A DNA stretch of 56,230 nucleotides from Terriglobia bacterium. Lineage in GTDB: Bacteria; Acidobacteriota; Terriglobia; JAIQFV01. The notes beneath the pieces were generated by a model. It saw only the letters and a list, made by a program, of their open reading frames with translations, was not told the DNA's origin and made no database searches. The stretch spans positions 1 through 56,230 of the forward strand of contig JAQUPQ010000026.1 in the NCBI GenBank assembly GCA_028716525.1, written 5' to 3'. Position 1 is the stretch's first letter, and each line of letters begins with the position of its first letter. Position numbers and translations under genes: made by a program. Positions 1-56,230 of this stretch are shown here, one piece after another.

Positions 1-1
1 G

Positions 2-676
2 AATTACAGCGATACGGAAACCGGCAAAGCCCTGACCCGCGTCTTGGAAAAAAACCAGATTGAGGTGATGGATGGCTATCGCCGCTGTTGCGGCATGCCG
101 GCTTTGGATGGCGGCGATTTGAAGACGGCCTTGGACCAGGCCCGCGACAACGTGAAGTTCCTGGTTGAAAAAGTCCGCGCCGGCTACGAAGTGGTCATCC
201 CCGGGCCCACCTGCAGTTATATGTTCAAGAACGAATATCCCCTGTTGCTGAAATCGGATGACGCCAGGCTGGTGGCGAAACATACTTTCGATAGCGCGGA
301 ATATCTCATGAAACTGCATCAGGAAAAAGCCCTCGACACGCACTTTCCGAATCGATTGGGAAAGGTGGCGTACCAGTTGTCGTGCCATCTCAAGGCGCAG
401 AATCTCGGTTACAAGTCGCGTGACCTGCTTCAACTCGCGGGCGCCCGCGTGCAGGTGGTGGAGCGCTGTTCCGCGGTCGATGGAACCTGGGGAATGAAAA
501 CCGAATATCACGATCTGGCCATGAAATGGGCCCGCCCGTTGCTGAAAGAAATTGTGGAACCGGAGCCCGAAGCCATCGCCACCGACTGTCCGCTCTCGGC
601 CTTGCGCATCACCCAGGGCACCGGCCGGGAAGCGGTCCACCCGGTGAGACTTTTGGCCAAGGCCTACGGCCTATGA
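2..676 (+). CDS. CCG-domain Fe-S oxidoreductase-like protein, 5' end missing
   Basis: The reading frame is open from the first bases of the window, so this is the C-terminal part of a longer protein; the TTG at 44 is internal. The visible part has a cysteine-rich CCG-type region: YRRCCGMPALDGGD followed by GPTCSYMF, and later YQLSCHLKAQ and VVERCSAVDGTWGM. This pattern is known from heterodisulfide-reductase subunit B and GlpC-like proteins, where the cysteines hold an iron-sulfur centre. The stop overlaps the start of the next gene by ATGA, so the two are probably translationally coupled. CCG-domain proteins are commonly found beside DUF3501 proteins and rubrerythrin, which suggests a role in electron transfer or peroxide defence. 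The exact substrate is unknown. Confidence 0.75.
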   Translation, partial: NYSDTETGKALTRVLEKNQIEVMDGYRRCCGMPALDGGDLKTALDQARDNVKFLVEKVRAGYEVVIPGPTCSYMFKNEYPLLLKSDDARLVAKHTFDSAEYLMKLHQEKALDTHFPNRLGKVAYQLSCHLKAQNLGYKSRDLLQLAGARVQVVERCSAVDGTWGMKTEYHDLAMKWARPLLKEIVEPEPEAIATDCPLSALRITQGTGREAVHPVRLLAKAYGL

Positions 677-1293
677 AAAAACTAGAGCGAAGCGACATTC
701 AAAATCTCTACGAGTATGAGAAAGCGCGTCCTGATTTTCGAAATGCCGTCATGGCGTTGAAGCGGCATCGGCGGATCGGAGTGGGCCGCCACATCAGCCT
801 GGTGTTTGAAAATCGCGAGACCCTGAAATTTCAAATTCAGGAAATGATCCGCGCGGAACGCCTGGTGGATGACGCCAAGATTGACGAAGAAATCAGAGTG
901 TACAATCAGCTCATTCCCGATGCCCATGAACTGAGCGCCACCCTGCTTTTGGAAATCACCGAGCCCGGTGAAATCAAGCCGGCCCTGGATCGATTTCAAG
1001 GCATTGACAGCGGCGATCGGGTTTATTTTGAGTTCGGGGAGGGAGATCGGGTTCCGGCGCAGTTTGAAGCCGGGCACAGCCGCGAAGATCGCATCAGCGC
1101 CGTTCAATATGTGCGCTTTGCTTTTACCGCTCGCCAACAGGAAGGGTTCAAAGATCCCAAAACCTCCGTGGCGTTGGTGGTCGATCATCCCGGCTTTGAG
1201 GCGCGAACCGTTCTGACACCGGAGCAGCGGGCCGCGTTGCGCCGGGATTTTGAAGAAACTTCCGCCGGGGTTGGCGGGACGGCCGCGCCGTAG
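673..1293 (+). CDS. DUF3501 family protein
   Basis: The 206-residue product starts MKKLERSDIQNLYEYE and carries the conserved DUF3501 features RRIGVGRHISLVFENRET and the charged stretch VYNQLIPDAHELSATLLLEI. It has no signal peptide or membrane segment. The ATG at 673 overlaps the TGA of the upstream Fe-S gene; an upstream in-frame extension to 526 would overlap that gene deeply and is unlikely. The family has no assigned reaction. Its repeated pairing with CCG-domain Fe-S proteins and rubrerythrins suggests an accessory role in the same redox or stress function. Confidence 0.75.
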   Translation: MKKLERSDIQNLYEYEKARPDFRNAVMALKRHRRIGVGRHISLVFENRETLKFQIQEMIRAERLVDDAKIDEEIRVYNQLIPDAHELSATLLLEITEPGEIKPALDRFQGIDSGDRVYFEFGEGDRVPAQFEAGHSREDRISAVQYVRFAFTARQQEGFKDPKTSVALVVDHPGFEARTVLTPEQRAALRRDFEETSAGVGGTAAP

Positions 1294-1429
1294 TATCCTT
1301 ATTTATATCCTTTGATGCAAGCGCGGGGAGAGATTCCCGGATCGATTTTCATTCGTTCTTCAGATCGGATGTTGGGCTTTTTCGCCGGGGTTTTAAACAC
1401 GTTCGTACTCACGTTCGGAGGAGGAACCT

Positions 1430-2182
1430 ATGGACCATGTGATCTGGGGAGTGGGGTTGTCGCAGGTGTTGGGGATTGTGTTTCCATCGGACGCCATGTC
1501 CTGGCAGGAAATATTTCTGCGATGGATTCACTTTTTGGCGGGCATCACGTGGATTGGGATGTTGTATTTCTTCAATCTCGTCAACGTGAATTTCATGAAG
1601 GCCTTGGACGCGCCGACCAAGGGCAAGGTGGTTCCCGAGTTGTTGCCGCGGGCGTTGTTCTGGTTCCGCTGGGGCGCCGTCGTCACGGTTCTGGCGGGCT
1701 TGTGGTATTACATGATCATTCTGACCCTCGAACCCAACGCGGGAGGAAATATTGGGCGTTGGTTTGGAATGGTGATCCTGGCTTGGATTCTGATTTTTTT
1801 GATTCTCCGACCCGTATCCGGCGCCTTAAACAACGGGTATCTAATCGCCTTGTTGGTGGCGATTTTGATGATTCTACTGTCGTGGGGCGTGTTGAGATTC
1901 AATAGCTCCGAAGGATCCAGCAATGAGGCTCTTTCAATTGGGATTGGCGGTGGAATGGGTGTGATCATGTTGCTGAATGTGTGGGGAATTATCTGGCCCC
2001 ACCAGAAGCGTATTATTGCCTGGACTAAAGCCAATGCTACTCAGGGCACGCCCATGCCGCCCGAAGCTGCCAAGCTGGCCCGCCGTGCCTTCTTGGCTTC
2101 GCGAATGAACACCTGGCTGTCGTTGCCCATGTTGTTTTTTATGGCGGCCGCACACCATTTTCCGTTCTTGGGTAAGGTGTAG
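1430..2182 (+). CDS. Urate-oxidase N-terminal-domain (PuuD-N-like) membrane protein
   Basis: A 250-residue polytopic inner-membrane protein. After a short N-terminus, WIHFLAGITWIGMLYFFNLVN and the following hydrophobic stretches near residues 85-105, 115-135, 140-165 and 175-200 look like transmembrane helices, with a last one at about 225-245. This matches the membrane domain found at the N-terminus of the urate hydroxylase PuuD. The C-terminal cytochrome c domain of PuuD (CxxCH) is absent, so urate oxidation should not be assumed. A strong Shine-Dalgarno (GGAGGAGG) lies upstream of the ATG, and a terminator-like hairpin follows at 2219. Confidence 0.7.
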   Translation: MDHVIWGVGLSQVLGIVFPSDAMSWQEIFLRWIHFLAGITWIGMLYFFNLVNVNFMKALDAPTKGKVVPELLPRALFWFRWGAVVTVLAGLWYYMIILTLEPNAGGNIGRWFGMVILAWILIFLILRPVSGALNNGYLIALLVAILMILLSWGVLRFNSSEGSSNEALSIGIGGGMGVIMLLNVWGIIWPHQKRIIAWTKANATQGTPMPPEAAKLARRAFLASRMNTWLSLPMLFFMAAAHHFPFLGKV

Positions 2183-2218
2183 TTTTTTGCGGGCCGGCTT
2201 TTTGGAGAGGGGACTCTC

Positions 2219-2250
2219 GGGGGAAGCTGCTCAACAAGGTAGCTTCCCCC
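2219..2250 (+). terminator. Hairpin terminator after the PuuD-N-like gene
   Basis: A 10-bp perfect stem (GGGGGAAGCT / AGCTTCCCCC) with a 12-nt loop is followed by TTCCTTTCC. It starts 36 bases after the stop of the upstream gene. The tail is pyrimidine-rich rather than a pure T-run, so termination may be partial. Confidence 0.6.
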
Positions 2251-2360
2251 TTCCTTTCCAGAGTTCTTCATGAGAACACATCGTACAAGAGAAGCGGCTG
2301 GACGAGTCCCGACCGGATTGCGCCGGTCCGCGTCGTGATGCAATAAACATCGTATGGCGA

Positions 2361-2366
2361 TATAAT
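2361..2366 (+). promoter_or_regulatory. Candidate -10 box for the superoxide dismutase gene
   Basis: A perfect TATAAT sits 91 bases before the dismutase ATG. No good TTGACA-like -35 is visible 16-18 bases upstream (the window there reads around TGATGCAATAAA), so this is only a candidate. Confidence 0.3.
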
Positions 2367-2457
2367 ATCGGCGACTTCAAAAATATCCAGTGCGGCGGCG
2401 AAGCCTGCGAATCGCTCCGCACGATTAGACCAGTGGTTTTTCAGAAAGGAGATCAGG

Positions 2458-3066
2458 ATGGCACTCGTGGCAAAGAATTACGATCACTTGTTGGGCAAGT
2501 TGCCGGGATTGAGCGAAAAACAGTTGAAAGCTCATTTCGGTCTGTATCAGGGTTATGTCAAGAAACTCAATGAAATCCAGGAAAAGCTGAAGGGCATCGA
2601 CCGGTCGACGGCCAACTACAGCTTCAGCGACTACTCCGAGTTGAAGCGTCGCGAAGCGGTGGCCTTCAACGGCTCTTTTCTCCATGAGATGTATTTTGAG
2701 AACTTGAGTCCCCAAGGCGGGGAGCCTTCGCGAGGTGTGCAGGACGCCATTCAAAAAGCGTTCGGCTCGCGCGAAGCCTGGGAAGCCGATCTCAAGGCGG
2801 CCGCTTCTTCCACGCCCGGCTGGGTGCTGTTGACCTTTAATCGCATCGATGGCGAACTGCATCATTACATCCTGTTCGAACATCATATCGGTTTGCCCGT
2901 GCACCAAGAGCCGATTCTGGCGTTGGATTGCTGGGAGCATGCCTACATGATTGATTATGGAACGACCAAAGGGGAGTATTTGGCGAGCTTTATGAAAATC
3001 ATCGACTGGAATGTGGTCAACACCCGGTTCGACGCTCACCCGCGAGCAATCGGTGCATCCCGATGA
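2458..3066 (+). CDS. sod: Superoxide dismutase, Fe/Mn family
   Basis: A 202-residue cytosolic-type protein of normal family length that converts superoxide to hydrogen peroxide and oxygen. The four metal ligands are visible: His26 (KAHFGLY), His76 (SFLHEMYF), and Asp157 and His161 (ALDCWEHAY). The usual HxxxHH run after the first ligand is replaced by HFGLYQGYV, so the tunnel-gate histidine and tyrosine region is divergent. Metal preference (Fe or Mn) cannot be read safely. The ATG follows an AAAGGAG ribosome binding site. Its neighbours, an Fe-S/DUF3501 pair and a rhodanese, fit an oxidative-stress or sulfur-redox context. Confidence 0.92.
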   Translation: MALVAKNYDHLLGKLPGLSEKQLKAHFGLYQGYVKKLNEIQEKLKGIDRSTANYSFSDYSELKRREAVAFNGSFLHEMYFENLSPQGGEPSRGVQDAIQKAFGSREAWEADLKAAASSTPGWVLLTFNRIDGELHHYILFEHHIGLPVHQEPILALDCWEHAYMIDYGTTKGEYLASFMKIIDWNVVNTRFDAHPRAIGASR

Positions 3067-3130
3067 GATACGGGTTATCCCGTCGGATTGAAGGATGCTG
3101 ATCTCGCGGACAATGCCGTTTCACATGCTT

Positions 3131-3160
3131 CTCGGGATTCATCCTGGGATGGATCCCGAG
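3131..3160. other. Long palindromic hairpin between sod and the rhodanese gene
   Basis: Two 14-base arms separated by TG pair along their whole length with one T-G wobble: CTCGGGATTCATCC against GGATGGATCCCGAG. It ends 20 bases before the rhodanese GTG start and 64 bases after the sod stop. It has no T-run, so it may be an attenuator, an mRNA-stabilising end for sod, or a protein-binding palindrome. Confidence 0.6.
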
Positions 3161-3180
3161 AGGTTCTTGGGTTTTGCCGC

Positions 3181-3507
3181 GTGAATAAGATTCGAGAGAT
3201 TGAACCCGAGGAAGTCAGGCGCTTGCAGGAAGCCGGGAAGAGTTTTGTTTTTTTGGACGTCCGCGAGCCTTGGGAAGTCTCCTTGGTTCACTTGGAGGGA
3301 GCGCTCTCCATTCCGCTGGGAAACCTGTACGCCGCCCGCGAACAGTTGAATCCCGAAGACGAAATTGTTGTGTTTTGTCATCGCGGGATCCGGAGTCAAC
3401 TCGCCTGCCAACATCTTTCGGCCCAAGGTTTCAAGTCCGTTTACAATTTGAGCGGGGGCATCGATGCGTGGGCGGCGCGCCTGGATCCCACGCTGGCGCG
3501 TTATTGA
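3181..3507 (+). CDS. Single-domain rhodanese-like protein
   Basis: I take the GTG at 3181 as the start; this gives a 108-residue protein that is almost exactly one rhodanese domain. Key parts are FLDVREPWEV (Asp26, Arg28) and the active-site loop VVFCHRGIRS, with the persulfide-forming Cys66, then GGIDAWAARLDP at the end. It is similar in size to GlpE/PspE-type single-domain sulfurtransferases. Such proteins move sulfane sulfur from donors such as thiosulfate to thiol or cyanide acceptors. The frame is open further upstream, to 3088, but that stretch contains the palindrome and has no domain content. Confidence 0.85.
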   Translation: MNKIREIEPEEVRRLQEAGKSFVFLDVREPWEVSLVHLEGALSIPLGNLYAAREQLNPEDEIVVFCHRGIRSQLACQHLSAQGFKSVYNLSGGIDAWAARLDPTLARY

Positions 3508-3576
3508 ATGCCTTGAATGGCGACCCGGGTGTTGCCGCCGGGGTTTCCGGTGAGGTCGTGGGAATGAAGGAACGGA

Positions 3577-3837
3577 ATGGATGTTCTCGCAAGAGTGGAA
3601 GCTGAACTGGCCCGTTATCGTCATCCCCTCATATCCATGAACGCGCATTCCTCCACGGGTGATGGCGGCGTGGACGTTCTTTTGCAACTCAAGGATCCCT
3701 CCGTTTCAGCGCACACCTATCGCCTGCACCTGACGGTTCGCGAGATTGAAAATCCCCGCTTCTCCTGGGCCTTTCAAAAACTTCTTTACGATTCGTTGCA
3801 CGATTACATCATCGAGTTGTTTACCGATCGTCCCTGA
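3577..3837 (+). CDS. Uncharacterised 86-residue protein
   Basis: A small soluble protein starting MDVLARVEAELARYRHP. It has a helical N-terminus, a beta-rich middle (VDVLLQLKDPSVSAHTYRLH) and an aromatic C-terminal helix (SWAFQKLLYDSLHDYIIELF). I do not recognise the family. GAAGGAA lies upstream of the ATG. It follows the rhodanese gene by 69 bases on the same strand and may be co-transcribed with it. Confidence 0.55.
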   Translation: MDVLARVEAELARYRHPLISMNAHSSTGDGGVDVLLQLKDPSVSAHTYRLHLTVREIENPRFSWAFQKLLYDSLHDYIIELFTDRP

Positions 3838-3890
3838 GGGCGGAGTCGAAATGATAGGTGCCAGGGATCAGGTGTCGGGTGTGAGGGAGT

Positions 3891-4086
3891 AGCCATCAGC
3901 TTTCAGCTATAAGCCCCAAGCTTTAAGCCGGAAGCGTTTACAGAAAAACGAAAACACATTCTTTTCTTCTGAATCGGATTATCCCGGAAGGTTGTTCGCT
4001 CTCGGATGAAGATTGATCTTTGAAACCTGTCTACTGAATTTCTTGAAGCTTGTGGCTTAGGGCTTAAAGCTGAAAGCTGATGGCTG
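3891..4086. repeat. Intergenic inverted repeat with AGCCATCAGCTTTCAGCT arms
   Basis: The left arm starts at 3891 (AGCCATCAGCTTTCAGCT, then ATAAGCCCCAAGCTTTAAG). The right arm ends at about 4086 and is its near reverse complement (GGCTTAGGGCTTAAAGC then TGAAAGCTGATGGCT). The outer 18 bases match exactly; the inner parts match with small gaps. The spacer of about 100 bases has no gene. It lies between convergent genes, so it could act as a bidirectional terminator, but its size suggests a dispersed palindromic element. Confidence 0.6.
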
Positions 4087-4095
4087 ACACCTGCT

Positions 4096-4962
4096 TTACG
4101 GCAGTTTCTCCACTTCAATTTTTGCTGCGGGGTTGGAGACGGCTTCGTAATGGCTGTAGCGGCTGGTTTCGATGCGATTTTCTCCCTTCACAAAAACCTT
4201 GGCGCGAAATTCCATTTCAGTGAAAGCCGGCATCCAGAATCCCCCGGCCACGGGCGACTGTTCGAGCGTGATGGTGGATCCCTTTCGGACTTTGCCGAAC
4301 AGTCCGCCGCCGAAGTCGACGTCATCGCCCAAGGTTCCGGACAGGCGAATCAGTTGATGTTCTTCCTCGGTAATCCAGATTTTTCCCGTCAGGGTTTTTA
4401 AAAACACTGTTTCGCGTGACGGCGGCCGAAATCCCGGACGCGGTGTGAACGAAAAAACCCAGCTGCTATGTCCGTTGATGGTTTGTGTGCCGGCGGGTTG
4501 AAAGTCAAACGCGTCCGGAAGGCTTCGGATGAAATCCTTTTCCTTGTCGCGTTCCTTGACCATGGCGGCGCGCAGGGCGTTGCGCTGGTCGGAGGGTTTG
4601 GCCGCCGCTTCGCGAATCTGTTGATCGATTTTGGCCTGCTGCTGGTTGATTACTTCTTGGCTGTAACGTCCGCCATTTATGGCCAAATATTTGACGTAGG
4701 AATCATAATCGGTGTGTGTCCACATCATTTCCTTGGTATCAAAGCTGCGGGGATTGTTGTCGGGACCAAGATCTTCAGTAATCTCCTGCTCCACGTATCG
4801 GTAATGGTAACGCGCATCGATATTTTTAATTTGGTGCGCAACCACTTCCTTGAGCAGGGTGGACGCATCGGGGCGATCTTCGGCCGGCGTTGATATCCGA
4901 CCTGCGGCAATCCCGAAAAAAAGAATTGTGAAAACAGGCAGGGAACGAAGTGTGCGCCTCAT
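4096..4962 (-). CDS. Exported protein of unknown function
   Basis: The start at 4962 is preferred over 4977 because it is preceded by AAAGGTGA. The 288-residue product begins MRRTLRSLPVFTILFFGIAAG, a signal peptide. The mature part has a charged helical region (about residues 95-145, rich in Gln, Lys and Glu) and then a beta-rich half with outer-membrane-lipoprotein-like strands (HSSWVFSFTPRPGF, KIWITEEEHQLIRLSG, TITLEQSPVAGGFWMPAF). This layout resembles secreted acidobacterial proteins of LolA/outer-membrane-lipoprotein-sorting type, but I cannot assign a family. It is convergent with the preceding genes. Confidence 0.6.
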   Translation of the reverse strand: MRRTLRSLPVFTILFFGIAAGRISTPAEDRPDASTLLKEVVAHQIKNIDARYHYRYVEQEITEDLGPDNNPRSFDTKEMMWTHTDYDSYVKYLAINGGRYSQEVINQQQAKIDQQIREAAAKPSDQRNALRAAMVKERDKEKDFIRSLPDAFDFQPAGTQTINGHSSWVFSFTPRPGFRPPSRETVFLKTLTGKIWITEEEHQLIRLSGTLGDDVDFGGGLFGKVRKGSTITLEQSPVAGGFWMPAFTEMEFRAKVFVKGENRIETSRYSHYEAVSNPAAKIEVEKLP

Positions 4963-5164
4963 AACATCACCTTTCATCGATTTGCATTATGCCTCGATTC
5001 CATCTCTAAGCCCTGCCAATGACAAATTATTACAAGTTTTCGGCGGATTTATTCAAACCTTTTTTAAGTTGACACGTCTAAAGGAGTGAACAAAAAGTTG
5101 GAACTTCAAGTCACTGTAACACGTAATGAATAGTGAGCCAGGGGAAAGTCGATCGGGGGTCGTC

Positions 5165-5416
5165 ATGACGCAGAGCGAATGGAAGACTGAAACCACGCGG
5201 TTAATTATCGAAGCCCTCAATACATTGCCCGAAAACGAACGCCAGGCGTTCATTTGCAAACACTACAAGGGCATGAAAATTTCTGAGATCGCCGGGAATT
5301 TGCAGCGCAGCGTCGAGGACACCGCCGAATTGCTGAAGTTGGCGGAACGTCGGTTGAGCGATCGATTGAATCATCTGCGCCGGGAAGCTTATCGCGCCTC
5401 GTTGGCATTTTGTTGA
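5165..5416 (+). CDS. Sigma-70 region 4-like stand-alone regulator
   Basis: An 83-residue protein (start at 5165, after GGGGGT) made almost only of a sigma-region-4-like helix-turn-helix: IIEALNTLPENERQAFICKHYKGMKISEIAGNLQRSVEDTAELLKLAERRLSDRL. In sigma factors this part contacts the -35 element. Region 2 and other core-binding domains are missing, so it is either a YlxM-like or anti-sigma-like regulator or a degenerate ECF factor. A longer start at 5126 is possible but has no ribosome binding site. A TTGACA at 5069-5074 lies upstream without a convincing -10. A strong terminator follows. Confidence 0.6.
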   Translation: MTQSEWKTETTRLIIEALNTLPENERQAFICKHYKGMKISEIAGNLQRSVEDTAELLKLAERRLSDRLNHLRREAYRASLAFC

Positions 5417-5480
5417 TGGAGTCTGGAGCAGCTTTTTCCTTGTTGTAGAACTTCGGTTCATCCTTCCTTGAGAGTGGACA

Positions 5481-5515
5481 CGGCCCCGAAGAGAATTTTC
5501 GGGGCCGATTTTTTT
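5481..5515 (+). terminator. Intrinsic terminator after the sigma-region-4 gene
   Basis: CGGCCCCGAA and TTCGGGGCCG form a 10-bp GC-rich stem around AGAATT-type loop bases, followed directly by ATTTTTTT. This is a textbook Rho-independent terminator. Confidence 0.85.
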
Positions 5516-5833
5516 GCCCTGTGGGGTGCGGCGTCGCGGAGAAATTTCGCGGCCGCCGCGGACATTGGCAATCTTGATTTATTCATTTCTGAAATGGACA
5601 AACTTTTACAATTGATGGCGGGTTTGTTCTTCTTCTTTCGCGAAGTAACCTCTCCTTAGTTCCAGGCGTCATTTTTGACGTATAATGCGGTTCGAACTCT
5701 ACACAATTAGAGCCCGCCGCCGGTCGGGGAACCACCCGTCAGCGGAGTGGCAAGAATCTTGCAGGTCGTATCGTGTCAGCCTGCACCCGAAAGTTTGATT
5801 TGTGCCTATGCAAGAAACGGTGGAATTGTGTTT
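5516..5833 (+). promoter_or_regulatory. Leader of the RND efflux operon with candidate -10
   Basis: This stretch separates the terminator from the efflux operon. TATAAT at 5681-5686 is a perfect -10 hexamer, but the bases 17 positions upstream (around AGTTCC) are not a good -35; the TTGACG touching it is too close. No operator palindrome or regulator gene is visible nearby. An in-frame upstream GTG at 5747 exists within this leader. Confidence 0.35.
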
Positions 5834-7087
5834 ATGGAAACCCCAAGGACATCAGGATCTCAAGGACATGTTGAACCCGCTTCGCCGCGCCCTTCCCAAG
5901 CTGTTCCCACGCATTTGAAAAAGCCTTGGGTCTGGATTTTGGTTGTGGTGCTGATCATCGGGGGCATGTATTTTCTCCGGCCCAGAAACAGTGATCCCCG
6001 GGCTGCCGGAGCTTCTTCCAAAGGCGGCGGCGGAAAAGGCGGGCGTGAAGGAATGATCACCCCGGTCGTGGCCGCCCAAACCACGCAGGGCGACATCGGG
6101 GTTTACTTCACCGGATTGGGCGCCGTGACGCCGATTTATACCGTAGCGGTGAAGAGCCGCGTGGACGGCCAGTTGATGCAGGTCCACTTCAAGGAAGGCG
6201 ATCTCGTTCATCGCGGCGATCCTCTCGTGGAAATCGACCCCCGCCCGTTTGAAGTTCAATTGACGCAGGCCGAAGGGCAGTTGATGAAGGATCAGGCGGC
6301 GCTCGACAATGCCCGCCTGGATCAGGCCCGCTATCAAGCCTTGCTGGCGCACAATGCCGTTCCGGAGCAGCAACTGGCCACACAGAAGGCTTTGGTGGAA
6401 CAATTTCAGGGCGCTGTCAAGATCGATCAAGGCCAAATCAACAGCGCCAAGCTCAACATTACTTACTGTCACCTTGCAGCGCCCATCACCGGGCGCATCG
6501 GTTTGCGGCTGGTGGACCCCGGCAACATTGTTCATGCCAACGATGCGACGGGTCTGCTGGTGATCACCCAGATTCAGCCCATCAGTGTCATCTTTACCAT
6601 TGCCGAGGATCAACTGCCGATGGTTCTCGCGAAAATGCGGTCGCGCCGGCCTTTGACGGTGGACGCCTATGACCGCACGATGGCCACCAAGATTGCGTCC
6701 GGTACTTTATCGACCGTGGACAACGAAATCGATCAATCCACGGGCACGGTGCGAATGCGGGCGACCTTTGACAACCGCACCAACGCGCTGTTCCCCAACC
6801 AATTTGTAAATGCGCGATTGTTGGTCGAGGTCAAACATGGAGTCACGTTGGTCCCGACCGCCGCGGTGCAACGCAATTCCCAAACAACATACGTCTACCT
6901 TGTGAAACCGGATTCTTCAGTGACGGTTCGGCCGATCTCCATCGGCACCACAGAAGCCGGTGTTTCGGAAGTAACTTCAGGCCTCCAGGCCGGCGATGTG
7001 GTGGTCATGACGGGGGTGGAAAAGCTCCAGGAGGGGAGCAAGGTCAAGCCGCAGATGACCGGCGAAAAGACCGCCAGAGGAAGCTAA
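5834..7087 (+). CDS. mdtA: RND efflux periplasmic adaptor (MdtA-like)
   Basis: A 417-residue membrane-fusion protein. It begins METPRTSG and has an N-terminal anchor helix (KPWVWILVVVLIIGGMYFL, about residues 31-50), then a Gly/Lys-rich linker. The barrel-sandwich half-motif VDGQLMQVHFKEGDLVHRGDPL is followed by a coiled-coil hairpin rich in Gln and Ala, the second lipoyl half (LAAPITGRIGLRLVDPGNIV) and a beta-barrel ending near GVEKLQEGSKVKP. It bridges the RND pumps and the outer-membrane factor in the periplasm. The ATG at 5834 is chosen over the GTG at 5747 because the extension has no family content. Its stop abuts the ATG of the next gene. Confidence 0.9.
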   Translation: METPRTSGSQGHVEPASPRPSQAVPTHLKKPWVWILVVVLIIGGMYFLRPRNSDPRAAGASSKGGGGKGGREGMITPVVAAQTTQGDIGVYFTGLGAVTPIYTVAVKSRVDGQLMQVHFKEGDLVHRGDPLVEIDPRPFEVQLTQAEGQLMKDQAALDNARLDQARYQALLAHNAVPEQQLATQKALVEQFQGAVKIDQGQINSAKLNITYCHLAAPITGRIGLRLVDPGNIVHANDATGLLVITQIQPISVIFTIAEDQLPMVLAKMRSRRPLTVDAYDRTMATKIASGTLSTVDNEIDQSTGTVRMRATFDNRTNALFPNQFVNARLLVEVKHGVTLVPTAAVQRNSQTTYVYLVKPDSSVTVRPISIGTTEAGVSEVTSGLQAGDVVVMTGVEKLQEGSKVKPQMTGEKTARGS

Positions 7088-10000
7088 ATGAGCCCGTCAC
7101 GGACCTTCATTCTTCGCCCGATTGCCACGTCCTTGTTGATGATCGGGATTCTCCTCGCAGGCGCGGTGGCCTACATGCAACTGCCGGTGTCGGCCCTGCC
7201 GGAAGTGGATTATCCCACCATCCAGATCATCACATTTTATCCGGGCGCCAGTCCCGACGTGATGGCGTCTTCCGTAACGGCCCCCTTGGAGCGGCAATTC
7301 GGACAGGTGCCGGGTTTGCAGCAGATGACCTCCACCAGCTCCGACGGACTCTCGGTCATTACTCTTCAATTCAATCTCAGCCTGAACATCGACGTCGCCG
7401 AACAGGAAGTCCAACAGTCCATCAACGCCTCGGGCACCTATCTGCCGCCGGATCTGCCGAGCCCGCCCATTTACGCAAAAACCAATCCCGCCGATGCGCC
7501 TATTTTGACGTTGGCGCTGACCTCCAACGAGTTGCCTCTGACGAAGGTGGAGGATCTTGCGGACACGCGACTGGCTCCGAAAATTTCGCAGTTGCCGGGC
7601 GTAGGTTTGGTGACCATCAGCGGCGGTCAGAAACCCGCCGTTCGCATCCAGGTGAATCCCACGACCCTGGCATCTTATGGGCTGAACTTGGAGGATCTGC
7701 GCAGCGCTGTTGTGGCGGCCAATGTCAATCAAGCCAAGGGTAATTTTGATGGTCCGCATCAAGCCTATCAAATCGGCGCCAATGACCAACTGCTATCCGG
7801 CGCTGATTATTCGCCTCTGGTGGTGGCATTCCGTAACGGCTCGCCGGTAAAACTGAGCGACGTGGCCACGGTAGTGGATGAGGCAGAGAATGTTCGTCAG
7901 GCCGCGTGGATGAACTCCATGCCGGCGGTGATTGTCAATATTCAACGCCAGCCCGGCGCCAACATCATCACGGTCGTCGACCGCATCAAGAAATTACTTC
8001 CTCAACTGACCTCGACGCTGCCTTCTTCCGTGGAGGTGCACACGCTCACCGATCGAACTACCACCATTCGCGCCTCGGTGAAGGACGTGCAGTTCGAGCT
8101 CCTGCTGACGGTGGCGTTGGTGGTCATGGTTATCTTCCTGTTTCTCAGAAATATTTCCGCCACCATCATCCCCAGTGTGGCTGTTCCGCTCTCCATCGTG
8201 GGAACGTTTGGCGTGATGTACCTGCTGGGCTACAGTTTGAACAATCTGACGTTGATGGCGTTGACCATTTCCACCGGTTTTGTGGTGGACGATGCCATCG
8301 TGATGATTGAAAACATCACCCGATACATTGAACAGGGGATGCCGGCATTTCAAGCCGCCCTCAAAGGTTCGGAGCAGATCGGCTTCACCATCGTGTCGTT
8401 GACCATCTCGCTGATAGCCGTTTTGATTCCGTTGTTATTCATGGGCGATATCGTCGGACGCCTGTTTCGCGAGTTTGCCGTCACGTTGGCCGTAACCATT
8501 TTGGTGTCGGCTGTGGTTTCGCTGACCTTGACACCGGTGATGTGCTCCAAACTCTTGAAACACAAGCCCGAGGAAAAACAAACCCGGATCTTCCGCGTGA
8601 CCGAGCGGATTTGGGAATCGGTGATTCATTATTACGACCGGACTTTGAAGTGGGTCTTGCGCCATCAAACCGGGACGCTGCTGGTGGCCGCAGCGACGCT
8701 GGTATTGACTGTACTCATGTATTACTACATCCCGAAAGGCTTCTTCCCGATTCAGGATACCGGAGTCATACAAGGCGTATCGGAATCGGCAGAGACGGTT
8801 TCGTTCCAGCAGATGGCCCAGGAACAGCAGGCACTGACTCAAGTCATCCTGAAAGATCCGGCGGTGGATAGTCTTTCTTCCTTCATTGGAATCGATGGAA
8901 CCAACACCACGCTCAACAGCGGACGGATCCTGATCAATCTCAAACCGCTCGATGAACGCCGGGTCAGTGCCAGTGATGTGATTCGCCGATTGCAGCCACA
9001 ACTCACCGCTATCCCGGGTATCACGCTGTTCATGCAGCCGGTGCAGGATATCACGGTCGAAGATCGAGTCAGCCGCACCCAGTTTCAATATACCTTGGAA
9101 GACCCCAACGTCGGAGAGCTGAATACTTACGCCCCACGCATGTTGGCGGCGCTCCAGCAGGAACCGGAATTGCGCGACGTGGCCAGCGATCAACAAGACC
9201 AGGGCCTGCGGGCGCGGGTAGTAGTCGATCGCGAAACGGCCTATCGCCTGGGCATCACACCCTCGGCCATTGATCAAACGCTTTACGACGCTTTCGGACA
9301 GCGGCAGGTGTCCACCATCTTCACGCAGTTGAATCAGTACCATGTCGTCATGGAAGTGAAGCCGGACTTCCGTGAAAATCCGCTGGACTTGAATCACCTG
9401 TTCATTCGAACGGGGACGGGGGCGGCCGCCGGATCGACGGGGTTGGTAGCAGGCGGTGGGGGAGCCGCACAGTTGTTCGGTCCTTCGAGTTCACTCACGG
9501 CAGCAAACGCCAGCTTGTCGGCCACGGCGCAGGGAGTTTCCAACGCCACAGGTTCAAATACTGCCTTTGGCGGGGGCCCCATCGCTTCGTCGGCGGCTTT
9601 TCCAAACAGCGGCCAGGTACCCCTCTCAGCGATCAGTCATGTGGAGGAAGTCAGCGCCCCCATTACGGTGAATCACCAAGGGCAATTTCCCGTAGTGACC
9701 CTCTCCTTCAACTTGGCGCCCAATGCTTCGCTGGGTGATGCCGTCAAAGCCGTCAATCGGGTGAAATCGGAAATCAACTTGCCGCCGAGCATCCAGGCGG
9801 CATTTCAAGGCACGGCGCAAGCCTTCCAGTCTTCATTGGCGAATGAACCTCTGCTCATCCTGGCCGCCATTATTACGGTGTACATTGTGCTGGGTATTCT
9901 GTACGAAAGTTACATTCATCCCATCACCATTTTGTCGACCCTGCCTTCAGCCGGGGTGGGCGCGTTGCTGGCGCTCGTTCTGTGTGGGAATGATTTCAGC

Positions 10001-10387
10001 GTAATCGCATTGATCGGCATTGTGCTGCTCATTGGAATTGTGAAGAAGAACGCCATCATGATGATCGATTTTGCCCTGGACGCGGAGCGCAAGGAGAAAC
10101 TGAAGCCGATGGATGCCATTTATCAGGCCTGCCTGTTGCGTTTTCGCCCGATTATGATGACCACCATGGCGGCGTTGCTCGGCGGTGTCCCGTTGGCGCT
10201 CGGCACCGGGACGGGTTCGGAGTTGCGGCGCCCCCTGGGCATTTCCATTGTCGGCGGATTGCTGCTCAGCCAGGTCTTGACACTGTACACGACGCCCGTC
10301 ATCTACCTGTGGTTTGATCGTTTGGGCCGGCGATTTTTCGGGGAGCGAAAATCCGGGGAGAACACGGAACCGGTCCCGGTTGAGTGA
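7088..10387 (+). CDS. mdtB: RND efflux pump, inner-membrane subunit (MdtB-like) with an inserted low-complexity loop
   Basis: A 1,099-residue proton-driven exporter with the twelve-helix RND plan: TM1 near residues 10-30, a large periplasmic loop, TM2-6, a second loop, TM7-12. The proton-relay acidic pair is in [20 protein letters not shown] (TM4) and the partner lysine is in [14 protein letters not shown] (TM10). It is longer than the usual roughly 1,040 residues because of a Gly/Ala/Ser-rich insert at about residues 775-845, in the second periplasmic loop near the docking region. It is immediately downstream of the adaptor and 3 bases before a second pump gene, the arrangement seen in mdtABC, where the two pumps form a heteromer. 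Confidence 0.92.
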
Positions 10388-10390
10388 GTC

Positions 10391-13300
10391 ATGAGTTTCT
10401 CGGAACCTTTCATACGCAGACCGATTGCCACGACGCTCTTGATGGTGGCAATTGCTTTGGCCGGAGCTGTGGCTTTTCGACTGCTTCCGGTCTCGCCGCT
10501 TCCTCAAGTGGATTTTCCGACAATTTCAGTGCAATCGGGTCTGCCGGGCGCCAGTCCTGAAACGATGGCATCCGCTGTAGCAACTCCCTTGGAGCGCCAA
10601 TTCAGCCGCATTGCCTCGGTGAGCGAGATGACCTCCTCGAGCACGCTGGGCTCCACCAACATCGTGTTGCAATTTGATTTGAATCGCGACATCAATGCGG
10701 CGGCACGCGACGTTCAGGCTGCCATTAATGCCGCGCGCGGTAATCTGCCGTCCAATCTTCCCAATAATCCCACGTATCGAAAAGTCAATCCTGCCGACGC
10801 CCCGATCTTCATGCTGGCTCTAACCTCGGACGTGCTCAGCAAGGCCCAGATGTACGACTCGGCCTCCTCGATCATGGCGCAAAAGCTGGCGCAGGTGGCG
10901 GGCGTGGGACAGGTGATCGTCGGCGGGGGTGCTTTGCCCGCCGTCCGGATTGAACTGAATCCCACGGCCCTCAATAAATATGGTATCGGATTCGAACAGG
11001 TTCGAAGCGTTTTGAACAGCGCCAATGCCAATACCCCCAAAGGGCATTTATCCGACGATCATCAAACCTGGCAGGTCGGAGCCAACGACCAGCTGTTCAA
11101 AGCTGTGGATTATGAGCCGCTCATTGTGGCGTACCACAATGGAACCGCGGTGCGAATTTCTGATATCGGGCGGGCCCAGGATCTTCCTGAAGACATTCGC
11201 AATGCCGGCTATGCCAACGGCAAACCCTCGGTGTTGATCATCATTTTTCGCCAGCCCAACGCCAACATCATCGACACGGTGGATGGCATTCGCGCCGTCC
11301 TCCCGCAGCTGCAGGCGGCCATGCCGCAATCGATCAACATGCGCGTGGCCATGGATCAGACCGTGACCATTCGGGCCTCCGTCAGAAACGTGGAGGAAAC
11401 CCTCCTCATTTCCGTGCTTCTCGTCATCCTGGTGGTGTTTGTTTTTTTGAAGAATCCGCGAACGACATTCATTCCCAGTGTGGCCGTTCCAATTTCACTC
11501 ATTGGAACGTTCGGTGTGATGTACCTCTTGGGTTACAGCCTGGACAATCTGTCGTTGATGGCCCTGACGATTTCTACAGGCTTCGTGGTCGATGACGCCA
11601 TCGTGGTGATCGAAAACATTACGCGCTATTTGGAAAAGGGCATGCACCCGTTTCAGGCCGCGCTCAAAGGGGCGAAAGAAATCGGATCCACCGTCGTGAC
11701 GATGAGTCTTTCACTGGTGGCGGTGTTCATTCCCTTGCTGCTGATGGGTGGAATCGTGGGGCGGTTGTTCCGGGAATTTGCGGTGACGCTGACGATCGCC
11801 ATCGTGGTGTCCATGGTCGTTTCGCTCACCGCCACACCGACCATGTGCGCTCATCTGCTGAAGGAACATGAGACGCATGGCCGGCTCTATTACTGGAGCG
11901 AACGAGCCTTCAACGCCGTGGTCAACGCTTATGGCCGAACGTTGAAGACCGTTTTGAACTACCCGGCCATCACGATGCTGGTGTTGTTGGCCACGATCGC
12001 CGTCAATGTGTATCTTTATATATACGTCCCCAAGGGGTTTTTCCCCCAGCAGGACAACGGCCGCATCTCGGGATCGGTTCAAGCGGATGAAGGGACTTCC
12101 TTCCAGGCGATGAACAAAATTCTGGTGCGGATGATCAACATCATCATGCAGGACCCGGCGATCGATACGGTCAACGGATTTACCGGCGGCGGGACAGGAA
12201 ATACCGCCCGCATGTTCATCTCCTTGAAACCCCCGCAGCAGAGAAAGATCTCGGCAGACCTCGTCATTGCCCGGCTGCGGCCAAAACTTTCGAGCGTCCC
12301 CGGAGCTTCGCTTTACCTTCAAGCGAACCAGGATGTCCGCGTCGGAGGGCGGTTTGGCGGAGCTCAATATCAGTACACCATGCGCGGTGACAATTTGAAG
12401 GACTTGCAGGATTTTGCCCCCCGCATGCTCCGGCAGTTGAGAACTCTTTCGGTGATTGCGGATGTGAACAGCGATCAACAGGATCGGGGTTTGCAGGCGT
12501 ATCTGGAGTACGATCGGGAAACGGCGGCGCGCTTCGGCATCTCACCGCAACTCATCGACACCACGCTTTACGACGCTTTCGGTCAGCGTCAGGTGTCGAC
12601 CATGTACAGCACCTTGAATCAGTATCATGTGATTATGGAAGCAGCGCCGGAGTATTGGCAGGATCCTCAATTCTTGCGCGAAATTTATGTGCGCGCCCCC
12701 AACGGGAAACAAGTGCCGATCGGCGCCTTCACGCATTACACTCCAATCACGGCGCCTCTGGCGGTAAGCCACCAGGGTCTGTTTCCCGCTGTGACCCTTT
12801 CATTCAATCTTCGCCCCGGAGTGGCACTGGGCGATGCCGTCAACGCCATCAACTCGGAAGGGACAAAGATGGGCCTGCCTCAGACCATCCACACCGGCTT
12901 CGCGGGAACAGCTCAGGCCTATCAGGATTCCCTGGGAAGCGAACCCTTGCTCATTTTGGCAGCCCTGGTTGCTGTGTACCTGGTGCTGGGAATTCTTTAT
13001 GAAAGTTATATTCATCCGATCACCATTCTTTCGACCCTGCCTTCGGCGGGTGTTGGAGCCCTGCTGGCATTGTTGCTGACGCGCACAGAACTGACCGTCA
13101 TCGCGGTTATTGGAATCATTTTGCTGATCGGCATCGTGAAGAAGAATGCCATCTTGATGATCGATTTTGCGCTGGCTTCAGAACGCAATGAGGGCAAGAA
13201 CTCGCGCGATTCCATTTATGAAGCCTGCCTGTTGCGCTTTCGCCCCATCATGATGACCACCATGGCCGCCATGTTGGGCGCCACTCCGTTGGCCGTTGGA

Positions 13301-13489
13301 ATGGGAGTGGGATCGGAGTTACGCCGTCCGCTGGGAATCGCCATCATCGGCGGGTTGATCGTCAGCCAGCTGCTGACGCTGTATACCACGCCGGTGGTCT
13401 ATCTCTATTTCGATCGCCTCCAACACTGGTGGTACCGGATCCGTTCAAAGAGCCCCGGACCGATCGAGCCGCTGGGCTCGCAGCCGTGA
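10391..13489 (+). CDS. mdtC: RND efflux pump, second inner-membrane subunit (MdtC-like)
   Basis: A 1,032-residue RND protein of standard length, clearly paralogous to the preceding gene (shared [20 protein letters not shown] in TM4 and [18 protein letters not shown] in TM10). It lacks the long inserted loop of its partner. In MdtBC-type pumps two non-identical RND chains assemble into a mixed trimer. The order adaptor-B-C here supports the same organisation, exporting drugs, bile-salt-like compounds or metal-chelate-type substrates; the substrate cannot be read from sequence. Only 3 bases separate it from the upstream stop and 7 from the next start. Confidence 0.92.
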   Translation: MSFSEPFIRRPIATTLLMVAIALAGAVAFRLLPVSPLPQVDFPTISVQSGLPGASPETMASAVATPLERQFSRIASVSEMTSSSTLGSTNIVLQFDLNRDINAAARDVQAAINAARGNLPSNLPNNPTYRKVNPADAPIFMLALTSDVLSKAQMYDSASSIMAQKLAQVAGVGQVIVGGGALPAVRIELNPTALNKYGIGFEQVRSVLNSANANTPKGHLSDDHQTWQVGANDQLFKAVDYEPLIVAYHNGTAVRISDIGRAQDLPEDIRNAGYANGKPSVLIIIFRQPNANIIDTVDGIRAVLPQLQAAMPQSINMRVAMDQTVTIRASVRNVEETLLISVLLVILVVFVFLKNPRTTFIPSVAVPISLIGTFGVMYLLGYSLDNLSLMALTISTGFVVDDAIVVIENITRYLEKGMHPFQAALKGAKEIGSTVVTMSLSLVAVFIPLLLMGGIVGRLFREFAVTLTIAIVVSMVVSLTATPTMCAHLLKEHETHGRLYYWSERAFNAVVNAYGRTLKTVLNYPAITMLVLLATIAVNVYLYIYVPKGFFPQQDNGRISGSVQADEGTSFQAMNKILVRMINIIMQDPAIDTVNGFTGGGTGNTARMFISLKPPQQRKISADLVIARLRPKLSSVPGASLYLQANQDVRVGGRFGGAQYQYTMRGDNLKDLQDFAPRMLRQLRTLSVIADVNSDQQDRGLQAYLEYDRETAARFGISPQLIDTTLYDAFGQRQVSTMYSTLNQYHVIMEAAPEYWQDPQFLREIYVRAPNGKQVPIGAFTHYTPITAPLAVSHQGLFPAVTLSFNLRPGVALGDAVNAINSEGTKMGLPQTIHTGFAGTAQAYQDSLGSEPLLILAALVAVYLVLGILYESYIHPITILSTLPSAGVGALLALLLTRTELTVIAVIGIILLIGIVKKNAILMIDFALASERNEGKNSRDSIYEACLLRFRPIMMTTMAAMLGATPLAVGMGVGSELRRPLGIAIIGGLIVSQLLTLYTTPVVYLYFDRLQHWWYRIRSKSPGPIEPLGSQP

Positions 13490-13496
13490 GATCAGG

Positions 13497-15068
13497 ATGC
13501 AGGTTATGAAATTCAACATCATGTTGCCCGGGAAAATCGAAAAGAACATCGGAAATTTTGATTGGATGCCGCGAAGTCGGAAATTGTGCGTAGCCTTGCT
13601 CGCGAGCACGCTGCTTTTTTCTGTTGCCTGCCTGGTGGGACCCAAGTACCAACGGCCCCCGGCACCGACGCCGGAGGTCTATAAGGAAAAACCGCCGGAC
13701 TACTTCTCGCAGGCTGCTGAGTGGAAACCCGCTACCCCCAACGACGGGGCGCCGCGCGGAAAATGGTGGGAGATTTTTGGTGACCCGCAGCTCAATCAAT
13801 TGGAAGAGCAGGTCAGCATTTCAAATCAGAACATCCTGGCCGCCGAGGCCCAATACCGCGCGGCTCGGGAAGTGGTGCGGGTCGCCCGATCAGGATTATT
13901 TCCCACCGTCAGCACTTCGCCCTCCGCGACGTTTTCCCACTCGTCTGCAAATCTTTCCAGTGCTTCGGCCGGCTCCGGCACCCGAACCGGCGGATCAACC
14001 TCCAGCGTCAATCAGAATTACAACTTTCCGGTCGACCTCACGTACCTGGTGGATATCTGGGGCAGTATCCGTCACAGCGTTCGACAAAGCACCGAAACGG
14101 CTCAGGCCAGCTATGCGCAACTGGAAAATGCCCGCTTGTCGTTTCAAGCCGAACTGGCGGTGGCCTATTTTCAACTGCATGGGGTCGACGGGGTTCATGA
14201 TTTGTTGGAGCGCACGGTCAAGTCGTACGAAGACAATCTGCAGTTAACCAAAGATCGTTTCAACAGCGGTGTGGCCTCGGGAGTCGACGTGGCGCAGGCC
14301 GAAGCTCAACTGAACAACACGCGGGCGGAGCTCATCGATTTGGGAATTGCGCGCGCCCAGTTTGAGCATGCCATCGCTATCCTGACCGGAAAACCGCCTG
14401 CGGGTCTCAGCGTTCCCGTCAATCCCATCAAAGCCGTTCCTCCGGCGATTCCTGTAGGTATTCCTTCGACTCTCCTGGAACGCCGCCCCGACATCGCCGT
14501 GCTGGAGCGACAGATGGCAGCCGCCAACGAGCAAATAGGTATTGCGACGGCTGCGTTTTATCCTGCGCTGACTCTCGGGGCCGCCGGCGGTTTTGAAGCC
14601 GGATCGATTGCCAAGTGGTTTGCCTGGCCCAGTCGATTCTGGTCGGTGGGACCGCAACTGGCCGAGACCCTTTTTGATGCCGGCAAACGACGTGCGCAGG
14701 TCGCCGAGGCCCAGGCTATTTACGACGCCACGGTCGCCAACTATCGCCAAACGGTGTTGGTGAGTTTCCAGCAGGTGGAAGATGCCTTGGCGGCCTTGCG
14801 CGTGTTGGACGATGAGACCAACGCTCAGAACGCCGCCGTTCAGGCCGCCGAGCAGTCTCTGGATATTTCCAATTATCAATACAAGGCCGGAACGGTGAGC
14901 TATCTTCAGGTGATTACGGCACAAACCACCGCACTGCAAGCAGAGATCAACGCCATTAATCTTCTGACCCGCCGCATGGTTTCGTCCGTGCTGTTGATTG
15001 AAGCGTTGGGCGGTGGCTGGGATGCGTCGTCAATACCGACGCCCGCCGCCGTTTTGCCCGGCAAATAA
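13497..15068 (+). CDS. Outer-membrane efflux lipoprotein, NodT/OprM family
   Basis: A 523-residue TolC-fold channel. A basic N-terminus is followed by a lipoprotein signal, ALLASTLLFSVAC, with the lipidated Cys at about residue 42, then VGPKYQRPPAP, the classic start of mature NodT proteins. Two repeats of the outer-membrane-efflux domain follow; the second contains GIPSTLLERRPDIAVLERQM and LFDAGKRRAQVAEA, diagnostic for the family. The repeat near residues 140-170 is Ser-rich. It completes the tripartite RND pump encoded by the three upstream genes; E. coli mdtABC lacks its own channel, so here the system is self-contained. Hairpin repeats beginning at 15133 probably terminate the operon. 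Confidence 0.92.
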   Translation: MQVMKFNIMLPGKIEKNIGNFDWMPRSRKLCVALLASTLLFSVACLVGPKYQRPPAPTPEVYKEKPPDYFSQAAEWKPATPNDGAPRGKWWEIFGDPQLNQLEEQVSISNQNILAAEAQYRAAREVVRVARSGLFPTVSTSPSATFSHSSANLSSASAGSGTRTGGSTSSVNQNYNFPVDLTYLVDIWGSIRHSVRQSTETAQASYAQLENARLSFQAELAVAYFQLHGVDGVHDLLERTVKSYEDNLQLTKDRFNSGVASGVDVAQAEAQLNNTRAELIDLGIARAQFEHAIAILTGKPPAGLSVPVNPIKAVPPAIPVGIPSTLLERRPDIAVLERQMAAANEQIGIATAAFYPALTLGAAGGFEAGSIAKWFAWPSRFWSVGPQLAETLFDAGKRRAQVAEAQAIYDATVANYRQTVLVSFQQVEDALAALRVLDDETNAQNAAVQAAEQSLDISNYQYKAGTVSYLQVITAQTTALQAEINAINLLTRRMVSSVLLIEALGGGWDASSIPTPAAVLPGK

Positions 15069-15097
15069 GAAACCGGTTGGAAGGTCCATTCACAGGG

Positions 15098-15618
15098 CTT
15101 GATTCCCTCTTGCTAAGCAATTGATCGATGCAAAACCCCGTTCACGGGGTTTTGTTATCTCAGCCCGCCGGTTTACCGGCGGGAGGCGAGATGCATCTCT
15201 TTTGTAGGGAAGCCGGGGTTTGAGAGCCTCGTTCACGGGGATTGATTCCCCTTTGCCCAGCAAGTGATCGATTCGAAACCCCGTTCACGGGGTTTTGTTA
15301 TCTCAGCCCGCCGGTTTACCGGCGGGAGGTGAGATGCATCTCTTTTGCAGGGAAGCCGGGGTTTGAGAGCCTCGTTCACGGGGATTGATTCCCCTTTGCC
15401 CAGCAAGTGATCGATTCGAAACCCCGTTCACGGGGGTTTGTTATCTCAGCCCGCCGGTTCACCGGCGGGAGGTGAGATGCATCTCTTTTGCAGGGAAGCC
15501 GGGGTTTGAGAGCCTCGTTCACGGGGATTGATTCCCCTTTGCCCAGCAAGTGATCGATTCGAAACCCCGTTCACGGGGGTTTGTTATCTCAGCCCGCCGG
15601 TTTACCGGCGGGAGGAGA
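15098..15618. repeat. 143-bp tandem repeat with two hairpins per unit
   Basis: Units begin at 15133, 15276, 15419 and 15562 (taking AAACCCCG as the start), giving an exact 143-bp period; the last unit is partial, and a diverged unit end precedes the first. Each unit has a hairpin AAACCCCGTTCACGGGGTTT and, 11 bases later, CCCGCCGGTTTACCGGCGGG, then GAGGTGAGATGCAT and GTTCACGGGGATTGATTCCCC. Differences between units fall in loops or at stem ends (TTTA to TTCA; an extra G). There is no gene inside. The first hairpin could also terminate the efflux operon. Confidence 0.9.
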
Positions 15619-15638
15619 GATCCATATCAGCCTCGGTT

Positions 15639-15855
15639 CTTTTCACGCCGTAACGCCAGCCCGCTTTAGCGGGCGAAATCTTTAGAATGATCAAAGCCTA
15701 CATTGCACTGTGCCGCCCCCTAAACGGGGCTCGAAAATGAAATGGAAATCGGGGAAGGGTGGTGCGTTTTTCTTTCCCGCCGATAAATCGGCGGGCTGAG
15801 GAAGGCAAGCCTCCTGAAGGAGGCTGAATTTTGAAGGTCGCGGATAAATCAGATC
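15639..15855. repeat. Multi-hairpin module, copy 1
   Basis: Four palindromes in a row: GCCCGCTTTAGCGGGC (15659-15674), GCCCCCTAAACGGGGC (15715-15730), CCCGCCGATAAATCGGCGGG (15776-15795) and AGCCTCCTGAAGGAGGCT (15808-15825). They are joined by spacers of about 12-45 bases. The same series in the same order recurs at 19030-19263, beyond the Cys-rich/TonB-receptor gene pair. No open reading frame fits. The remaining bases up to 15952 show nothing recognisable. Confidence 0.85.
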
Positions 15856-15952
15856 CCTCCTCGTTTCACCGCCGCTTTAGAGCAGGCTCAACTCCTCCAA
15901 CCGTGTTATACTGAAAACTCACTAAATAATTTCCCGCGGTGATGATTCCGTC

Positions 15953-16360
15953 ATGCTAAAGCGGCACGTTAAGGCATGGATCCTGTTGATGGTCTTTCTG
16001 GCCATGGAGGGGAGCTGGATGCCGTCTTCCCTTCGTGACACAGCCACTAAACCGTGTTGTCCCATGCCGTGTTGTGCGGGCGGCATGTGTCCGATGCGTG
16101 GCATGACGGGGCATTCTGAGGAGGCCTGTCCTCGCGGGCGGAATGTGAAATCAACCCACGGACTGGCTTGTTCCTGTTCACTGTCTGAAGGTGCGGGTAA
16201 GATTCTGCCGGGAGTTCGTGGAGACTTTCTCTTTCAATGGGCTCCCTCAACGCAGCTACCGCCGCCTCTTATTGTGAAGTCGTCGACTGAGGCGTTTCAA
16301 GTTTCTTCTTTATCCGGCCACCGAGACCCCCCGTTTCATCCTCCCAAACCTTCCTGCTGA
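15953..16360 (+). CDS. Exported Cys/Met/His-rich small protein, probable metal-binding
   Basis: A 135-residue protein with a signal peptide (MLKRHVKAWILLMVFLAMEG). The mature N-terminal part is packed with soft-metal ligands: KPCCPMPCCAGGMCPMRGMTGHSEEACPRG, with further CSCS and a C-terminal HRDPPFHPPKPSC. Such composition is typical of periplasmic copper- or other thiophilic-metal-binding peptides encoded beside TonB-dependent receptors; the metal is inferred, not shown. The receptor gene starts 61 bases downstream. The pair is enclosed between two copies of the hairpin module, so it may be an acquired unit. I do not recognise a named family. Confidence 0.6.
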   Translation: MLKRHVKAWILLMVFLAMEGSWMPSSLRDTATKPCCPMPCCAGGMCPMRGMTGHSEEACPRGRNVKSTHGLACSCSLSEGAGKILPGVRGDFLFQWAPSTQLPPPLIVKSSTEAFQVSSLSGHRDPPFHPPKPSC

Positions 16361-16421
16361 TTCAGACCCTTTCAGTCTGGAACTGTTTTTCGCGAACGTG
16401 TCGACTTGTGAGAGGTGAGCC

Positions 16422-18638
16422 ATGTTCTACAGGCTTGTTTTGTGTGTTTTTCTTTCTTCTTTGCTTTGTGCGGTCACAGTTTTGGGGACCATTTTTTCGC
16501 ACGTGCGAGGTGTGGTGCACGATCCACAGCATTTGCCGATTGCCGGAGCTCAGGTGACGCTTCGAGCAACGTCTTCAGATTGGTCTCGGGAGACCGTCAC
16601 GAATTCCGAGGGGGTATTTGAATTCGCCACCGTTCCGTTGGGAGATTACCAAGTCACCATTGCGGCCTCCGGGTTCGTCAGCCTCCAACAGAAATTCAGT
16701 GCGGTTTCGGGAAGTTCTGCGATCCTTCATTTTCCCATGAAAATTGTTCCTCCCGGGCAAACCGTCACTGTTTCCGAGCAGGCACAAAATGTGGATGCCC
16801 AATCGTCTGCAGTTCCAGTCACCATTGGCCGTGGGCAGATCGACCGTATGCCCGGCGCCGACCAATCGAACAGTTTGGCGATGATTACGGATTATGTTCC
16901 CGGGGCGTACATTGTTCATGATCTACTCCACGTGCGTGGCGGGCATCAAGTGAGCTGGCTGGTTGACGGCGTTCCCGTTCCCAATACCAACATTGCCTCC
17001 AACGTCGGCCCGCAATTTGACCCGAAAGATGTCGATTACATCGAAGTTCGCCGAGGAGGGTTGTCTGCTGACTATGGCGATCGAACCTATGGGGCTTTTA
17101 ATGTGGTACCTCGCTCCGGCTTTGAGTTCAACCGCGACGGGGAGATTCGGGTCAGCTATGGTAATTTCAACACGACCAATGATCAGATCAGTTTCGGCGA
17201 TCACACCCAGCGATTTGCGTATTATTTCAGTCTGAATGCCAATCGCTCCGACTTGGGGTTGGAGACCCCGACGTCGGATGTGATTCATGACATCGCCGCG
17301 GGCGGCGGCTTCTTCGCATCGCTCTTCTACAACATTACACCTCAAAACCAGTTGCGCCTGGTGGCTTCGGCGCGAGGCGACCATTACCAGATTCCCAACG
17401 CACCGGATCAGCAGAGCGCGGGCACCCGCGATCTCGATCTCGAACGCGACGCCTTCGTGAATCTGTCATGGATCCACACGATGGGTTCAGGAGTCCTGCT
17501 CACGGTGTCACCGTACTATCACTTCAATCGCGCCAATTATGAAGGGGGTGCTGGCGACCTGCCGGTGATTCCGCAACAAGAAAACACCGCCAATTACGCG
17601 GGTCTTCAATCCACGCTGTCTGTCGTAAAACAAAAGCATAACGCGCGATTCGGTGTCGATGTTTTTGGCGAGCGGCAGAATGACTTCTTTGGTCTCGTAA
17701 TGCCCGGTTCAACAGCGTCGAATTTGGCAGAACGAGTTTCGGTGTGGGGAAATCATGAGGCGATATTCCTCGAGGACCAATTCCGATTAACCTCCTGGTT
17801 GACTTTGAATGGCGGAGTACGGTTGACGCGCTTCGCCGGTGATCTCACGGAGACGTCGGTTGACCCCCGCGTAGGTGGGGCGCTGCGATTGCCGCGTCTC
17901 GGATGGGTGTTGCGGGGATTCTATGGACGGTATTATCAGGCGCCGCCGCTCGTCACCATCGAAGGTCCGATCCTGAGCCTTGCCGCTTCGCAAGGTTTTG
18001 GATTTCTCCCCCTGCACGGGGAACGTGACGAACAACACGAGTTTGGTTTGACCATTCCAATCCGTGCGTGGACGGTGGACGTAGCCAATTTTCGGACCGC
18101 CGCCAGAAACTTTCTCGATCATGATGTCCTCGGCAATTCCAACATCTTCCTCCCACTCACTCTCCAGCGCGCGCGCATCCGCGGTTGGGAATCCACTGTC
18201 CGCTCGCCTCGGTTGTTGAGCCGAGTCAATATTCACCTGGCTTATTCGCACCAATTCGCTGAAGGGCGGGGAAGCATCAACGGCGGATTGACGGATTTCA
18301 GTCCCCCCGTCAATCGATTCTTTTTCCTCGATCACGATCAGCGCAACACGCTCAGCACGGGATTTGATGCCGACCTTCCGGGGAAAATGTGGCTCGGGAT
18401 GAATGTGAGTTACGGTTCCGGATTCCTCGACGGAGACGGGCCGCAACATCTGGCCTCACATGCCACTGCCGATATTTCGCTCGGAAAATCTTTCGGCAAG
18501 AATTGGTCGATTAGTGCTTATATGCTCAACCTGGCTGATCGCCGCTACCTTTTGGACAACAGCAACACCTTTGGGGGAACCCATTTCGCCAACCCGCGGC
18601 AAGCGGCTGTCGAAATTCGATATCGTTTTCACTTTTGA
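16422..18638 (+). CDS. TonB-dependent outer-membrane receptor with carboxypeptidase-regulatory-like domain
   Basis: A 738-residue protein. A signal peptide (FLSSLLCAVTVLGTIFS) is followed by a CarboxypepD_reg-like domain at about residues 28-115 (VRGVVHDPQHLPIAGAQVTLRA, TVPLGDYQVTIAASGF), a plug domain (LLHVRGGHQVSWLVDGVPVP, IEVRRGGLSADYGDRTYGAFNVVPRSG) and a beta-barrel. It ends in Phe (IRYRFHF), as required for barrel assembly. It imports a ligand across the outer membrane using TonB energy. The preceding Cys/Met-rich exported protein suggests a metal or metallophore. The start follows GAGAGGTGA. Confidence 0.85.
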   Translation: MFYRLVLCVFLSSLLCAVTVLGTIFSHVRGVVHDPQHLPIAGAQVTLRATSSDWSRETVTNSEGVFEFATVPLGDYQVTIAASGFVSLQQKFSAVSGSSAILHFPMKIVPPGQTVTVSEQAQNVDAQSSAVPVTIGRGQIDRMPGADQSNSLAMITDYVPGAYIVHDLLHVRGGHQVSWLVDGVPVPNTNIASNVGPQFDPKDVDYIEVRRGGLSADYGDRTYGAFNVVPRSGFEFNRDGEIRVSYGNFNTTNDQISFGDHTQRFAYYFSLNANRSDLGLETPTSDVIHDIAAGGGFFASLFYNITPQNQLRLVASARGDHYQIPNAPDQQSAGTRDLDLERDAFVNLSWIHTMGSGVLLTVSPYYHFNRANYEGGAGDLPVIPQQENTANYAGLQSTLSVVKQKHNARFGVDVFGERQNDFFGLVMPGSTASNLAERVSVWGNHEAIFLEDQFRLTSWLTLNGGVRLTRFAGDLTETSVDPRVGGALRLPRLGWVLRGFYGRYYQAPPLVTIEGPILSLAASQGFGFLPLHGERDEQHEFGLTIPIRAWTVDVANFRTAARNFLDHDVLGNSNIFLPLTLQRARIRGWESTVRSPRLLSRVNIHLAYSHQFAEGRGSINGGLTDFSPPVNRFFFLDHDQRNTLSTGFDADLPGKMWLGMNVSYGSGFLDGDGPQHLASHATADISLGKSFGKNWSISAYMLNLADRRYLLDNSNTFGGTHFANPRQAAVEIRYRFHF

Positions 18639-18713
18639 ATAGTCCCAATCTCTGTGCTTACGTTTTGGAATAGCCGCAATCTCATTGTTTGAGAACGAAA
18701 TCAGGGAGATCCC

Positions 18714-19024
18714 TCTCTTTTGCACGGGGGCGGGGTTTCAGAGACCCGCTCACGGGCCTTGACTCCCGTTTGCCCAGCAAATGAGTGATCGATACGAAAT
18801 CCCGTTCACGGTGTTTTGTTATCTCAGCCCGTCGGTTTACCGGCGGGACGATAAGTTCATATTACTTGTTCCTTTCAGGCTGTAAATCTTATCCGTCCAG
18901 CGCGGGAGTGAGGTGTGTCTTTTCGTCAAAGAGCAGCAATGCATTCGATAGAGTTCATGAGCCCCTTTCACGGGGTTTTGTTATCTCAGCCCGCCGGTTC
19001 ACCGGCGGGAAGTGAGATGCATAT
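18714..19024. repeat. Diverged copies of the 143-bp hairpin unit
   Basis: The stretch 18714-18850 aligns with the unit found at 15133 onward (GGGGTTTCAGAGACCCGCTCACGGG, TTTGCCCAGCAA, GTGATCGAT, CCCGTTCACGG, TTATCTCAGCCCG, CGGTTTACCGGCGGG). A second partial unit runs from about 18950 to 19024 with CCCGCCGGTTCACCGGCGGG and AGTGAGATGCAT. Stems of the first unit are damaged, so this copy is older or less constrained. About 75 bases before it (18639-18713) show no feature. Confidence 0.8.
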
Positions 19025-19029
19025 CGCCC

Positions 19030-19263
19030 CATCAGTTTCTTCACATTGTGATGACAGCTCGCTTTAGCGGGCGAAATCTTTAGATTAATCGAGGAGAATA
19101 CTCTGCCTGCGTTGCAATGTGCCGCCCCCTAAACGGGGCTCCCAAGATAAATTGGCAATCGGGGAAGGGTTGAGCGTTTTTCTTTCCCGCCGATAAATCG
19201 GCGGGCTGAGAAAAGCAAGCCTCCTGAAAGAGGCTGAATTCAGAAGGTCGCGGATAAATCATA
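19030..19263. repeat. Multi-hairpin module, copy 2
   Basis: The same order as copy 1: CTCGCTTTAGCGGGCGAAATC, GCCGCCCCCTAAACGGGGCTC, CCCGCCGATAAATCGGCGGGCTGAG and AGCCTCCTGAAAGAGGCT, then GGTCGCGGATAAATCA. It is in direct orientation relative to copy 1, and the two enclose 15953-18638. Confidence 0.85.
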
Positions 19264-19676
19264 TCCCTTCTCCTTTTCTGGATCCCTTATAAGGACGAAG
19301 ATTTGTGTTGTTTAACCATTGGAGATCTGGCGGCCCGACCCGTCCTCCAGGGTCGGAGGTGGTTCATGCCAGCACTTCAAGAGGTCCGGATAGATCAAGA
19401 TGCTCTTCCTTTGCTGAATTTCTTATCAGATCGCGCGCCTTTCAAGCAGCCCCAGGGCTGGTAGGTTGACTCGCCCTGCTGGGTCGGGTTCAATCCGGCC
19501 AGCACTGGGAATCGAGTTTATACTCGTTACGAAATTCCCCGGCCTAAGAACGAACCTGTCCGATAGGGTCAGGGCTAGGACTACCAGAATCCCATTTGAG
19601 AATTGATTTCAGTCGAAGACCCTTGCAGCCGCTTGAACACTGGGCTAGCATGGCATCTTCCCCAAGGAGGACGGCC
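19264..19676. other. Intergenic stretch with small palindromes, no gene seen
   Basis: Contains CCGACCCGTCCTCCAGGGTCGG followed by AGGTGGTTCATG, CAGCCCCAGGGCTG and CGAGTTTATACTCG. There is no convincing reading frame. It may be remnants of the neighbouring repeat family or the leader of the HEAT-repeat gene. Confidence 0.4.
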
Positions 19677-20639
19677 ATGTGGTGTGCACATCGGGTGGGT
19701 CTGGCAGGCGTGCTGGTGTTTGTATTTGTAGCGAATTCCCAGGACCGACCGCTTTTTTCCGCGGCTCGGCAAAATTCATCGGCAAAGGGTCAAGCCACAG
19801 CGGGAAAAGTTCAAACGCCGGCGAGCTCGAATACCGCTGCCGATCTGCCTGCACAGGCATGGAAAATGCTCGCGGAGGGCGCGGCCTCCCCCAAAGTCAT
19901 TCAAAGGACCGACGCCATTTCGGCTGTGGCGACTATCGGCCCACAACCCGGAGTCCTGGAAATATTGGAAACAGCGCTTCATGACAAGGAACCGGATGTG
20001 CGGCAGGTGGCAGCCGCCAGTTGCGGTGAACTGAAATCCAAGAACCTGATTCCTGCTCTGAAGCAAACGCTCAACGACAAATCACCGGACGTCAGTTTTG
20101 CAGCCGCCCGGGCGCTTTGGGACATGGGAGACCGAAGCGGGCGCGACGTGTTTATCGCCGTGCTGGCGGGAGAAAGAACCTCCTCGAAACTGTCCGGCGA
20201 ACTGACGGATGCTCGAAGAAGATTGCGCAATCCCATGTCGTTGGCTTTGATTGGCGCCGAACAAGGCGCGGGGGCTCTGTTGGGCCCCTTCTCGATCGGA
20301 ATTTCCATCGCGGAGGAACTTGCCAAAGACAGCTCCGTTCAAGCGCGCGCCCTTTCCGCTAATCTGTTGGGCGCAGACGATTCTGCAGTCTCTTTGGAGG
20401 AGCTTCAGAAGGCTTTGGCCGACAAAAACTGGGTGGTGCGTGCGGCGGCTGCAAAGTCTTTAGGTCATTCCTCACAACCCTCCTTCATCAGCAAACTTCA
20501 ACCGCTCTTGAAAGACGATAAAGAGCCGGTCCGCTTCATGGCTGCAGCGTCCATTGTGCGGTTGAGTTCACAACCCGTGTCGCACTCGCACGCATTGACA
20601 GGAAGATCATCCCACCGGGCAAGCCGAGGAAGCCGGTGA
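19677..20639 (+). CDS. Exported HEAT-repeat protein
   Basis: The ATG at 19677 follows AAGGAGG at good spacing; the longer frame to 19596 has no ribosome binding site. The 320-residue product has a signal peptide (MWCAHRVGLAGVLVFVFVANS) and a Ser/Ala-rich linker. HEAT/PBS-lyase-type helical repeats follow: AISAVATIGPQPGVLEILETALHDKEPDVRQVAAASCGEL, ALKQTLNDKSPDVSFAAARALWDMGD, and a later pair ending EPVRFMAAASIVRLS. Such repeats bind proteins. A glycine-rich hydrophobic segment (IGAEQGAGALLGPFSIGISIAEEL) interrupts the array. The last 20 or so residues (SHSHALTGRSSHRASRGSR) look unlike a HEAT repeat and may mark a frameshifted or replaced 3' end. Confidence 0.7.
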   Translation: MWCAHRVGLAGVLVFVFVANSQDRPLFSAARQNSSAKGQATAGKVQTPASSNTAADLPAQAWKMLAEGAASPKVIQRTDAISAVATIGPQPGVLEILETALHDKEPDVRQVAAASCGELKSKNLIPALKQTLNDKSPDVSFAAARALWDMGDRSGRDVFIAVLAGERTSSKLSGELTDARRRLRNPMSLALIGAEQGAGALLGPFSIGISIAEELAKDSSVQARALSANLLGADDSAVSLEELQKALADKNWVVRAAAAKSLGHSSQPSFISKLQPLLKDDKEPVRFMAAASIVRLSSQPVSHSHALTGRSSHRASRGSR

Positions 20640-20682
20640 CAGGGTTCAGGTTTGAGGGCTGAGCGACGGATTCCAAACGGGA

Positions 20683-21051
20683 TTATAAGAGTTCGTCCTG
20701 CGTGGCGGTTTTCTTCGGCATGGCTTTGCGCACTTCCGCGTCCATCTTTCCTGCCAACATGAGTCCAGCCATTTTGTAGTCGGCCAGAAAAGACCACAGC
20801 GGATATTCAAACGTTGCCGGTCGGTTTTTTTCGACAAAGAAGTGACCGAACCAGGCCATGGCATACCCGAAGACAAACGCCAATGGAATGAAACGCGAGA
20901 GTCGTACGACAATCAAAATCACCAGGGCAGAGGTTGCGACCAGCGTTCCCACAAAGTGCAGCCATCGGGTGACGGATTTGGAATGCTGGCTCACATAGCA
21001 CGGCCAGAAGGCTTTGAAAGAGGCTATACGAGCGGTCGCTCCGGAAGCCAT
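20683..21051 (-). CDS. DUF962 (Mpo1-like) membrane protein
   Basis: A 122-residue protein starting MASGATARIASFKAFWPCYVSQHS. The DUF962 signature is clear: SQHSKSVTRWLHFVGTL, a hydrophobic helix, and AWFGHFFVEKNRPATFEYPLWSFLADYKM, with the conserved histidines. Yeast Mpo1 of this family is a dioxygenase in phytosphingosine degradation; bacterial members are uncharacterised. The start at 21051 is chosen because the upstream extension to 21240 runs through an attC-like site. It lies just beyond the end of the cassette cluster on the same strand, so it may be the first resident gene or a cassette that lost its own attC. Confidence 0.75.
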   Translation of the reverse strand: MASGATARIASFKAFWPCYVSQHSKSVTRWLHFVGTLVATSALVILIVVRLSRFIPLAFVFGYAMAWFGHFFVEKNRPATFEYPLWSFLADYKMAGLMLAGKMDAEVRKAMPKKTATQDELL

Positions 21052-21114
21052 CGGTCGCCTCGATTGCAGAAAATCCTGATAAGGAATGTTAACACAGCCG
21101 TGTGGATCCACGTC

Positions 21115-21219
21115 CGGCAACGTTGAGTTGACGCGGCGGCGCGAATCAAAGCACCCTTCGCCGCACCAAGCAAGTTGAGAAGCACGCTCCCGCCGCTCGC
21201 GTCCAACGATTTGTTGGGC
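21115..21219 (-). other. attC-like recombination site A
   Basis: On the minus strand it begins with the perfect R'' core GCCCAAC (21213-21219) and ends near a degenerate GTTGCCG (21115-21121). Inside, GACGCGAGCGGCG pairs with CGCCGCCGCGTC with one extra base, an extrahelical base as expected for attC folding. It is 105 bp and closely resembles site D. It follows the alpha/beta hydrolase gene by 46 bases. Confidence 0.7.
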
Positions 21220-21265
21220 GCGAACGTTATCATCCTGCACTTTGTCGTATGCGATCCGCGAGCAC

Positions 21266-22279
21266 CTACTGCGAAATCATCCCGATCGTTCCCAGCCACG
21301 TCTCCACCAACTGTGGCCATCCCGTAATCGGAAGCTTCGTGCGCCGCAGTCCGAACGCATGCCCGCCCTGCGCATACAAATGCATCTCCACGGGAACCCC
21401 AGCCTTCTTCAGCGCAATGTAGTACGCCAGCGAGTCGTTTACATTGTCCACGTGGTCGTCCTCCGCCTGCAGCAAAAATGTAGGCGGCGTCTGGCGGGTG
21501 ACAGGAATATCGGGATTCAATCCAAATTCTTTATCGGCCATCGTCTCATGCTCCAGCTTTCGAAGCACAAACTTTTTGGTGCCTTGCCTAGCATCCCATT
21601 CCGCCGCGGAAAGCGACAGATGCCCCGGATAAATGGCCACCGCAAAATCCGGACGGCAACTCTCTTTGTCGGCGGCATCTACAGCTCGGTACAAACGCTT
21701 ATCAAAGTGCGTGCTCATCGCTGCCACCAGATGCCCGCCGGACGAAAACCCAAGCACACCAATCTTGTGTGGATCGATGTGCCACTCCGCCGCGTGCAAG
21801 CGCACCAGCCCCAGCGTCCTCTGCGCATCTTCCAACGCCATCGGTGATTCCGGATACGGTCCTGATTTCGGATACGGGCCCACATCGGTAACACGGTATT
21901 TCAGCAGCACACACGTGATTCCCTTGGGCGTCAGCCAATCACAGACCTCGTTGCCCTCAAGATCGATCGCCAGCTCCTGATAGCCCCCACCTGGGAAGAC
22001 GACAACCGCAGCGCCCGTGTTCTTTCCCTGTGGCGAATAGACGGTTATCGTCGGCCGCGACACGTTTCTCACTCCCACCGCCGGCCTGCCGGCAACCAGG
22101 AACTCCTTCCCCGTCGTCTTAGCGACCTCTGGCCCCGCGACAGGTTGCGGATCAGGCACCCTCCCCGGCCATATCGGCACTTGCGTATGTCCCGGGGATG
22201 GCTGCCACGTAGGTGCCTGAGCGCTCACGCCCCCACACGCAAACACAGCCACGAGAAATATTTGGGTAAGCTTAGACAT
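21266..22279 (-). CDS. Exported alpha/beta hydrolase (esterase-type) in a cassette
   Basis: A 337-residue protein with a signal peptide (MSKLTQIFLVAVFACGGVSAQ) that is expected to act in the periplasm or outside. The alpha/beta-hydrolase plan is complete: oxyanion loop VVFPGGGYQ, nucleophile elbow GFSSGG (Ser179), acid QAEDDHVDN and catalytic His in QGGHAFG. It is closest in look to acetylxylan-esterase/BD-FAE-like enzymes that remove acyl groups from sugars; the substrate is inferred. The ATG at 22279 lies 9 bases after the GTTGGGC core of site B, and the stop lies shortly before site A, the normal layout of a one-gene integron cassette. Confidence 0.85.
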   Translation of the reverse strand: MSKLTQIFLVAVFACGGVSAQAPTWQPSPGHTQVPIWPGRVPDPQPVAGPEVAKTTGKEFLVAGRPAVGVRNVSRPTITVYSPQGKNTGAAVVVFPGGGYQELAIDLEGNEVCDWLTPKGITCVLLKYRVTDVGPYPKSGPYPESPMALEDAQRTLGLVRLHAAEWHIDPHKIGVLGFSSGGHLVAAMSTHFDKRLYRAVDAADKESCRPDFAVAIYPGHLSLSAAEWDARQGTKKFVLRKLEHETMADKEFGLNPDIPVTRQTPPTFLLQAEDDHVDNVNDSLAYYIALKKAGVPVEMHLYAQGGHAFGLRRTKLPITGWPQLVETWLGTIGMISQ

Positions 22280-22288
22280 GTGTTCGTC

Positions 22289-22362
22289 GCCCAACGATAA
22301 AGCTTCAGCCGCGGCGGCTCATGTTTCCAACAGCCGCTCACGCCTGCAAATGTCGATTAGCT
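22289..22362 (-). other. attC-like recombination site B (degenerate)
   Basis: The minus strand ends with a perfect GTTGGGC core (plus 22289-22295). The opposite end near 22356-22362 reads AGCTAAT, a degenerate RYYYAAC. The middle can fold through AGCGGCT / AGCCGC. It is about 74 bp, between the hydrolase and the 433-residue gene. It is weaker than the other sites when taken alone; its position supports it. Confidence 0.5.
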
Positions 22363-22367
22363 GGCGG

Positions 22368-23669
22368 CTACAACAAACTCACGTCAATCCCACCAACCGA
22401 CAATAGATCAACACGTTCGGCGGTTTGTTTGGACCGGACAAAGCGGACAGACTTGTATTCTGATGCCGAATCGATGCGGCGGTAGAGTGCACCGCCGAGA
22501 TTGTAGGCAACGGCCGCCATGGGATTGCCGGTGATATAGACAGCCCCGGCCGAGCCACCGTACTTGAGGACCGCCACAAGAACATTGGTGTTTCGAGTGC
22601 CAAGTCGCCGATTTAACCATATCTCGGCACGTGTGAGTACTTTGGCACCATGCTTGTCGGCCCAGGCGGCCAATTGTGTGCAGTACGATGTCGCCGACGT
22701 TTGCACAGCGTCGCCGTTCGACGCACCGCCCTTCCATTGCTCCAGCCGCTTTAGGTACTCAGCACCGTACTCCTTTCGCACGCCGACCAGGCTGTCGGCA
22801 GGAATTTGCAGTAGTACGTGCGGAGGAGGAACTTCAACGCACACCTTCAATGTTTCCGTATGGTCGCCGTCCGAGCCTACCGGCAACAGTTCGTAGGGAA
22901 CAATCGCGTACTCTGGTACAGACGCTGGGAAGCCCGGTGCCACTTTCAACACTGCCGCACCGCTCGCCTGATAGAGCTCGTTCATCCAGCGGATCACGAC
23001 GGACGCTGCCTGTCGCTCTGCAGCGTTTGTGATGCTGTTCAACAACGCGCCAACATCATGTACCTCGCCTTGCCAACCCAACCGTTGGCCAACTGCGGAC
23101 ATCAAGTGTCCTCGCCTTAAGCCCACCCCGTCAATTTGAGTAGTACGCCGGTACGCGTCGTCGATTGCTGGTTGCCTCCATCGCTTCGAAGTCTCCCACG
23201 CATGACGGGCGTTGTCGGAGTCCTCGGTCAATCGGGGCGGCGTATCGTAGAGCCTTGCAAAGACCAATCTTTTGAAGAGCTCTCGTTGATCGAAAAGGCG
23301 CAGAGGCTGCCCGGCGTCTTCTGGCCCAGGCACGGATTGTGCCAGCCGGGCAGCGGTGTCTTCGGCATCAGCGAGGAGCCCCTGAATTCCTTGTTCCCTC
23401 ATCGTGGTGAGATTTCGCTCAAGCGAGAGGTCCGGTTCTCGTAATGCGGGGGCGATCAGGTTTGCCCGAAGGGCTTTCTCAAACAGGCTAGCGCCTGGTT
23501 GAGAATCTTTGAGGTGGGCCGCCAGATATCGCGAAATGAACAAGAAGACATCAGGAACAACGAGCAGGGGTTCGAACAGCACCGACACTAGCAAGAACCG
23601 CTCCCAGTCCGTGAGACTGAAGAACGTTTCCATTTGTCGATCCAGGCACCCGAGATACGAAGCCTTCAT
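22368..23669 (-). CDS. Uncharacterised 433-residue cassette protein
   Basis: Starts MKASYLGCLDRQMETFFSLTDWERFLLV. There is a hydrophobic patch at about residues 25-50 (FLLVSVLFEPLLVVPDVFLFISRYL), but charged residues around it argue against a clean membrane anchor. A helical middle with many Arg, Asp and Gln residues follows. A C-terminal domain has VSVRVCVEVPPPHVLL-type strands and a Gly-rich segment, LKYGGSAGAVYITGNPMAAVAYNLGGALYRRI. I recognise no family. It lies between attC-like sites C and B, one gene per cassette, with its stop six bases from the core of site B. Confidence 0.65.
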   Translation of the reverse strand: MKASYLGCLDRQMETFFSLTDWERFLLVSVLFEPLLVVPDVFLFISRYLAAHLKDSQPGASLFEKALRANLIAPALREPDLSLERNLTTMREQGIQGLLADAEDTAARLAQSVPGPEDAGQPLRLFDQRELFKRLVFARLYDTPPRLTEDSDNARHAWETSKRWRQPAIDDAYRRTTQIDGVGLRRGHLMSAVGQRLGWQGEVHDVGALLNSITNAAERQAASVVIRWMNELYQASGAAVLKVAPGFPASVPEYAIVPYELLPVGSDGDHTETLKVCVEVPPPHVLLQIPADSLVGVRKEYGAEYLKRLEQWKGGASNGDAVQTSATSYCTQLAAWADKHGAKVLTRAEIWLNRRLGTRNTNVLVAVLKYGGSAGAVYITGNPMAAVAYNLGGALYRRIDSASEYKSVRFVRSKQTAERVDLLSVGGIDVSLL

Positions 23670-23702
23670 GACGTCCTCATAGCGCTCGCGCGTTGCTTGC
23701 CC

Positions 23703-23762
23703 AGTTAACGCTCCGGTTCAGCGGCGACGCGAATCGCCATCCGCTGGAATCGGTCGTTAGGC
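23703..23762 (-). other. attC recombination site C (compact)
   Basis: On the minus strand it reads from a perfect GCCTAAC core (plus 23756-23762) to GTTAACT (plus 23703-23709), 60 bp in all. Inner arms pair as CCGATTC/GAACCGG and CAGCGG/CCGCTG, with a GGCGATTCGCGTCG loop region that itself can pair. This is the clearest short attC in the window. Confidence 0.8.
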
Positions 23763-23792
23763 ACATCCGAACGCAAGACAGTTAGATACGCT

Positions 23793-24377
23793 CTAATGCT
23801 TCACCGTGTTCTTGCTACGAAGATACTCTTTAAGCGCATCCCAACCGGCCCGGAGGTCGACGCTGATTCCGAAGGCACCGGGCCTGATGTTGAATAGCTT
23901 TGATGCATGAGCGACAGCCTCGTTTCGCAGAGCACCTCGCACAACTTCGAAAGGATTGCTATCCTGATTCGAGGTCGAATCGACAATCTTCGCGAGAAGG
24001 GACCGCAACTTCGCAGCGTACGTCCCATCGTAGGAGGATGACCGATCGAAGTGAAAGAGCACCCAAGAATGCCTTTGAGGATCGAAGTCATCGAAGTCGG
24101 TGTCGATCATGAGCATTGCCGGGGTTTGGCACAATTCGCGTTTCTCCTCTGGGGTCCACTGTTTGTCGAGGACGCTCCTTTGGGTAGTAGGGGCATCGCC
24201 GGGGAAAGGAGCCACGACAGCGCCGAAGTTGCAGAGATTTCGCGCAAAGCGTTCGATCTCTGTCTTCACTTCATCAGACAAGCCTCGCTGAGCATCAAGG
24301 TAATCCTCAAAGAGAAGAAAGAAAAGGCACCTCGTACCTGATCTTGTTGTACCGAGGTAACTATGTGTTATCCACAT
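23793..24377 (-). CDS. Uncharacterised 194-residue cassette protein
   Basis: Starts MWITHSYLGTTRSG after AGGAG. It is a soluble, acidic protein with a helical N-terminal half (EDYLDAQRGLSDEVKTEIERFARNL). Then come PAMLMIDTDFDDFDPQRHSWVLFHFDRSSSYDG, a beta-strand and acidic stretch of unknown role, and a helical C-terminus with RNEAVAHASKLFNI. The HSWVLFHF/FDDFD part might be a catalytic or nucleotide-binding core, but I cannot name a family. It is one gene between attC sites D and C and was probably acquired as an integron cassette. Confidence 0.65.
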   Translation of the reverse strand: MWITHSYLGTTRSGTRCLFFLLFEDYLDAQRGLSDEVKTEIERFARNLCNFGAVVAPFPGDAPTTQRSVLDKQWTPEEKRELCQTPAMLMIDTDFDDFDPQRHSWVLFHFDRSSSYDGTYAAKLRSLLAKIVDSTSNQDSNPFEVVRGALRNEAVAHASKLFNIRPGAFGISVDLRAGWDALKEYLRSKNTVKH

Positions 24378-24405
24378 CTGTTGGTCTCCTATTGCGGCGT
24401 AACCT

Positions 24406-24511
24406 GCCTAACGGTTGAGTTGGAGCGGCGGCGCGAATCAAGGGACCCTCCGCCGGATTAAGCTAATTGCAAAACACGCTCCCGCCGCTCGCGTCCAACG
24501 ATTTGTTGTGC
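24406..24511 (-). other. attC recombination site D
   Basis: The minus strand runs from GCACAAC (plus 24505-24511, one base off the RYYYAAC consensus) to a perfect GTTAGGC (plus 24406-24412), 106 bp. GTTGGA and TCCAAC form the L box, and GCGGCGG pairs with CCGCCGC. The sequence is a close relative of site A (shared CGCGAGCGGCGGGAGCGTG and TTGATTCGCGCCGCCGC). Confidence 0.8.
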
Positions 24512-24517
24512 GCCGCG

Positions 24518-24958
24518 TCATGCAAAATCGTGAAACTCGGCGCGGTTCACCGGCGCGCGAACGACCGAGTTGACCAGATGATGGAACCAACCGTGCGAAA
24601 TTTTCAAGACGTATTCAGGCGCGCCACCAGCACGAACAGACATCGCACCCGGATGATCGTCGGGGATGAATTGGATATCCACGGGAATGCCACCTTCGTG
24701 AACAAGTTCGCACCGAAGCCATTTATAAAAGATGTGCTCGACGGGATGACACTGCCCGCGAAATTCAACGCTGATTCGCACGGAATGAGCGCCGGCGACA
24801 AACCGTTCGAAGGCAGCACGATCGCCCAAAGCGTCACGATCGGGAAATTGCCGACGAGCGGTTGCGGCAACCGCGGCAAGCGCACTTAAGAAAGCGCCTT
24901 CCATGCGATTGTTATCCCAAAGGAAGAGAGCATCTTCAATTCTGGCACGAATGCTCAT
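24518..24958 (-). CDS. HEPN-like R-x4-H protein in an integron cassette
   Basis: A 146-residue all-helical-looking protein starting MSIRARIEDALFLWDNNR. KWLRCELVHEG contains Arg82-x4-His87, the RNase motif of HEPN domains, in a helix preceded by long helices (EGAFLSALAAVAATARRQF), as in that fold. HEPN proteins with this motif often act as RNA-cleaving toxins or in phage defence; here this is inference from one motif and the cassette context. No antitoxin gene is adjacent. The stop lies 6 bases from the R'' core of attC D. The start lies 20 bases inside a GTTGTGC core (plus 24979-24985), which marks the upstream cassette boundary. Confidence 0.6.
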   Translation of the reverse strand: MSIRARIEDALFLWDNNRMEGAFLSALAAVAATARRQFPDRDALGDRAAFERFVAGAHSVRISVEFRGQCHPVEHIFYKWLRCELVHEGGIPVDIQFIPDDHPGAMSVRAGGAPEYVLKISHGWFHHLVNSVVRAPVNRAEFHDFA

Positions 24959-24978
24959 ATGTTAGAGGTTCGAGAGGC

Positions 24979-24985
24979 GCACAAC
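24979..24985 (-). other. Upstream cassette-boundary core site
   Basis: GTTGTGC on the minus strand, just before the HEPN-like gene. It would be the joint to an attI site or to an earlier attC. No integrase gene or full attC can be recognised upstream. Confidence 0.4.
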
Positions 24986-25169
24986 TCATGATTAGGCCGA
25001 CCGACGTATCACTATCGCTAAAAGGATGATTACAACGCTACCGGGGTCGACCTGTGGGGAATTATATCATTCGCCGAGTTTGCCTGAATCTCTTCCTGTA
25101 GGGGCTCTATTTATGAGTTTGTGTGGTCAAATTTGCCGCGGAGTGGTCCTCCGGCCTTCTGGCGGATAG

Positions 25170-25211
25170 CTTGGGGTGTGGGTTCGAGCCTTAACGAACC
25201 CACACCCCAAG
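25170..25211. other. 17-bp perfect-stem hairpin
   Basis: CTTGGGGTGTGGGTTCG and its exact reverse complement surround AGCCTTAA. No T-run follows on either side, so it is not an obvious terminator. It could be a transposon-like palindrome or a structured RNA stem. Confidence 0.7.
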
Positions 25212-25498
25212 GTCAGAGATCCTTCCGTTTTTCAAAAACGGCCGTCCTGTCAGGGCGGGAGGTGTTTCATGGGAGTGAAGGGACGGGCTTCTTGCTTGGA
25301 TCGCGAGCTCCGATGAAGCTGGAGCTCTTGATCCAGCAGAGCGGGACTACCCCATGCGGCCGCTCCGCGGCCTCTTGTTCACCAACAACGAAAGCATCTC
25401 AAATTGAGCGGCTACCGAAGTGTGGTGGCAACGCCACTGCTTTGGTTTTTTGGCGGGAATGAAAGAGGTTCTCCTCGTTCATCTCGAACGAATCCAAA

Positions 25499-25517
25499 GC
25501 TCCGCCGCTGGCGGAGC
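25499..25517 (-). terminator. Candidate terminator of pccB
   Basis: The minus strand reads GCTCCGCC-AGC-GGCGGAGC followed by TTTGG, 15 bases after the pccB stop. It has an 8-bp stem but only a short T-run. Confidence 0.5.
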
Positions 25518-25531
25518 ACTCCAAAATACTG

Positions 25532-27091
25532 TCACAAAGGAATGTTTCCGTGTTTCTTGAGAGGATTCTTGTCGCGCTTATTCTCGAGCATATGAAGCGC
25601 CGTGATGATCTTCTTGCGAGTGAACTGAGGTTCGATCACCTCGTCGATGTAGCCGCGCTCGGCCGCCACGTAAGGATTGGCGAATTTGTCTTTGAATTCC
25701 TCGATCTTCTCATTTCGTGTTTTTTCGGCATTTTTAGAGGCCGCGATTTCCCGCCGATAGACGATGTTGACGGCACCTTCCGGTCCCATGACGGCAATCT
25801 CGGCCGTCGGCCAGGCAAAGTTCATGTCGGTGCGGATATGCTTGGAGGCCATGACGCAATAGGCGCCGCCGTAGGATTTTCGGGTGATGACGGTAATCTT
25901 CGGCACCGTTGCTTCGGCGAAAGCGAACAGGAGTTTGGCGCCGTGCTTGATGATACCGTCAAATTCCTGGTGTGTTCCCGGGAGGAATCCCGGCACATCT
26001 TCAAAAACGATGAGGGGAATGTTGAAAGCGTCACAAAAACGCACAAAGCGCGCCCCTTTCACGGAGGCGTTGATGTCCAGTGTTCCCGCCAAAACAGCGG
26101 GCTGGTTGGCGACGATGCCGACGGGAATTCCATCAAAGCGGGCAAATCCGATGACGATGTTCTGAGCGTAATGTTCCTGCACTTCCAAAAAATAATTATC
26201 ATCCACCACGGTGTGAATGATGTCCTTCATATCGTAAGGAAGAAACGGTTCTTCCGGCACCAGCGCGGCCAGCTTATCGTCCACCCGATCGGCGGGATCG
26301 CGAGTGGGCTTGCGTGGAGCCTCGTCGACGTTGTTGGACGGAATGAAGGAAAACAACTCGCGGATCAGCGCCAGGCATTCGCGGTCGTCGTTGGCGGCAA
26401 AGTGGGCGACTCCGCTTTTGGTGTTGTGCGTCATGGCGCCGCCGAGTTCATCTTTTGTGACGGTTTCGTGCGTGACCGTCTTGATGACGTCGGGGCCCGT
26501 AATGAACATGTAGCTGGTCTTCTTCACCATGACAATGAAGTCCGTGATGGCGGGGGAATAGACCGCCCCGCCGGCGCAAGGACCCATGATGGCGGAAATC
26601 TGAGGAATCACACCCGAAGCCAGAGTGTTGCGCAAAAAAATTTCCGCGTAGCCCGCCAGTGACATCACGCCTTCTTGAATGCGGGCGCCTCCACTGTCGT
26701 TAAGACCGATCACCGGCGCGCCGTTTTTCATCGCCAGATCCATGATCTTGCAAATCTTTCGGGCATTGGTTTCGCTGAGGCTGCCCCCAAAGACGGAGAA
26801 GTCCTGCGCAAACACATAAACCAAGCGTCCTTCGATGCGGCCATAGCCGGTGACGAAGCCGTCGCCGATGGGCCGCTGCTCCTGCATTCGAAAATCCTGA
26901 CACTGATGTGTGACAAATTTGTCGACTTCCTCGAAGCTGCCATCGTCGAGCAGAAACTCGATCCGTTCGCGGGCGGTCATCTTGCCTTCGGCGCGCTGGC
27001 GTGCCAGGCGTTCTTCACCGCCGCCCAGCTCGGCTTCTCGATTGCGGCGTTTTAGTTCTGCGATTTTGTCGTGGGACTTAATGGTGGTCAT
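25532..27091 (-). CDS. pccB: Acyl-CoA carboxylase carboxyltransferase (beta) subunit, propionyl/methylmalonyl type
   Basis: A 519-residue protein of full family length. Its domains are N-terminal and C-terminal crotonase-fold carboxyltransferase halves. Landmarks are [22 protein letters not shown], the acyl-CoA-binding [14 protein letters not shown], the oxyanion-type [17 protein letters not shown] and, in the second half, the biotin-side [11 protein letters not shown] and [11 protein letters not shown]. It transfers carboxyl groups from carboxybiotin to propionyl-CoA or a related acyl-CoA. The biotin carboxylase partner is not in the window. No Shine-Dalgarno is visible; a palindromic element (27099-27245) begins 8 bases upstream of the ATG and may have displaced it. 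Confidence 0.93.
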
Positions 27092-27098
27092 CAGAAGT

Positions 27099-27245
27099 GG
27101 TAGCGCCGGCCTGTTCTTAAGCCGGCGGTCAAGGTGTGCGACCAGGAAAAATCCCCCAGCCTATAGAACGGCCGGGGATTTCCAAAAATTCTGTTTACAA
27201 CATTCAGCAGAAGAGTCGCCGGCTTCAAAAAAAGCCGGCGCTACC
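27099..27245. repeat. 147-bp palindromic element between pccB and the aldolase gene
   Basis: Perfect 12-bp inverted ends GGTAGCGCCGGC / GCCGGCGCTACC. Each end is itself the start of a small hairpin (GCCGGC...GCCGGC on the left, GCCGGCTT...AAGCCGGC on the right). The middle has AATCCCC / GGGGATT. No flanking duplication is visible. MITE- or REP-like; it fills nearly the whole intergenic space. Confidence 0.7.
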
Positions 27246-27267
27246 AAAGAATTTACATGAAGAGTTT

Positions 27268-27933
27268 CTATTTTGATCCCACACCCACGGATTTCGGCAC
27301 CTTTTCCCAATCTTTCAAGAATTGTTCCAGTCCGCGGTCCGTCAAAGGATGTTTCACCAGGGACTCGAGGACTTTGTAAGGCATCGTGCAGATGTGCGCG
27401 CCGGCCAGGGCACCTTCCACAATGTGAAGCGGATGCCGCGCCGAGGCCAGAAGAATTTCCGTTTTGAAATTGTAGTTCTTGTAAATCTGCACGATCTCAC
27501 GGATCAGTTGCATGCCGCTCGTGGAGATGTCGTCAAGGCGCCCCACGAAGGGGCTGACAAAATCGGCTCCGGCTTTGGCGGCTAGGATGGCTTGCGAGGG
27601 GGAAAAACACAGCGTCACATTGGTGTGCACCCCCTCTTGCGAGAAAATGCGGCAGGCTTTCAATCCCTCGACGGTCATCGGGACCTTCACGTAAATGTTG
27701 GGGGCCCATTTGGCGTATTCGCGGCCTTGTTTCAGCATGCCCTCGCAATCCAAGGCCGTGACTTCGGCGCTCACAGGTCCTTTCACCACCTTGCAAATCT
27801 CTTTCACACGCTCCTCAAATCCGACGCCCTCTTTGGCTACCAACGACGGATTCGTGGTGACGCCATCAATGGCGCCCCAACTGGACGCTTCCTTTATTTC
27901 TTTGAGATTGGCAGTATCGAGAAAAAATTTCAT
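27268..27933 (-). CDS. fsa: Fructose-6-phosphate aldolase / small transaldolase
   Basis: A 221-residue TIM-barrel enzyme of the short transaldolase (TalC/FSA) class. It starts [16 protein letters not shown] after AAAGGAA, with [13 protein letters not shown], the Schiff-base lysine Lys83 in [22 protein letters not shown] and [26 protein letters not shown]. Whether it works as a transaldolase in the pentose-phosphate route or as an FSA-type aldolase depends on one residue near the active site that I do not assign. It is 45 bases downstream of the FAH-family gene on the same strand and is likely co-transcribed. Confidence 0.9.
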
Positions 27934-27978
27934 GAGAGTTCCTTTCTTGAGGGTGACCTGACGCAGCGTCCCTCAAAA

Positions 27979-28734
27979 TCATAGCACCCGGTTGCGCAAG
28001 GTTCCGATGGAGTCGATTTTTACTTCCACGATGTCTCCCGAGTTCATCGGGCCCACGCCCGCGGGCGTTCCCGTGGAAATCAAATCACCGGGTTCCAAAG
28101 TCATGATGTTCGAAATGTATTGTACCAAAGTGTCGACTTTGAAGGCCAACGTCGCTGTGGAAGCGTGCTGGCGCTGCTCGCCGTTCAAACAAGTTTCAAC
28201 CACAACGTTATCCGGATCCAATTCGGTTTCAATGAAGGGTCCCACCGGACAGAAGGTGTCAAAGCCTTTGGCGCGGGTAAATTGAACGTCGGCTTTTTGC
28301 AGGTCGCGGGCCGTGACGTCGTTCACGATGGTGTACCCGAACACGGCGGCACGGGCGGACGCGGAATCCGTGAGCCTGGCGACATGTTTGCCGATTACCA
28401 CGCCCAGCTCGCCTTCGTAATCGACGCGTTTGGATTGAGGCGGATAAACAATTTCTGCCTCATGACCGATCAGCGCACTGGGAGGTTTTAAAAAGAGCAA
28501 CGGCTCCTTCGGCAGTTCGTTTCCCATTTCCGCGGCGTGATCCCGATAATTCCGGCCGACGGCTATTATTTTCGACGGACAACTGGGCGGATGGAATCGC
28601 GCGTCCTCAAGGGCCAGATGCAAATTCGTTTTGCGCCATTGCAAGAAAGGATTTCCCTCCACCAAAGTGAGATGATCACCCTCCTCAAGGGCAAAACAGA
28701 TTTTGTCTTCCCAGCTGACTCGACAGAATTTCAA
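27979..28734 (-). CDS. Fumarylacetoacetate-hydrolase family protein
   Basis: A 251-residue enzyme. After a short N-terminal domain come the family signatures IIAVGRNYRDHAAEMG, PLLFLKPPSALIG, VDYEGELGVVIGK (metal-binding acidic residues), GYTIVNDVTARDLQ and TLEPGDLISTGTPAGVGPM. Members include acylpyruvate hydrolases, 5-carboxymethyl-2-hydroxymuconate isomerases and oxaloacetate decarboxylases; which one cannot be decided. It has no signal peptide. It lies upstream of the aldolase gene and downstream of the FN3 lipoprotein gene on the same strand. Confidence 0.9.
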   Translation of the reverse strand: MKFCRVSWEDKICFALEEGDHLTLVEGNPFLQWRKTNLHLALEDARFHPPSCPSKIIAVGRNYRDHAAEMGNELPKEPLLFLKPPSALIGHEAEIVYPPQSKRVDYEGELGVVIGKHVARLTDSASARAAVFGYTIVNDVTARDLQKADVQFTRAKGFDTFCPVGPFIETELDPDNVVVETCLNGEQRQHASTATLAFKVDTLVQYISNIMTLEPGDLISTGTPAGVGPMNSGDIVEVKIDSIGTLRNRVL

Positions 28735-28797
28735 ATCGCAACTCCTCTGAAAAATATCTCAGGCGGCGTGCTATCGGTTCCGAGTCCGACTTAAAAA

Positions 28798-29955
28798 TCA
28801 AGTTCCGGCCGGGTTTGGACTCACCGAGGTGGTGGCCGAGGGCGGACTTTCGTTGTTGCTCGTGTCGATGGCCGTTACGCGGTAGTAATAAGTTTTATTC
28901 GGCAGCGCCGTGTCGTCGCGCAGTGTCACGGATTTCACCGGCGTCTCCGTGAGTCTTGTGAAATGCGTCCCGTCTTCACTGCGGTAAACGATGTAACCCG
29001 CCAGATCGTTCTCCAAATTGGCATCCCAAGACAAATTGATCTTTCCTGCGGCAATGATCGCGGTCAGGCCGGTCGGCGTCTTGGGAGGAAAGACGTCGAC
29101 AGGCTTGAATGAAAATTCCGGAGAGTCGGCGCTTTCGGCAAGGAGCGTCTTCTCACCGACCACGCAACGCACGGTGTAGTAATAGGTGGTTCCGAATTGA
29201 AAATTCCGGTCGTCGAAGCGGGGTTCGTCGAGCGGATGGTCGTTCAACGGGGTAAACCCCAGGACCTTGCTTTGTTCGCTGCGGTAAATGTTATAACCGA
29301 GAAACGGAACTTGTGAACTGAGAACCCCGGCCGATGCGTTCCACGATAGATGGATGACCGATTCCTCGGCTTTAAAATCAATGTGGTCAATGGGCGGAGG
29401 CACTTTTAGCCAAAGTCGAATGATGATATTGGAAAACCCCGCGTCCTGACCTTTCTTGTTGACCACTTTCACGGCATACCCAAGGCGGTTGGAATTCAGT
29501 TGATCCATCCCCAGGCCGGGGAAGTTATCGGCAAACACCACTTTCCCGCGATCCGTGAAGGCATCGATATGGTCCATGCTGATGGACAGGATCTTCGACC
29601 CACTAAAAGATTTGGCGACCTCGGCAGAGCTCGGGAGGGGCGCCGATTTGGGGATGAGTTGCCGGTATACCTCGATCTTCTCAACGGTCGTGGCCTTGGA
29701 GCCATTGGTGTTCGCCGTGGGCAAGGTCCAGCTCAGGCGGATGGCGTTGCCGATCTGTTGAGAAGTTAAATCCGCTACGGGGCGAGGAATAAGAATTTCG
29801 GGTGGAAGGGGAGGACCTACTTTGCCACAACCGACCGGTTCGAAAAACGCCAAGAAAAACAAGAACAGCAACAATGGAAAACCACGCCGCAAACACGCCG
29901 ATCTTAGGTCGAATGAGTTCAGCCGGATCGTCGAAGGACGGGAAATGTTGTGCAT
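28798..29955 (-). CDS. Fibronectin type III repeat lipoprotein
   Basis: A 385-residue envelope protein. The hydrophobic stretch FPLLLFLFFLAFF ends at EPVGCGKVGPPLPPEILIP, a probable lipoprotein cleavage site and the CGxxGPP type of mature start. Three Fn3-like domains follow: WTLPTANTNGSKATTVEKIEVYR, IHLSWNASAGVLS and NLSWDANLENDLAGYIVYRSEDG, each with TYYYxV-type strands near its end. Such proteins sit on the outer membrane or periplasmic face and bind proteins or sugars. The start is uncertain: ATGs at 29955, 29973 and 30033 and a TTG near 29890 are in frame, none with a strong ribosome binding site. The 30033 start would lie inside an inverted repeat. Confidence 0.7.
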   Translation of the reverse strand: MHNISRPSTIRLNSFDLRSACLRRGFPLLLFLFFLAFFEPVGCGKVGPPLPPEILIPRPVADLTSQQIGNAIRLSWTLPTANTNGSKATTVEKIEVYRQLIPKSAPLPSSAEVAKSFSGSKILSISMDHIDAFTDRGKVVFADNFPGLGMDQLNSNRLGYAVKVVNKKGQDAGFSNIIIRLWLKVPPPIDHIDFKAEESVIHLSWNASAGVLSSQVPFLGYNIYRSEQSKVLGFTPLNDHPLDEPRFDDRNFQFGTTYYYTVRCVVGEKTLLAESADSPEFSFKPVDVFPPKTPTGLTAIIAAGKINLSWDANLENDLAGYIVYRSEDGTHFTRLTETPVKSVTLRDDTALPNKTYYYRVTAIDTSNNESPPSATTSVSPNPAGT

Positions 29956-30011
29956 GCGTTGAGAAAGCCTCATTTGACCGGGAACGCGGTCGTAAAGAGT
30001 TTGAGCAAAAG

Positions 30012-30073
30012 TAGGGACAGGCACCGTAATCATTGGTATTTCAAAATTGAGGAGCGAGAGGTGCCTGTCCCTA
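30012..30073. repeat. 14-bp inverted repeat TAGGGACAGGCACC
   Basis: A perfect inverted repeat (30012-30025 and 30060-30073) with a 34-base spacer, between the FN3 lipoprotein and hslU. Its GGGACAGGCACC core resembles the GGGACTGACACC / GGTGTCTGTCCC pair of the terminal 80-bp repeat. No T-run. Confidence 0.65.
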
Positions 30074-30074
30074 T

Positions 30075-31490
30075 CTAGAGAATATACCGGCTGAGATCCT
30101 CGTTCTTGACGATGTGAGCCAATTGCTTCTTCACGTATTCGGCGTCGATGCGGACGTTTTTTTCCTTCAGTTCCGATCCCTCGAAGGAAATTTCATCCAG
30201 CAGGCGTTCCATGATGGTATGCAGTCGGCGGGCGCCGATGTTTTCTGTGCGGTCGTTCACCAGAGCCGCGAAGGAAGCGATTTCATGTATGGCGTCGGGT
30301 GTGAATTCCAGCTTGATGCCTTCGGTTTCCAGCAACGCCGTGTACTGTTTGAGCAAAGCGTTTTTCGGTTCTTTCAAGATCAGGATGAAATCATCCACTG
30401 TCAAGGAGTCCAATTCCACGCGGATCGGGAAGCGACCCTGGAGTTCTGGAATCAAATCGGAAGGTTTGGACACATGGAAAGCGCCGGCGGCGATGAACAG
30501 GATGTGATCCGTACGCACCATGCCGTAGCGCGTGTTGACGGTGGTTCCCTCCACGATGGGCAGAATGTCGCGCTGCACGCCTTCGCGCGAGACGTCGGGC
30601 CCGTGTCCGCTTTCACGCCCCGCAATTTTGTCGATTTCATCCAGAAAGATGATGCCGCCTTGTTCCACGCGTTCCAGGGCCTGACGCGTGACCTGGTCCA
30701 TGTCCACGAGCTTCTGCTCTTCTTCCTGAATGAGGTAGTCCCAGGCCTCAGCCACCTTCATGCGGCGTTTCTTGGTCTTCTGGCCGAAGATGTTGGGCAA
30801 CATGTCCTTAATGTTGATATCCATTTCTTCGACGCCCTGGCTGGAGATGATTTCGAAGGACGGAAAGCTGCGCTCCCGGACATCGACTTCCACGCTCCGC
30901 TCGTCCAGCTTGCCGTCGCGCAACTGTTCTCGGAGCCTTTCACGCGTGGCTTGATAATGTTCTTTGGACTTGTTGAATTCCTCGAGCTGGGCAGGGTCGG
31001 TCCGCGGCAAAGCCGGCAAGGGCGGGAGCAGCAAATCGAGCAGGCGTTCTTCGGCGTTCGATTCCGCTTTATCGGCCACCTCCGCGAGCTTCTCTTCGCG
31101 CACCATGTCGATGGCGATTTCCATGAGGTCGCGAATCATGGAATCGACGTCGCGGCCGACGTATCCCACCTCGGTGAATTTGGAAGCTTCCACTTTCAGG
31201 AACGGGGAATTGGAGAGCCGGGCCAGGCGGCGGGCTATCTCGGTTTTTCCGACGCCCGTGGGGCCCATCATGATGATGTTCTTCGGCATGATTTCTTCCG
31301 CCATGTCGGGCGAAAGCTTCTGCCGGCGCATGCGATTACGCATGGCGATGGCGACCGAGCGCTTGGCTTTGGTCTGGCCGACGACATATTTGTCGAGTTC
31401 CGCGACGATTTCCCGCGGCGTCAACTCGTCCAATGCCGGCAACACTTCTTCTTGATCTTTTGAGATTTCGCCGGGGAGGAAGATGGTCAT
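30075..31490 (-). CDS. hslU: HslU, ATPase subunit of the HslUV protease
   Basis: A 471-residue AAA+ unfoldase. N-terminal [34 protein letters not shown] is the family signature. Walker A is GPTGVGKT (residues 76-83) and Walker B is [12 protein letters not shown], with the I-domain between about 110 and 250. The C-terminal tail DLSRYIL is the piece that inserts into HslV and activates it. It forms hexameric rings that feed unfolded proteins into HslV in the cytosol. It follows hslV by 36 bases on the same strand. It ends inside a region where the TAGGGACAGGCACC repeat begins two bases later. Confidence 0.96.
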
Positions 31491-31526
31491 ATCAAAAATC
31501 CCGAGAACATGGCCGTGCCGCTGCCG

Positions 31527-32102
31527 TTACAGCTCTTCGATGGACACCGACTCATTCGTAAAGATGCAGATCTGCCCGGCGATGGCCATGGCCTCTTGCA
31601 CGATTTCTCGCGCCGAGAGATGTGTATGCTTAAGAAGGGCCCGGGCGGCCGACAGCGCAAAAGGCCCGCCCGACCCGATGGCGGCAATGCCGTCGTCGGG
31701 TTCAATCACATCCCCGGTGCCGCTCAACAGAAACGTGTTTTTTTCGTCGGCAACTATCAAGAGGGCTTCCAAATGACGGATGGATTTATCGGTTCGCCAA
31801 TCCTTGGCCAGCTCCACCGCCGCGCGGCTGAGGTTTCCGTTGAATTGTTCCAACTTGGTTTCGAACCGGGTGAACAAGGCAAACGCATCCGCGGTGGACC
31901 CTGCAAAGCCGGCGATGATCTTGTCGTTATAAAGCCGCCGAATTTTCTTGGCCGCATGCTTGATAATGGTTTCGCCCAGCGTCACCTGCCCGTCTCCCGC
32001 CAAAGCCACGTGGTTGTCCTTGCGAACGCATAAGATGGTCGTGGATCGGATTTGAGGGCGCCCCGAATGCTTATCAGAAGTGCCTGGAGTTCGGTCAGTC
32101 AA
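31527..32102 (-). CDS. hslV: HslV, peptidase subunit of the HslUV protease
   Basis: A 191-residue threonine peptidase of the proteasome-beta fold. The mature N-terminus is the Thr-Thr in [25 protein letters not shown], with the conserved GDGQVTLG and [10 protein letters not shown] motifs. The start is a TTG at 32102, after GGGGGAA; no start codon lies directly before the Thr pair. The protein therefore carries a propeptide of about 20 residues that must be removed, longer than the single Met of E. coli HslV. It is first gene of the hslVU operon. Confidence 0.95.
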
Positions 32103-32303
32103 GTGTTAACCATTCCCCCTGTAACTCGGTTATAATAGCGGGTTTGTATATTACAGAAGGAAACCCCTGTGTTCAACGCATTTTTCGAATTCGTTGAAAC
32201 TTTTGGAGTTAAACAGCCGTACTAGGTAAAAGGAACTTGCGAACGCCGGGAGCGTCTAATACTTAAATATCACTTGGATGCGGGTTGAAGAGGAGCATCG
32301 CTT

Positions 32304-33764
32304 ATGAAGTTGTGGAAAAAGATTTCGATTGGAATTGGGGCTGCCGTCGTGGTTGCAGGAATCGTCATCGGCAGCATTAAAGCCACGGACAAAGGGGCCA
32401 TCGCGGTCCAAATGGGCAAGGTGGTGAGGGAAGATTTGACCTCCACGGTCACCGCCTCAGGGCAGATCAAACCCAAATATTATGTCAATGTGAGTCCGTT
32501 TCTGATCGGCCGAATTGACAAGCTGTACGTCAAGGAAGGCGACACGGTGAAGGAAGGTCAACTGCTGGCTCAAATGGAATCGGAGCAACAGAGCAGCAAC
32601 GTTCACGCCATGCAGGCAGCCTTAAAAGGGTCCATGTCGGATGCCAAGAGCGCGGATGCTTCCGTGCAGGCCTCGGGCGCCAATTTGAAAACAGCAGAAG
32701 CCGCTTTGGCCAAGGCGCAAGCGGATTTCGACCGCGCCAAACTTGATTACAACCGCACCGTAGGCCTCCAGAAGGACGGGATCGTCTCCCAGCAGCAGCT
32801 GGACCTCACCAAGTCCACGTATGAAATGTCGCGTGCGGCGCTGGAACAGGCTAAGGCCCAGCTCAATGCCAGCCGATCGCAATTGAATCAGTCTGTGGCA
32901 CAGAAAAACTCGGTCGAGAACCGCGTGGCTCAAACCAAAGCCAATTTGGCGGCCAGCACCGACCTCTTGGGGAAAACCACTTTTCGAGCCACACTGCCCG
33001 GAATCATTACGAATCTTCCGGTCCACGAAGGTGAAACCGTCGTTTCAGGAATTCAAAATACCTCCGGCAGTTTGATCATGACGATCGCGGACATGAGCAT
33101 CGTCACGGCCGAAGTCCTGGTGGACGAAACGGATATTGTGAATGTCGCCATGGGCCAGCCCACCGACGTCTCCGTGGATGCCATCCCCAATGAAACGTTT
33201 AAAGGCCATGTGACTGAGATCGGCAATAGCGCACTGACCAAGTCCGGGCTTTCAGCCACGCAGACCAGCGGCAATCAAGAAGCCAAGGATTTCAAGGTGG
33301 TGGTCACGATTGACAACCCGCCCGCTTCCCTGCGGCCCGGACTTTCGTGCACCGCACATATCACCACGGCCTCCAAAAAGAACGTGCTGGCGGTGCCCAT
33401 TCAGGCTATTACGATCCGGGACTTGAACGACGTCCGCGAACAGGAGCGCAAGAAATCCAAGGGTTCGGGATCGGGTGTGGCTCAAGCGGCAACCAAAGAC
33501 TCCGGTAACCCTTCGGGAACGAATGCCAAGAAGAAGAAAGACGAAGTTCAGGGCGTGTTTGTCATCGACAAAAACAATGTGGCCTCCTTCCGGCAAGTGG
33601 ACACCGGTATTGCCGGACAAACCGACATCGAAATCAAGACCGGTTTACAGGAAGGCGAGCGCATTGTGACGGGGAATTACAAGACTTTGCGGACCATCAA
33701 GACGCTCACGCCGGTGAAAGAAGAGAAGAAGGTCGAAAAGAAAGATGAAAGCACATCGACCTAA
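32304..33764 (+). CDS. MacA-like periplasmic adaptor of an ABC export system
   Basis: A 486-residue membrane-fusion protein: N-terminal anchor (ISIGIGAAVVVAGIVIG), barrel-sandwich halves (VNVSPFLIGRIDKLYVKEGDTVKEG and TTFRATLPGIITNLPVHEGETV), and a long Gln/Ala-rich coiled-coil hairpin at about residues 95-215. A beta-barrel follows, and a Lys-rich flexible region (residues 375-415) interrupts the C-terminal domain before VDTGIAGQTDIEIKTGLQEGERIV. It is first in a six-gene run with an ATPase and four MacB/FtsX permeases, so it links an inner-membrane ABC unit to an outer-membrane channel. A TATAAT at 32131 lies upstream as a possible -10. Confidence 0.88.
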   Translation: MKLWKKISIGIGAAVVVAGIVIGSIKATDKGAIAVQMGKVVREDLTSTVTASGQIKPKYYVNVSPFLIGRIDKLYVKEGDTVKEGQLLAQMESEQQSSNVHAMQAALKGSMSDAKSADASVQASGANLKTAEAALAKAQADFDRAKLDYNRTVGLQKDGIVSQQQLDLTKSTYEMSRAALEQAKAQLNASRSQLNQSVAQKNSVENRVAQTKANLAASTDLLGKTTFRATLPGIITNLPVHEGETVVSGIQNTSGSLIMTIADMSIVTAEVLVDETDIVNVAMGQPTDVSVDAIPNETFKGHVTEIGNSALTKSGLSATQTSGNQEAKDFKVVVTIDNPPASLRPGLSCTAHITTASKKNVLAVPIQAITIRDLNDVREQERKKSKGSGSGVAQAATKDSGNPSGTNAKKKKDEVQGVFVIDKNNVASFRQVDTGIAGQTDIEIKTGLQEGERIVTGNYKTLRTIKTLTPVKEEKKVEKKDESTST

Positions 33765-33857
33765 GAGCAGCCAGTGCATGGCTGCCGGGGGACTGAGGCG
33801 CAGGAATGGCCGGCGAGAGAGCGCCCCGGTTTCCAAGAGTCGAAGGAAGTGAAGCCC

Positions 33858-34607
33858 ATGGGAAAAAACGGAAATCGGCCCATGATTTTGACAGAAGACC
33901 TGTGGAAGACCTACGAGATGGGGTCTGAGAAAATTCATGCGCTCCATGGCGTGTCGTTTGAGATTCGACAGAACGAGTATGTCGCCATCATGGGGCCGTC
34001 AGGCTCCGGCAAGTCCACACTGATGAACGTGATTGGCTGCTTGGATACCCCCAGCCAGGGGAAGTATTACATCAACGACCGCCTGGTCAGTGAACTGAGT
34101 GACGATGAACTGGCTTACATTCGAAACAAGGAGATTGGATTTGTATTTCAGACCTTCAATCTTCTGTCGCGTGCGACCGCCCTGCACAACGTGGAGCTGC
34201 CGTTGATTTACAACGGAACGCCCTCGGTCGAGCGCCTGGAGCGGGCCAAGGCTTCGTTGGTCAAGGTGGATCTGGGTGACCGCATGGGGCACAAGCCCAA
34301 TGAACTCTCAGGCGGTCAACGGCAACGGGTGGCCATTGCCCGGGCGTTGGTTAACAATCCCTCCATTATTCTGGCGGATGAGCCTACGGGAAATTTGGAT
34401 ACGGCCACGGGTGTTGAAATCATGAATTTGTTCGAGCGCTTGTGGGAACAGGGAAATACCATAGTGCTGGTCACCCACGAGCACGATATCGCCGCTCATG
34501 CCAATCGCATCATTCACTTGCGCGACGGGCGCATCGAAAGAGACGAAATTGTTCGTCAGGTCGAGGCCCAAAAGCCGCAGCCCCAAACGACGGAGGCCGC
34601 GACCTGA
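33858..34607 (+). CDS. ABC transporter ATPase, MacB/LolD type
   Basis: A 249-residue ATP-binding subunit starting [22 protein letters not shown] after AAGGAAG. Walker [11 protein letters not shown]-loop [14 protein letters not shown], signature [15 protein letters not shown], Walker [13 protein letters not shown] and H-loop LVTHEHD are all intact. It is the only ATPase in the run, so it probably serves all four permeases downstream. The upstream in-frame extension to 33774 has no family content and overlaps no gene. Confidence 0.93.
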
Positions 34608-34826
34608 GCCTCACATTAAAGGTCAGGCGGCGCATGGCGGCTCGATTCGGAAACAGGGAAGTCGATTTAGAAATTTCTGCCTCAAATCTCCGCCGGCCTT
34701 TGCCCCCTCTCCTTCTGACATTCGATCCTTTTGTTGGGATGACGGCCGGTTGGCATTCGTTTGGCAGTTCGAGTGAGTTTTTCGATCCGGGCCATGGAAT
34801 CTTGAGGTCCTCTTTGTTGTGAGACC

Positions 34827-36056
34827 ATGAACATCAATTTAACAGAATCCTCCAAAATTGCACTGAACGCCCTACGAACGCACAAGCTCCGCTCTTTTCT
34901 GACGTTGCTGGGCGTCATTATCGGTGTGATGACGGTGATCACGGTGGTCTCCATCATCGAGGGCTTGGACGCGTATGTAAAGAACCAGGTGTTGCAATTC
35001 GGTTCCGACACGTTCAGCGTCCAAAAGTTTCCCAACTTTGTGACCTCCTTTGAACAATTTCTGGAGTACAACAAGCGGCGCGATCTGACGGTGGAAGACA
35101 TGAAGGCCATCGAAGAGCGTTGTGAGAAATGCAAAGCCGCGGCGGCGGTGCAATCGAAGAACGGCACCGTGAAAGTGGGCACTCAGTCGATAGAAGATGT
35201 GGAAATCCGCGGTGTGACGGTGAATGCTCCGTTCATGGGTCAGATTATGGAATTGTCGGAGGGACGTCACTTCACCGACTTTGACATCGACCATGCGGCG
35301 CACCGCGTCATCATCGGAGCGGATGTGGCTGAGAAACTTCTGGCGGGGCGGGACCCCATCGGCCTGGAGCTGAAGATCAACGAGGTGCCCTTCGAAATCA
35401 TCGGGGTGGCCAAGAAGACCGGATCCTTTTTCGGCCAGAGCCTGGATAATTTCGTGCGCATCCCCATGACCATGTACCAACGCATTTTCGGCGCCCGAGA
35501 TTCGGTGTTCATCCAGATCCAAGCCTACCGCGAATCCGAAGTGCCGCAAGCCATGGATGAAGTCCGCTTGATCATGAGATCGCGTCAGCACACGCCTTAC
35601 AACAAGGACGACGGATTTTCGATGGAGACTGCCGCAACGTTTATCGATTTGTGGGAGAACTTCTCCCGAGGAATTTTTGTTGTGACCATCGCCATTTCTT
35701 CCATTGCCTTGGTGGTGGGTGGCGTGGTGATCATGAACATCATGCTGGTGTCGGTGCGGGAGCGCACCCGCGAGATTGGGATTCGCAAGGCCATCGGGGC
35801 GCGTCGTCGCGACATCCTGGTGCAATTCATGATCGAGGCCATTACGCTTTCGGGAGTGGGCGGTTTGGTGGGCGCGCTGCTGGGTCTTTCCATCGCCTTC
35901 GTCATATCGGCCTTGTCGCCTCTGCCGGTGACCATCCGCTGGTGGTCCGTTCTGATGGGCATGGGCTTGGCGTCCAGCGTGGGTTTGTTCTTCGGCATCT
36001 ATCCGGCGAGTCGGGCGGCCAAATTGGATCCCATTGTGGCTCTGCGATTCGAATGA
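34827..36056 (+). CDS. MacB/FtsX-type ABC permease 1 (type A)
   Basis: A 409-residue four-helix permease. TM1 is SFLTLLGVIIGVMTVITVVSII, then a periplasmic core domain (about residues 45-275), and three C-terminal helices with VVIMNIMLVSVRERTREIGIRKAIGARRRDIL, ending ASRAAKLDPIVALRFE. A CEKC pair sits at about residues 107-110. Together with permease 3 it forms a subtype marked by CxxC and by LVVGGVVIMN. The gene lies 219 bases after the ATPase gene; that gap has no clear feature. Confidence 0.9.
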   Translation: MNINLTESSKIALNALRTHKLRSFLTLLGVIIGVMTVITVVSIIEGLDAYVKNQVLQFGSDTFSVQKFPNFVTSFEQFLEYNKRRDLTVEDMKAIEERCEKCKAAAAVQSKNGTVKVGTQSIEDVEIRGVTVNAPFMGQIMELSEGRHFTDFDIDHAAHRVIIGADVAEKLLAGRDPIGLELKINEVPFEIIGVAKKTGSFFGQSLDNFVRIPMTMYQRIFGARDSVFIQIQAYRESEVPQAMDEVRLIMRSRQHTPYNKDDGFSMETAATFIDLWENFSRGIFVVTIAISSIALVVGGVVIMNIMLVSVRERTREIGIRKAIGARRRDILVQFMIEAITLSGVGGLVGALLGLSIAFVISALSPLPVTIRWWSVLMGMGLASSVGLFFGIYPASRAAKLDPIVALRFE

Positions 36057-36110
36057 GGTTTCTCCTCCCGCGAGGCGTCCTCCGAAGTCGGGCATTTATA
36101 AGGTGGTCCG

Positions 36111-37346
36111 ATGTTTCGACATGAGATCAAAGAAGTTCTGCTGCTTTCGCTGGATACCATCCGGTCGAACAAGATGCGCTCGTTTTTGACCATTCTGGGC
36201 GTGGTGATCGGAGTCATGACGGTCATCGGAATGGCCAGTGTCATCGAGGGTTTGAACCGCAGTTTTGCCTCGGGACTCAGTTCCTTGGGTTCCTCGACCA
36301 TATTTGTGACGCGTCTACCGCAAATCCAGTTCGGCAACCTGACCCAGGAGCAGCGCCGTCGAAAGTTCTTGGTCTACGAAGATGCTTTGGCGCTGAAAGA
36401 GGATTGCCCTGCGGTCGCGGCGGTGTCGCCACTGTCGTTTCCGGGACTCGTCACGTCCCCCGCCAAGTATGGCGCCAACCAGGCCAACGGAGTACAGGTG
36501 CGCGGCGTGGTTGCGGATTTTATGCGCATCTTTGATTCGCCCTTGGACCAGGGTCGATTCATTTCTGATTATGATGTGGAGCATCGCACCAATGTTGCGG
36601 TGTTGGGGTCGGAGGTTGTGGACACGCTTTTCCCCAGTCTGGATCCCTTGGGAAAAACCATCACCTGGGACGGCCAGGAATATGTGGTGGTCGGGACGTT
36701 GCAGAAGGTTGGCAGTTTTTTGGGACAAGACCGGGACAACCGCATCCTGCTGCCTTTTTCCACGGTTCGAAAGTATTATCCCAACCGCCGGGATATTTTT
36801 GTTGCCGTTCTTCCCACCTCGCAGGAAACCATGCAAACCGCCATCGATCAGATCATTGAGGTGCTGCGGCGCCGCCGCCATGTTCGTCCCGACCAGGACA
36901 ATGATTTTGACGTCGGAACGTCCGATAGCATTTCCGAGCTGTATCACAGCATCACCGGAGGCGCCTACATGGTGATGCTTGTGATTTCATCCATCGGGTT
37001 GCTTGTGGGCGGGATCGGCGTGATGAACATCATGTTGGTGAGTGTCACGGAGCGCACGCGAGAGATCGGGGTCCGGAAAGCCATCGGGGCGCGCCGTAAA
37101 GATATCCTCTGGCAATTTCTTCTGGAGGCCATGGTCCTGACGGGTGTCGGAGGTGTGTTGGGCATTCTGGTGGGCGCGGGAATCAGTTGGTTGGTCAATG
37201 CTTTCTCGCCGCTTCCCTCGGCGGTTTCTGTAATTTGGGTCGTGATCGCCTTCTCCGTATCCGTGAGTGTCGGATTGTTTTTTGGCCTCTATCCCGCCAA
37301 CAAAGCCGCCAAGCTCGATCCCATCGAAGCTTTGCGATACGAATGA
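36111..37346 (+). CDS. MacB/FtsX-type ABC permease 2 (type B)
   Basis: A 411-residue permease of the same plan: TM1 SFLTILGVVIGVMTVIGMASVI, a periplasmic domain, then LLVGGIGVMNIMLVSVTERTREIGVRKAIGARRKDILWQFLLEAM and the final NKAAKLDPIEALRYE. It lacks the CxxC of permease 1. It shares LWQF-LEAM and GGVLGILVG with permease 4, so 2 and 4 are the closer pair. MacB-like permeases do not carry substrates through the membrane but transmit ATPase motion to the periplasmic partner. Confidence 0.9.
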   Translation: MFRHEIKEVLLLSLDTIRSNKMRSFLTILGVVIGVMTVIGMASVIEGLNRSFASGLSSLGSSTIFVTRLPQIQFGNLTQEQRRRKFLVYEDALALKEDCPAVAAVSPLSFPGLVTSPAKYGANQANGVQVRGVVADFMRIFDSPLDQGRFISDYDVEHRTNVAVLGSEVVDTLFPSLDPLGKTITWDGQEYVVVGTLQKVGSFLGQDRDNRILLPFSTVRKYYPNRRDIFVAVLPTSQETMQTAIDQIIEVLRRRRHVRPDQDNDFDVGTSDSISELYHSITGGAYMVMLVISSIGLLVGGIGVMNIMLVSVTERTREIGVRKAIGARRKDILWQFLLEAMVLTGVGGVLGILVGAGISWLVNAFSPLPSAVSVIWVVIAFSVSVSVGLFFGLYPANKAAKLDPIEALRYE

Positions 37347-37491
37347 GCGGTGGCGGGCCGTTTATCCTGTCGTTCCTCACCAAATCGGCTGAAACCACGG
37401 GCTATCCACGTACGTTGTATTAAAAGGGAGGCTGAGGAATTTCAGCCTGCGGGTTTCCAATAATTTTCTGAAAATGGTTTTTTGAGGACTG

Positions 37492-38715
37492 ATGGATTTC
37501 TTAGAAGCCGTTCATATTTCGCTCGACTCTCTTAAAGCCAACAAATTGCGGTCCATCCTGACGCTGATCGGGATCATCATCGGTGTCATGACGGTGATTG
37601 CCGTGGTCTCGATCATCAACGGCTTGAACACCTATGTCTCCACCAAAATTTTTAATCTGGGCGCCGACGTTTTTATCCTGAGCAAGTCTCCTGCCGTGAT
37701 TCTGAACATTGACGACTGGGAAGAGGCGCAAAAGCGCAAGGACCTTCGCGAAGAAGATTATCAAGCGGTGAAGGAGGGTTGCCAGCATTGTCAATTGGTG
37801 GGCGCCGCGGTCAGTGCGGTGGGCCGCGTGAAGTACGAGCAACAATCGCTGACCAATGTGACCATCAGCGGGTGGTCCGCTGCCATGCCCCAAATCCTGG
37901 ATATTGACGTCGTATCAGGCCGGGAGTTGACTCCACTCGACGAGGAACATAAATCGCATACCTGCGTCATCGGGAACGACCTTGTCGAAAATCTTTTTCC
38001 GGGGCTGGACCCGATCGGGCGGGAAGTCCGCGTGGACGACCTCCCTTACCTGGTGGTCGGCGTCGCCAAGAAGCTGGGATCGACGCTGGGCCAATCGCGC
38101 GACAACTTCGTGATGATTCCGGTCACCACGTTTTTGAAGGAATACGGGTCCCGCCGCTCGATTCGAATTTTTGCAAAGGCCTACGGTCAGGCGGCGCTCG
38201 AACAAGCCCAGGATGACGTGCGCTTGATCATGCGTGCCCGCCGGCACGTTCCTTATGCCAAGAAAGATGACTTCGCCATCGAAACCAACCAGACGTTTCT
38301 GGCGATCTGGGCCAACATCAGCCGGGCTTTCTTTCTTGTGACCATCGCCATTGCCTCGATCTCGTTGATTGTGGGCGGCGTGGTGATTATGAACATCATG
38401 CTGGTGAGCGTGACGGAACGAACCCGCGAAATCGGCGTTCGCAAAGCCATTGGGGCCCGGCGCCACGATATTCTGTTGCAGTTTTTAATCGAGTCCTCCA
38501 CCTTGTCGTTGGTGGGCGGACTGTGCGGAATCCTTATTGGCGTTGTGATCGCCAAGTTGGTGTCGTTGTTTACGCCGCTGCCGGCGGTGATTCAAGCGTG
38601 GTCCATTGCCATGGGATTGCTGGTTTCCACTTCCATCGGCCTGTTTTTTGGGATTTATCCGGCGACCCGGGCCGCCAAGTTGGATCCGATTGCCGCCTTG
38701 AGATTTGAGTTGTAG
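37492..38715 (+). CDS. MacB/FtsX-type ABC permease 3 (type A)
   Basis: A 407-residue permease: TM1 SILTLIGIIIGVMTVIAVVSII, CQHC near residue 100, and C-terminal LIVGGVVIMNIMLVSVTERTREIGVRKAIGARRHDIL, ending TRAAKLDPIAALRFEL. It matches permease 1 in the CxxC position, in the DDVRLIMRARRHVPYAKKDDF segment (DEVRLIMRSRQHTPYNKDDGF there) and in VVIMN. The gap before it (145 bases) has no recognised feature. Confidence 0.9.
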   Translation: MDFLEAVHISLDSLKANKLRSILTLIGIIIGVMTVIAVVSIINGLNTYVSTKIFNLGADVFILSKSPAVILNIDDWEEAQKRKDLREEDYQAVKEGCQHCQLVGAAVSAVGRVKYEQQSLTNVTISGWSAAMPQILDIDVVSGRELTPLDEEHKSHTCVIGNDLVENLFPGLDPIGREVRVDDLPYLVVGVAKKLGSTLGQSRDNFVMIPVTTFLKEYGSRRSIRIFAKAYGQAALEQAQDDVRLIMRARRHVPYAKKDDFAIETNQTFLAIWANISRAFFLVTIAIASISLIVGGVVIMNIMLVSVTERTREIGVRKAIGARRHDILLQFLIESSTLSLVGGLCGILIGVVIAKLVSLFTPLPAVIQAWSIAMGLLVSTSIGLFFGIYPATRAAKLDPIAALRFEL

Positions 38716-38741
38716 GGGATTGGAGTCCGTTAAGGGATTTT

Positions 38742-40001
38742 ATGCGATTGTTTGAAGCCAAAGAAATTGTGGCCATGGCGCTCGACTCGCTCCGAAAATC
38801 AAAGATGCGGTCGGCGTTGACCATCCTCGGTATTGTCATCGGAGTGATGACCGTGATCGCGGTGACCTCGGTTATCCGCGGTTTGAACGCCACCGTGACT
38901 TCGCAGATCGAGGAGATCGGTTCCAACATTATTTTCGTGTATCGATTCAATTGGGCCACCTTGGGACGTATCCCCAACGAAGTTTTCCAGCGCAAGGAAC
39001 TGACTTTTGATGATGCCATGGCGATCAAAGAAGTTCCGGGCGTGACCGCCGTCGATCCGGCTCTCCGCCTCTTTCGACCGGACTTTGGCGCGGGAACTTT
39101 TTCGGCGCGCTATGAAGGAAACCTCGCCAAGAACGCCATCCTGCAAGGAGACTATTCGGGATCGCGGGACGTTTGGGATCTCAAAATCTATCAGGGCCGA
39201 TGGTTCACCGATTATGAGGACGAACATCGTTCTCCGGTCGTCGTCCTGGGATACGATACCGCCCAGACTCTGTTTCCCAATCTTGATCCCATCGGCCGGG
39301 AAATTGACGCCGAAGGCACCAAGTTGATCGTGATCGGAGTGGCGGAAAAACGAAAACAAGGGCTCGGGGGTGGCGCCAATCCCGAAGACAATATTCTCCT
39401 CCTGCCCTTGGGGACGTTCCGCAAACTGCATCCCGAATACAAGGATTTCCTGATTTCAATTCGTGTGCAAGATCAAGCCCTGATTCCGGAAGTGATTGAT
39501 CGCGTCGAAGAGGTGTTGCGTCGCCGAAGGCGAGTTCCCCCGGGCAAACCCGACGACTTTGCAATTTTCACCCAGGATGCGTTTTCGGATTTGTGGAATC
39601 AAGTTTCCTCCGGCGTGTTCACGGTGATGGGTTTGATCGCCGGAATATCCCTGCTCGTGGGTGGCGTAGGCGTCATGAATATCATGCTGGTCAGCGTCAC
39701 CGAGCGAACTCGGGAGATCGGCGTGCGCAAAGCCATCGGGGCCCGCAAGCGCGATATTTTGTGGCAGTTTGTGTTGGAGGCAATGACGCTGACGGCCGTG
39801 GGCGGGGTCATTGGAATTCTGGTGGGGTCAACCATCGCGTTTGTGTTGCGGCTTTTCCTGCCTTCGTTGCCGGCGGAAGTGTCGGTGTTCTGGTTGCTCG
39901 CCGGATTGAGTACTTCGATTACCGTGGGATTGATCTTTGGAATTTATCCGGCCTGGAAAGCCGCCAATCTGAATCCCATCGACGCGCTTCGGTACGAGTA
40001 G
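38742..40001 (+). CDS. MacB/FtsX-type ABC permease 4 (type B)
   Basis: A 419-residue permease: TM1 SALTILGIVIGVMTVIAVTSVI, a periplasmic domain with KQGLGGGANPED, and LLVGGVGVMNIMLVSVTERTREIGVRKAIGARKRDILWQFVLEAMTLTAVGGVIGILVG, ending WKAANLNPIDALRYE. It is 26 bases after permease 3. It pairs with permease 2. The A-B-A-B order suggests duplication of an ancestral two-gene heterodimer. Confidence 0.9.
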   Translation: MRLFEAKEIVAMALDSLRKSKMRSALTILGIVIGVMTVIAVTSVIRGLNATVTSQIEEIGSNIIFVYRFNWATLGRIPNEVFQRKELTFDDAMAIKEVPGVTAVDPALRLFRPDFGAGTFSARYEGNLAKNAILQGDYSGSRDVWDLKIYQGRWFTDYEDEHRSPVVVLGYDTAQTLFPNLDPIGREIDAEGTKLIVIGVAEKRKQGLGGGANPEDNILLLPLGTFRKLHPEYKDFLISIRVQDQALIPEVIDRVEEVLRRRRRVPPGKPDDFAIFTQDAFSDLWNQVSSGVFTVMGLIAGISLLVGGVGVMNIMLVSVTERTREIGVRKAIGARKRDILWQFVLEAMTLTAVGGVIGILVGSTIAFVLRLFLPSLPAEVSVFWLLAGLSTSITVGLIFGIYPAWKAANLNPIDALRYE

Positions 40002-40031
40002 GATGAAAGAACTGACCTTGTGTCTACTGCC

Positions 40032-40182
40032 GGTAGTGGCTCATTTTGAATTCTTTTTCACCTCTGGGTGGCGCATACATCGGCCGCCGTGGCGGACGAT
40101 GTGTGCGTACATCAACAGGGGGACTCCGCACACATGCCTGGAGCGCATGTGTGCGCCACCCTATTCAAAATGAGTCACTACC
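40032..40182. mobile_element. 151-bp MITE-like element with 8-bp flanking duplication
   Basis: Ends are 20-bp inverted repeats GGTAGTGRCTCATTTTGAAT (one mismatch). Inside is a second inverted pair, GGGTGGCGCAYACAT. It is flanked on both sides by CTACTGCC (40024-40031 and 40183-40190), a perfect 8-bp direct repeat expected of a target duplication. It encodes no protein, so it would depend on a transposase elsewhere. It sits between the permease run and the Ig-like protein gene. Confidence 0.8.
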
Positions 40183-40284
40183 CTACTGCCAAGTAAATGG
40201 AAATTGCCACAGATTTAAAGGTATAATTCCAGCTCGAATTTCACGCTGGGCTGCATTACGATATTGACATGGAAAGATGAGTTC

Positions 40285-40857
40285 ATGGCTTCGATTCCCG
40301 GGAACCGCTTGAAATGGATTTCAACGACGCTATGCGGGATCGTGGGGTTTTGTGTGGCGGGCAGTATCCTGCTGGCGGCTTCAGTGCCCGCCAGGATTAT
40401 TCGGACCAACCCTCCGCGGGAGCGTGTGTACAACCTCAATGCTTCGCGATGTGAATTCCCTCAGTCCATCGATATTACGTTCGATAAAGACATCGACCCG
40501 TCTTCTCTGACCTTGGACAATATTTTTGCCGTTCCGCAAGGCGAGGGATGTGCTGTCGGGCAGATCAAAACAGCGGGTGTTTGCCTGGCGTATGATCCCT
40601 GTCTGGATGCCGCGCCGACCTACAGCAAACAAACCCGCACGGCTTCCATCCATTTTGTGTTGACCGAGGGCATCGTTTTTGTATACGTCAACGCCGGAAT
40701 GGCCCGGTGCGGCGCGAATGTGCAATTGATTCGAGGGGCCGACGGGCAGATCATCGATGGCGACGGCGATGGCAAACCCGGCGGCAGCTATGTTTTCTCC
40801 TACAAGGTCGTCAACGGCCCGCGTGCAGCAACCCAGGCTCCGCGAAAGAAGAAGTAA
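40285..40857 (+). CDS. Exported Ig-like (Big_5/SbsA-type) domain protein
   Basis: A 190-residue protein from the ATG at 40285 (GGAAAG upstream). It has a signal-type helix (TTLCGIVGFCVAGSILLAASVPA), then RTNPPRERVYNLNASRCEFPQSIDITFDKDIDPSSLTLDNIFAV, which matches the SbsA Ig-like/Big_5 pattern that frames a strand of the fold with FDKDIDPSSL. Several cysteines suggest disulfides. The C-terminus has IIDGDGDGKPGGSYVFSYKVV and a basic tail. The role is probably structural or adhesive at the cell surface; no specific function is visible. Confidence 0.65.
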   Translation: MASIPGNRLKWISTTLCGIVGFCVAGSILLAASVPARIIRTNPPRERVYNLNASRCEFPQSIDITFDKDIDPSSLTLDNIFAVPQGEGCAVGQIKTAGVCLAYDPCLDAAPTYSKQTRTASIHFVLTEGIVFVYVNAGMARCGANVQLIRGADGQIIDGDGDGKPGGSYVFSYKVVNGPRAATQAPRKKK

Positions 40858-40860
40858 AAC

Positions 40861-41196
40861 CAGCCTCTTTTGGAAATTCCAAAATCCAAGCACCAAAATC
40901 CAAATAAATTCCAATTACCAAAGTTCAAATGAAAACAAGGTAAAAGACAATTCCAAAAACAGGTTCTGTTTGACTTTTGGAGCTTGGATTTTATTTGGAA
41001 TTTGGCTTTTGGAATTTGGATTTTGCTTCACTTCATGTGCATCGTGCAGCGGGACTCGAGGTGTCACTATATTCTGTCCTGCTCTGTAGATAAGAAGCAA
41101 TTCGAAGAACAGGTTCTGTTTGACTTTTGGAGCTTGGATTTTATTTGGAATTTGGCTTTTGGAATTTGGATTTTGCTTCACTTCATGTGCATCGTG
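40861..41196. repeat. TTTGGAATTTGG-type repeats with a perfect 89-bp direct duplication
   Basis: The stretch 40958-41046 is repeated exactly at 41108-41196, 150 bases apart. The repeat is A/T-rich and built of TTTGGAATTTGG words. An inverted relative (CCAAAATCCAAGCACCAAAATCC) lies at about 40878-40915. The right copy runs into the 3' end of the radical SAM gene and supplies its last codons. Confidence 0.85.
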
Positions 41197-42587
41197 TAGC
41201 TCAACTGGGAATGGGCGACGGAGTGGGACGCCGGCAGAAACTTCATCGATCGCATATTCTTGAGGATATTGAAAAATTCATTTGGCGTATAACCGCTGGG
41301 GAGCACCCGGACTCCCAGTTGCTGCTCCAGATCGGCGCGATGCATGTCGTCGAGCATCAGGTAATCTTCGTTGATCATGGCTTCGGAGGGGATCATGACA
41401 AACTCACCGGTGATCTTATCTTGAAGCGCTTCCAAAATATCCCGGCCGGTCAATAATCCGGCTACCGTAATTCCTTTTCCGAAAAACCGGTTTTCCACCG
41501 GCCACACTTCCAGCCGGGATCCAAAACGCCGATTGAACCTTTGGATGGATTGTTCAAGCACAGGCCCAAAGATCAGCCCGGTGACCAGGGTTCCTTTCAG
41601 CCCTCGAATTTCGTCGACCGGTTTTCGTCGCAGAATGTTGGTGAACCCATCAAGAAATTGCCGGGCCATTCCCACCCCGTTTTCCAAGAGCGGAAAATCG
41701 GCATAGTGCGAGCGGGACGGGAGGGGTTCATTGGCCATCAGATAAAACTCGTCTCCCAAATAGGCGAAGGCGTTTCCCGCCGTTCTCTTGAACTCGTCCT
41801 GAAACGGTTTCACAAATTCAATGGTGCGGCGGGCATAAGCTGCATCGACAGGGTCCATCGCGGGGACGCGACGCCGATGATCGGTCAACCCGAGGGGAAC
41901 AATGGCTACTGAAAGTACCCCCGGATGGAACTCCAACAGATCCCGGAGGGTGCGGACCAGATGCTCCCCGTCGTTCCAGCCCGGACACAACACCACTTGC
42001 GTATGCAACTGGATGCCGTGATCGATCAATCGCTTCATGCGGCCCAGAAGATCATCCTGAACACCCGGGAAGGGCCGCAATAATTTTTCGCGGATCTCAG
42101 GCTCTGTGGCGTGAACGGAGATGTAGAGCGGCGAAAGCCGTTGTTCAATGATGCGGTCCATCTCCGCTTCGTTGACGTTGGTGAGCGTCATGTAATTCCC
42201 GTACAGAAACGCCAGTCGAAAATCTTCGTCTTTGATCCACAGGGTTTTTCTGGACTGCCGGGGCAGTTGGAAGACAAAGCAGAACACGCATTGATTCTTG
42301 CAGAGCAGCGTTTGAATCTCTTCGAGGTCAAATCCCAACTCACTCTCGCGGGCGGTTTTCAGCCGGATCCGTTTGAGTTGTCCGTCTGAAGATCGAAGCA
42401 CGAGAGTGCAATCTGATTCCCGCTCGCTGAGATAAAACTTCAGATCCAGAACATCGTGCACCTCATGGCCGTTTACGGCCAATAATACGTCCCCGGACTG
42501 AATTCCGGCCGTGGCGCTCGGCGACGAAGCTTCTACCGCGACAATGCGCGCGCCCACCGTGGTGTTGTGTTTCAGGGTGCTGCCCAT
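41178..42587 (-). CDS. DUF512/PDZ radical SAM protein
   Basis: A 469-residue protein. A PDZ-like N-terminus (VGARIVAVEASSPSATAGIQSGDVLLAVNGHEVHDVLDLKFYLSE) is followed by a radical SAM half-site CKNQCVFC (Cys96, Cys100, Cys103), which binds a 4Fe-4S cluster and SAM, then ISVHATEPEIREKLLRP and a DUF512 C-terminal domain (GVGMARQFLDGF, GLIFGPVLE). Members of this family are conserved but not biochemically defined. The last few codons (about YTMHMK) fall in the 89-bp repeat, so the C-terminus has probably been changed by repeat insertion. It is divergent from the PBP1A gene. Confidence 0.88.
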   Translation of the reverse strand: MGSTLKHNTTVGARIVAVEASSPSATAGIQSGDVLLAVNGHEVHDVLDLKFYLSERESDCTLVLRSSDGQLKRIRLKTARESELGFDLEEIQTLLCKNQCVFCFVFQLPRQSRKTLWIKDEDFRLAFLYGNYMTLTNVNEAEMDRIIEQRLSPLYISVHATEPEIREKLLRPFPGVQDDLLGRMKRLIDHGIQLHTQVVLCPGWNDGEHLVRTLRDLLEFHPGVLSVAIVPLGLTDHRRRVPAMDPVDAAYARRTIEFVKPFQDEFKRTAGNAFAYLGDEFYLMANEPLPSRSHYADFPLLENGVGMARQFLDGFTNILRRKPVDEIRGLKGTLVTGLIFGPVLEQSIQRFNRRFGSRLEVWPVENRFFGKGITVAGLLTGRDILEALQDKITGEFVMIPSEAMINEDYLMLDDMHRADLEQQLGVRVLPSGYTPNEFFNILKNMRSMKFLPASHSVAHSQLSYTMHMK

Positions 42588-42767
42588 GAAGGCATTGTAG
42601 CATTGAGGTTGAAATTCTTAGGCGATGGGTAGATCCGCCGAGAGCTTTCTTTCGAGGGAAACCGGCTCGACCTTTTGTGTGACCTGCCGTAAAATCAGAG
42701 AACCCGCCGTCTTTCTTGAAGGGGAGTAGGTGAGCCGGCGAAAGGCAGCAAGGTAGCAAGGAGCCCC

Positions 42768-45101
42768 GTGGATCCGTTCTCGAATATGCCCACCATTTCC
42801 ATACGCGGCCGAAAATTCTTCGGTCGCATTGTGTTCGGCTTTTTTTTGCTGCTTTCAATCGGACTGGGTGCGCTGTCGGGCTTGGTCTTCGTGTATGTCA
42901 GCGATCTGCCGCAGGTGAGTCAACTGGAAAATTACCGGCCCGACGTGATTACTGAGGTCTATGCCGATGACGGGCAAACCATCGGCTCCTTCGCAATGGA
43001 ACGCCGAATTATCGTCGATTACCAGCACATCCCGCGGAATTTGCAGGAGGCCATCATTTCCGTCGAGGATCAGAACTTCGAAAAGCATATCGGCGTGGAT
43101 TTCATCCGGATTGCCAGCGCCGCCTGGAAAGACATCGTCACCTGGAAGAAGAAGGAAGGGGCTTCCACTTTGACCCAGCAGCTCAGCCGGAATCTTTTTC
43201 TGACACCCGACAAGAGTTTCAAGCGTAAGTTTCAGGAAATTCTGCTTTCGATCCAGATCGAGCGGCGATACAGCAAACAGCAAATCATGACCTTTTACTG
43301 CAATGAGGTTTACATCGGAAGCGGCTTGTACGGATTCGCGTCCGGCGCCGATTATTTCTATGGAAAGACGCTGGATAAACTCACGCTCGACGAAGCGGCG
43401 CTTTTGGCGGGCCTGGTGCAGCGACCGTCGGCCACATCGCCGACTTCGAACCCCAAGGCGGCATTGGCGCGACGCAATCATGTGCTGGACCGCATGGTGG
43501 TGGAACGCTACATCACCCGCGAACAGGCCGAAGCCGCCAAACAAAATCCGATTGCCCTTCACGTGCATCAACCGAACAATGATCTGGCGCCTTATTTCAT
43601 TGAAGACATTCGCCAATACCTGATGGACAAATACGGAGCCCAGGAGGTGCAGGAGAAAGGTTTAAAAGTCTACACCACCCTCAACGTGGCCATGCAGAAA
43701 CAGGCCAATGCCGCGCTCACCGAGGGTCTCAAGGATTATGATCGCCGCCACGGTTGGCACGGCATTGAGCACAATATTTTGCAAGAGCACCTGGGCGACT
43801 TGGAGACTTACTTCAGCGACGACTGGAAGAAACCCGTCGTTCCTGGAGCACAGCTCACGGGCTTGGTGGTAGACGTGGATGCGCGCGAGGCCATAGTGAA
43901 AATAGGGCCTCTGATGGCGCATGTCGTACCGCCGGATTTTGCCTGGACGAAAATCACTTCACCCCTGCAGATATTTCATCCGGGTGACCTGGCGTTATTT
44001 ACGATCGCGTCGGTCGATTCCAAAACGGGAACAGCCAAGGTTTCTCTCGATCAGACACCGCAGGTGCAAGGATCGCTCCTGGCTATTGAACCTCAATCCG
44101 GCGATGTCAAAGCCATGGTTGGAGGCTACGATTTCGACACCAGCAAATTCAATCATGCCACGCAAGCTTGGCGGCAGGTCGGCTCCTCCTTCAAGCCCTA
44201 CGTGTACACCACCGCGTTGATGCAGGGAATGAAACCGGATGACACGATTTTGGACGCTCCGGTCAGCTTTCCATCGGCGGGAGGATTGTATACGCCGCAC
44301 AATTATGACGGGAAATATGAAGGCGTCATCACGCTGCGGCGGGCGCTCGCGGAATCGCGCAATATTCCGGCGCTTCGTGTGGCTGCCAAGATCGGGATCA
44401 AGAACGTGATCGACACGGCCAAGGCCTTTGGCATTACCGCCAAGATGGAACCTTTCCTGCCGACCGCGTTGGGAGCTGCGGATATTACTCTATGGGAACA
44501 GGTATCCGCCTTCAGCGTTTTCCCGAACGACGGGGTCCGATTGACGCCCCGGGAAATTCGCCGCGTGACCAGTTACGAAGGAGAGGCGTTGGAAGACGAT
44601 TATCCACAAGTCACCGAAGTGATTCCCAGTCCCATCGCCCGGGAAATGGTCTCACTCATGGAGGGAGTGGTTCAATTTGGGACGTCCACGCGCGCCAAGG
44701 TATTGAAACGCCCGCTGGGCGGAAAAACCGGCACGACCAATGATTTTACGGACGCCTGGTTTATCGGATATACGCCCTCGCTGGTCTGCGGCGTTTGGGT
44801 GGGATTCGATGAGAAAAAATCGTTAGGGGATAAGGAAACCGGCGCCCGGCTGGCGCTGCCTATTTTCATTCAGTTCATGCAGGGGGTGTACGACAACAAA
44901 CCGCCCGAGCAGTTTTTCAGCGAGCCCCCGGTGGTTCAGAAGGCCTCGAACGAGTCTCCGGGAGACACGGAAGCGCCTCGGGAAGTCGCGAATCCGGCCC
45001 CGACGAAGAGGATTCCTCCGAGCGGGGCTTCGAATCCAAAGAAGTCGGGGGTTATCGCTGCGCCTGCCAAGGGTGTCGGGAAGAGGATTTCAGGCCAGTG
45101 A
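42768..45101 (+). CDS. mrcA: Penicillin-binding protein 1A (class A, bifunctional)
   Basis: A 777-residue peptidoglycan synthase. The GTG at 42768 follows AAGGAG. One TM helix (IVFGFFLLLSIGLGALSGLVFVYV) is followed by the glycosyltransferase 51 domain, with Glu100 in SVEDQNF and GASTLTQQLSRNLFL, then the transpeptidase, with Ser473 in GSSFKPYVY, SRN near residue 531 and KTG at 653-655. An OB-like insert (about 340-440) separates them. The C-terminal tail is Pro/Lys-rich. It polymerises glycan chains and cross-links them in the periplasm. Confidence 0.95.
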   Translation: MDPFSNMPTISIRGRKFFGRIVFGFFLLLSIGLGALSGLVFVYVSDLPQVSQLENYRPDVITEVYADDGQTIGSFAMERRIIVDYQHIPRNLQEAIISVEDQNFEKHIGVDFIRIASAAWKDIVTWKKKEGASTLTQQLSRNLFLTPDKSFKRKFQEILLSIQIERRYSKQQIMTFYCNEVYIGSGLYGFASGADYFYGKTLDKLTLDEAALLAGLVQRPSATSPTSNPKAALARRNHVLDRMVVERYITREQAEAAKQNPIALHVHQPNNDLAPYFIEDIRQYLMDKYGAQEVQEKGLKVYTTLNVAMQKQANAALTEGLKDYDRRHGWHGIEHNILQEHLGDLETYFSDDWKKPVVPGAQLTGLVVDVDAREAIVKIGPLMAHVVPPDFAWTKITSPLQIFHPGDLALFTIASVDSKTGTAKVSLDQTPQVQGSLLAIEPQSGDVKAMVGGYDFDTSKFNHATQAWRQVGSSFKPYVYTTALMQGMKPDDTILDAPVSFPSAGGLYTPHNYDGKYEGVITLRRALAESRNIPALRVAAKIGIKNVIDTAKAFGITAKMEPFLPTALGAADITLWEQVSAFSVFPNDGVRLTPREIRRVTSYEGEALEDDYPQVTEVIPSPIAREMVSLMEGVVQFGTSTRAKVLKRPLGGKTGTTNDFTDAWFIGYTPSLVCGVWVGFDEKKSLGDKETGARLALPIFIQFMQGVYDNKPPEQFFSEPPVVQKASNESPGDTEAPREVANPAPTKRIPPSGASNPKKSGVIAAPAKGVGKRISGQ

Positions 45102-45164
45102 AAGGCCTTTCCGCGCCTTTCGATAAACCAGTGAAACCGATATACTGGGTATGCAAGGTGGAGC

Positions 45165-45944
45165 GTGACTAGCGAATACACGGGCGTGAATTTGAAGAAT
45201 GTCTGGTACAAGGCAGTGCTGGCGGGGAGTTTGATACTCGGTGCGAGCCCGGCCTGCGGTGCTCCACAGAAGAATCGGAAGGCGGAAAACGTGCTTACCG
45301 AATCCAAGATAGATTTCTCGGCGCAGCGCGAACGCATGGTGAAGACTCAATTAGAGTCTCGCGGAATTAGTGATCCGCGTGTTCTGGCCGCCATGCGACA
45401 GGTGCCCCGAGAATCGTTCGTCCCTCCGGAATACCGGGATCAGGCCTACGACGACGCCGCTTTGCCTATTCATTATGCCCAAACGATTTCTCAACCCTAC
45501 ATTGTGGCCTACATGACCGAGACTTTAGCCCTGAAGGGTGATGAGCGCGTGCTGGAAATTGGAACCGGCTCGGGCTACCAAGCCGCGATACTGTCACTTC
45601 TGGCTCGGGAAGTTTTTTCCATGGAGATTGTGGAACCTTTGGCCCAGGAAGCGCAAAAAAACCTGGCGGGCTTAGGCTATAAGAACATTACGATCAAAGT
45701 GGGGAACGGATACGATGGCTGGCCGGAACAGAGTCCGTTTGATTGCATTATTGTGACCGCGGCTCCGCCTGAGCTCCCGCAGAAACTGGTGGAGCAATTG
45801 AAGGTCGGAGGCCGGATGGTTTTGCCACTCGGCCATTACGCCCAGGAGTTGGTCCTGGTCTTGAAGAAACCGGGAGGAATCGAAAAGCGGGATTTGATTC
45901 CGGTGCGGTTTGTTCCGATGATCGACCGCCGGAAGAAGGACTGA
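45165..45944 (+). CDS. pcm: Protein-L-isoaspartate O-methyltransferase with signal peptide
   Basis: A 259-residue protein from a GTG (AAGGTGGAGC upstream). Unusually for PCMT, the first 35 residues form a lipoprotein-like or Sec signal (WYKAVLAGSLILGASPACGAPQ). The rest is a normal PCMT: GISDPRVLAAMRQVPRESFVP, AQTISQPYIVAYMTE, SAM-binding VLEIGTGSGYQAAILS, and FDCIIVTAAPPELPQKLVEQLKVGGRMVLPLG. It repairs isoaspartyl residues in aged proteins; the signal suggests an envelope location. It is followed by a membrane-anchored DegS-like protease gene, consistent with a periplasmic protein-repair theme. Confidence 0.88.
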   Translation: MTSEYTGVNLKNVWYKAVLAGSLILGASPACGAPQKNRKAENVLTESKIDFSAQRERMVKTQLESRGISDPRVLAAMRQVPRESFVPPEYRDQAYDDAALPIHYAQTISQPYIVAYMTETLALKGDERVLEIGTGSGYQAAILSLLAREVFSMEIVEPLAQEAQKNLAGLGYKNITIKVGNGYDGWPEQSPFDCIIVTAAPPELPQKLVEQLKVGGRMVLPLGHYAQELVLVLKKPGGIEKRDLIPVRFVPMIDRRKKD

Positions 45945-46035
45945 AGTTTCGTGACAGCTTGCATCGCAAGTCCTGCGGCATCCTCCTTGATCTAATTCCA
46001 CAATCTTAATCATACGAACGTAGACGGGATTCATC

Positions 46036-47214
46036 ATGACGAATAAAGACGACCGATATCGACTTTCAGCGGGGACACGCATTTTCTTTCTGGCGTTTCT
46101 TGTGTTGATGTTCTACGTCGTGTGGCGCATGCCGCACGGCTCGGGAAGGGATTCGGAGGTGCCCCCCGATTTATTGGCGCAACTTCAGGTGAAGGATGTT
46201 GCGGCGGCCTCGGACGCGTCGTTCAGCAACGACGAGATGAACAACATTCAAATTTATCGCGCTGTGAATCCTAGCGTCGTCAACATCACAACGGAGACCG
46301 TGAGCTACGACTTCTTTTTCATGCCGGTGCCTTCGACCGGGGCGGGCTCCGGTTTTGTGATCGATTCCGATGGACATATTCTGACGAATTTTCACGTCGT
46401 GGACGGAGCACGACGTTTGGAAGTGACCTTGTCCGATAAATCCAAGTATTCGGCACGCTTTGTGGGAGGGGACCGGTCCAGTGATTTGGCCGTGATTCGA
46501 GTCAATGCCCCCGCTTCCAAGTTGCATCCGGTGAAACTGGGTGATTCCACGAATTTGCAAGTGGGGCAGAAGGCCCTGGCTATCGGCAATCCCTTTGGAT
46601 TGGCGGGGACGTTAACCACGGGAGTCATCAGTTCGTTGGGCCGCAGCATTCGCGCGGAAAACGATCGGGTCATTGAGAACGCCATTCAGACCGATGCCTC
46701 CATCAATCCCGGCAACTCCGGGGGGCCCTTGCTGAATTCCCGGGGAGAAGTCATCGGCATCAACTCGCAAATTGCTTCCCCCAGTGGGGGCAGTGTGGGC
46801 GTCGGTTTTGCCATCCCCATCAACAACGCCAAGGGCATCTTGAAGGATTTAATTACTGTGGGGAGGGTGAAGCGAGCCTTCTTGGGGATCCGAGGTTATT
46901 CCGTGGATCCGGAACTGGCCGACATTTTGCGCCTCCCGGTGGATCACGGCGTTTTGGTGGCGCGGGTGACACGCGGCGGCAGCGCCGACCGGGCCGGAAT
47001 CCGCGGCGGCGATCAGTGGTTTCTGGTCGGTAATCAACGCATGACCTTGGGCGGCGACTTAATCGTCGCCGTGGACGGAAAGCAATTCGACAGCGACGAT
47101 CAAGTCAATCAGTACGTCGAAAGTAAAGCGCCCGGCGAAAGAGTCAGCATCGAACTCTATCGCGGAAATAAGAAGATGACCGTTGCTGTTCCGCTGGTGG
47201 AGCGGGTGGAATAG
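46036..47214 (+). CDS. DegS/HtrA-type periplasmic serine protease
   Basis: A 392-residue protein: an N-terminal membrane anchor (IFFLAFLVLMFYVVW), a trypsin-like domain with His120 (TNFHVVDG), Asp150 (SSDLAVIR) and Ser228 (NPGNSGGPLL), and one C-terminal PDZ domain (ELADILRLPVDHGVLVARVTRGGSADRAGIRGGD). One anchor and one PDZ is the DegS layout rather than DegP, which has two PDZ domains and no anchor. Such proteases sense or degrade misfolded envelope proteins. Confidence 0.92.
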   Translation: MTNKDDRYRLSAGTRIFFLAFLVLMFYVVWRMPHGSGRDSEVPPDLLAQLQVKDVAAASDASFSNDEMNNIQIYRAVNPSVVNITTETVSYDFFFMPVPSTGAGSGFVIDSDGHILTNFHVVDGARRLEVTLSDKSKYSARFVGGDRSSDLAVIRVNAPASKLHPVKLGDSTNLQVGQKALAIGNPFGLAGTLTTGVISSLGRSIRAENDRVIENAIQTDASINPGNSGGPLLNSRGEVIGINSQIASPSGGSVGVGFAIPINNAKGILKDLITVGRVKRAFLGIRGYSVDPELADILRLPVDHGVLVARVTRGGSADRAGIRGGDQWFLVGNQRMTLGGDLIVAVDGKQFDSDDQVNQYVESKAPGERVSIELYRGNKKMTVAVPLVERVE

Positions 47215-47235
47215 GGACTCCAGGGCGCAGACGGA

Positions 47236-48030
47236 TCATGGTGTTGAACGATCCGGCTTGACGCCCCCGGGTTGCACGCGAATATCTCGAAGCCGCTCTT
47301 TGGCCGCCACGGTCTCTCCTGCCTTAGGGTACCGGCGTATCAATTCCCGATAGGCATCCCCCGAATAAGCAAACTGATCGGAAACGGCCTGATACCGGAA
47401 GTGGATTCCGAACGATTCGAAATGGTCGAGTCCGCGATAATTGGCGAAGAGATCCGTTTCGTCCAGTCCCTCGGGCAACTTCAGCTCTTCCGGATTCAGT
47501 TTTCGATTGGCGCGATTGGAAATTTGAAATGCTACCTGGTCCGCCAGTGTCCCCAGTTGGAGCAAGGCTTTAGGTCGTAGCGACGATTTCTCAAAGTGCG
47601 AAGTCAGAATTTTCAAAGCAATGAGGGCTCGTTCCCCCGGCTGCTGCATGGCAAACCGAAACAACTTCTCATCATCTCCGGGAATGCCCGGGGCCGCTAA
47701 TGCGGCGTTCAACATCCATCCGACAAAGCGGGAACTGACAATCACCCGGCGGAATTTTTCGTTTTTCCGCAGGTTTTCATTTGAGACGATGAAGACGCGA
47801 TGTCCGGTTCGAAGCCGGCGCAGATAGGCTGCTTCGACATCCGGACGCGACCGCACAACCGAAAACCGCTCGTCAAACACGTAAGCGAGCAGCGATTTCG
47901 GTTGCGCCGCTGTCCTTTCGGGCCGGTCGGCAGCACGAATTTGCATCCATGATGCCGCTGAGATGAAGAAGATAAGAACCGCACACAGGAATCGCGGGAA
48001 GAAAACAGGAGTATGGTGAATTGACGGCAT
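47236..48030 (-). CDS. Exported protein of unknown function
   Basis: A 264-residue product from the ATG at 48030 (AAGGAGA upstream); the frame continues upstream to 48159 without a ribosome binding site. Signal peptide FLCAVLIFFISAASWMQIRAAD, then a basic helical region (SRPDVEAAYLRRLRTGHRVFIV) and a region with YRGLDHFESFGIHFRYQAVSDQFAYSGDAYRELIRRYP. The last part may be a tetratricopeptide-like helix pair, given AYRELIRRYPKAGETVAAKERL. No family is recognised. It faces the DegS-like gene tail-to-tail. Confidence 0.6.
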   Translation of the reverse strand: MPSIHHTPVFFPRFLCAVLIFFISAASWMQIRAADRPERTAAQPKSLLAYVFDERFSVVRSRPDVEAAYLRRLRTGHRVFIVSNENLRKNEKFRRVIVSSRFVGWMLNAALAAPGIPGDDEKLFRFAMQQPGERALIALKILTSHFEKSSLRPKALLQLGTLADQVAFQISNRANRKLNPEELKLPEGLDETDLFANYRGLDHFESFGIHFRYQAVSDQFAYSGDAYRELIRRYPKAGETVAAKERLRDIRVQPGGVKPDRSTP

Positions 48031-48243
48031 GACTGGAGTTCTCCTTGACTGTGAATTTGGGGGGATGAATGAGCCTAGTAAATTCCAGGAGCTTAAGAAA
48101 GTCAAGCACAACCGAGGTTCAGGACCGGCAACGCCGAGGTTCCGTGGTCGCCCGACCATTTCATTGTTCAGTCATGCCTTCGGGGACGACAACGCATGAG
48201 CCACTGCTGACAAGAAAAAATCAGCAAGGGATAGTTCTTACAT

Positions 48244-48609
48244 TCATTTTCCTTCCGAGAGCGGATAGGCAGCCCGCAGGGCCTGGGTCACCAAAAAGTC
48301 CGCGGGCTTGTTCAAATCCTTGGGATGGTCCTCCAGCCACTTACCGACTGTGCTCAGAACCTGCTGCACGCTGACGTTTCCACCGATTGTGAACAACACT
48401 CCGTCCCCCGAATCGGCAATTCCTTCCACATAGCCGGCATAAAACGCAGCGTCGGTTTCCTTGTAATCGACCCGCGAGGATTCTCTCTTCTTGTATTCCT
48501 GCCATTGGGCGGTCAACGTCGTCCCGCTGACAAACCCCGCCCAGCCTTGTACAGAAACCATTCCAAGTAGTGCTAATCCGCATAACACTCTCACTGATTT
48601 CTTAATCAT
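48244..48609 (-). CDS. Rap1a/Tai-like small exported protein
   Basis: A 121-residue protein with a signal peptide (VRVLCGLALLGMVSVQGWA). The mature part matches the Rap1a/Tai pattern: YAGYVEGIADSGDGVLFTIGGNVSVQQVLSTVGKWLEDHPKDLNKPADFLVTQALRAAYP. Known members are immunity proteins against type VI effectors (Ssp/Tae4 type). No effector or secretion genes lie in the window, so immunity is not shown; a general envelope role is possible. Confidence 0.7.
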   Translation of the reverse strand: MIKKSVRVLCGLALLGMVSVQGWAGFVSGTTLTAQWQEYKKRESSRVDYKETDAAFYAGYVEGIADSGDGVLFTIGGNVSVQQVLSTVGKWLEDHPKDLNKPADFLVTQALRAAYPLSEGK

Positions 48610-49027
48610 GTTCTTGATCCTTGGTTGGCAGATTCAAAGAACGCTAGTGAGCATTCGGGATAGGCCGCTCGACAGCCTGAGCCGGGGCGGTCTGAAAATT
48701 GTTTGATACAGCACGTCATGGTGGAGTTTACCGGGCGCCGAAAAGAGATGCAATCAATTCAAAAGAACCGGCCGGGGTTTGCGGCCTCATTGCGTCGGAG
48801 CGTTGTGATGTTTTTCACACTTGACTTCAACCTCATCGAGTAATACCGTAGCAGCGTAGTATTCAATAATTCCACCTCATTTACTGACATTTCGAGCGGG
48901 TTCACAGGCTGAATCGGCCTGAGGAGATGAATCGGATTCGTGGCAGCGCTGGTCCCAACCGCTGGGCGGGGCGGGCCCTCGTGTATATAAATTTGAAGTT
49001 AGATCGAAAATCGACAGGAGAATTCGC
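48610..49027. other. Intergenic stretch before the S53 peptidase gene
   Basis: No gene is recognised. The region includes AATACCGTAGCAGCGTAGTATT, a short imperfect palindrome about 180 bases before the peptidase start, which could be a regulator site. TTGACT nearby has no -10 at a usual distance. Confidence 0.35.
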
Positions 49028-50266
49028 ATGAGAAATCGATGGGTACTATTGCTAGTCACATGTTTTTTTGTGTTCATGAGCCTGAGCACGTGGGCTCAGG
49101 ATCCCACAGCCCAAACCTCGGAGCTGATGACCCGTGCTTCGCTTCAGATTCATGTCCCGGACTCGAGTATTGAACTCCCCGGGGATGTTGGCTTGCGGGC
49201 GCATACCAATCACTTGGTTGCCCTTCGCTTGGATAAATCGGGCCAGCCGCAGACTTCTTCTCCCTCAGGCGAGACTCCGCAGTCTATCCGCCCCGTATAT
49301 AACTTGCCTTCGACCGGCGGGAGCAACGTCATCGCCATTGTCGATGCCTTTAATTATCCGACGGCGGAAAATGATCTGAACGTCTTTTCGAGTACTTTCG
49401 GCTTGCCGCCCTGCACCACGTCGAATGGATGTTTTCAGATTGTTTATGCCTCGGGAAGCAAACCCAGAAACAATTGCGGTTGGGATCAGGAGATGGCTTT
49501 GGACATTGAATGGGCGCACGCCATGGCGCCCGGCGCTCGCATCATCCTGGTGGAGGCGAAATCCAACCAGTTCAACGATCTGTTCCAAGCGGTGGATGTA
49601 GCCAGCAAACTGGTCAGCCCCAACGGAACCGGATTTGGTGAGGTGTCCATGAGCTGGGGCGGCAGTGAGTTTTCCTCCGAATCCGGCAACGATTCTCACT
49701 TCACGCAGCCCGGAGTGGTTTACTTTGCCTCCAGTGGAGACACCGGTGGAGCCACGATCTATCCGAGCGCTTCGCCCAACGTGGTGGCCGCAGGTGGAAC
49801 TTCCATCAACCGATCCAAGACCGGGACTTTCGTCAGCGAGACGGCTTGGAGCGGGAGCGGCGGCGGACCCAGCAAATACGAGGCAAGGCCGGCGTTTCAA
49901 AACGGCATCTCGACGATTGTCGGTTCCCAGCGCGGCATTCCAGATTTTTCATTCGACGCGAATCCTTCGACCGGAGTGTCCGTTTACGACAGCACTTCCT
50001 GCCAGGGCTTGAGCGGATGGTTGGTCTTCGGTGGAACCAGTGTAGCTTCTCCTTCGCTGGCCGGAATTGTCAATTTGGCTGGACATTTCTATTCCAGCTC
50101 AACGAATGAGTTGAACACCATGTATTCCGATACGGTGGCCCCGGATTCTTGGAATACGACGGACTTCCGCGACATCACATCCGGCACGGCAGGCTCCTTC
50201 TCCGCAACAACCGGATGGGACTTTGTGACCGGAATCGGAAGCAATCAAGGTCTGGTCGGTAAATAG
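49028..50266 (+). CDS. S53 (sedolisin/kumamolisin) peptidase with short N-terminal region
   Basis: A 412-residue secreted acid-type serine peptidase. Signal peptide VLLLVTCFFVFMSLSTWAQ. Catalytic residues are Glu155 and Asp159 (DQEMALDIEWAHAMAP), Asp238 (ASSGDTG) and Ser338 (GGTSVASPS). The calcium-binding end is DFRDITSG with TTGWDFVTGIG. Only about 65 residues separate the signal from the catalytic domain, whereas typical S53 enzymes carry a roughly 170-residue activation domain. It may be pre-activated, or rely on another chaperone. AGGAG lies before the ATG. Confidence 0.85.
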   Translation: MRNRWVLLLVTCFFVFMSLSTWAQDPTAQTSELMTRASLQIHVPDSSIELPGDVGLRAHTNHLVALRLDKSGQPQTSSPSGETPQSIRPVYNLPSTGGSNVIAIVDAFNYPTAENDLNVFSSTFGLPPCTTSNGCFQIVYASGSKPRNNCGWDQEMALDIEWAHAMAPGARIILVEAKSNQFNDLFQAVDVASKLVSPNGTGFGEVSMSWGGSEFSSESGNDSHFTQPGVVYFASSGDTGGATIYPSASPNVVAAGGTSINRSKTGTFVSETAWSGSGGGPSKYEARPAFQNGISTIVGSQRGIPDFSFDANPSTGVSVYDSTSCQGLSGWLVFGGTSVASPSLAGIVNLAGHFYSSSTNELNTMYSDTVAPDSWNTTDFRDITSGTAGSFSATTGWDFVTGIGSNQGLVGK

Positions 50267-50280
50267 AAAAGACCAAAAGG

Positions 50281-50306
50281 CGGGGAAGCAGGTGTCTGCT
50301 TCCCCG
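50281..50306 (+). terminator. Hairpin after the S53 peptidase gene
   Basis: An 11-bp perfect stem CGGGGAAGCAG / CTGCTTCCCCG with loop GTGT, 15 bases after the stop. No T-run follows, so it may work as an mRNA end with Rho or as a processing site. The remaining bases to 50637 show no other feature. Confidence 0.6.
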
Positions 50307-50637
50307 TACTCAATTTCAGTCTTCCCGCCTCCACTTCTTGCCTTGCTGAAGTTCCACGAACGCCTGATGGGAAGGGCTTTGTCATCAAGGCTTTCCTTGC
50401 TCGGCAGAAGATTTTTTTGCTCCCTCTGAGTACGCCCCTCCTTGGCCGGCGTTCATAATCTCTTTCGCGCCTAAATAGTTGACAACATAAATGAAGATGC
50501 GTAGCCTTTCTGCAGTTACCAGGCCACTTTTAAGAATTCTCGTCTGACGGCCTTCATGTGGCATCCCTAAGTGCTTCTGTTTTGTTTACAGGTATGGTCA
50601 ATTATCACTTCCCTAACCAAAAAGATTGGAGGCATTC

Positions 50638-53600
50638 ATGAAGAGGATGTTGGTTTGCCCCTGGTGGATAGCTTTCTTGGTGATATTGGGCTGTTGGTGC
50701 GGAGTATCGGCTGGCCAAACGTTTCAAGGCAGTTTCACCGGAATTGTGTCTGATCCCTCGGGGGCCATCATCGTGGGAGCCATGGTGCGTGTCGAAGAAG
50801 TGTCCACCGGACTCATCCGCGAAACGACCACATTGGATGATGGTCGATACAGCGTCGCTCTTCTTCCCCCCGGTCAATACCGCATCGCTGTCGAAAGGCA
50901 GGGTTTCGAGCGAGTGATTCAAGGCCCATTTCCTCTGACCGTCAATCAGCAGTTGCGCGTCGATTTTGAAATGAAATTGGGTGTTCAGACTTCCACCGTC
51001 GAAGTCAAAGAGAGGCCGCCGGTGCTGGACACCGTCAGCTCGTCGGTAGGAACCACGGTGGAGCAAGCCAAGATTGCTGAGATTCCGCTGAACGGCCGAC
51101 ATTTTTTGGAGCTGACCACCCTGGGTCCGGGCATTGTGCCCGGCACACCGGGTTCCCGTATCAATGACCGTGGCGGCGCTATCAATGTGAATGGCATGCG
51201 CGACTCCATGAACTCCTACTGGCTGGACGGTCTCGATAACACCGCCATCGGAGTGGGCCAGTTCACCGTGGTGCCTCCGTTGGATTCGGTGCAGGAGTTC
51301 CGCATGGAGACCGGCGGCTATGAGGCCAAATTCGGCGCCCATGCCGGGGCACAGGTCAACGTGGTGACCCGCTCGGGATCGAATCGGTTACACGGTTCCT
51401 TGCACGAGTTCTTCGAGAACACTTCGCTGGACGCACGCAGTTTCTTCGATTCGGTGGTGGCGCCGGTGCATCGCAATCAATTCGGAGGAGCCTTGGGCGG
51501 CCCGGTGGTCGTGCCACAAATATATGACGGGCATGACCGCACGTTCTTTTATTTTGCGTACGAGGGTTTGCGCGACCGCCATGGCTTTTTCAATCGCGCC
51601 GTGGTTCCCACGGACGCCGAGCGCAATGGAGATTTCTCAGATCTGCTGGCGCCCAATTGCGCGCAAAAGAATCTGTTGATCGATCCCTTCGCACTGTTTG
51701 CCGGACAAGTGCAACCCTTGATGGGCCCGGGCGGCGTGAACACACTGCCATTCATCGATCCGGTGGGCCAGGCTTTGGTGAATCTTTATCCCCATGCCAA
51801 CATTCCCAATGCTCCCTGCGGAACCCCCAATTTTGTGTCCTTGGTAAACCGTCAGGTGAATCAGAATAATTTCTTCGGGCGCGTCGATCAGCATTGGGGC
51901 ACCAAAGATAATGTCTTCTTCCGAATCAACGTCAATCGCGATCAGGAATTCCTGCCTCCCAATACGAGTTCTCGTGCGGCCTCAACCAACCTTCCGGGAT
52001 TTGCCACCATTACCCACGATCAATATTTGATGACCGGCATTGATTGGAGCCACGTCTTTTCGCCGTCTTTGATCAATGAGCTGAAATTGGGATATAACCG
52101 CTGGCAGATTCGCGAAACCATCCAGGATCAAGGCAACACCATCGCGAAACAGCTGGGTTTGCAGGGAATTAATCCCGCGTTTTCGGGCGTACCGCTGCTC
52201 AACTTCACGAATTATGACGGCATTGGTTCCAATGACACCGATCCCCAGAACGGGGCCGTGAATACCTTCCAGATTGCCGACACGCTGACACATGTGCATC
52301 GCAACCATGCCTTGGCTTACGGAGCCGACATCCGCAGTGTCGATCGCGGGAATTTCACGCTGCAAACACTCACCCGCGGACAATACAACTTCACGGGGAC
52401 CGTCACGGGCGGATTCGGCCAACTGCCCGCGGTCGTGGGGCAGGGATTGGGCTGTGTTTCTCCGGGTTGTTCGTTTGGAAACAGTATTGCCGACGCTCTG
52501 CTTGGAATTCCAACGTTCTGGGTAAGTGGCTTTACGCAAAACATCTCCGGACACATTGGAGAATATGATTTCTTCGGTCAGGATACATGGAAGGTGCGAC
52601 CCAACCTTACATTGATTTTGGGTGTGCGTTATGAATACAAAGGGCTGGCGACCGACCGCCTGAACCGGTTTGGGAACTTTGATTTTCAAAAAGGCCTTTT
52701 GATGCTGGCCAGTGATGGGCCGATCACTGAAATGAATTTCGATCCCACCACCATGAGTTTTGTGCCGGTCGGGACGACCAGCTTGGGAAGTCGTGCCGCC
52801 AACCGCTCGCTGCAGTTGCCGGACAGGGACGATTTTGCGCCGCGCGTGGGATTTTCCTGGCAGCCCTTTCATAAATCTTATTTCGTGGTGCGCGGGGGAT
52901 ATGGAATTTTTTATAACCAAACGATCGGCGACGTGTTCTTCCTGAAGACCGCGAATCCTCCTTTCGTCCAAATCAATGCCGGTAACATTGGCGGGGCTTT
53001 GCAGGCCCTCCAAACCGGGGCGATCATCCCCGGTTCCGGTCAGTTGATTCAACAAGCCCTGGCGGGAATCGTGGCGCCCACCTTCCCCACAGTCAGTCCT
53101 TTCCAGATCAATTTTCAGGATGCCGCCATCCACGAGTGGAATGTGGATTTACAAGGCGAACTGCCGGGGTCCTGGTTGTTGGATTTGGGATATGTCGGCA
53201 CGCGCGGCCTGCATCTGCCGCGGGAGGTCGATCCCAATCAGCCGCGGCCGAATCCGAACACACAAACCGCGCCCGTGCCTTTCCCCTTGTTCGGGGGATT
53301 TTCTCATACTGAATCGTCGGCCTCCTCGAGCTATCACTCCATGCAGGTGAAAGTGGAGCGGCATTACGTCCGCGGCTTGTCTTTCCTGGGCGCGTACACC
53401 TATTCGAAGTCCATCGACGATGCTTCCGACTCTTTTGCCACCAGCCGCAGCCAGAACTTCCCGCAAAATTCCAATAATCTGGCGGCTGAAAAGGCTCGAT
53501 CGGATTTTGATTTCCGACATCGGCTGGTGTTGTCTTATGTCTACGAGTTGCCCTACCGGGCCGAGGGTCGTACTCTTTCCAACAAACCCCTTTTCGCAGT

Positions 53601-54102
53601 GGTGCGAGACTGGCAGATTTCGGGGATCTTCACAGCGCAATCGGGGCCGGTGTTTACCCCCCAGGTCAGCGGGAACTTCAGCCAGGCGGATGAGCAAAAT
53701 GTCATTGGCGTTGGGTCTCCTACGGATCGGCCCAATGTCACCGGCAGCGCCCTCTATGCCGGCCAACAAACGCCCAATCAGTGGGTGCTGCGTTCCGCCT
53801 TCAGCGCTCCATCGCCTTTCACCTTTGGAAACGCGGGACGGAATATTTTGACCGGCCCAAAGCTCACGGACTGGGATTTTGCCCTGAGCCGGAAATTTTT
53901 GGCCCGCGAGAGCAAGTCGCTGGAATTTCGCGCCGAGGTATTTAATTTGATGAATCACCCCAATTTTGATATTCCGGTGCGCGACCTGGCCTCCGCCAAC
54001 TTCGGCGTCATTACTAGGACTTTAGGTCCGGTGGCCGGTCCGGCCTCCGGCGGCCCCGGCTTGCCGCGCCAAGTACAGTTTGGATTGAAGTACGCGTGGT
54101 GA
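50638..54102 (+). CDS. Large Oar-like TonB-dependent receptor
   Basis: A 1,154-residue outer-membrane protein. The ATG at 50638 follows GGAGG at good spacing. Signal peptide IAFLVILGCWCGVSAG, a CarboxypepD_reg/Cna-like domain at about 25-110 (GSFTGIVSDPSGAIIVGAMVRVEEVSTG, LPPGQYRIAVERQGFER), a plug (INVNGMRDSMNSYWLDGLDNTAIGV, VQEFRMETGGYEAKFGAHAGAQVNVVTRSGSN), a TonB-dependent barrel with FGGALGGPVVVPQIYDGHDRTFFYFAYEG, and a C-terminal Trp (FGLKYAW). This long form is abundant in Acidobacteriota and is thought to bind polysaccharides or other large nutrients; the ligand is unknown. It is probably monocistronic. Confidence 0.88.
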   Translation: MKRMLVCPWWIAFLVILGCWCGVSAGQTFQGSFTGIVSDPSGAIIVGAMVRVEEVSTGLIRETTTLDDGRYSVALLPPGQYRIAVERQGFERVIQGPFPLTVNQQLRVDFEMKLGVQTSTVEVKERPPVLDTVSSSVGTTVEQAKIAEIPLNGRHFLELTTLGPGIVPGTPGSRINDRGGAINVNGMRDSMNSYWLDGLDNTAIGVGQFTVVPPLDSVQEFRMETGGYEAKFGAHAGAQVNVVTRSGSNRLHGSLHEFFENTSLDARSFFDSVVAPVHRNQFGGALGGPVVVPQIYDGHDRTFFYFAYEGLRDRHGFFNRAVVPTDAERNGDFSDLLAPNCAQKNLLIDPFALFAGQVQPLMGPGGVNTLPFIDPVGQALVNLYPHANIPNAPCGTPNFVSLVNRQVNQNNFFGRVDQHWGTKDNVFFRINVNRDQEFLPPNTSSRAASTNLPGFATITHDQYLMTGIDWSHVFSPSLINELKLGYNRWQIRETIQDQGNTIAKQLGLQGINPAFSGVPLLNFTNYDGIGSNDTDPQNGAVNTFQIADTLTHVHRNHALAYGADIRSVDRGNFTLQTLTRGQYNFTGTVTGGFGQLPAVVGQGLGCVSPGCSFGNSIADALLGIPTFWVSGFTQNISGHIGEYDFFGQDTWKVRPNLTLILGVRYEYKGLATDRLNRFGNFDFQKGLLMLASDGPITEMNFDPTTMSFVPVGTTSLGSRAANRSLQLPDRDDFAPRVGFSWQPFHKSYFVVRGGYGIFYNQTIGDVFFLKTANPPFVQINAGNIGGALQALQTGAIIPGSGQLIQQALAGIVAPTFPTVSPFQINFQDAAIHEWNVDLQGELPGSWLLDLGYVGTRGLHLPREVDPNQPRPNPNTQTAPVPFPLFGGFSHTESSASSSYHSMQVKVERHYVRGLSFLGAYTYSKSIDDASDSFATSRSQNFPQNSNNLAAEKARSDFDFRHRLVLSYVYELPYRAEGRTLSNKPLFAVVRDWQISGIFTAQSGPVFTPQVSGNFSQADEQNVIGVGSPTDRPNVTGSALYAGQQTPNQWVLRSAFSAPSPFTFGNAGRNILTGPKLTDWDFALSRKFLARESKSLEFRAEVFNLMNHPNFDIPVRDLASANFGVITRTLGPVAGPASGGPGLPRQVQFGLKYAW

Positions 54103-54141
54103 GAAGGACTTACCACTCGGTCTTGAGAATAAGAAAAGCAT

Positions 54142-54310
54142 TTGAGATTTTGCGAATGCGTGAATTGGGAATACTGAGATTTTAGGAATTGGGGCAGCGG
54201 CCAACCCGAATTGAAAAATGTAAATCATTTCTCAACGAATTGGCTTTGAGATTGCGCGATTGCGCGAATGCGTGAATTGGGAATACTGAGATTTTAGGAT
54301 TCGAGGCAGC
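54142..54310. repeat. Duplicated GCGAATGCGTGAATTGGGAA segment
   Basis: The stretch beginning TGCGAATGCG at 54151 recurs at about 54263, with TACTGAGATTTTAGGA and GGCAGC. The two copies are about 112 bases apart. The sequences between 54103 and 54516 show no gene; the rest is unremarkable. Confidence 0.6.
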
Positions 54311-54516
54311 ACCCCGCCGGAATCCAAGAATATGGATTTCTTCTCGTCACTTGTCACTAACCACTTTTCACTGTTCTCGGCCACTATTCACTCTTTTCTG
54401 CCCTTGTGATTTGACCTCTCTCCACCAAGACCGTATGATTTATAAACGCTCCAACTAACGTTTGTTGGTAACGCGCGGAACGCGCCTCACGGGAAGTAGT
54501 GCTTCCAGGAGTGAGT

Positions 54517-55827
54517 GTGATAATTCTCATTGTCATCCTTTTACTCGTTTTATTCCTGCTGTCGATGCTTTCCTCCTCCGCAGAGACGGCCCTGTTTGCG
54601 GCGAATCGGTATGACATAAAGGCGCTGGCCGGGAAGGGGAGCCGTCGCGCCAAGCTTGTCCTGGCAATCCTCAAGCACCCCGAGCGCGTCTTGGCAGCTC
54701 TACTTTTTCTCAACACCTTGGCTAATGTGTCGATGGCGGCCATCGTTACGACTCTGGTGGCGGACTGGGTATCCGAATTGCACCGCAATCTGGCGTTGAT
54801 CCTTACGACCGTGGTTCTGACGATTGTGTTGCTGATCTTTGCAGAATTTGTTCCCAAGACTTTTGCGGCGCGTCATGCCAACCGTCTGGCATTGGCATTG
54901 ATCCAACCTCTGCGGGTGGCTATGGCGGTTTCGCTGCCGGTCATTCGGATTGGGGAACTGCTCGGACGGAGGCTCTTGGGCAGCAAAGCTGAGGAGTCGG
55001 CCAGGGAGGCGATTGCCTCGGAGGTGGTGCTGCAATCGTTGATCGATGAATCCGCTGCCACAGCCGGTGTCGAGCGGCACCAGATGTTGCGCGGTGTTTT
55101 GGCCCTGTCAGATTTGGCCGTCAAGGCGGTGATTATTCCGCGTTCGCAGATCACAGCCGTCCCGCTCGAGGCCACTCCGGAGGAGATTTTGGAGACCATT
55201 CGAACCACCGGCTACAGCCGCATTCCTGTGTACCGCGGTGACCTCGACCATATTGCCGGCATTCTTCATTCCAAGGATGTGCTGCCTCGCCTCATGCAGC
55301 AGATGGGTCAAACCGGCCCGGTGAAGGAAGGACTCAAGCTACAGACCATCATGCGCAAGCCGTTGTTCGTCCCCGACAGCGCCAAGGTGGATCAAACCTT
55401 GAAGTACATGCAGAAGAACCATATTCATATGGCTGTCGTGATTGACGAGCACGGCGGCGTGGAGGGCCTCGCCACGCTGGAAGATTTGCTCGAACAAATC
55501 GTGGGCGAGATTCAAGATGAGCACGACTTTGAATTGGATTCCATTCGTCGGCTGGCCAATGGAACGGTGTTGGTGGATGCCGACGTTTCGATCCGTGAAA
55601 TTAACAAACGCTTGAAATGGGAATTGCCCGAATCGAACCACTACTCCACCTTGGGAGGCTTCTTGATGGCCCATACGGGGCGACTCCTTCAGGAGGGTGA
55701 TCGGGTGCAGTATGAACACAGGCGCTTCACCATCAATGCCACGGAAGGCCGTCGATTGGTCAAGATTTTGGTGGAACCGAATATAAGGACTGACACCTTA
55801 CGTTTGACGACCGAGGGTGATCGATGA
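54517..55827 (+). CDS. CNNM/CorC-type (HlyC-like) membrane transport protein
   Basis: A 436-residue protein. The GTG at 54517 has AGGAG five bases before it; further in-frame GTGs lie at 54499 and 54511. N-terminal CNNM (DUF21) domain with four TM helices (VILLLVLFLLSMLSSSAETALFA, LFLNTLANVSMAAIVTTL, NLALILTTVVLTIVLLIFAEFVPKTF, LIQPLRVAMAVSLPVI), two CBS domains (IIPRSQITAVPLE through HIHMAVVIDEHGGVEGLATLEDLLEQIVGEI), and a CorC/HlyC transporter-associated domain after it. Members handle Mg or Co. The last 13 or so codons are repeat-derived (see the terminal tandem repeat), and the TGA overlaps an ATG as ATGA. Confidence 0.88.
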   Translation: MIILIVILLLVLFLLSMLSSSAETALFAANRYDIKALAGKGSRRAKLVLAILKHPERVLAALLFLNTLANVSMAAIVTTLVADWVSELHRNLALILTTVVLTIVLLIFAEFVPKTFAARHANRLALALIQPLRVAMAVSLPVIRIGELLGRRLLGSKAEESAREAIASEVVLQSLIDESAATAGVERHQMLRGVLALSDLAVKAVIIPRSQITAVPLEATPEEILETIRTTGYSRIPVYRGDLDHIAGILHSKDVLPRLMQQMGQTGPVKEGLKLQTIMRKPLFVPDSAKVDQTLKYMQKNHIHMAVVIDEHGGVEGLATLEDLLEQIVGEIQDEHDFELDSIRRLANGTVLVDADVSIREINKRLKWELPESNHYSTLGGFLMAHTGRLLQEGDRVQYEHRRFTINATEGRRLVKILVEPNIRTDTLRLTTEGDR

Positions 55828-56230
55828 CCCGGGTGTCTGTCCCTTCTCTGGGTTTTCCGAATATAGGGACTGACACCTTACGTTTAACGACCGAGGGTGA
55901 TCGATGACCCGGGTGTCTGTCCCCTCTCTGTGTCTTCCGAATGTAGGGACTGACACCTTACGTTTAACGACCGAGGGTGACCTATGACCCAGGTGTCTGT
56001 CCCCTCTCTGTGTCTTCCGAATATAGGGACTGACACCTTACATTTTAACGACCGAGGGTGACCTATGACCCAGGTGTCTGTCCCTTCTCTGGGTTTTCCG
56101 AATATAGGGACTGACACCTTACGTTTAACGACCGAGGGTGACCGATGACCCGGGTGTCTGTCCCCTCTCTGGGTTTTCCGAATGTAGGGACTGACACCTT
56201 ACGTTTAACGACCGAGGGTGATCGATGACC
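55777..56230 (+). repeat. 80-bp tandem repeat with chained ATGA micro-ORFs
   Basis: Unit starts (ATATAGGGAC or close) are at 55781, 55861, 55941, 56021, 56102 and 56182, an 80-bp period with one 81-bp unit, and the array runs off the window. Each unit has an inverted pair GGGACTGACACC / GGTGTCTGTCCC, and GAGGGTGA before an ATG. Micro-ORFs 55824-55907, 55904-55987, 56065-56148 and 56145-56228 are 27 codons long and each ends with TGA overlapping the next ATG. The unit at 55984 has one extra T and stops at 56061. The first unit supplies the end of the CNNM gene. Confidence 0.9.

Follow-up and report, generated by a model that had tools for sequence, protein, structure and literature searches.

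The two repeat blocks that flank a Cys-rich/TonB-receptor gene pair in the DNA studied here are probably neighbouring copies of one palindromic repeat, which is lineage-specific and non-autonomous and belongs to the REP/BIME or double-palindrome TIR kind; a Y1 transposase would have seeded it in trans, and the gene pair would be a bystander. The blocks lie in a stretch of 56,230 nucleotides, analysed as a whole (hereafter the window), from a host described as a soil bacterium, and the hairpin-rich repeat of which they consist is scattered through its genome. A preliminary description of the window had stated that direct copies of a composite hairpin repeat, alike in order and orientation, surround exactly two genes and encode no transposase. 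These statements are borne out: the repeats align over 575 bp at 76% with the same order and orientation, the two genes (15953-16360 and 16422-18638, coordinates correct) are the only open reading frames (ORFs) between the blocks, and neither block holds an ORF of at least 100 aa. On our account the element is mobilised in trans, which would explain the lack of a transposase in the blocks. The features of the locus are as follows (bit scores are those of covariance model R1).

15089-15628, minus strand: left tandem array, 3.8 units of 143 bp with one two-hairpin doublet per unit (TRF and repeat search)
15133-15184, minus strand: doublet 1, CCCGCCGG stem-loop, CTGAG, AACCCCG stem-loop (79 bits)
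15276-15327, minus strand: doublet 2 (79 bits)
15419-15470, minus strand: doublet 3 (76.8 bits)
15562-15613, minus strand: doublet 4, which is also the left end of the left core element (76.6 bits)
15562-15826, no strand assigned: left core element, inverted doublets enclosing internal hairpins
15659-15674: internal hairpin 1 of the left core element, GCCCGC/GCGGGC
about 15715-15730: internal hairpin 2 of the left core element, GCCCC/GGGGC, read directly off the sequence
15775-15826, plus strand: right-end doublet of the left core element (74.9 bits)
15953-16360, plus strand: small Cys-rich protein, probably secreted, 135 aa, no Pfam or NCBIfam match
16422-18638, plus strand: TonB-dependent receptor with an N-terminal carboxypeptidase-regulatory-like domain, 738 aa (Pfam PF00593, PF07715, PF13620)
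18706-18790, minus strand: degenerate remnant of the tandem-unit linker in the right block
18797-18848, minus strand: extra diverged doublet of the right block (63.7 bits)
18959-19010, minus strand: left-end doublet of the right core element (71.4 bits)
18959-19236, no strand assigned: right core element, single-stranded DNA fold z -4.3, 78% to the left copy
19185-19236, plus strand: right-end doublet of the right core element (74.3 bits)

The left block (15089-15866) comprises 3.8 tandem 143-bp units followed by a hairpin module, and the right block (18706-19276) comprises diverged units followed by the same module. TRF places the left tandem array at 15089-15625 (period 143, 3.8 copies, 95% matches). 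Repeat comparison within the window aligns the common module at 85% identity (15716-15866 with 19126-19276) and a second matching stretch at 82% (15642-15692 with 19040-19090). The repeat lies far above chance, since a 23-base hairpin pattern allowing up to 3 mismatches gives 15 matches in the genome versus 0 for the reversed control. Both blocks are old, as they are only 76-78% alike and exactly identical over at most 37 bp; recombination across that longest exact match is physically possible and could excise what lies between. Elsewhere in the window, an 80-bp tandem repeat of 5.7 copies occupies the window end (55777-56230) and overlaps the 3' end of ORF 54499-55827, and short repeats (AAAATCCAAGCACC, TTTGGAATTTGGAT) lie at 40881-41175 between ORFs 40264-40857 and 41178-42587. 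An apparent RND-type efflux operon (5747-15068), with genes for a membrane-fusion-like protein, for two large transporters side by side and for an outer-membrane factor (OEP), lies immediately upstream of the left block.

When copies within the window are compared with those beyond it, the basic unit of the repeat proves to be a 52-nt doublet. Its first stem-loop (CCCGCCNN-loop-NNGGCGGG) is separated from its second (AGCCNNN-loop-NNNGGCT) by, in this order, the foot CTGAG and a short spacer. A minus-strand doublet, internal hairpins and a plus-strand doublet make up a core element of about 265-280 bp, one per block, whose inverted doublets are 213-227 bp apart (182-227 bp over all minus/plus doublet pairs placed by the covariance model); extra minus-strand left-end doublets together with the linker make up the left tandem array. 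The earlier division of the blocks into tandem units and a shared module can be refined: the 'four-hairpin module' is the right part of a symmetric element, the left end of which is the last tandem unit. The stems carry compensatory changes. Across 16 copies, 5 of 15 base pairs are altered on both sides yet still paired, there are 23 double-change cells where shuffling gives 5.2 on average and reached 23 in none of 500 runs, and pairing collapses in a control with slid arms. Folded as single-stranded DNA, the right core element forms a single long hairpin in which one end is paired with the other.

Such covariation, together with the position of the blocks downstream of genes (the left array begins about 21 bp past the stop of the efflux gene), would also be expected if the hairpins were kept as RNA or DNA signals, i.e., mRNA 3'-end stabilisers, transcription attenuators or supercoiling sites, and were not a mobile element. 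We consider this improbable: single-stranded DNA hairpins recognised by HuH enzymes are equally expected to covary, the copies follow unrelated genes, and an Rfam search of the window returned no family. Intrinsic terminators were considered separately and rejected, with 5 terminator-like sites against 6.2 in shuffles and therefore no excess.

The element is dispersed. With the covariance model, the window's own genome yields 32 doublets, distributed over 18 sites (E<1e-4; the model was trained on own-genome copies and its E-values are rough), and the two sister genomes yield similar numbers. An exact pattern for the large hairpin matches 20, 15 and 15 times in the own genome and the two other genomes of the same family, respectively, and neither in 58 other genomes of the class nor in the reversed control; the exact pattern with CTCAG has no match in 84,980 GTDB genomes, a set from which the own genome may be absent, and so gives no sign of a wider spread. 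Solo copies in dimers or clusters form a repeat family. The sister genus has the element as a symmetric unit of about 270 bp. The copies are mosaic, since in a sister genome a second repeated sequence of roughly 170 bp is joined to them (L096 2414-2585, L097 2385-2500, L090 2697-2850).

Sites are also clustered, with 5, 5 and 2 neighbouring pairs within 5 kb in the three same-family genomes versus 0.36, 0.44 and 0.31 at random. The copies examined at C34 and C13 in the own genome and in the window are all intergenic. Elsewhere than at the pair, neighbouring copies enclose unrelated single genes, namely those for MacB/FtsX-like permeases at C34 and, at C13, for a tetrapyrrole methylase and a CAAX-protease-like protein, so two copies around one or two genes are usual for this element. 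Because doublets also occur far away in the genome, the flank of the Cys-rich/TonB pair is not locus-specific.

These observations bear directly on the main proposal of the preliminary description, namely that the blocks are the ends of a composite mobile unit whose cargo, the Cys-rich/TonB pair, is excised, amplified or moved with them. Several observations fit: exactly two genes lie between copies of the same orientation, left and right core elements are mutually closest among the copies aligned (78% to each other versus about 55% to the others), and the place of the pair is unrelated to that in any relative examined. However, the preliminary description had itself named a module at many sites not linked to gene pairs, together with a pair never missing in relatives, as speaking against its proposal, and this largely applies, since most of the 18 sites found in the genome are unlinked to this pair. 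What stands is that each block is a direct copy of an element of a mobile kind; that they form a single mobile unit with the pair is unsupported.

The distribution of the genes points the same way. The receptor is present in 26 of the 61 genomes searched (own genome counted), its named relatives being metagenome assemblies of Terriglobia and other Acidobacteriota, and many class members carry the pair at unrelated places without these repeats, as judged by the exact pattern. The pair is an old two-gene unit, because almost every one of 12 receptor loci examined in relatives has a small Cys-rich ORF ahead of the receptor. In none of 60 relatives is the pair linked to the efflux gene found upstream here or to the HEAT gene found downstream, although the pair locus of one relative has a distant efflux homologue. 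A junction lacking the pair, looked for by way of these two genes, was seen in none of them, a search that has no power given this loss of synteny; nor does any relative examined carry the same unit elsewhere. Both sister genomes have the element, yet it has no pattern match beside their pair. By identity the closest relative of the receptor lies in another family (63% in genome G027 versus 60% in the sister genus), which would suit a mobile pair, but its position in the receptor tree is weakly supported (85/80) and the GC content of the pair (54.8%) equals that of the window (54.9%). Given these last two observations, we do not claim horizontal transfer of the pair.

The C34 locus gives the sole hint of exchange around such repeats. 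Here two MacB/FtsX-like permeases (L017 2645-9153 in the own genome, G000) are 40% identical overall, whereas their ends are 89-91% identical and carry the element. This permease region contains three element copies, and the ends look homogenised around a variable middle. Even with this hint, and in view of the age of the blocks, we judge the composite mobile unit highly improbable, and genes moving with the repeats find no positive support. A further version, which the C34 permeases might suggest, is that recombination or a HuH transposase uses the blocks as ends and the pair can thereby be lost, regained or swapped as a cassette, so that a REP-like element would serve gene-cassette exchange in Acidobacteriota; this seems to us extremely improbable.

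A different relation between the two blocks deserves more weight. One block may derive from the other by local segmental duplication or recombination, the pair being inserted later or caught between them, with no action of a transposase at the locus. The full version of the module shared by left and right blocks is confined to this locus within the genome, so the blocks may be related by local duplication and not by two insertions; the tandem-unit linker common to both and the clustering of sites within 5 kb are in line with this. However, no similarity was found between the sequences flanking the two blocks beyond the repeats, which would require the boundaries of any duplicated segment to coincide with those of the repeats. 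On balance we regard local duplication as the origin of the two blocks as unlikely, though a serious contender.

Our preferred explanation, seeding of a non-autonomous repeat in trans, draws on an association of the element with a transposase gene in the sister genus. Both sister genomes contain an intact Y1 gene of 157 aa, 91% identical between the two (L104 3271-3744, L089 2984-3457), with two to three direct doublets upstream, 92 bp apart, and an inverted doublet downstream. The protein has the HVH and Tyr motifs and passes the Pfam cut-off for Y1_Tnp (PF01797). It also passes the NCBIfam IS200 profile NF033573 (74.6 bits, cut-off 55) but fails the REP-transposase profile NF047646 (24.4 bits, cut-off 80). 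This locus is at the identical chromosomal place in both sister genomes.

Comparison of the sister genomes further provides one occupied/empty site. A segment of 451 bp that includes the element in G002 (L090 2697-3147) corresponds to 20 bp in G001 (L194), with flanks aligning at 83-87%, and at L097 half of the element is absent in G001. Most of the sister-genus sites compared are common to both genomes, and at L093 the homologous flank is too short for an empty-site comparison. The L090 and L097 sites demonstrate presence/absence and internal loss, not direction; the occupied/empty site is a single, unpolarised case, and G001 may have lost the segment by deletion.

In the window's own genome there are 10 Y1_Tnp genes, several of them within arrays of their own with different palindromes. 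Since none of the 10 in this assembly (96.5% complete) is framed by CTCAG doublets, that a Y1 transposase of the sister-genome type moves the copies here is something we infer. The nearest case is an element copy beside the C5 Y1 gene's own array of different palindromes. Related Y1 transposase genes, 76% identical, are found at L019 4282-5425 and L022 1872-3149, each inside its own tandem palindrome array (steps of about 145 bp and 158 bp), and the L022 array is adjoined by a doublet of the window's family. The palindrome foot is CTCAG in the own genome versus GTACAG in the sister genus, and because of this difference the two sets of doublets may be separate subfamilies.

Among known systems, TIRtrons would appear to be the best fit. 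These were described, including in Koribacter versatilis, as Y1 transposase genes (TIRYT) flanked by long, partly double-palindromic TIRs, accompanied by families of solo TIRs (PMC3733652). Compared with that published description, the likeness lies in long palindromic inverted repeats, distinct from GTAG REPs, on both sides of an IS200-like Y1 gene (seen in the sister genus but not in the own genome), in solo copies occurring elsewhere in dimers and clusters, and in the host group, Acidobacteria. In contrast to TIRtrons, each end of our element is a two-hairpin doublet with tandem amplification, and no matching transposase was found in the window's own genome.

The element also resembles REPs, BIMEs and REPINs, for which ordered tandem arrays including flanking DNA (PMC3116915) and the enzymology with RAYT, or TnpA-REP (PMC8266576), have been described: small intergenic palindromes occur in many copies, inverted pairs fold into one hairpin, tandem arrays include flanking DNA, and a Y1 gene is flanked by repeats. 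However, a core element of about 270 bp is larger than a REPIN. Because the foot is CTCAG or GTACAG and not GTAG (GT[AG]G), and the partner protein scores under the REP-transposase cut-off, unlike a RAYT, and over the IS200 one, we call the element REP-like and not a REP in the strict sense.

Class 3 TnpA-Y1 proteins, a class of Acidobacteria and Planctomycetes, are in Acidobacteria likewise associated with high-copy hairpins, about 600 copies in Solibacter (PMC6006769), and match in phylum, in a Y motif followed by Q and in several hairpin copies around the gene. Their described foot, CnGA 5' of the hairpin, is not seen in that position here; CTGA is seen solely on the 3' side of the big hairpin. 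With MITEs of the IS200/IS605 type the element shares its non-autonomous nature, palindromic ends common to a transposase-bearing locus and an occupied/empty site, but its copies are mosaic and variable, and the transposase-bearing locus looks fixed (one place in both sister genomes) and not like a multi-copy IS. A composite transposon differs in that its flanking copies would encode the transposase.

Taken together, we propose the following course of events. The ends of the single-stranded element would fold, and an IS200/IS605-like HuH Y1 transposase supplied in trans would cut and join these folded ends and so seed the element into intergenic DNA. Later tandem duplication of 143 bp, presumably by replication slippage or unequal recombination, would have multiplied the left-end doublet, and the gene pair enclosed would be a bystander and not cargo.

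Proteobacteria are the group in which REP-like palindromes and their partner Y1 transposases have been described best. The present family adds a lineage-specific case from Acidobacteriota, with inverted two-hairpin ends, compensatory stem changes, a transposase locus in the sister genus and an occupied/empty site, and it offers cutting assays a transposase and hairpins that occur together in nature. It also shows that direct copies on either side of genes, such as those around the Cys-rich/TonB pair, can result from local clustering and are not to be taken for composite transposons.

Follow-up and report, generated by a model that had tools for sequence, protein, structure and literature searches.

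The right-hand end of the window analysed here (a whole stretch of 56,230 nucleotides from a Terriglobia bacterium) is occupied by a tandem repeat in which short open reading frames (ORFs) follow one another through shared stop and start codons. This arrangement raises the question of whether ribosomes that finish the upstream CNNM gene are handed along a series of coupled peptides, as a sequence-only reading of this DNA had proposed, or whether the chain is a by-product of the repeat, as the same reading had allowed. Tandem Repeats Finder confirmed the reported 80-bp repeat at 55777-56230 with a period of 80, 5.7 copies and 94% matches, a repetition far beyond chance; one of its units is 81 bp long, and its right side is the end of the contig, where the window ends too. 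The whole 80-bp unit occurred at one locus only in this genome, and a search of the genome's other contigs found no second contig carrying the array. Other repeats in the window were a tandem array at 15089-15625 (3.8 copies at a period of 143 bp), each unit of which contains inverted repeats rich in G+C (CCCCGTTCACGGGG, CCCGCCGGTTTACCGGCGGG), and A/T-rich short tandem repeats (TTTGGAATTTGGAT and similar) at 40881-41175.

The chain itself was much as it had been described. ATGs are found in the array at 55824, 55904, 55984, 56065 and 56145, spaced by 80 or 81 bp, each with GAGGGTGA upstream, as had been stated, and with GAGG ahead of it, a good Shine-Dalgarno-like motif that would make translation possible and that we count against the explanation preferred below. 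Micro-ORFs 1 (55824-55907), 2 (55904-55987) and 4 (56065-56148), all on the plus strand, encode 27 amino acids and stop at an ATGA that includes the start codon of the following frame, and micro-ORF 5 (56145-56228, plus strand, 27 amino acids) also stops at an ATGA, in agreement with the earlier count of four such frames out of five. Micro-ORF 3 (55984-56061, plus strand, 25 amino acids) falls outside the chain, stopping early and out of register because its unit contains one extra base. The CNNM gene was also correctly said to end in this manner, its stop codon lying in the first ATGA at 55827.

These observations bear first on the possibility that the micro-ORFs are under selection as a series of translationally coupled peptides, which ribosomes would enter on finishing CNNM. 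The ATGA at four of the five junctions with GAGGGTGA upstream, and the run of CNNM into the first of them, would suit such a chain, and PMC6728339 describes the ATGA stop/start overlap as an arrangement for termination-reinitiation coupling between overlapping genes. However, the chain is broken at its third micro-ORF, the minus strand of the array is likewise open (for up to 77 codons), and six of the eight differences between units are non-synonymous and two silent.

The length of the unit also weighs against selection. With a unit of 3n+2 bp, a single ATGA always puts the TGA that recurs one period later in frame with the ATG, and a chain then requires no more than that one ATGA and the absence of a further in-frame stop; the frame in the array happens to be open. 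A period of this kind therefore yields a chain from an ATGA in any otherwise open unit, and selection is unnecessary. We estimated the chance expectation from 20,000 dinucleotide shuffles of the 80-bp unit, scoring a chain on either strand, and observed an ATGA chain in 7.1% of the shuffled units and an NTGA chain (GTG and TTG starts counted) in 53%, with none at a period of 79 or 81. Given an 80-bp repeat, the ATGA chain is not beyond chance expectation.

The sequence-only reading had overlooked the inverted arms within the units, the dispersed family to which these belong, and the family's link to a transposase. The element consists of two inverted 12-bp arms (GGGACAGACACC / GGTGTCTGTCCC) and a core of 33-36 nt, and every unit of the array contains GGGACTGACACC followed, 34-35 nt on, by GGTGTCTGTCCC. 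Element 1 (55786-55843; elements and array are listed without strand) has the left arm AGGACTGACACC, with one extra mismatch, ahead of its core and right arm; element 2 (55866-55923) has a 34-nt core between its arms and is followed by element 3 (55946-56003), by element 4 (56026-56084), in which an additional core base breaks the ORF chain, by element 5 (56107-56164), and by element 6 (56187-56230), which is truncated at the contig end. A degenerate pattern search of the genome found 39 arm pairs with spans of 57-60 bp, of which four belong to the array and 35 are dispersed, while a reversed control pattern found 0 pairs in the same genome. One dispersed single copy lies within the window, at 30014-30071, where the arms GGGACAGGCACC / GGTGCCTGTCCC enclose an unrelated 34-nt core.

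As the search by its design holds the arms constant, we judged arm conservation from single-arm counts, which gave 96 arms in the genome, 78 of them paired with an intact partner and 18 alone. Conservation is much stronger in the arms than in the cores, which show little sequence conservation and only weak positional preferences. The arms fold onto each other as a hairpin; the arm GGGACAGACACC is not self-complementary and has no GT[AG]G foot, and although the base preceding the arm is G in 80% of copies and the next one out is T in 60%, these do not form a GTAG consensus. Dispersed cores contained no stable inner hairpin, symmetric inner pairing being at control level and the mean fold z being -0.4. 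The element had no match in Rfam, and no arm pairs were found in viral contigs. At three loci (L092, L091 and L129), additional single arms lie about 28-41 bp from dispersed copies; these are half-elements partially duplicated in tandem, and they suggest that the elements commonly duplicate in place.

The two genomes of the same family that were searched contained 48 and 32 copies. Of 297 genomes sampled across the phylum, just four others gave matches, and the forms found there were largely palindromic and either shorter or longer. Tandem arrays of this element family also occur in the sister genome G001, where the copies are spaced by 80 bp or by 124/125 bp and have different cores. These results bear on a second alternative, in which the array is a plain minisatellite grown from a duplicated chance stretch of 80 bp, with no mobile-element origin. 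Near-identical tandem units, and a whole unit confined to one locus of this genome, are what such a history would leave; however, each unit holds the arm pair of the dispersed family at the family's 58-bp span, and the arrays in G001 belong to this family as well. The dispersed copies disfavour the minisatellite, and we consider it very improbable.

The dispersed copies also allowed the ORF chain to be judged outside the array. The array's ATG sits in the variable core, and the other copies drop it: only one of the 35 dispersed elements has an ATG at the array's offset. When 80-bp slices centred on these 35 elements were hypothetically repeated in tandem, an ATGA chain resulted for six of them and an NTGA chain for 18. 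One pair of copies in G001, spaced by 125 bp and unrelated in its core, gives a TTGA chain, and there is no chain in the 124-bp spaced neighbours or in the 80-bp array of another core, so that the ATGA chain is missing from the tandem arrays of the same family in the sister genome. We found no conservation of the overlap beyond the repeat arithmetic. The unkept ATG of the dispersed copies and the missing ATGA chain in G001 are the outcome that the sequence-only reading had named as refuting its proposal. The geometry on which serial coupling had been proposed is thus real, but the unkept ATG and the arithmetic of the chain disfavour a working device, and the evidence favours the accompanying doubt that the coupling is a by-product. 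Judged from the sequences compared here, the micro-ORF chain is very likely a consequence of repeat length rather than a translation device; we infer that functional coupling is absent, and there is hardly any likelihood in our view that the peptides form a selected, coupled series. A striking ORF pattern can come from repeat length alone, and whether the period accounts for such a chain should be checked before any function is proposed.

The position of the array relative to CNNM suggests how it may have arisen. This CNNM / CorC-HlyC family gene (54499-55827, plus strand; 442 amino acids from the first GTG; Pfam CNNM, CBS and CorC_HlyC) takes its last ~18 codons and its stop from repeat sequence. 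Its Pfam domains extend to residue 427 of the 442, and its orthologues in G001 and in the genome G002 have a different tail beyond EGRRLVK and no element after the gene, which indicates that the array joined past the last conserved domain and supplied a new tail and stop. An element copy would have reached the 3' end of CNNM by insertion or by recombination, and that copy may then have been multiplied locally by slippage or unequal recombination. Compared with plasmids, the CNNM DNA gave 60-80% matches only, to other genes of the family, and a search for CNNM in named genomes gave distant hits only. The 11-mer GAGGGTGATCG of the unit is also present at 55693-55703, where CNNM is still coding; its copy in the first unit follows 120 bp downstream, and EGDR is encoded in both. 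This recurrence is probably due to chance. A sequence for a TonB-dependent, Oar-like protein lies upstream and may point to Acidobacteriota.

The sites occupied by the dispersed copies suggested a further role. Copies are mostly intergenic (33 of 34 lie outside any ORF of at least 200 amino acids), the gene gaps that hold them are convergent in 11 cases versus divergent in one, and many copies sit 5-20 bp past a stop codon. Their left flanks are rich in A (0.51-0.74 at -7 to -4) and their right flanks in T (0.49-0.63 at +3 to +7), and the outer flanks pair with each other above the level of permuted flanks (0/5000 permutations). The elements might on these grounds be mainly 3'-end structures, which might for example terminate transcription in both directions or stabilise mRNA where genes converge; the array would hold several of them in a row after CNNM. 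However, intrinsic terminators have shorter loops than one of 33-36 nt, A/T tracts are missing from the flanks of the array itself, a terminator scan of the array found none, and placement past stop codons would equally fit passive tolerance of insertions. This reading is compatible with the mobile-element explanation and does not exclude it; that 3'-end function is the elements' main character is possible, but we regard it as doubtful.

The genome contains ten Y1_Tnp genes, one of which adjoins these elements: this gene lies at 54196-54813 on the minus strand of contig C6. Two element copies are found no more than 0.2 kb from its 5' end, and on its 3' side a degraded copy overlaps the gene end and a full copy lies 0.2 kb beyond. 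The degraded copy (locus L165, 1470-1527) encodes the C-terminus of the transposase, a replacement of the tail like that in CNNM. In G001, which represents a sister genus, a Y1_Tnp gene (contig C30, 42625-43206) encodes a protein 63% identical to that of C6 and has three element copies on each side. The Y1_Tnp domain (PF01797) was found with E values of 1.5e-13 and 4.3e-10, and the motifs NHIH/NHVH and YVERNP/YIERNP are visible.

Three more distant genomes of the class contain relatives of the C6 protein, at 46-49% identity, near inverted-arm elements that start with GGGGACAGACG or GGGACGGAGC (loci L170, L173 and L188). In one genome, which belongs to another family (locus L185, 1317-2263), arms with the exact family sequence, GGGACAGACACC / GGTGTCTGTCCC, stand ~0.95 kb apart and bracket a Y1 transposase gene; each arm there has further complementary sequence, and the arrangement resembles an autonomous form of the element. 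G002 has the elements, and no close relative of the C6 transposase was found there at the threshold used. With one of ten Y1 genes linked and no close relative in G002, it is mainly two genomes that support a cognate link. The adjacency in these two genomes suggests that a RAYT-type Y1/HUH transposase probably spreads the elements in trans. We consider it highly probable, taking these results together, that the array consists of REPIN-like elements clustered in tandem, themselves probably mobilised by a transposase, and that its ORF chain is the arithmetic of its period.

A comparison with known systems supported this placement with some differences. The ATGA overlaps of PMC6728339 connect real genes; the array shares with them the stop/start overlap and the Shine-Dalgarno-like motif upstream, whereas its frames are repeat-derived, variable among copies and explained by the period. 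In a REPIN, two REPs in inverted orientation enclose a spacer that is short and highly diverse (PMC8049555) and varies little in length (PMC8049555, PMC3116915), and REPINs form ordered clusters of tandem, near-identical REPINs that include the flanks (Bertels and Rainey 2011, PMC3116915). The present elements resemble them in their inverted, conserved, hairpin-forming arms (39 exact arm pairs), in their diverse cores of near-constant length (33-36 nt), in being extragenic and present in tens of copies, in their tandem clusters of near-identical units including flanks, and in the copies beside a Y1 transposase gene on C6 and on C30 of G001, a feature not seen in G002.

In contrast to REPINs, the arms are 12 bp long (~19 with the A/T-rich ends) and not palindromic alone, and the GT[AG]G foot that classical REPs carry is missing from them, so that they do not qualify as REP arms; we therefore call the elements REPIN-like, meaning a variant and not a proven member of the class. 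Element copies on both sides of the transposase gene make up the REPtron layout (PMC6006769). The Y motif of the C6 transposase, YVERNP, resembles, by motif alone, the YIELNP of TnpA subclass 2.1, for which no REPs were found (PMC6006769). A fuller account, in which a REPIN-like class with non-palindromic arms and no GTAG foot is moved by a RAYT subclass reported to be without REPs and also provides bidirectional 3'-end signals, while the chain could incidentally lead ribosomes into the array after CNNM, seems to us unlikely as a whole. A literature search on the arm sequences returned no relevant paper, the titles found being unrelated eukaryote papers, and the family would extend the REPIN/RAYT theme to an arm type of this kind; CNNM offers a case in which a gene has had its C-terminal tail rewritten by such a REPIN-like element.
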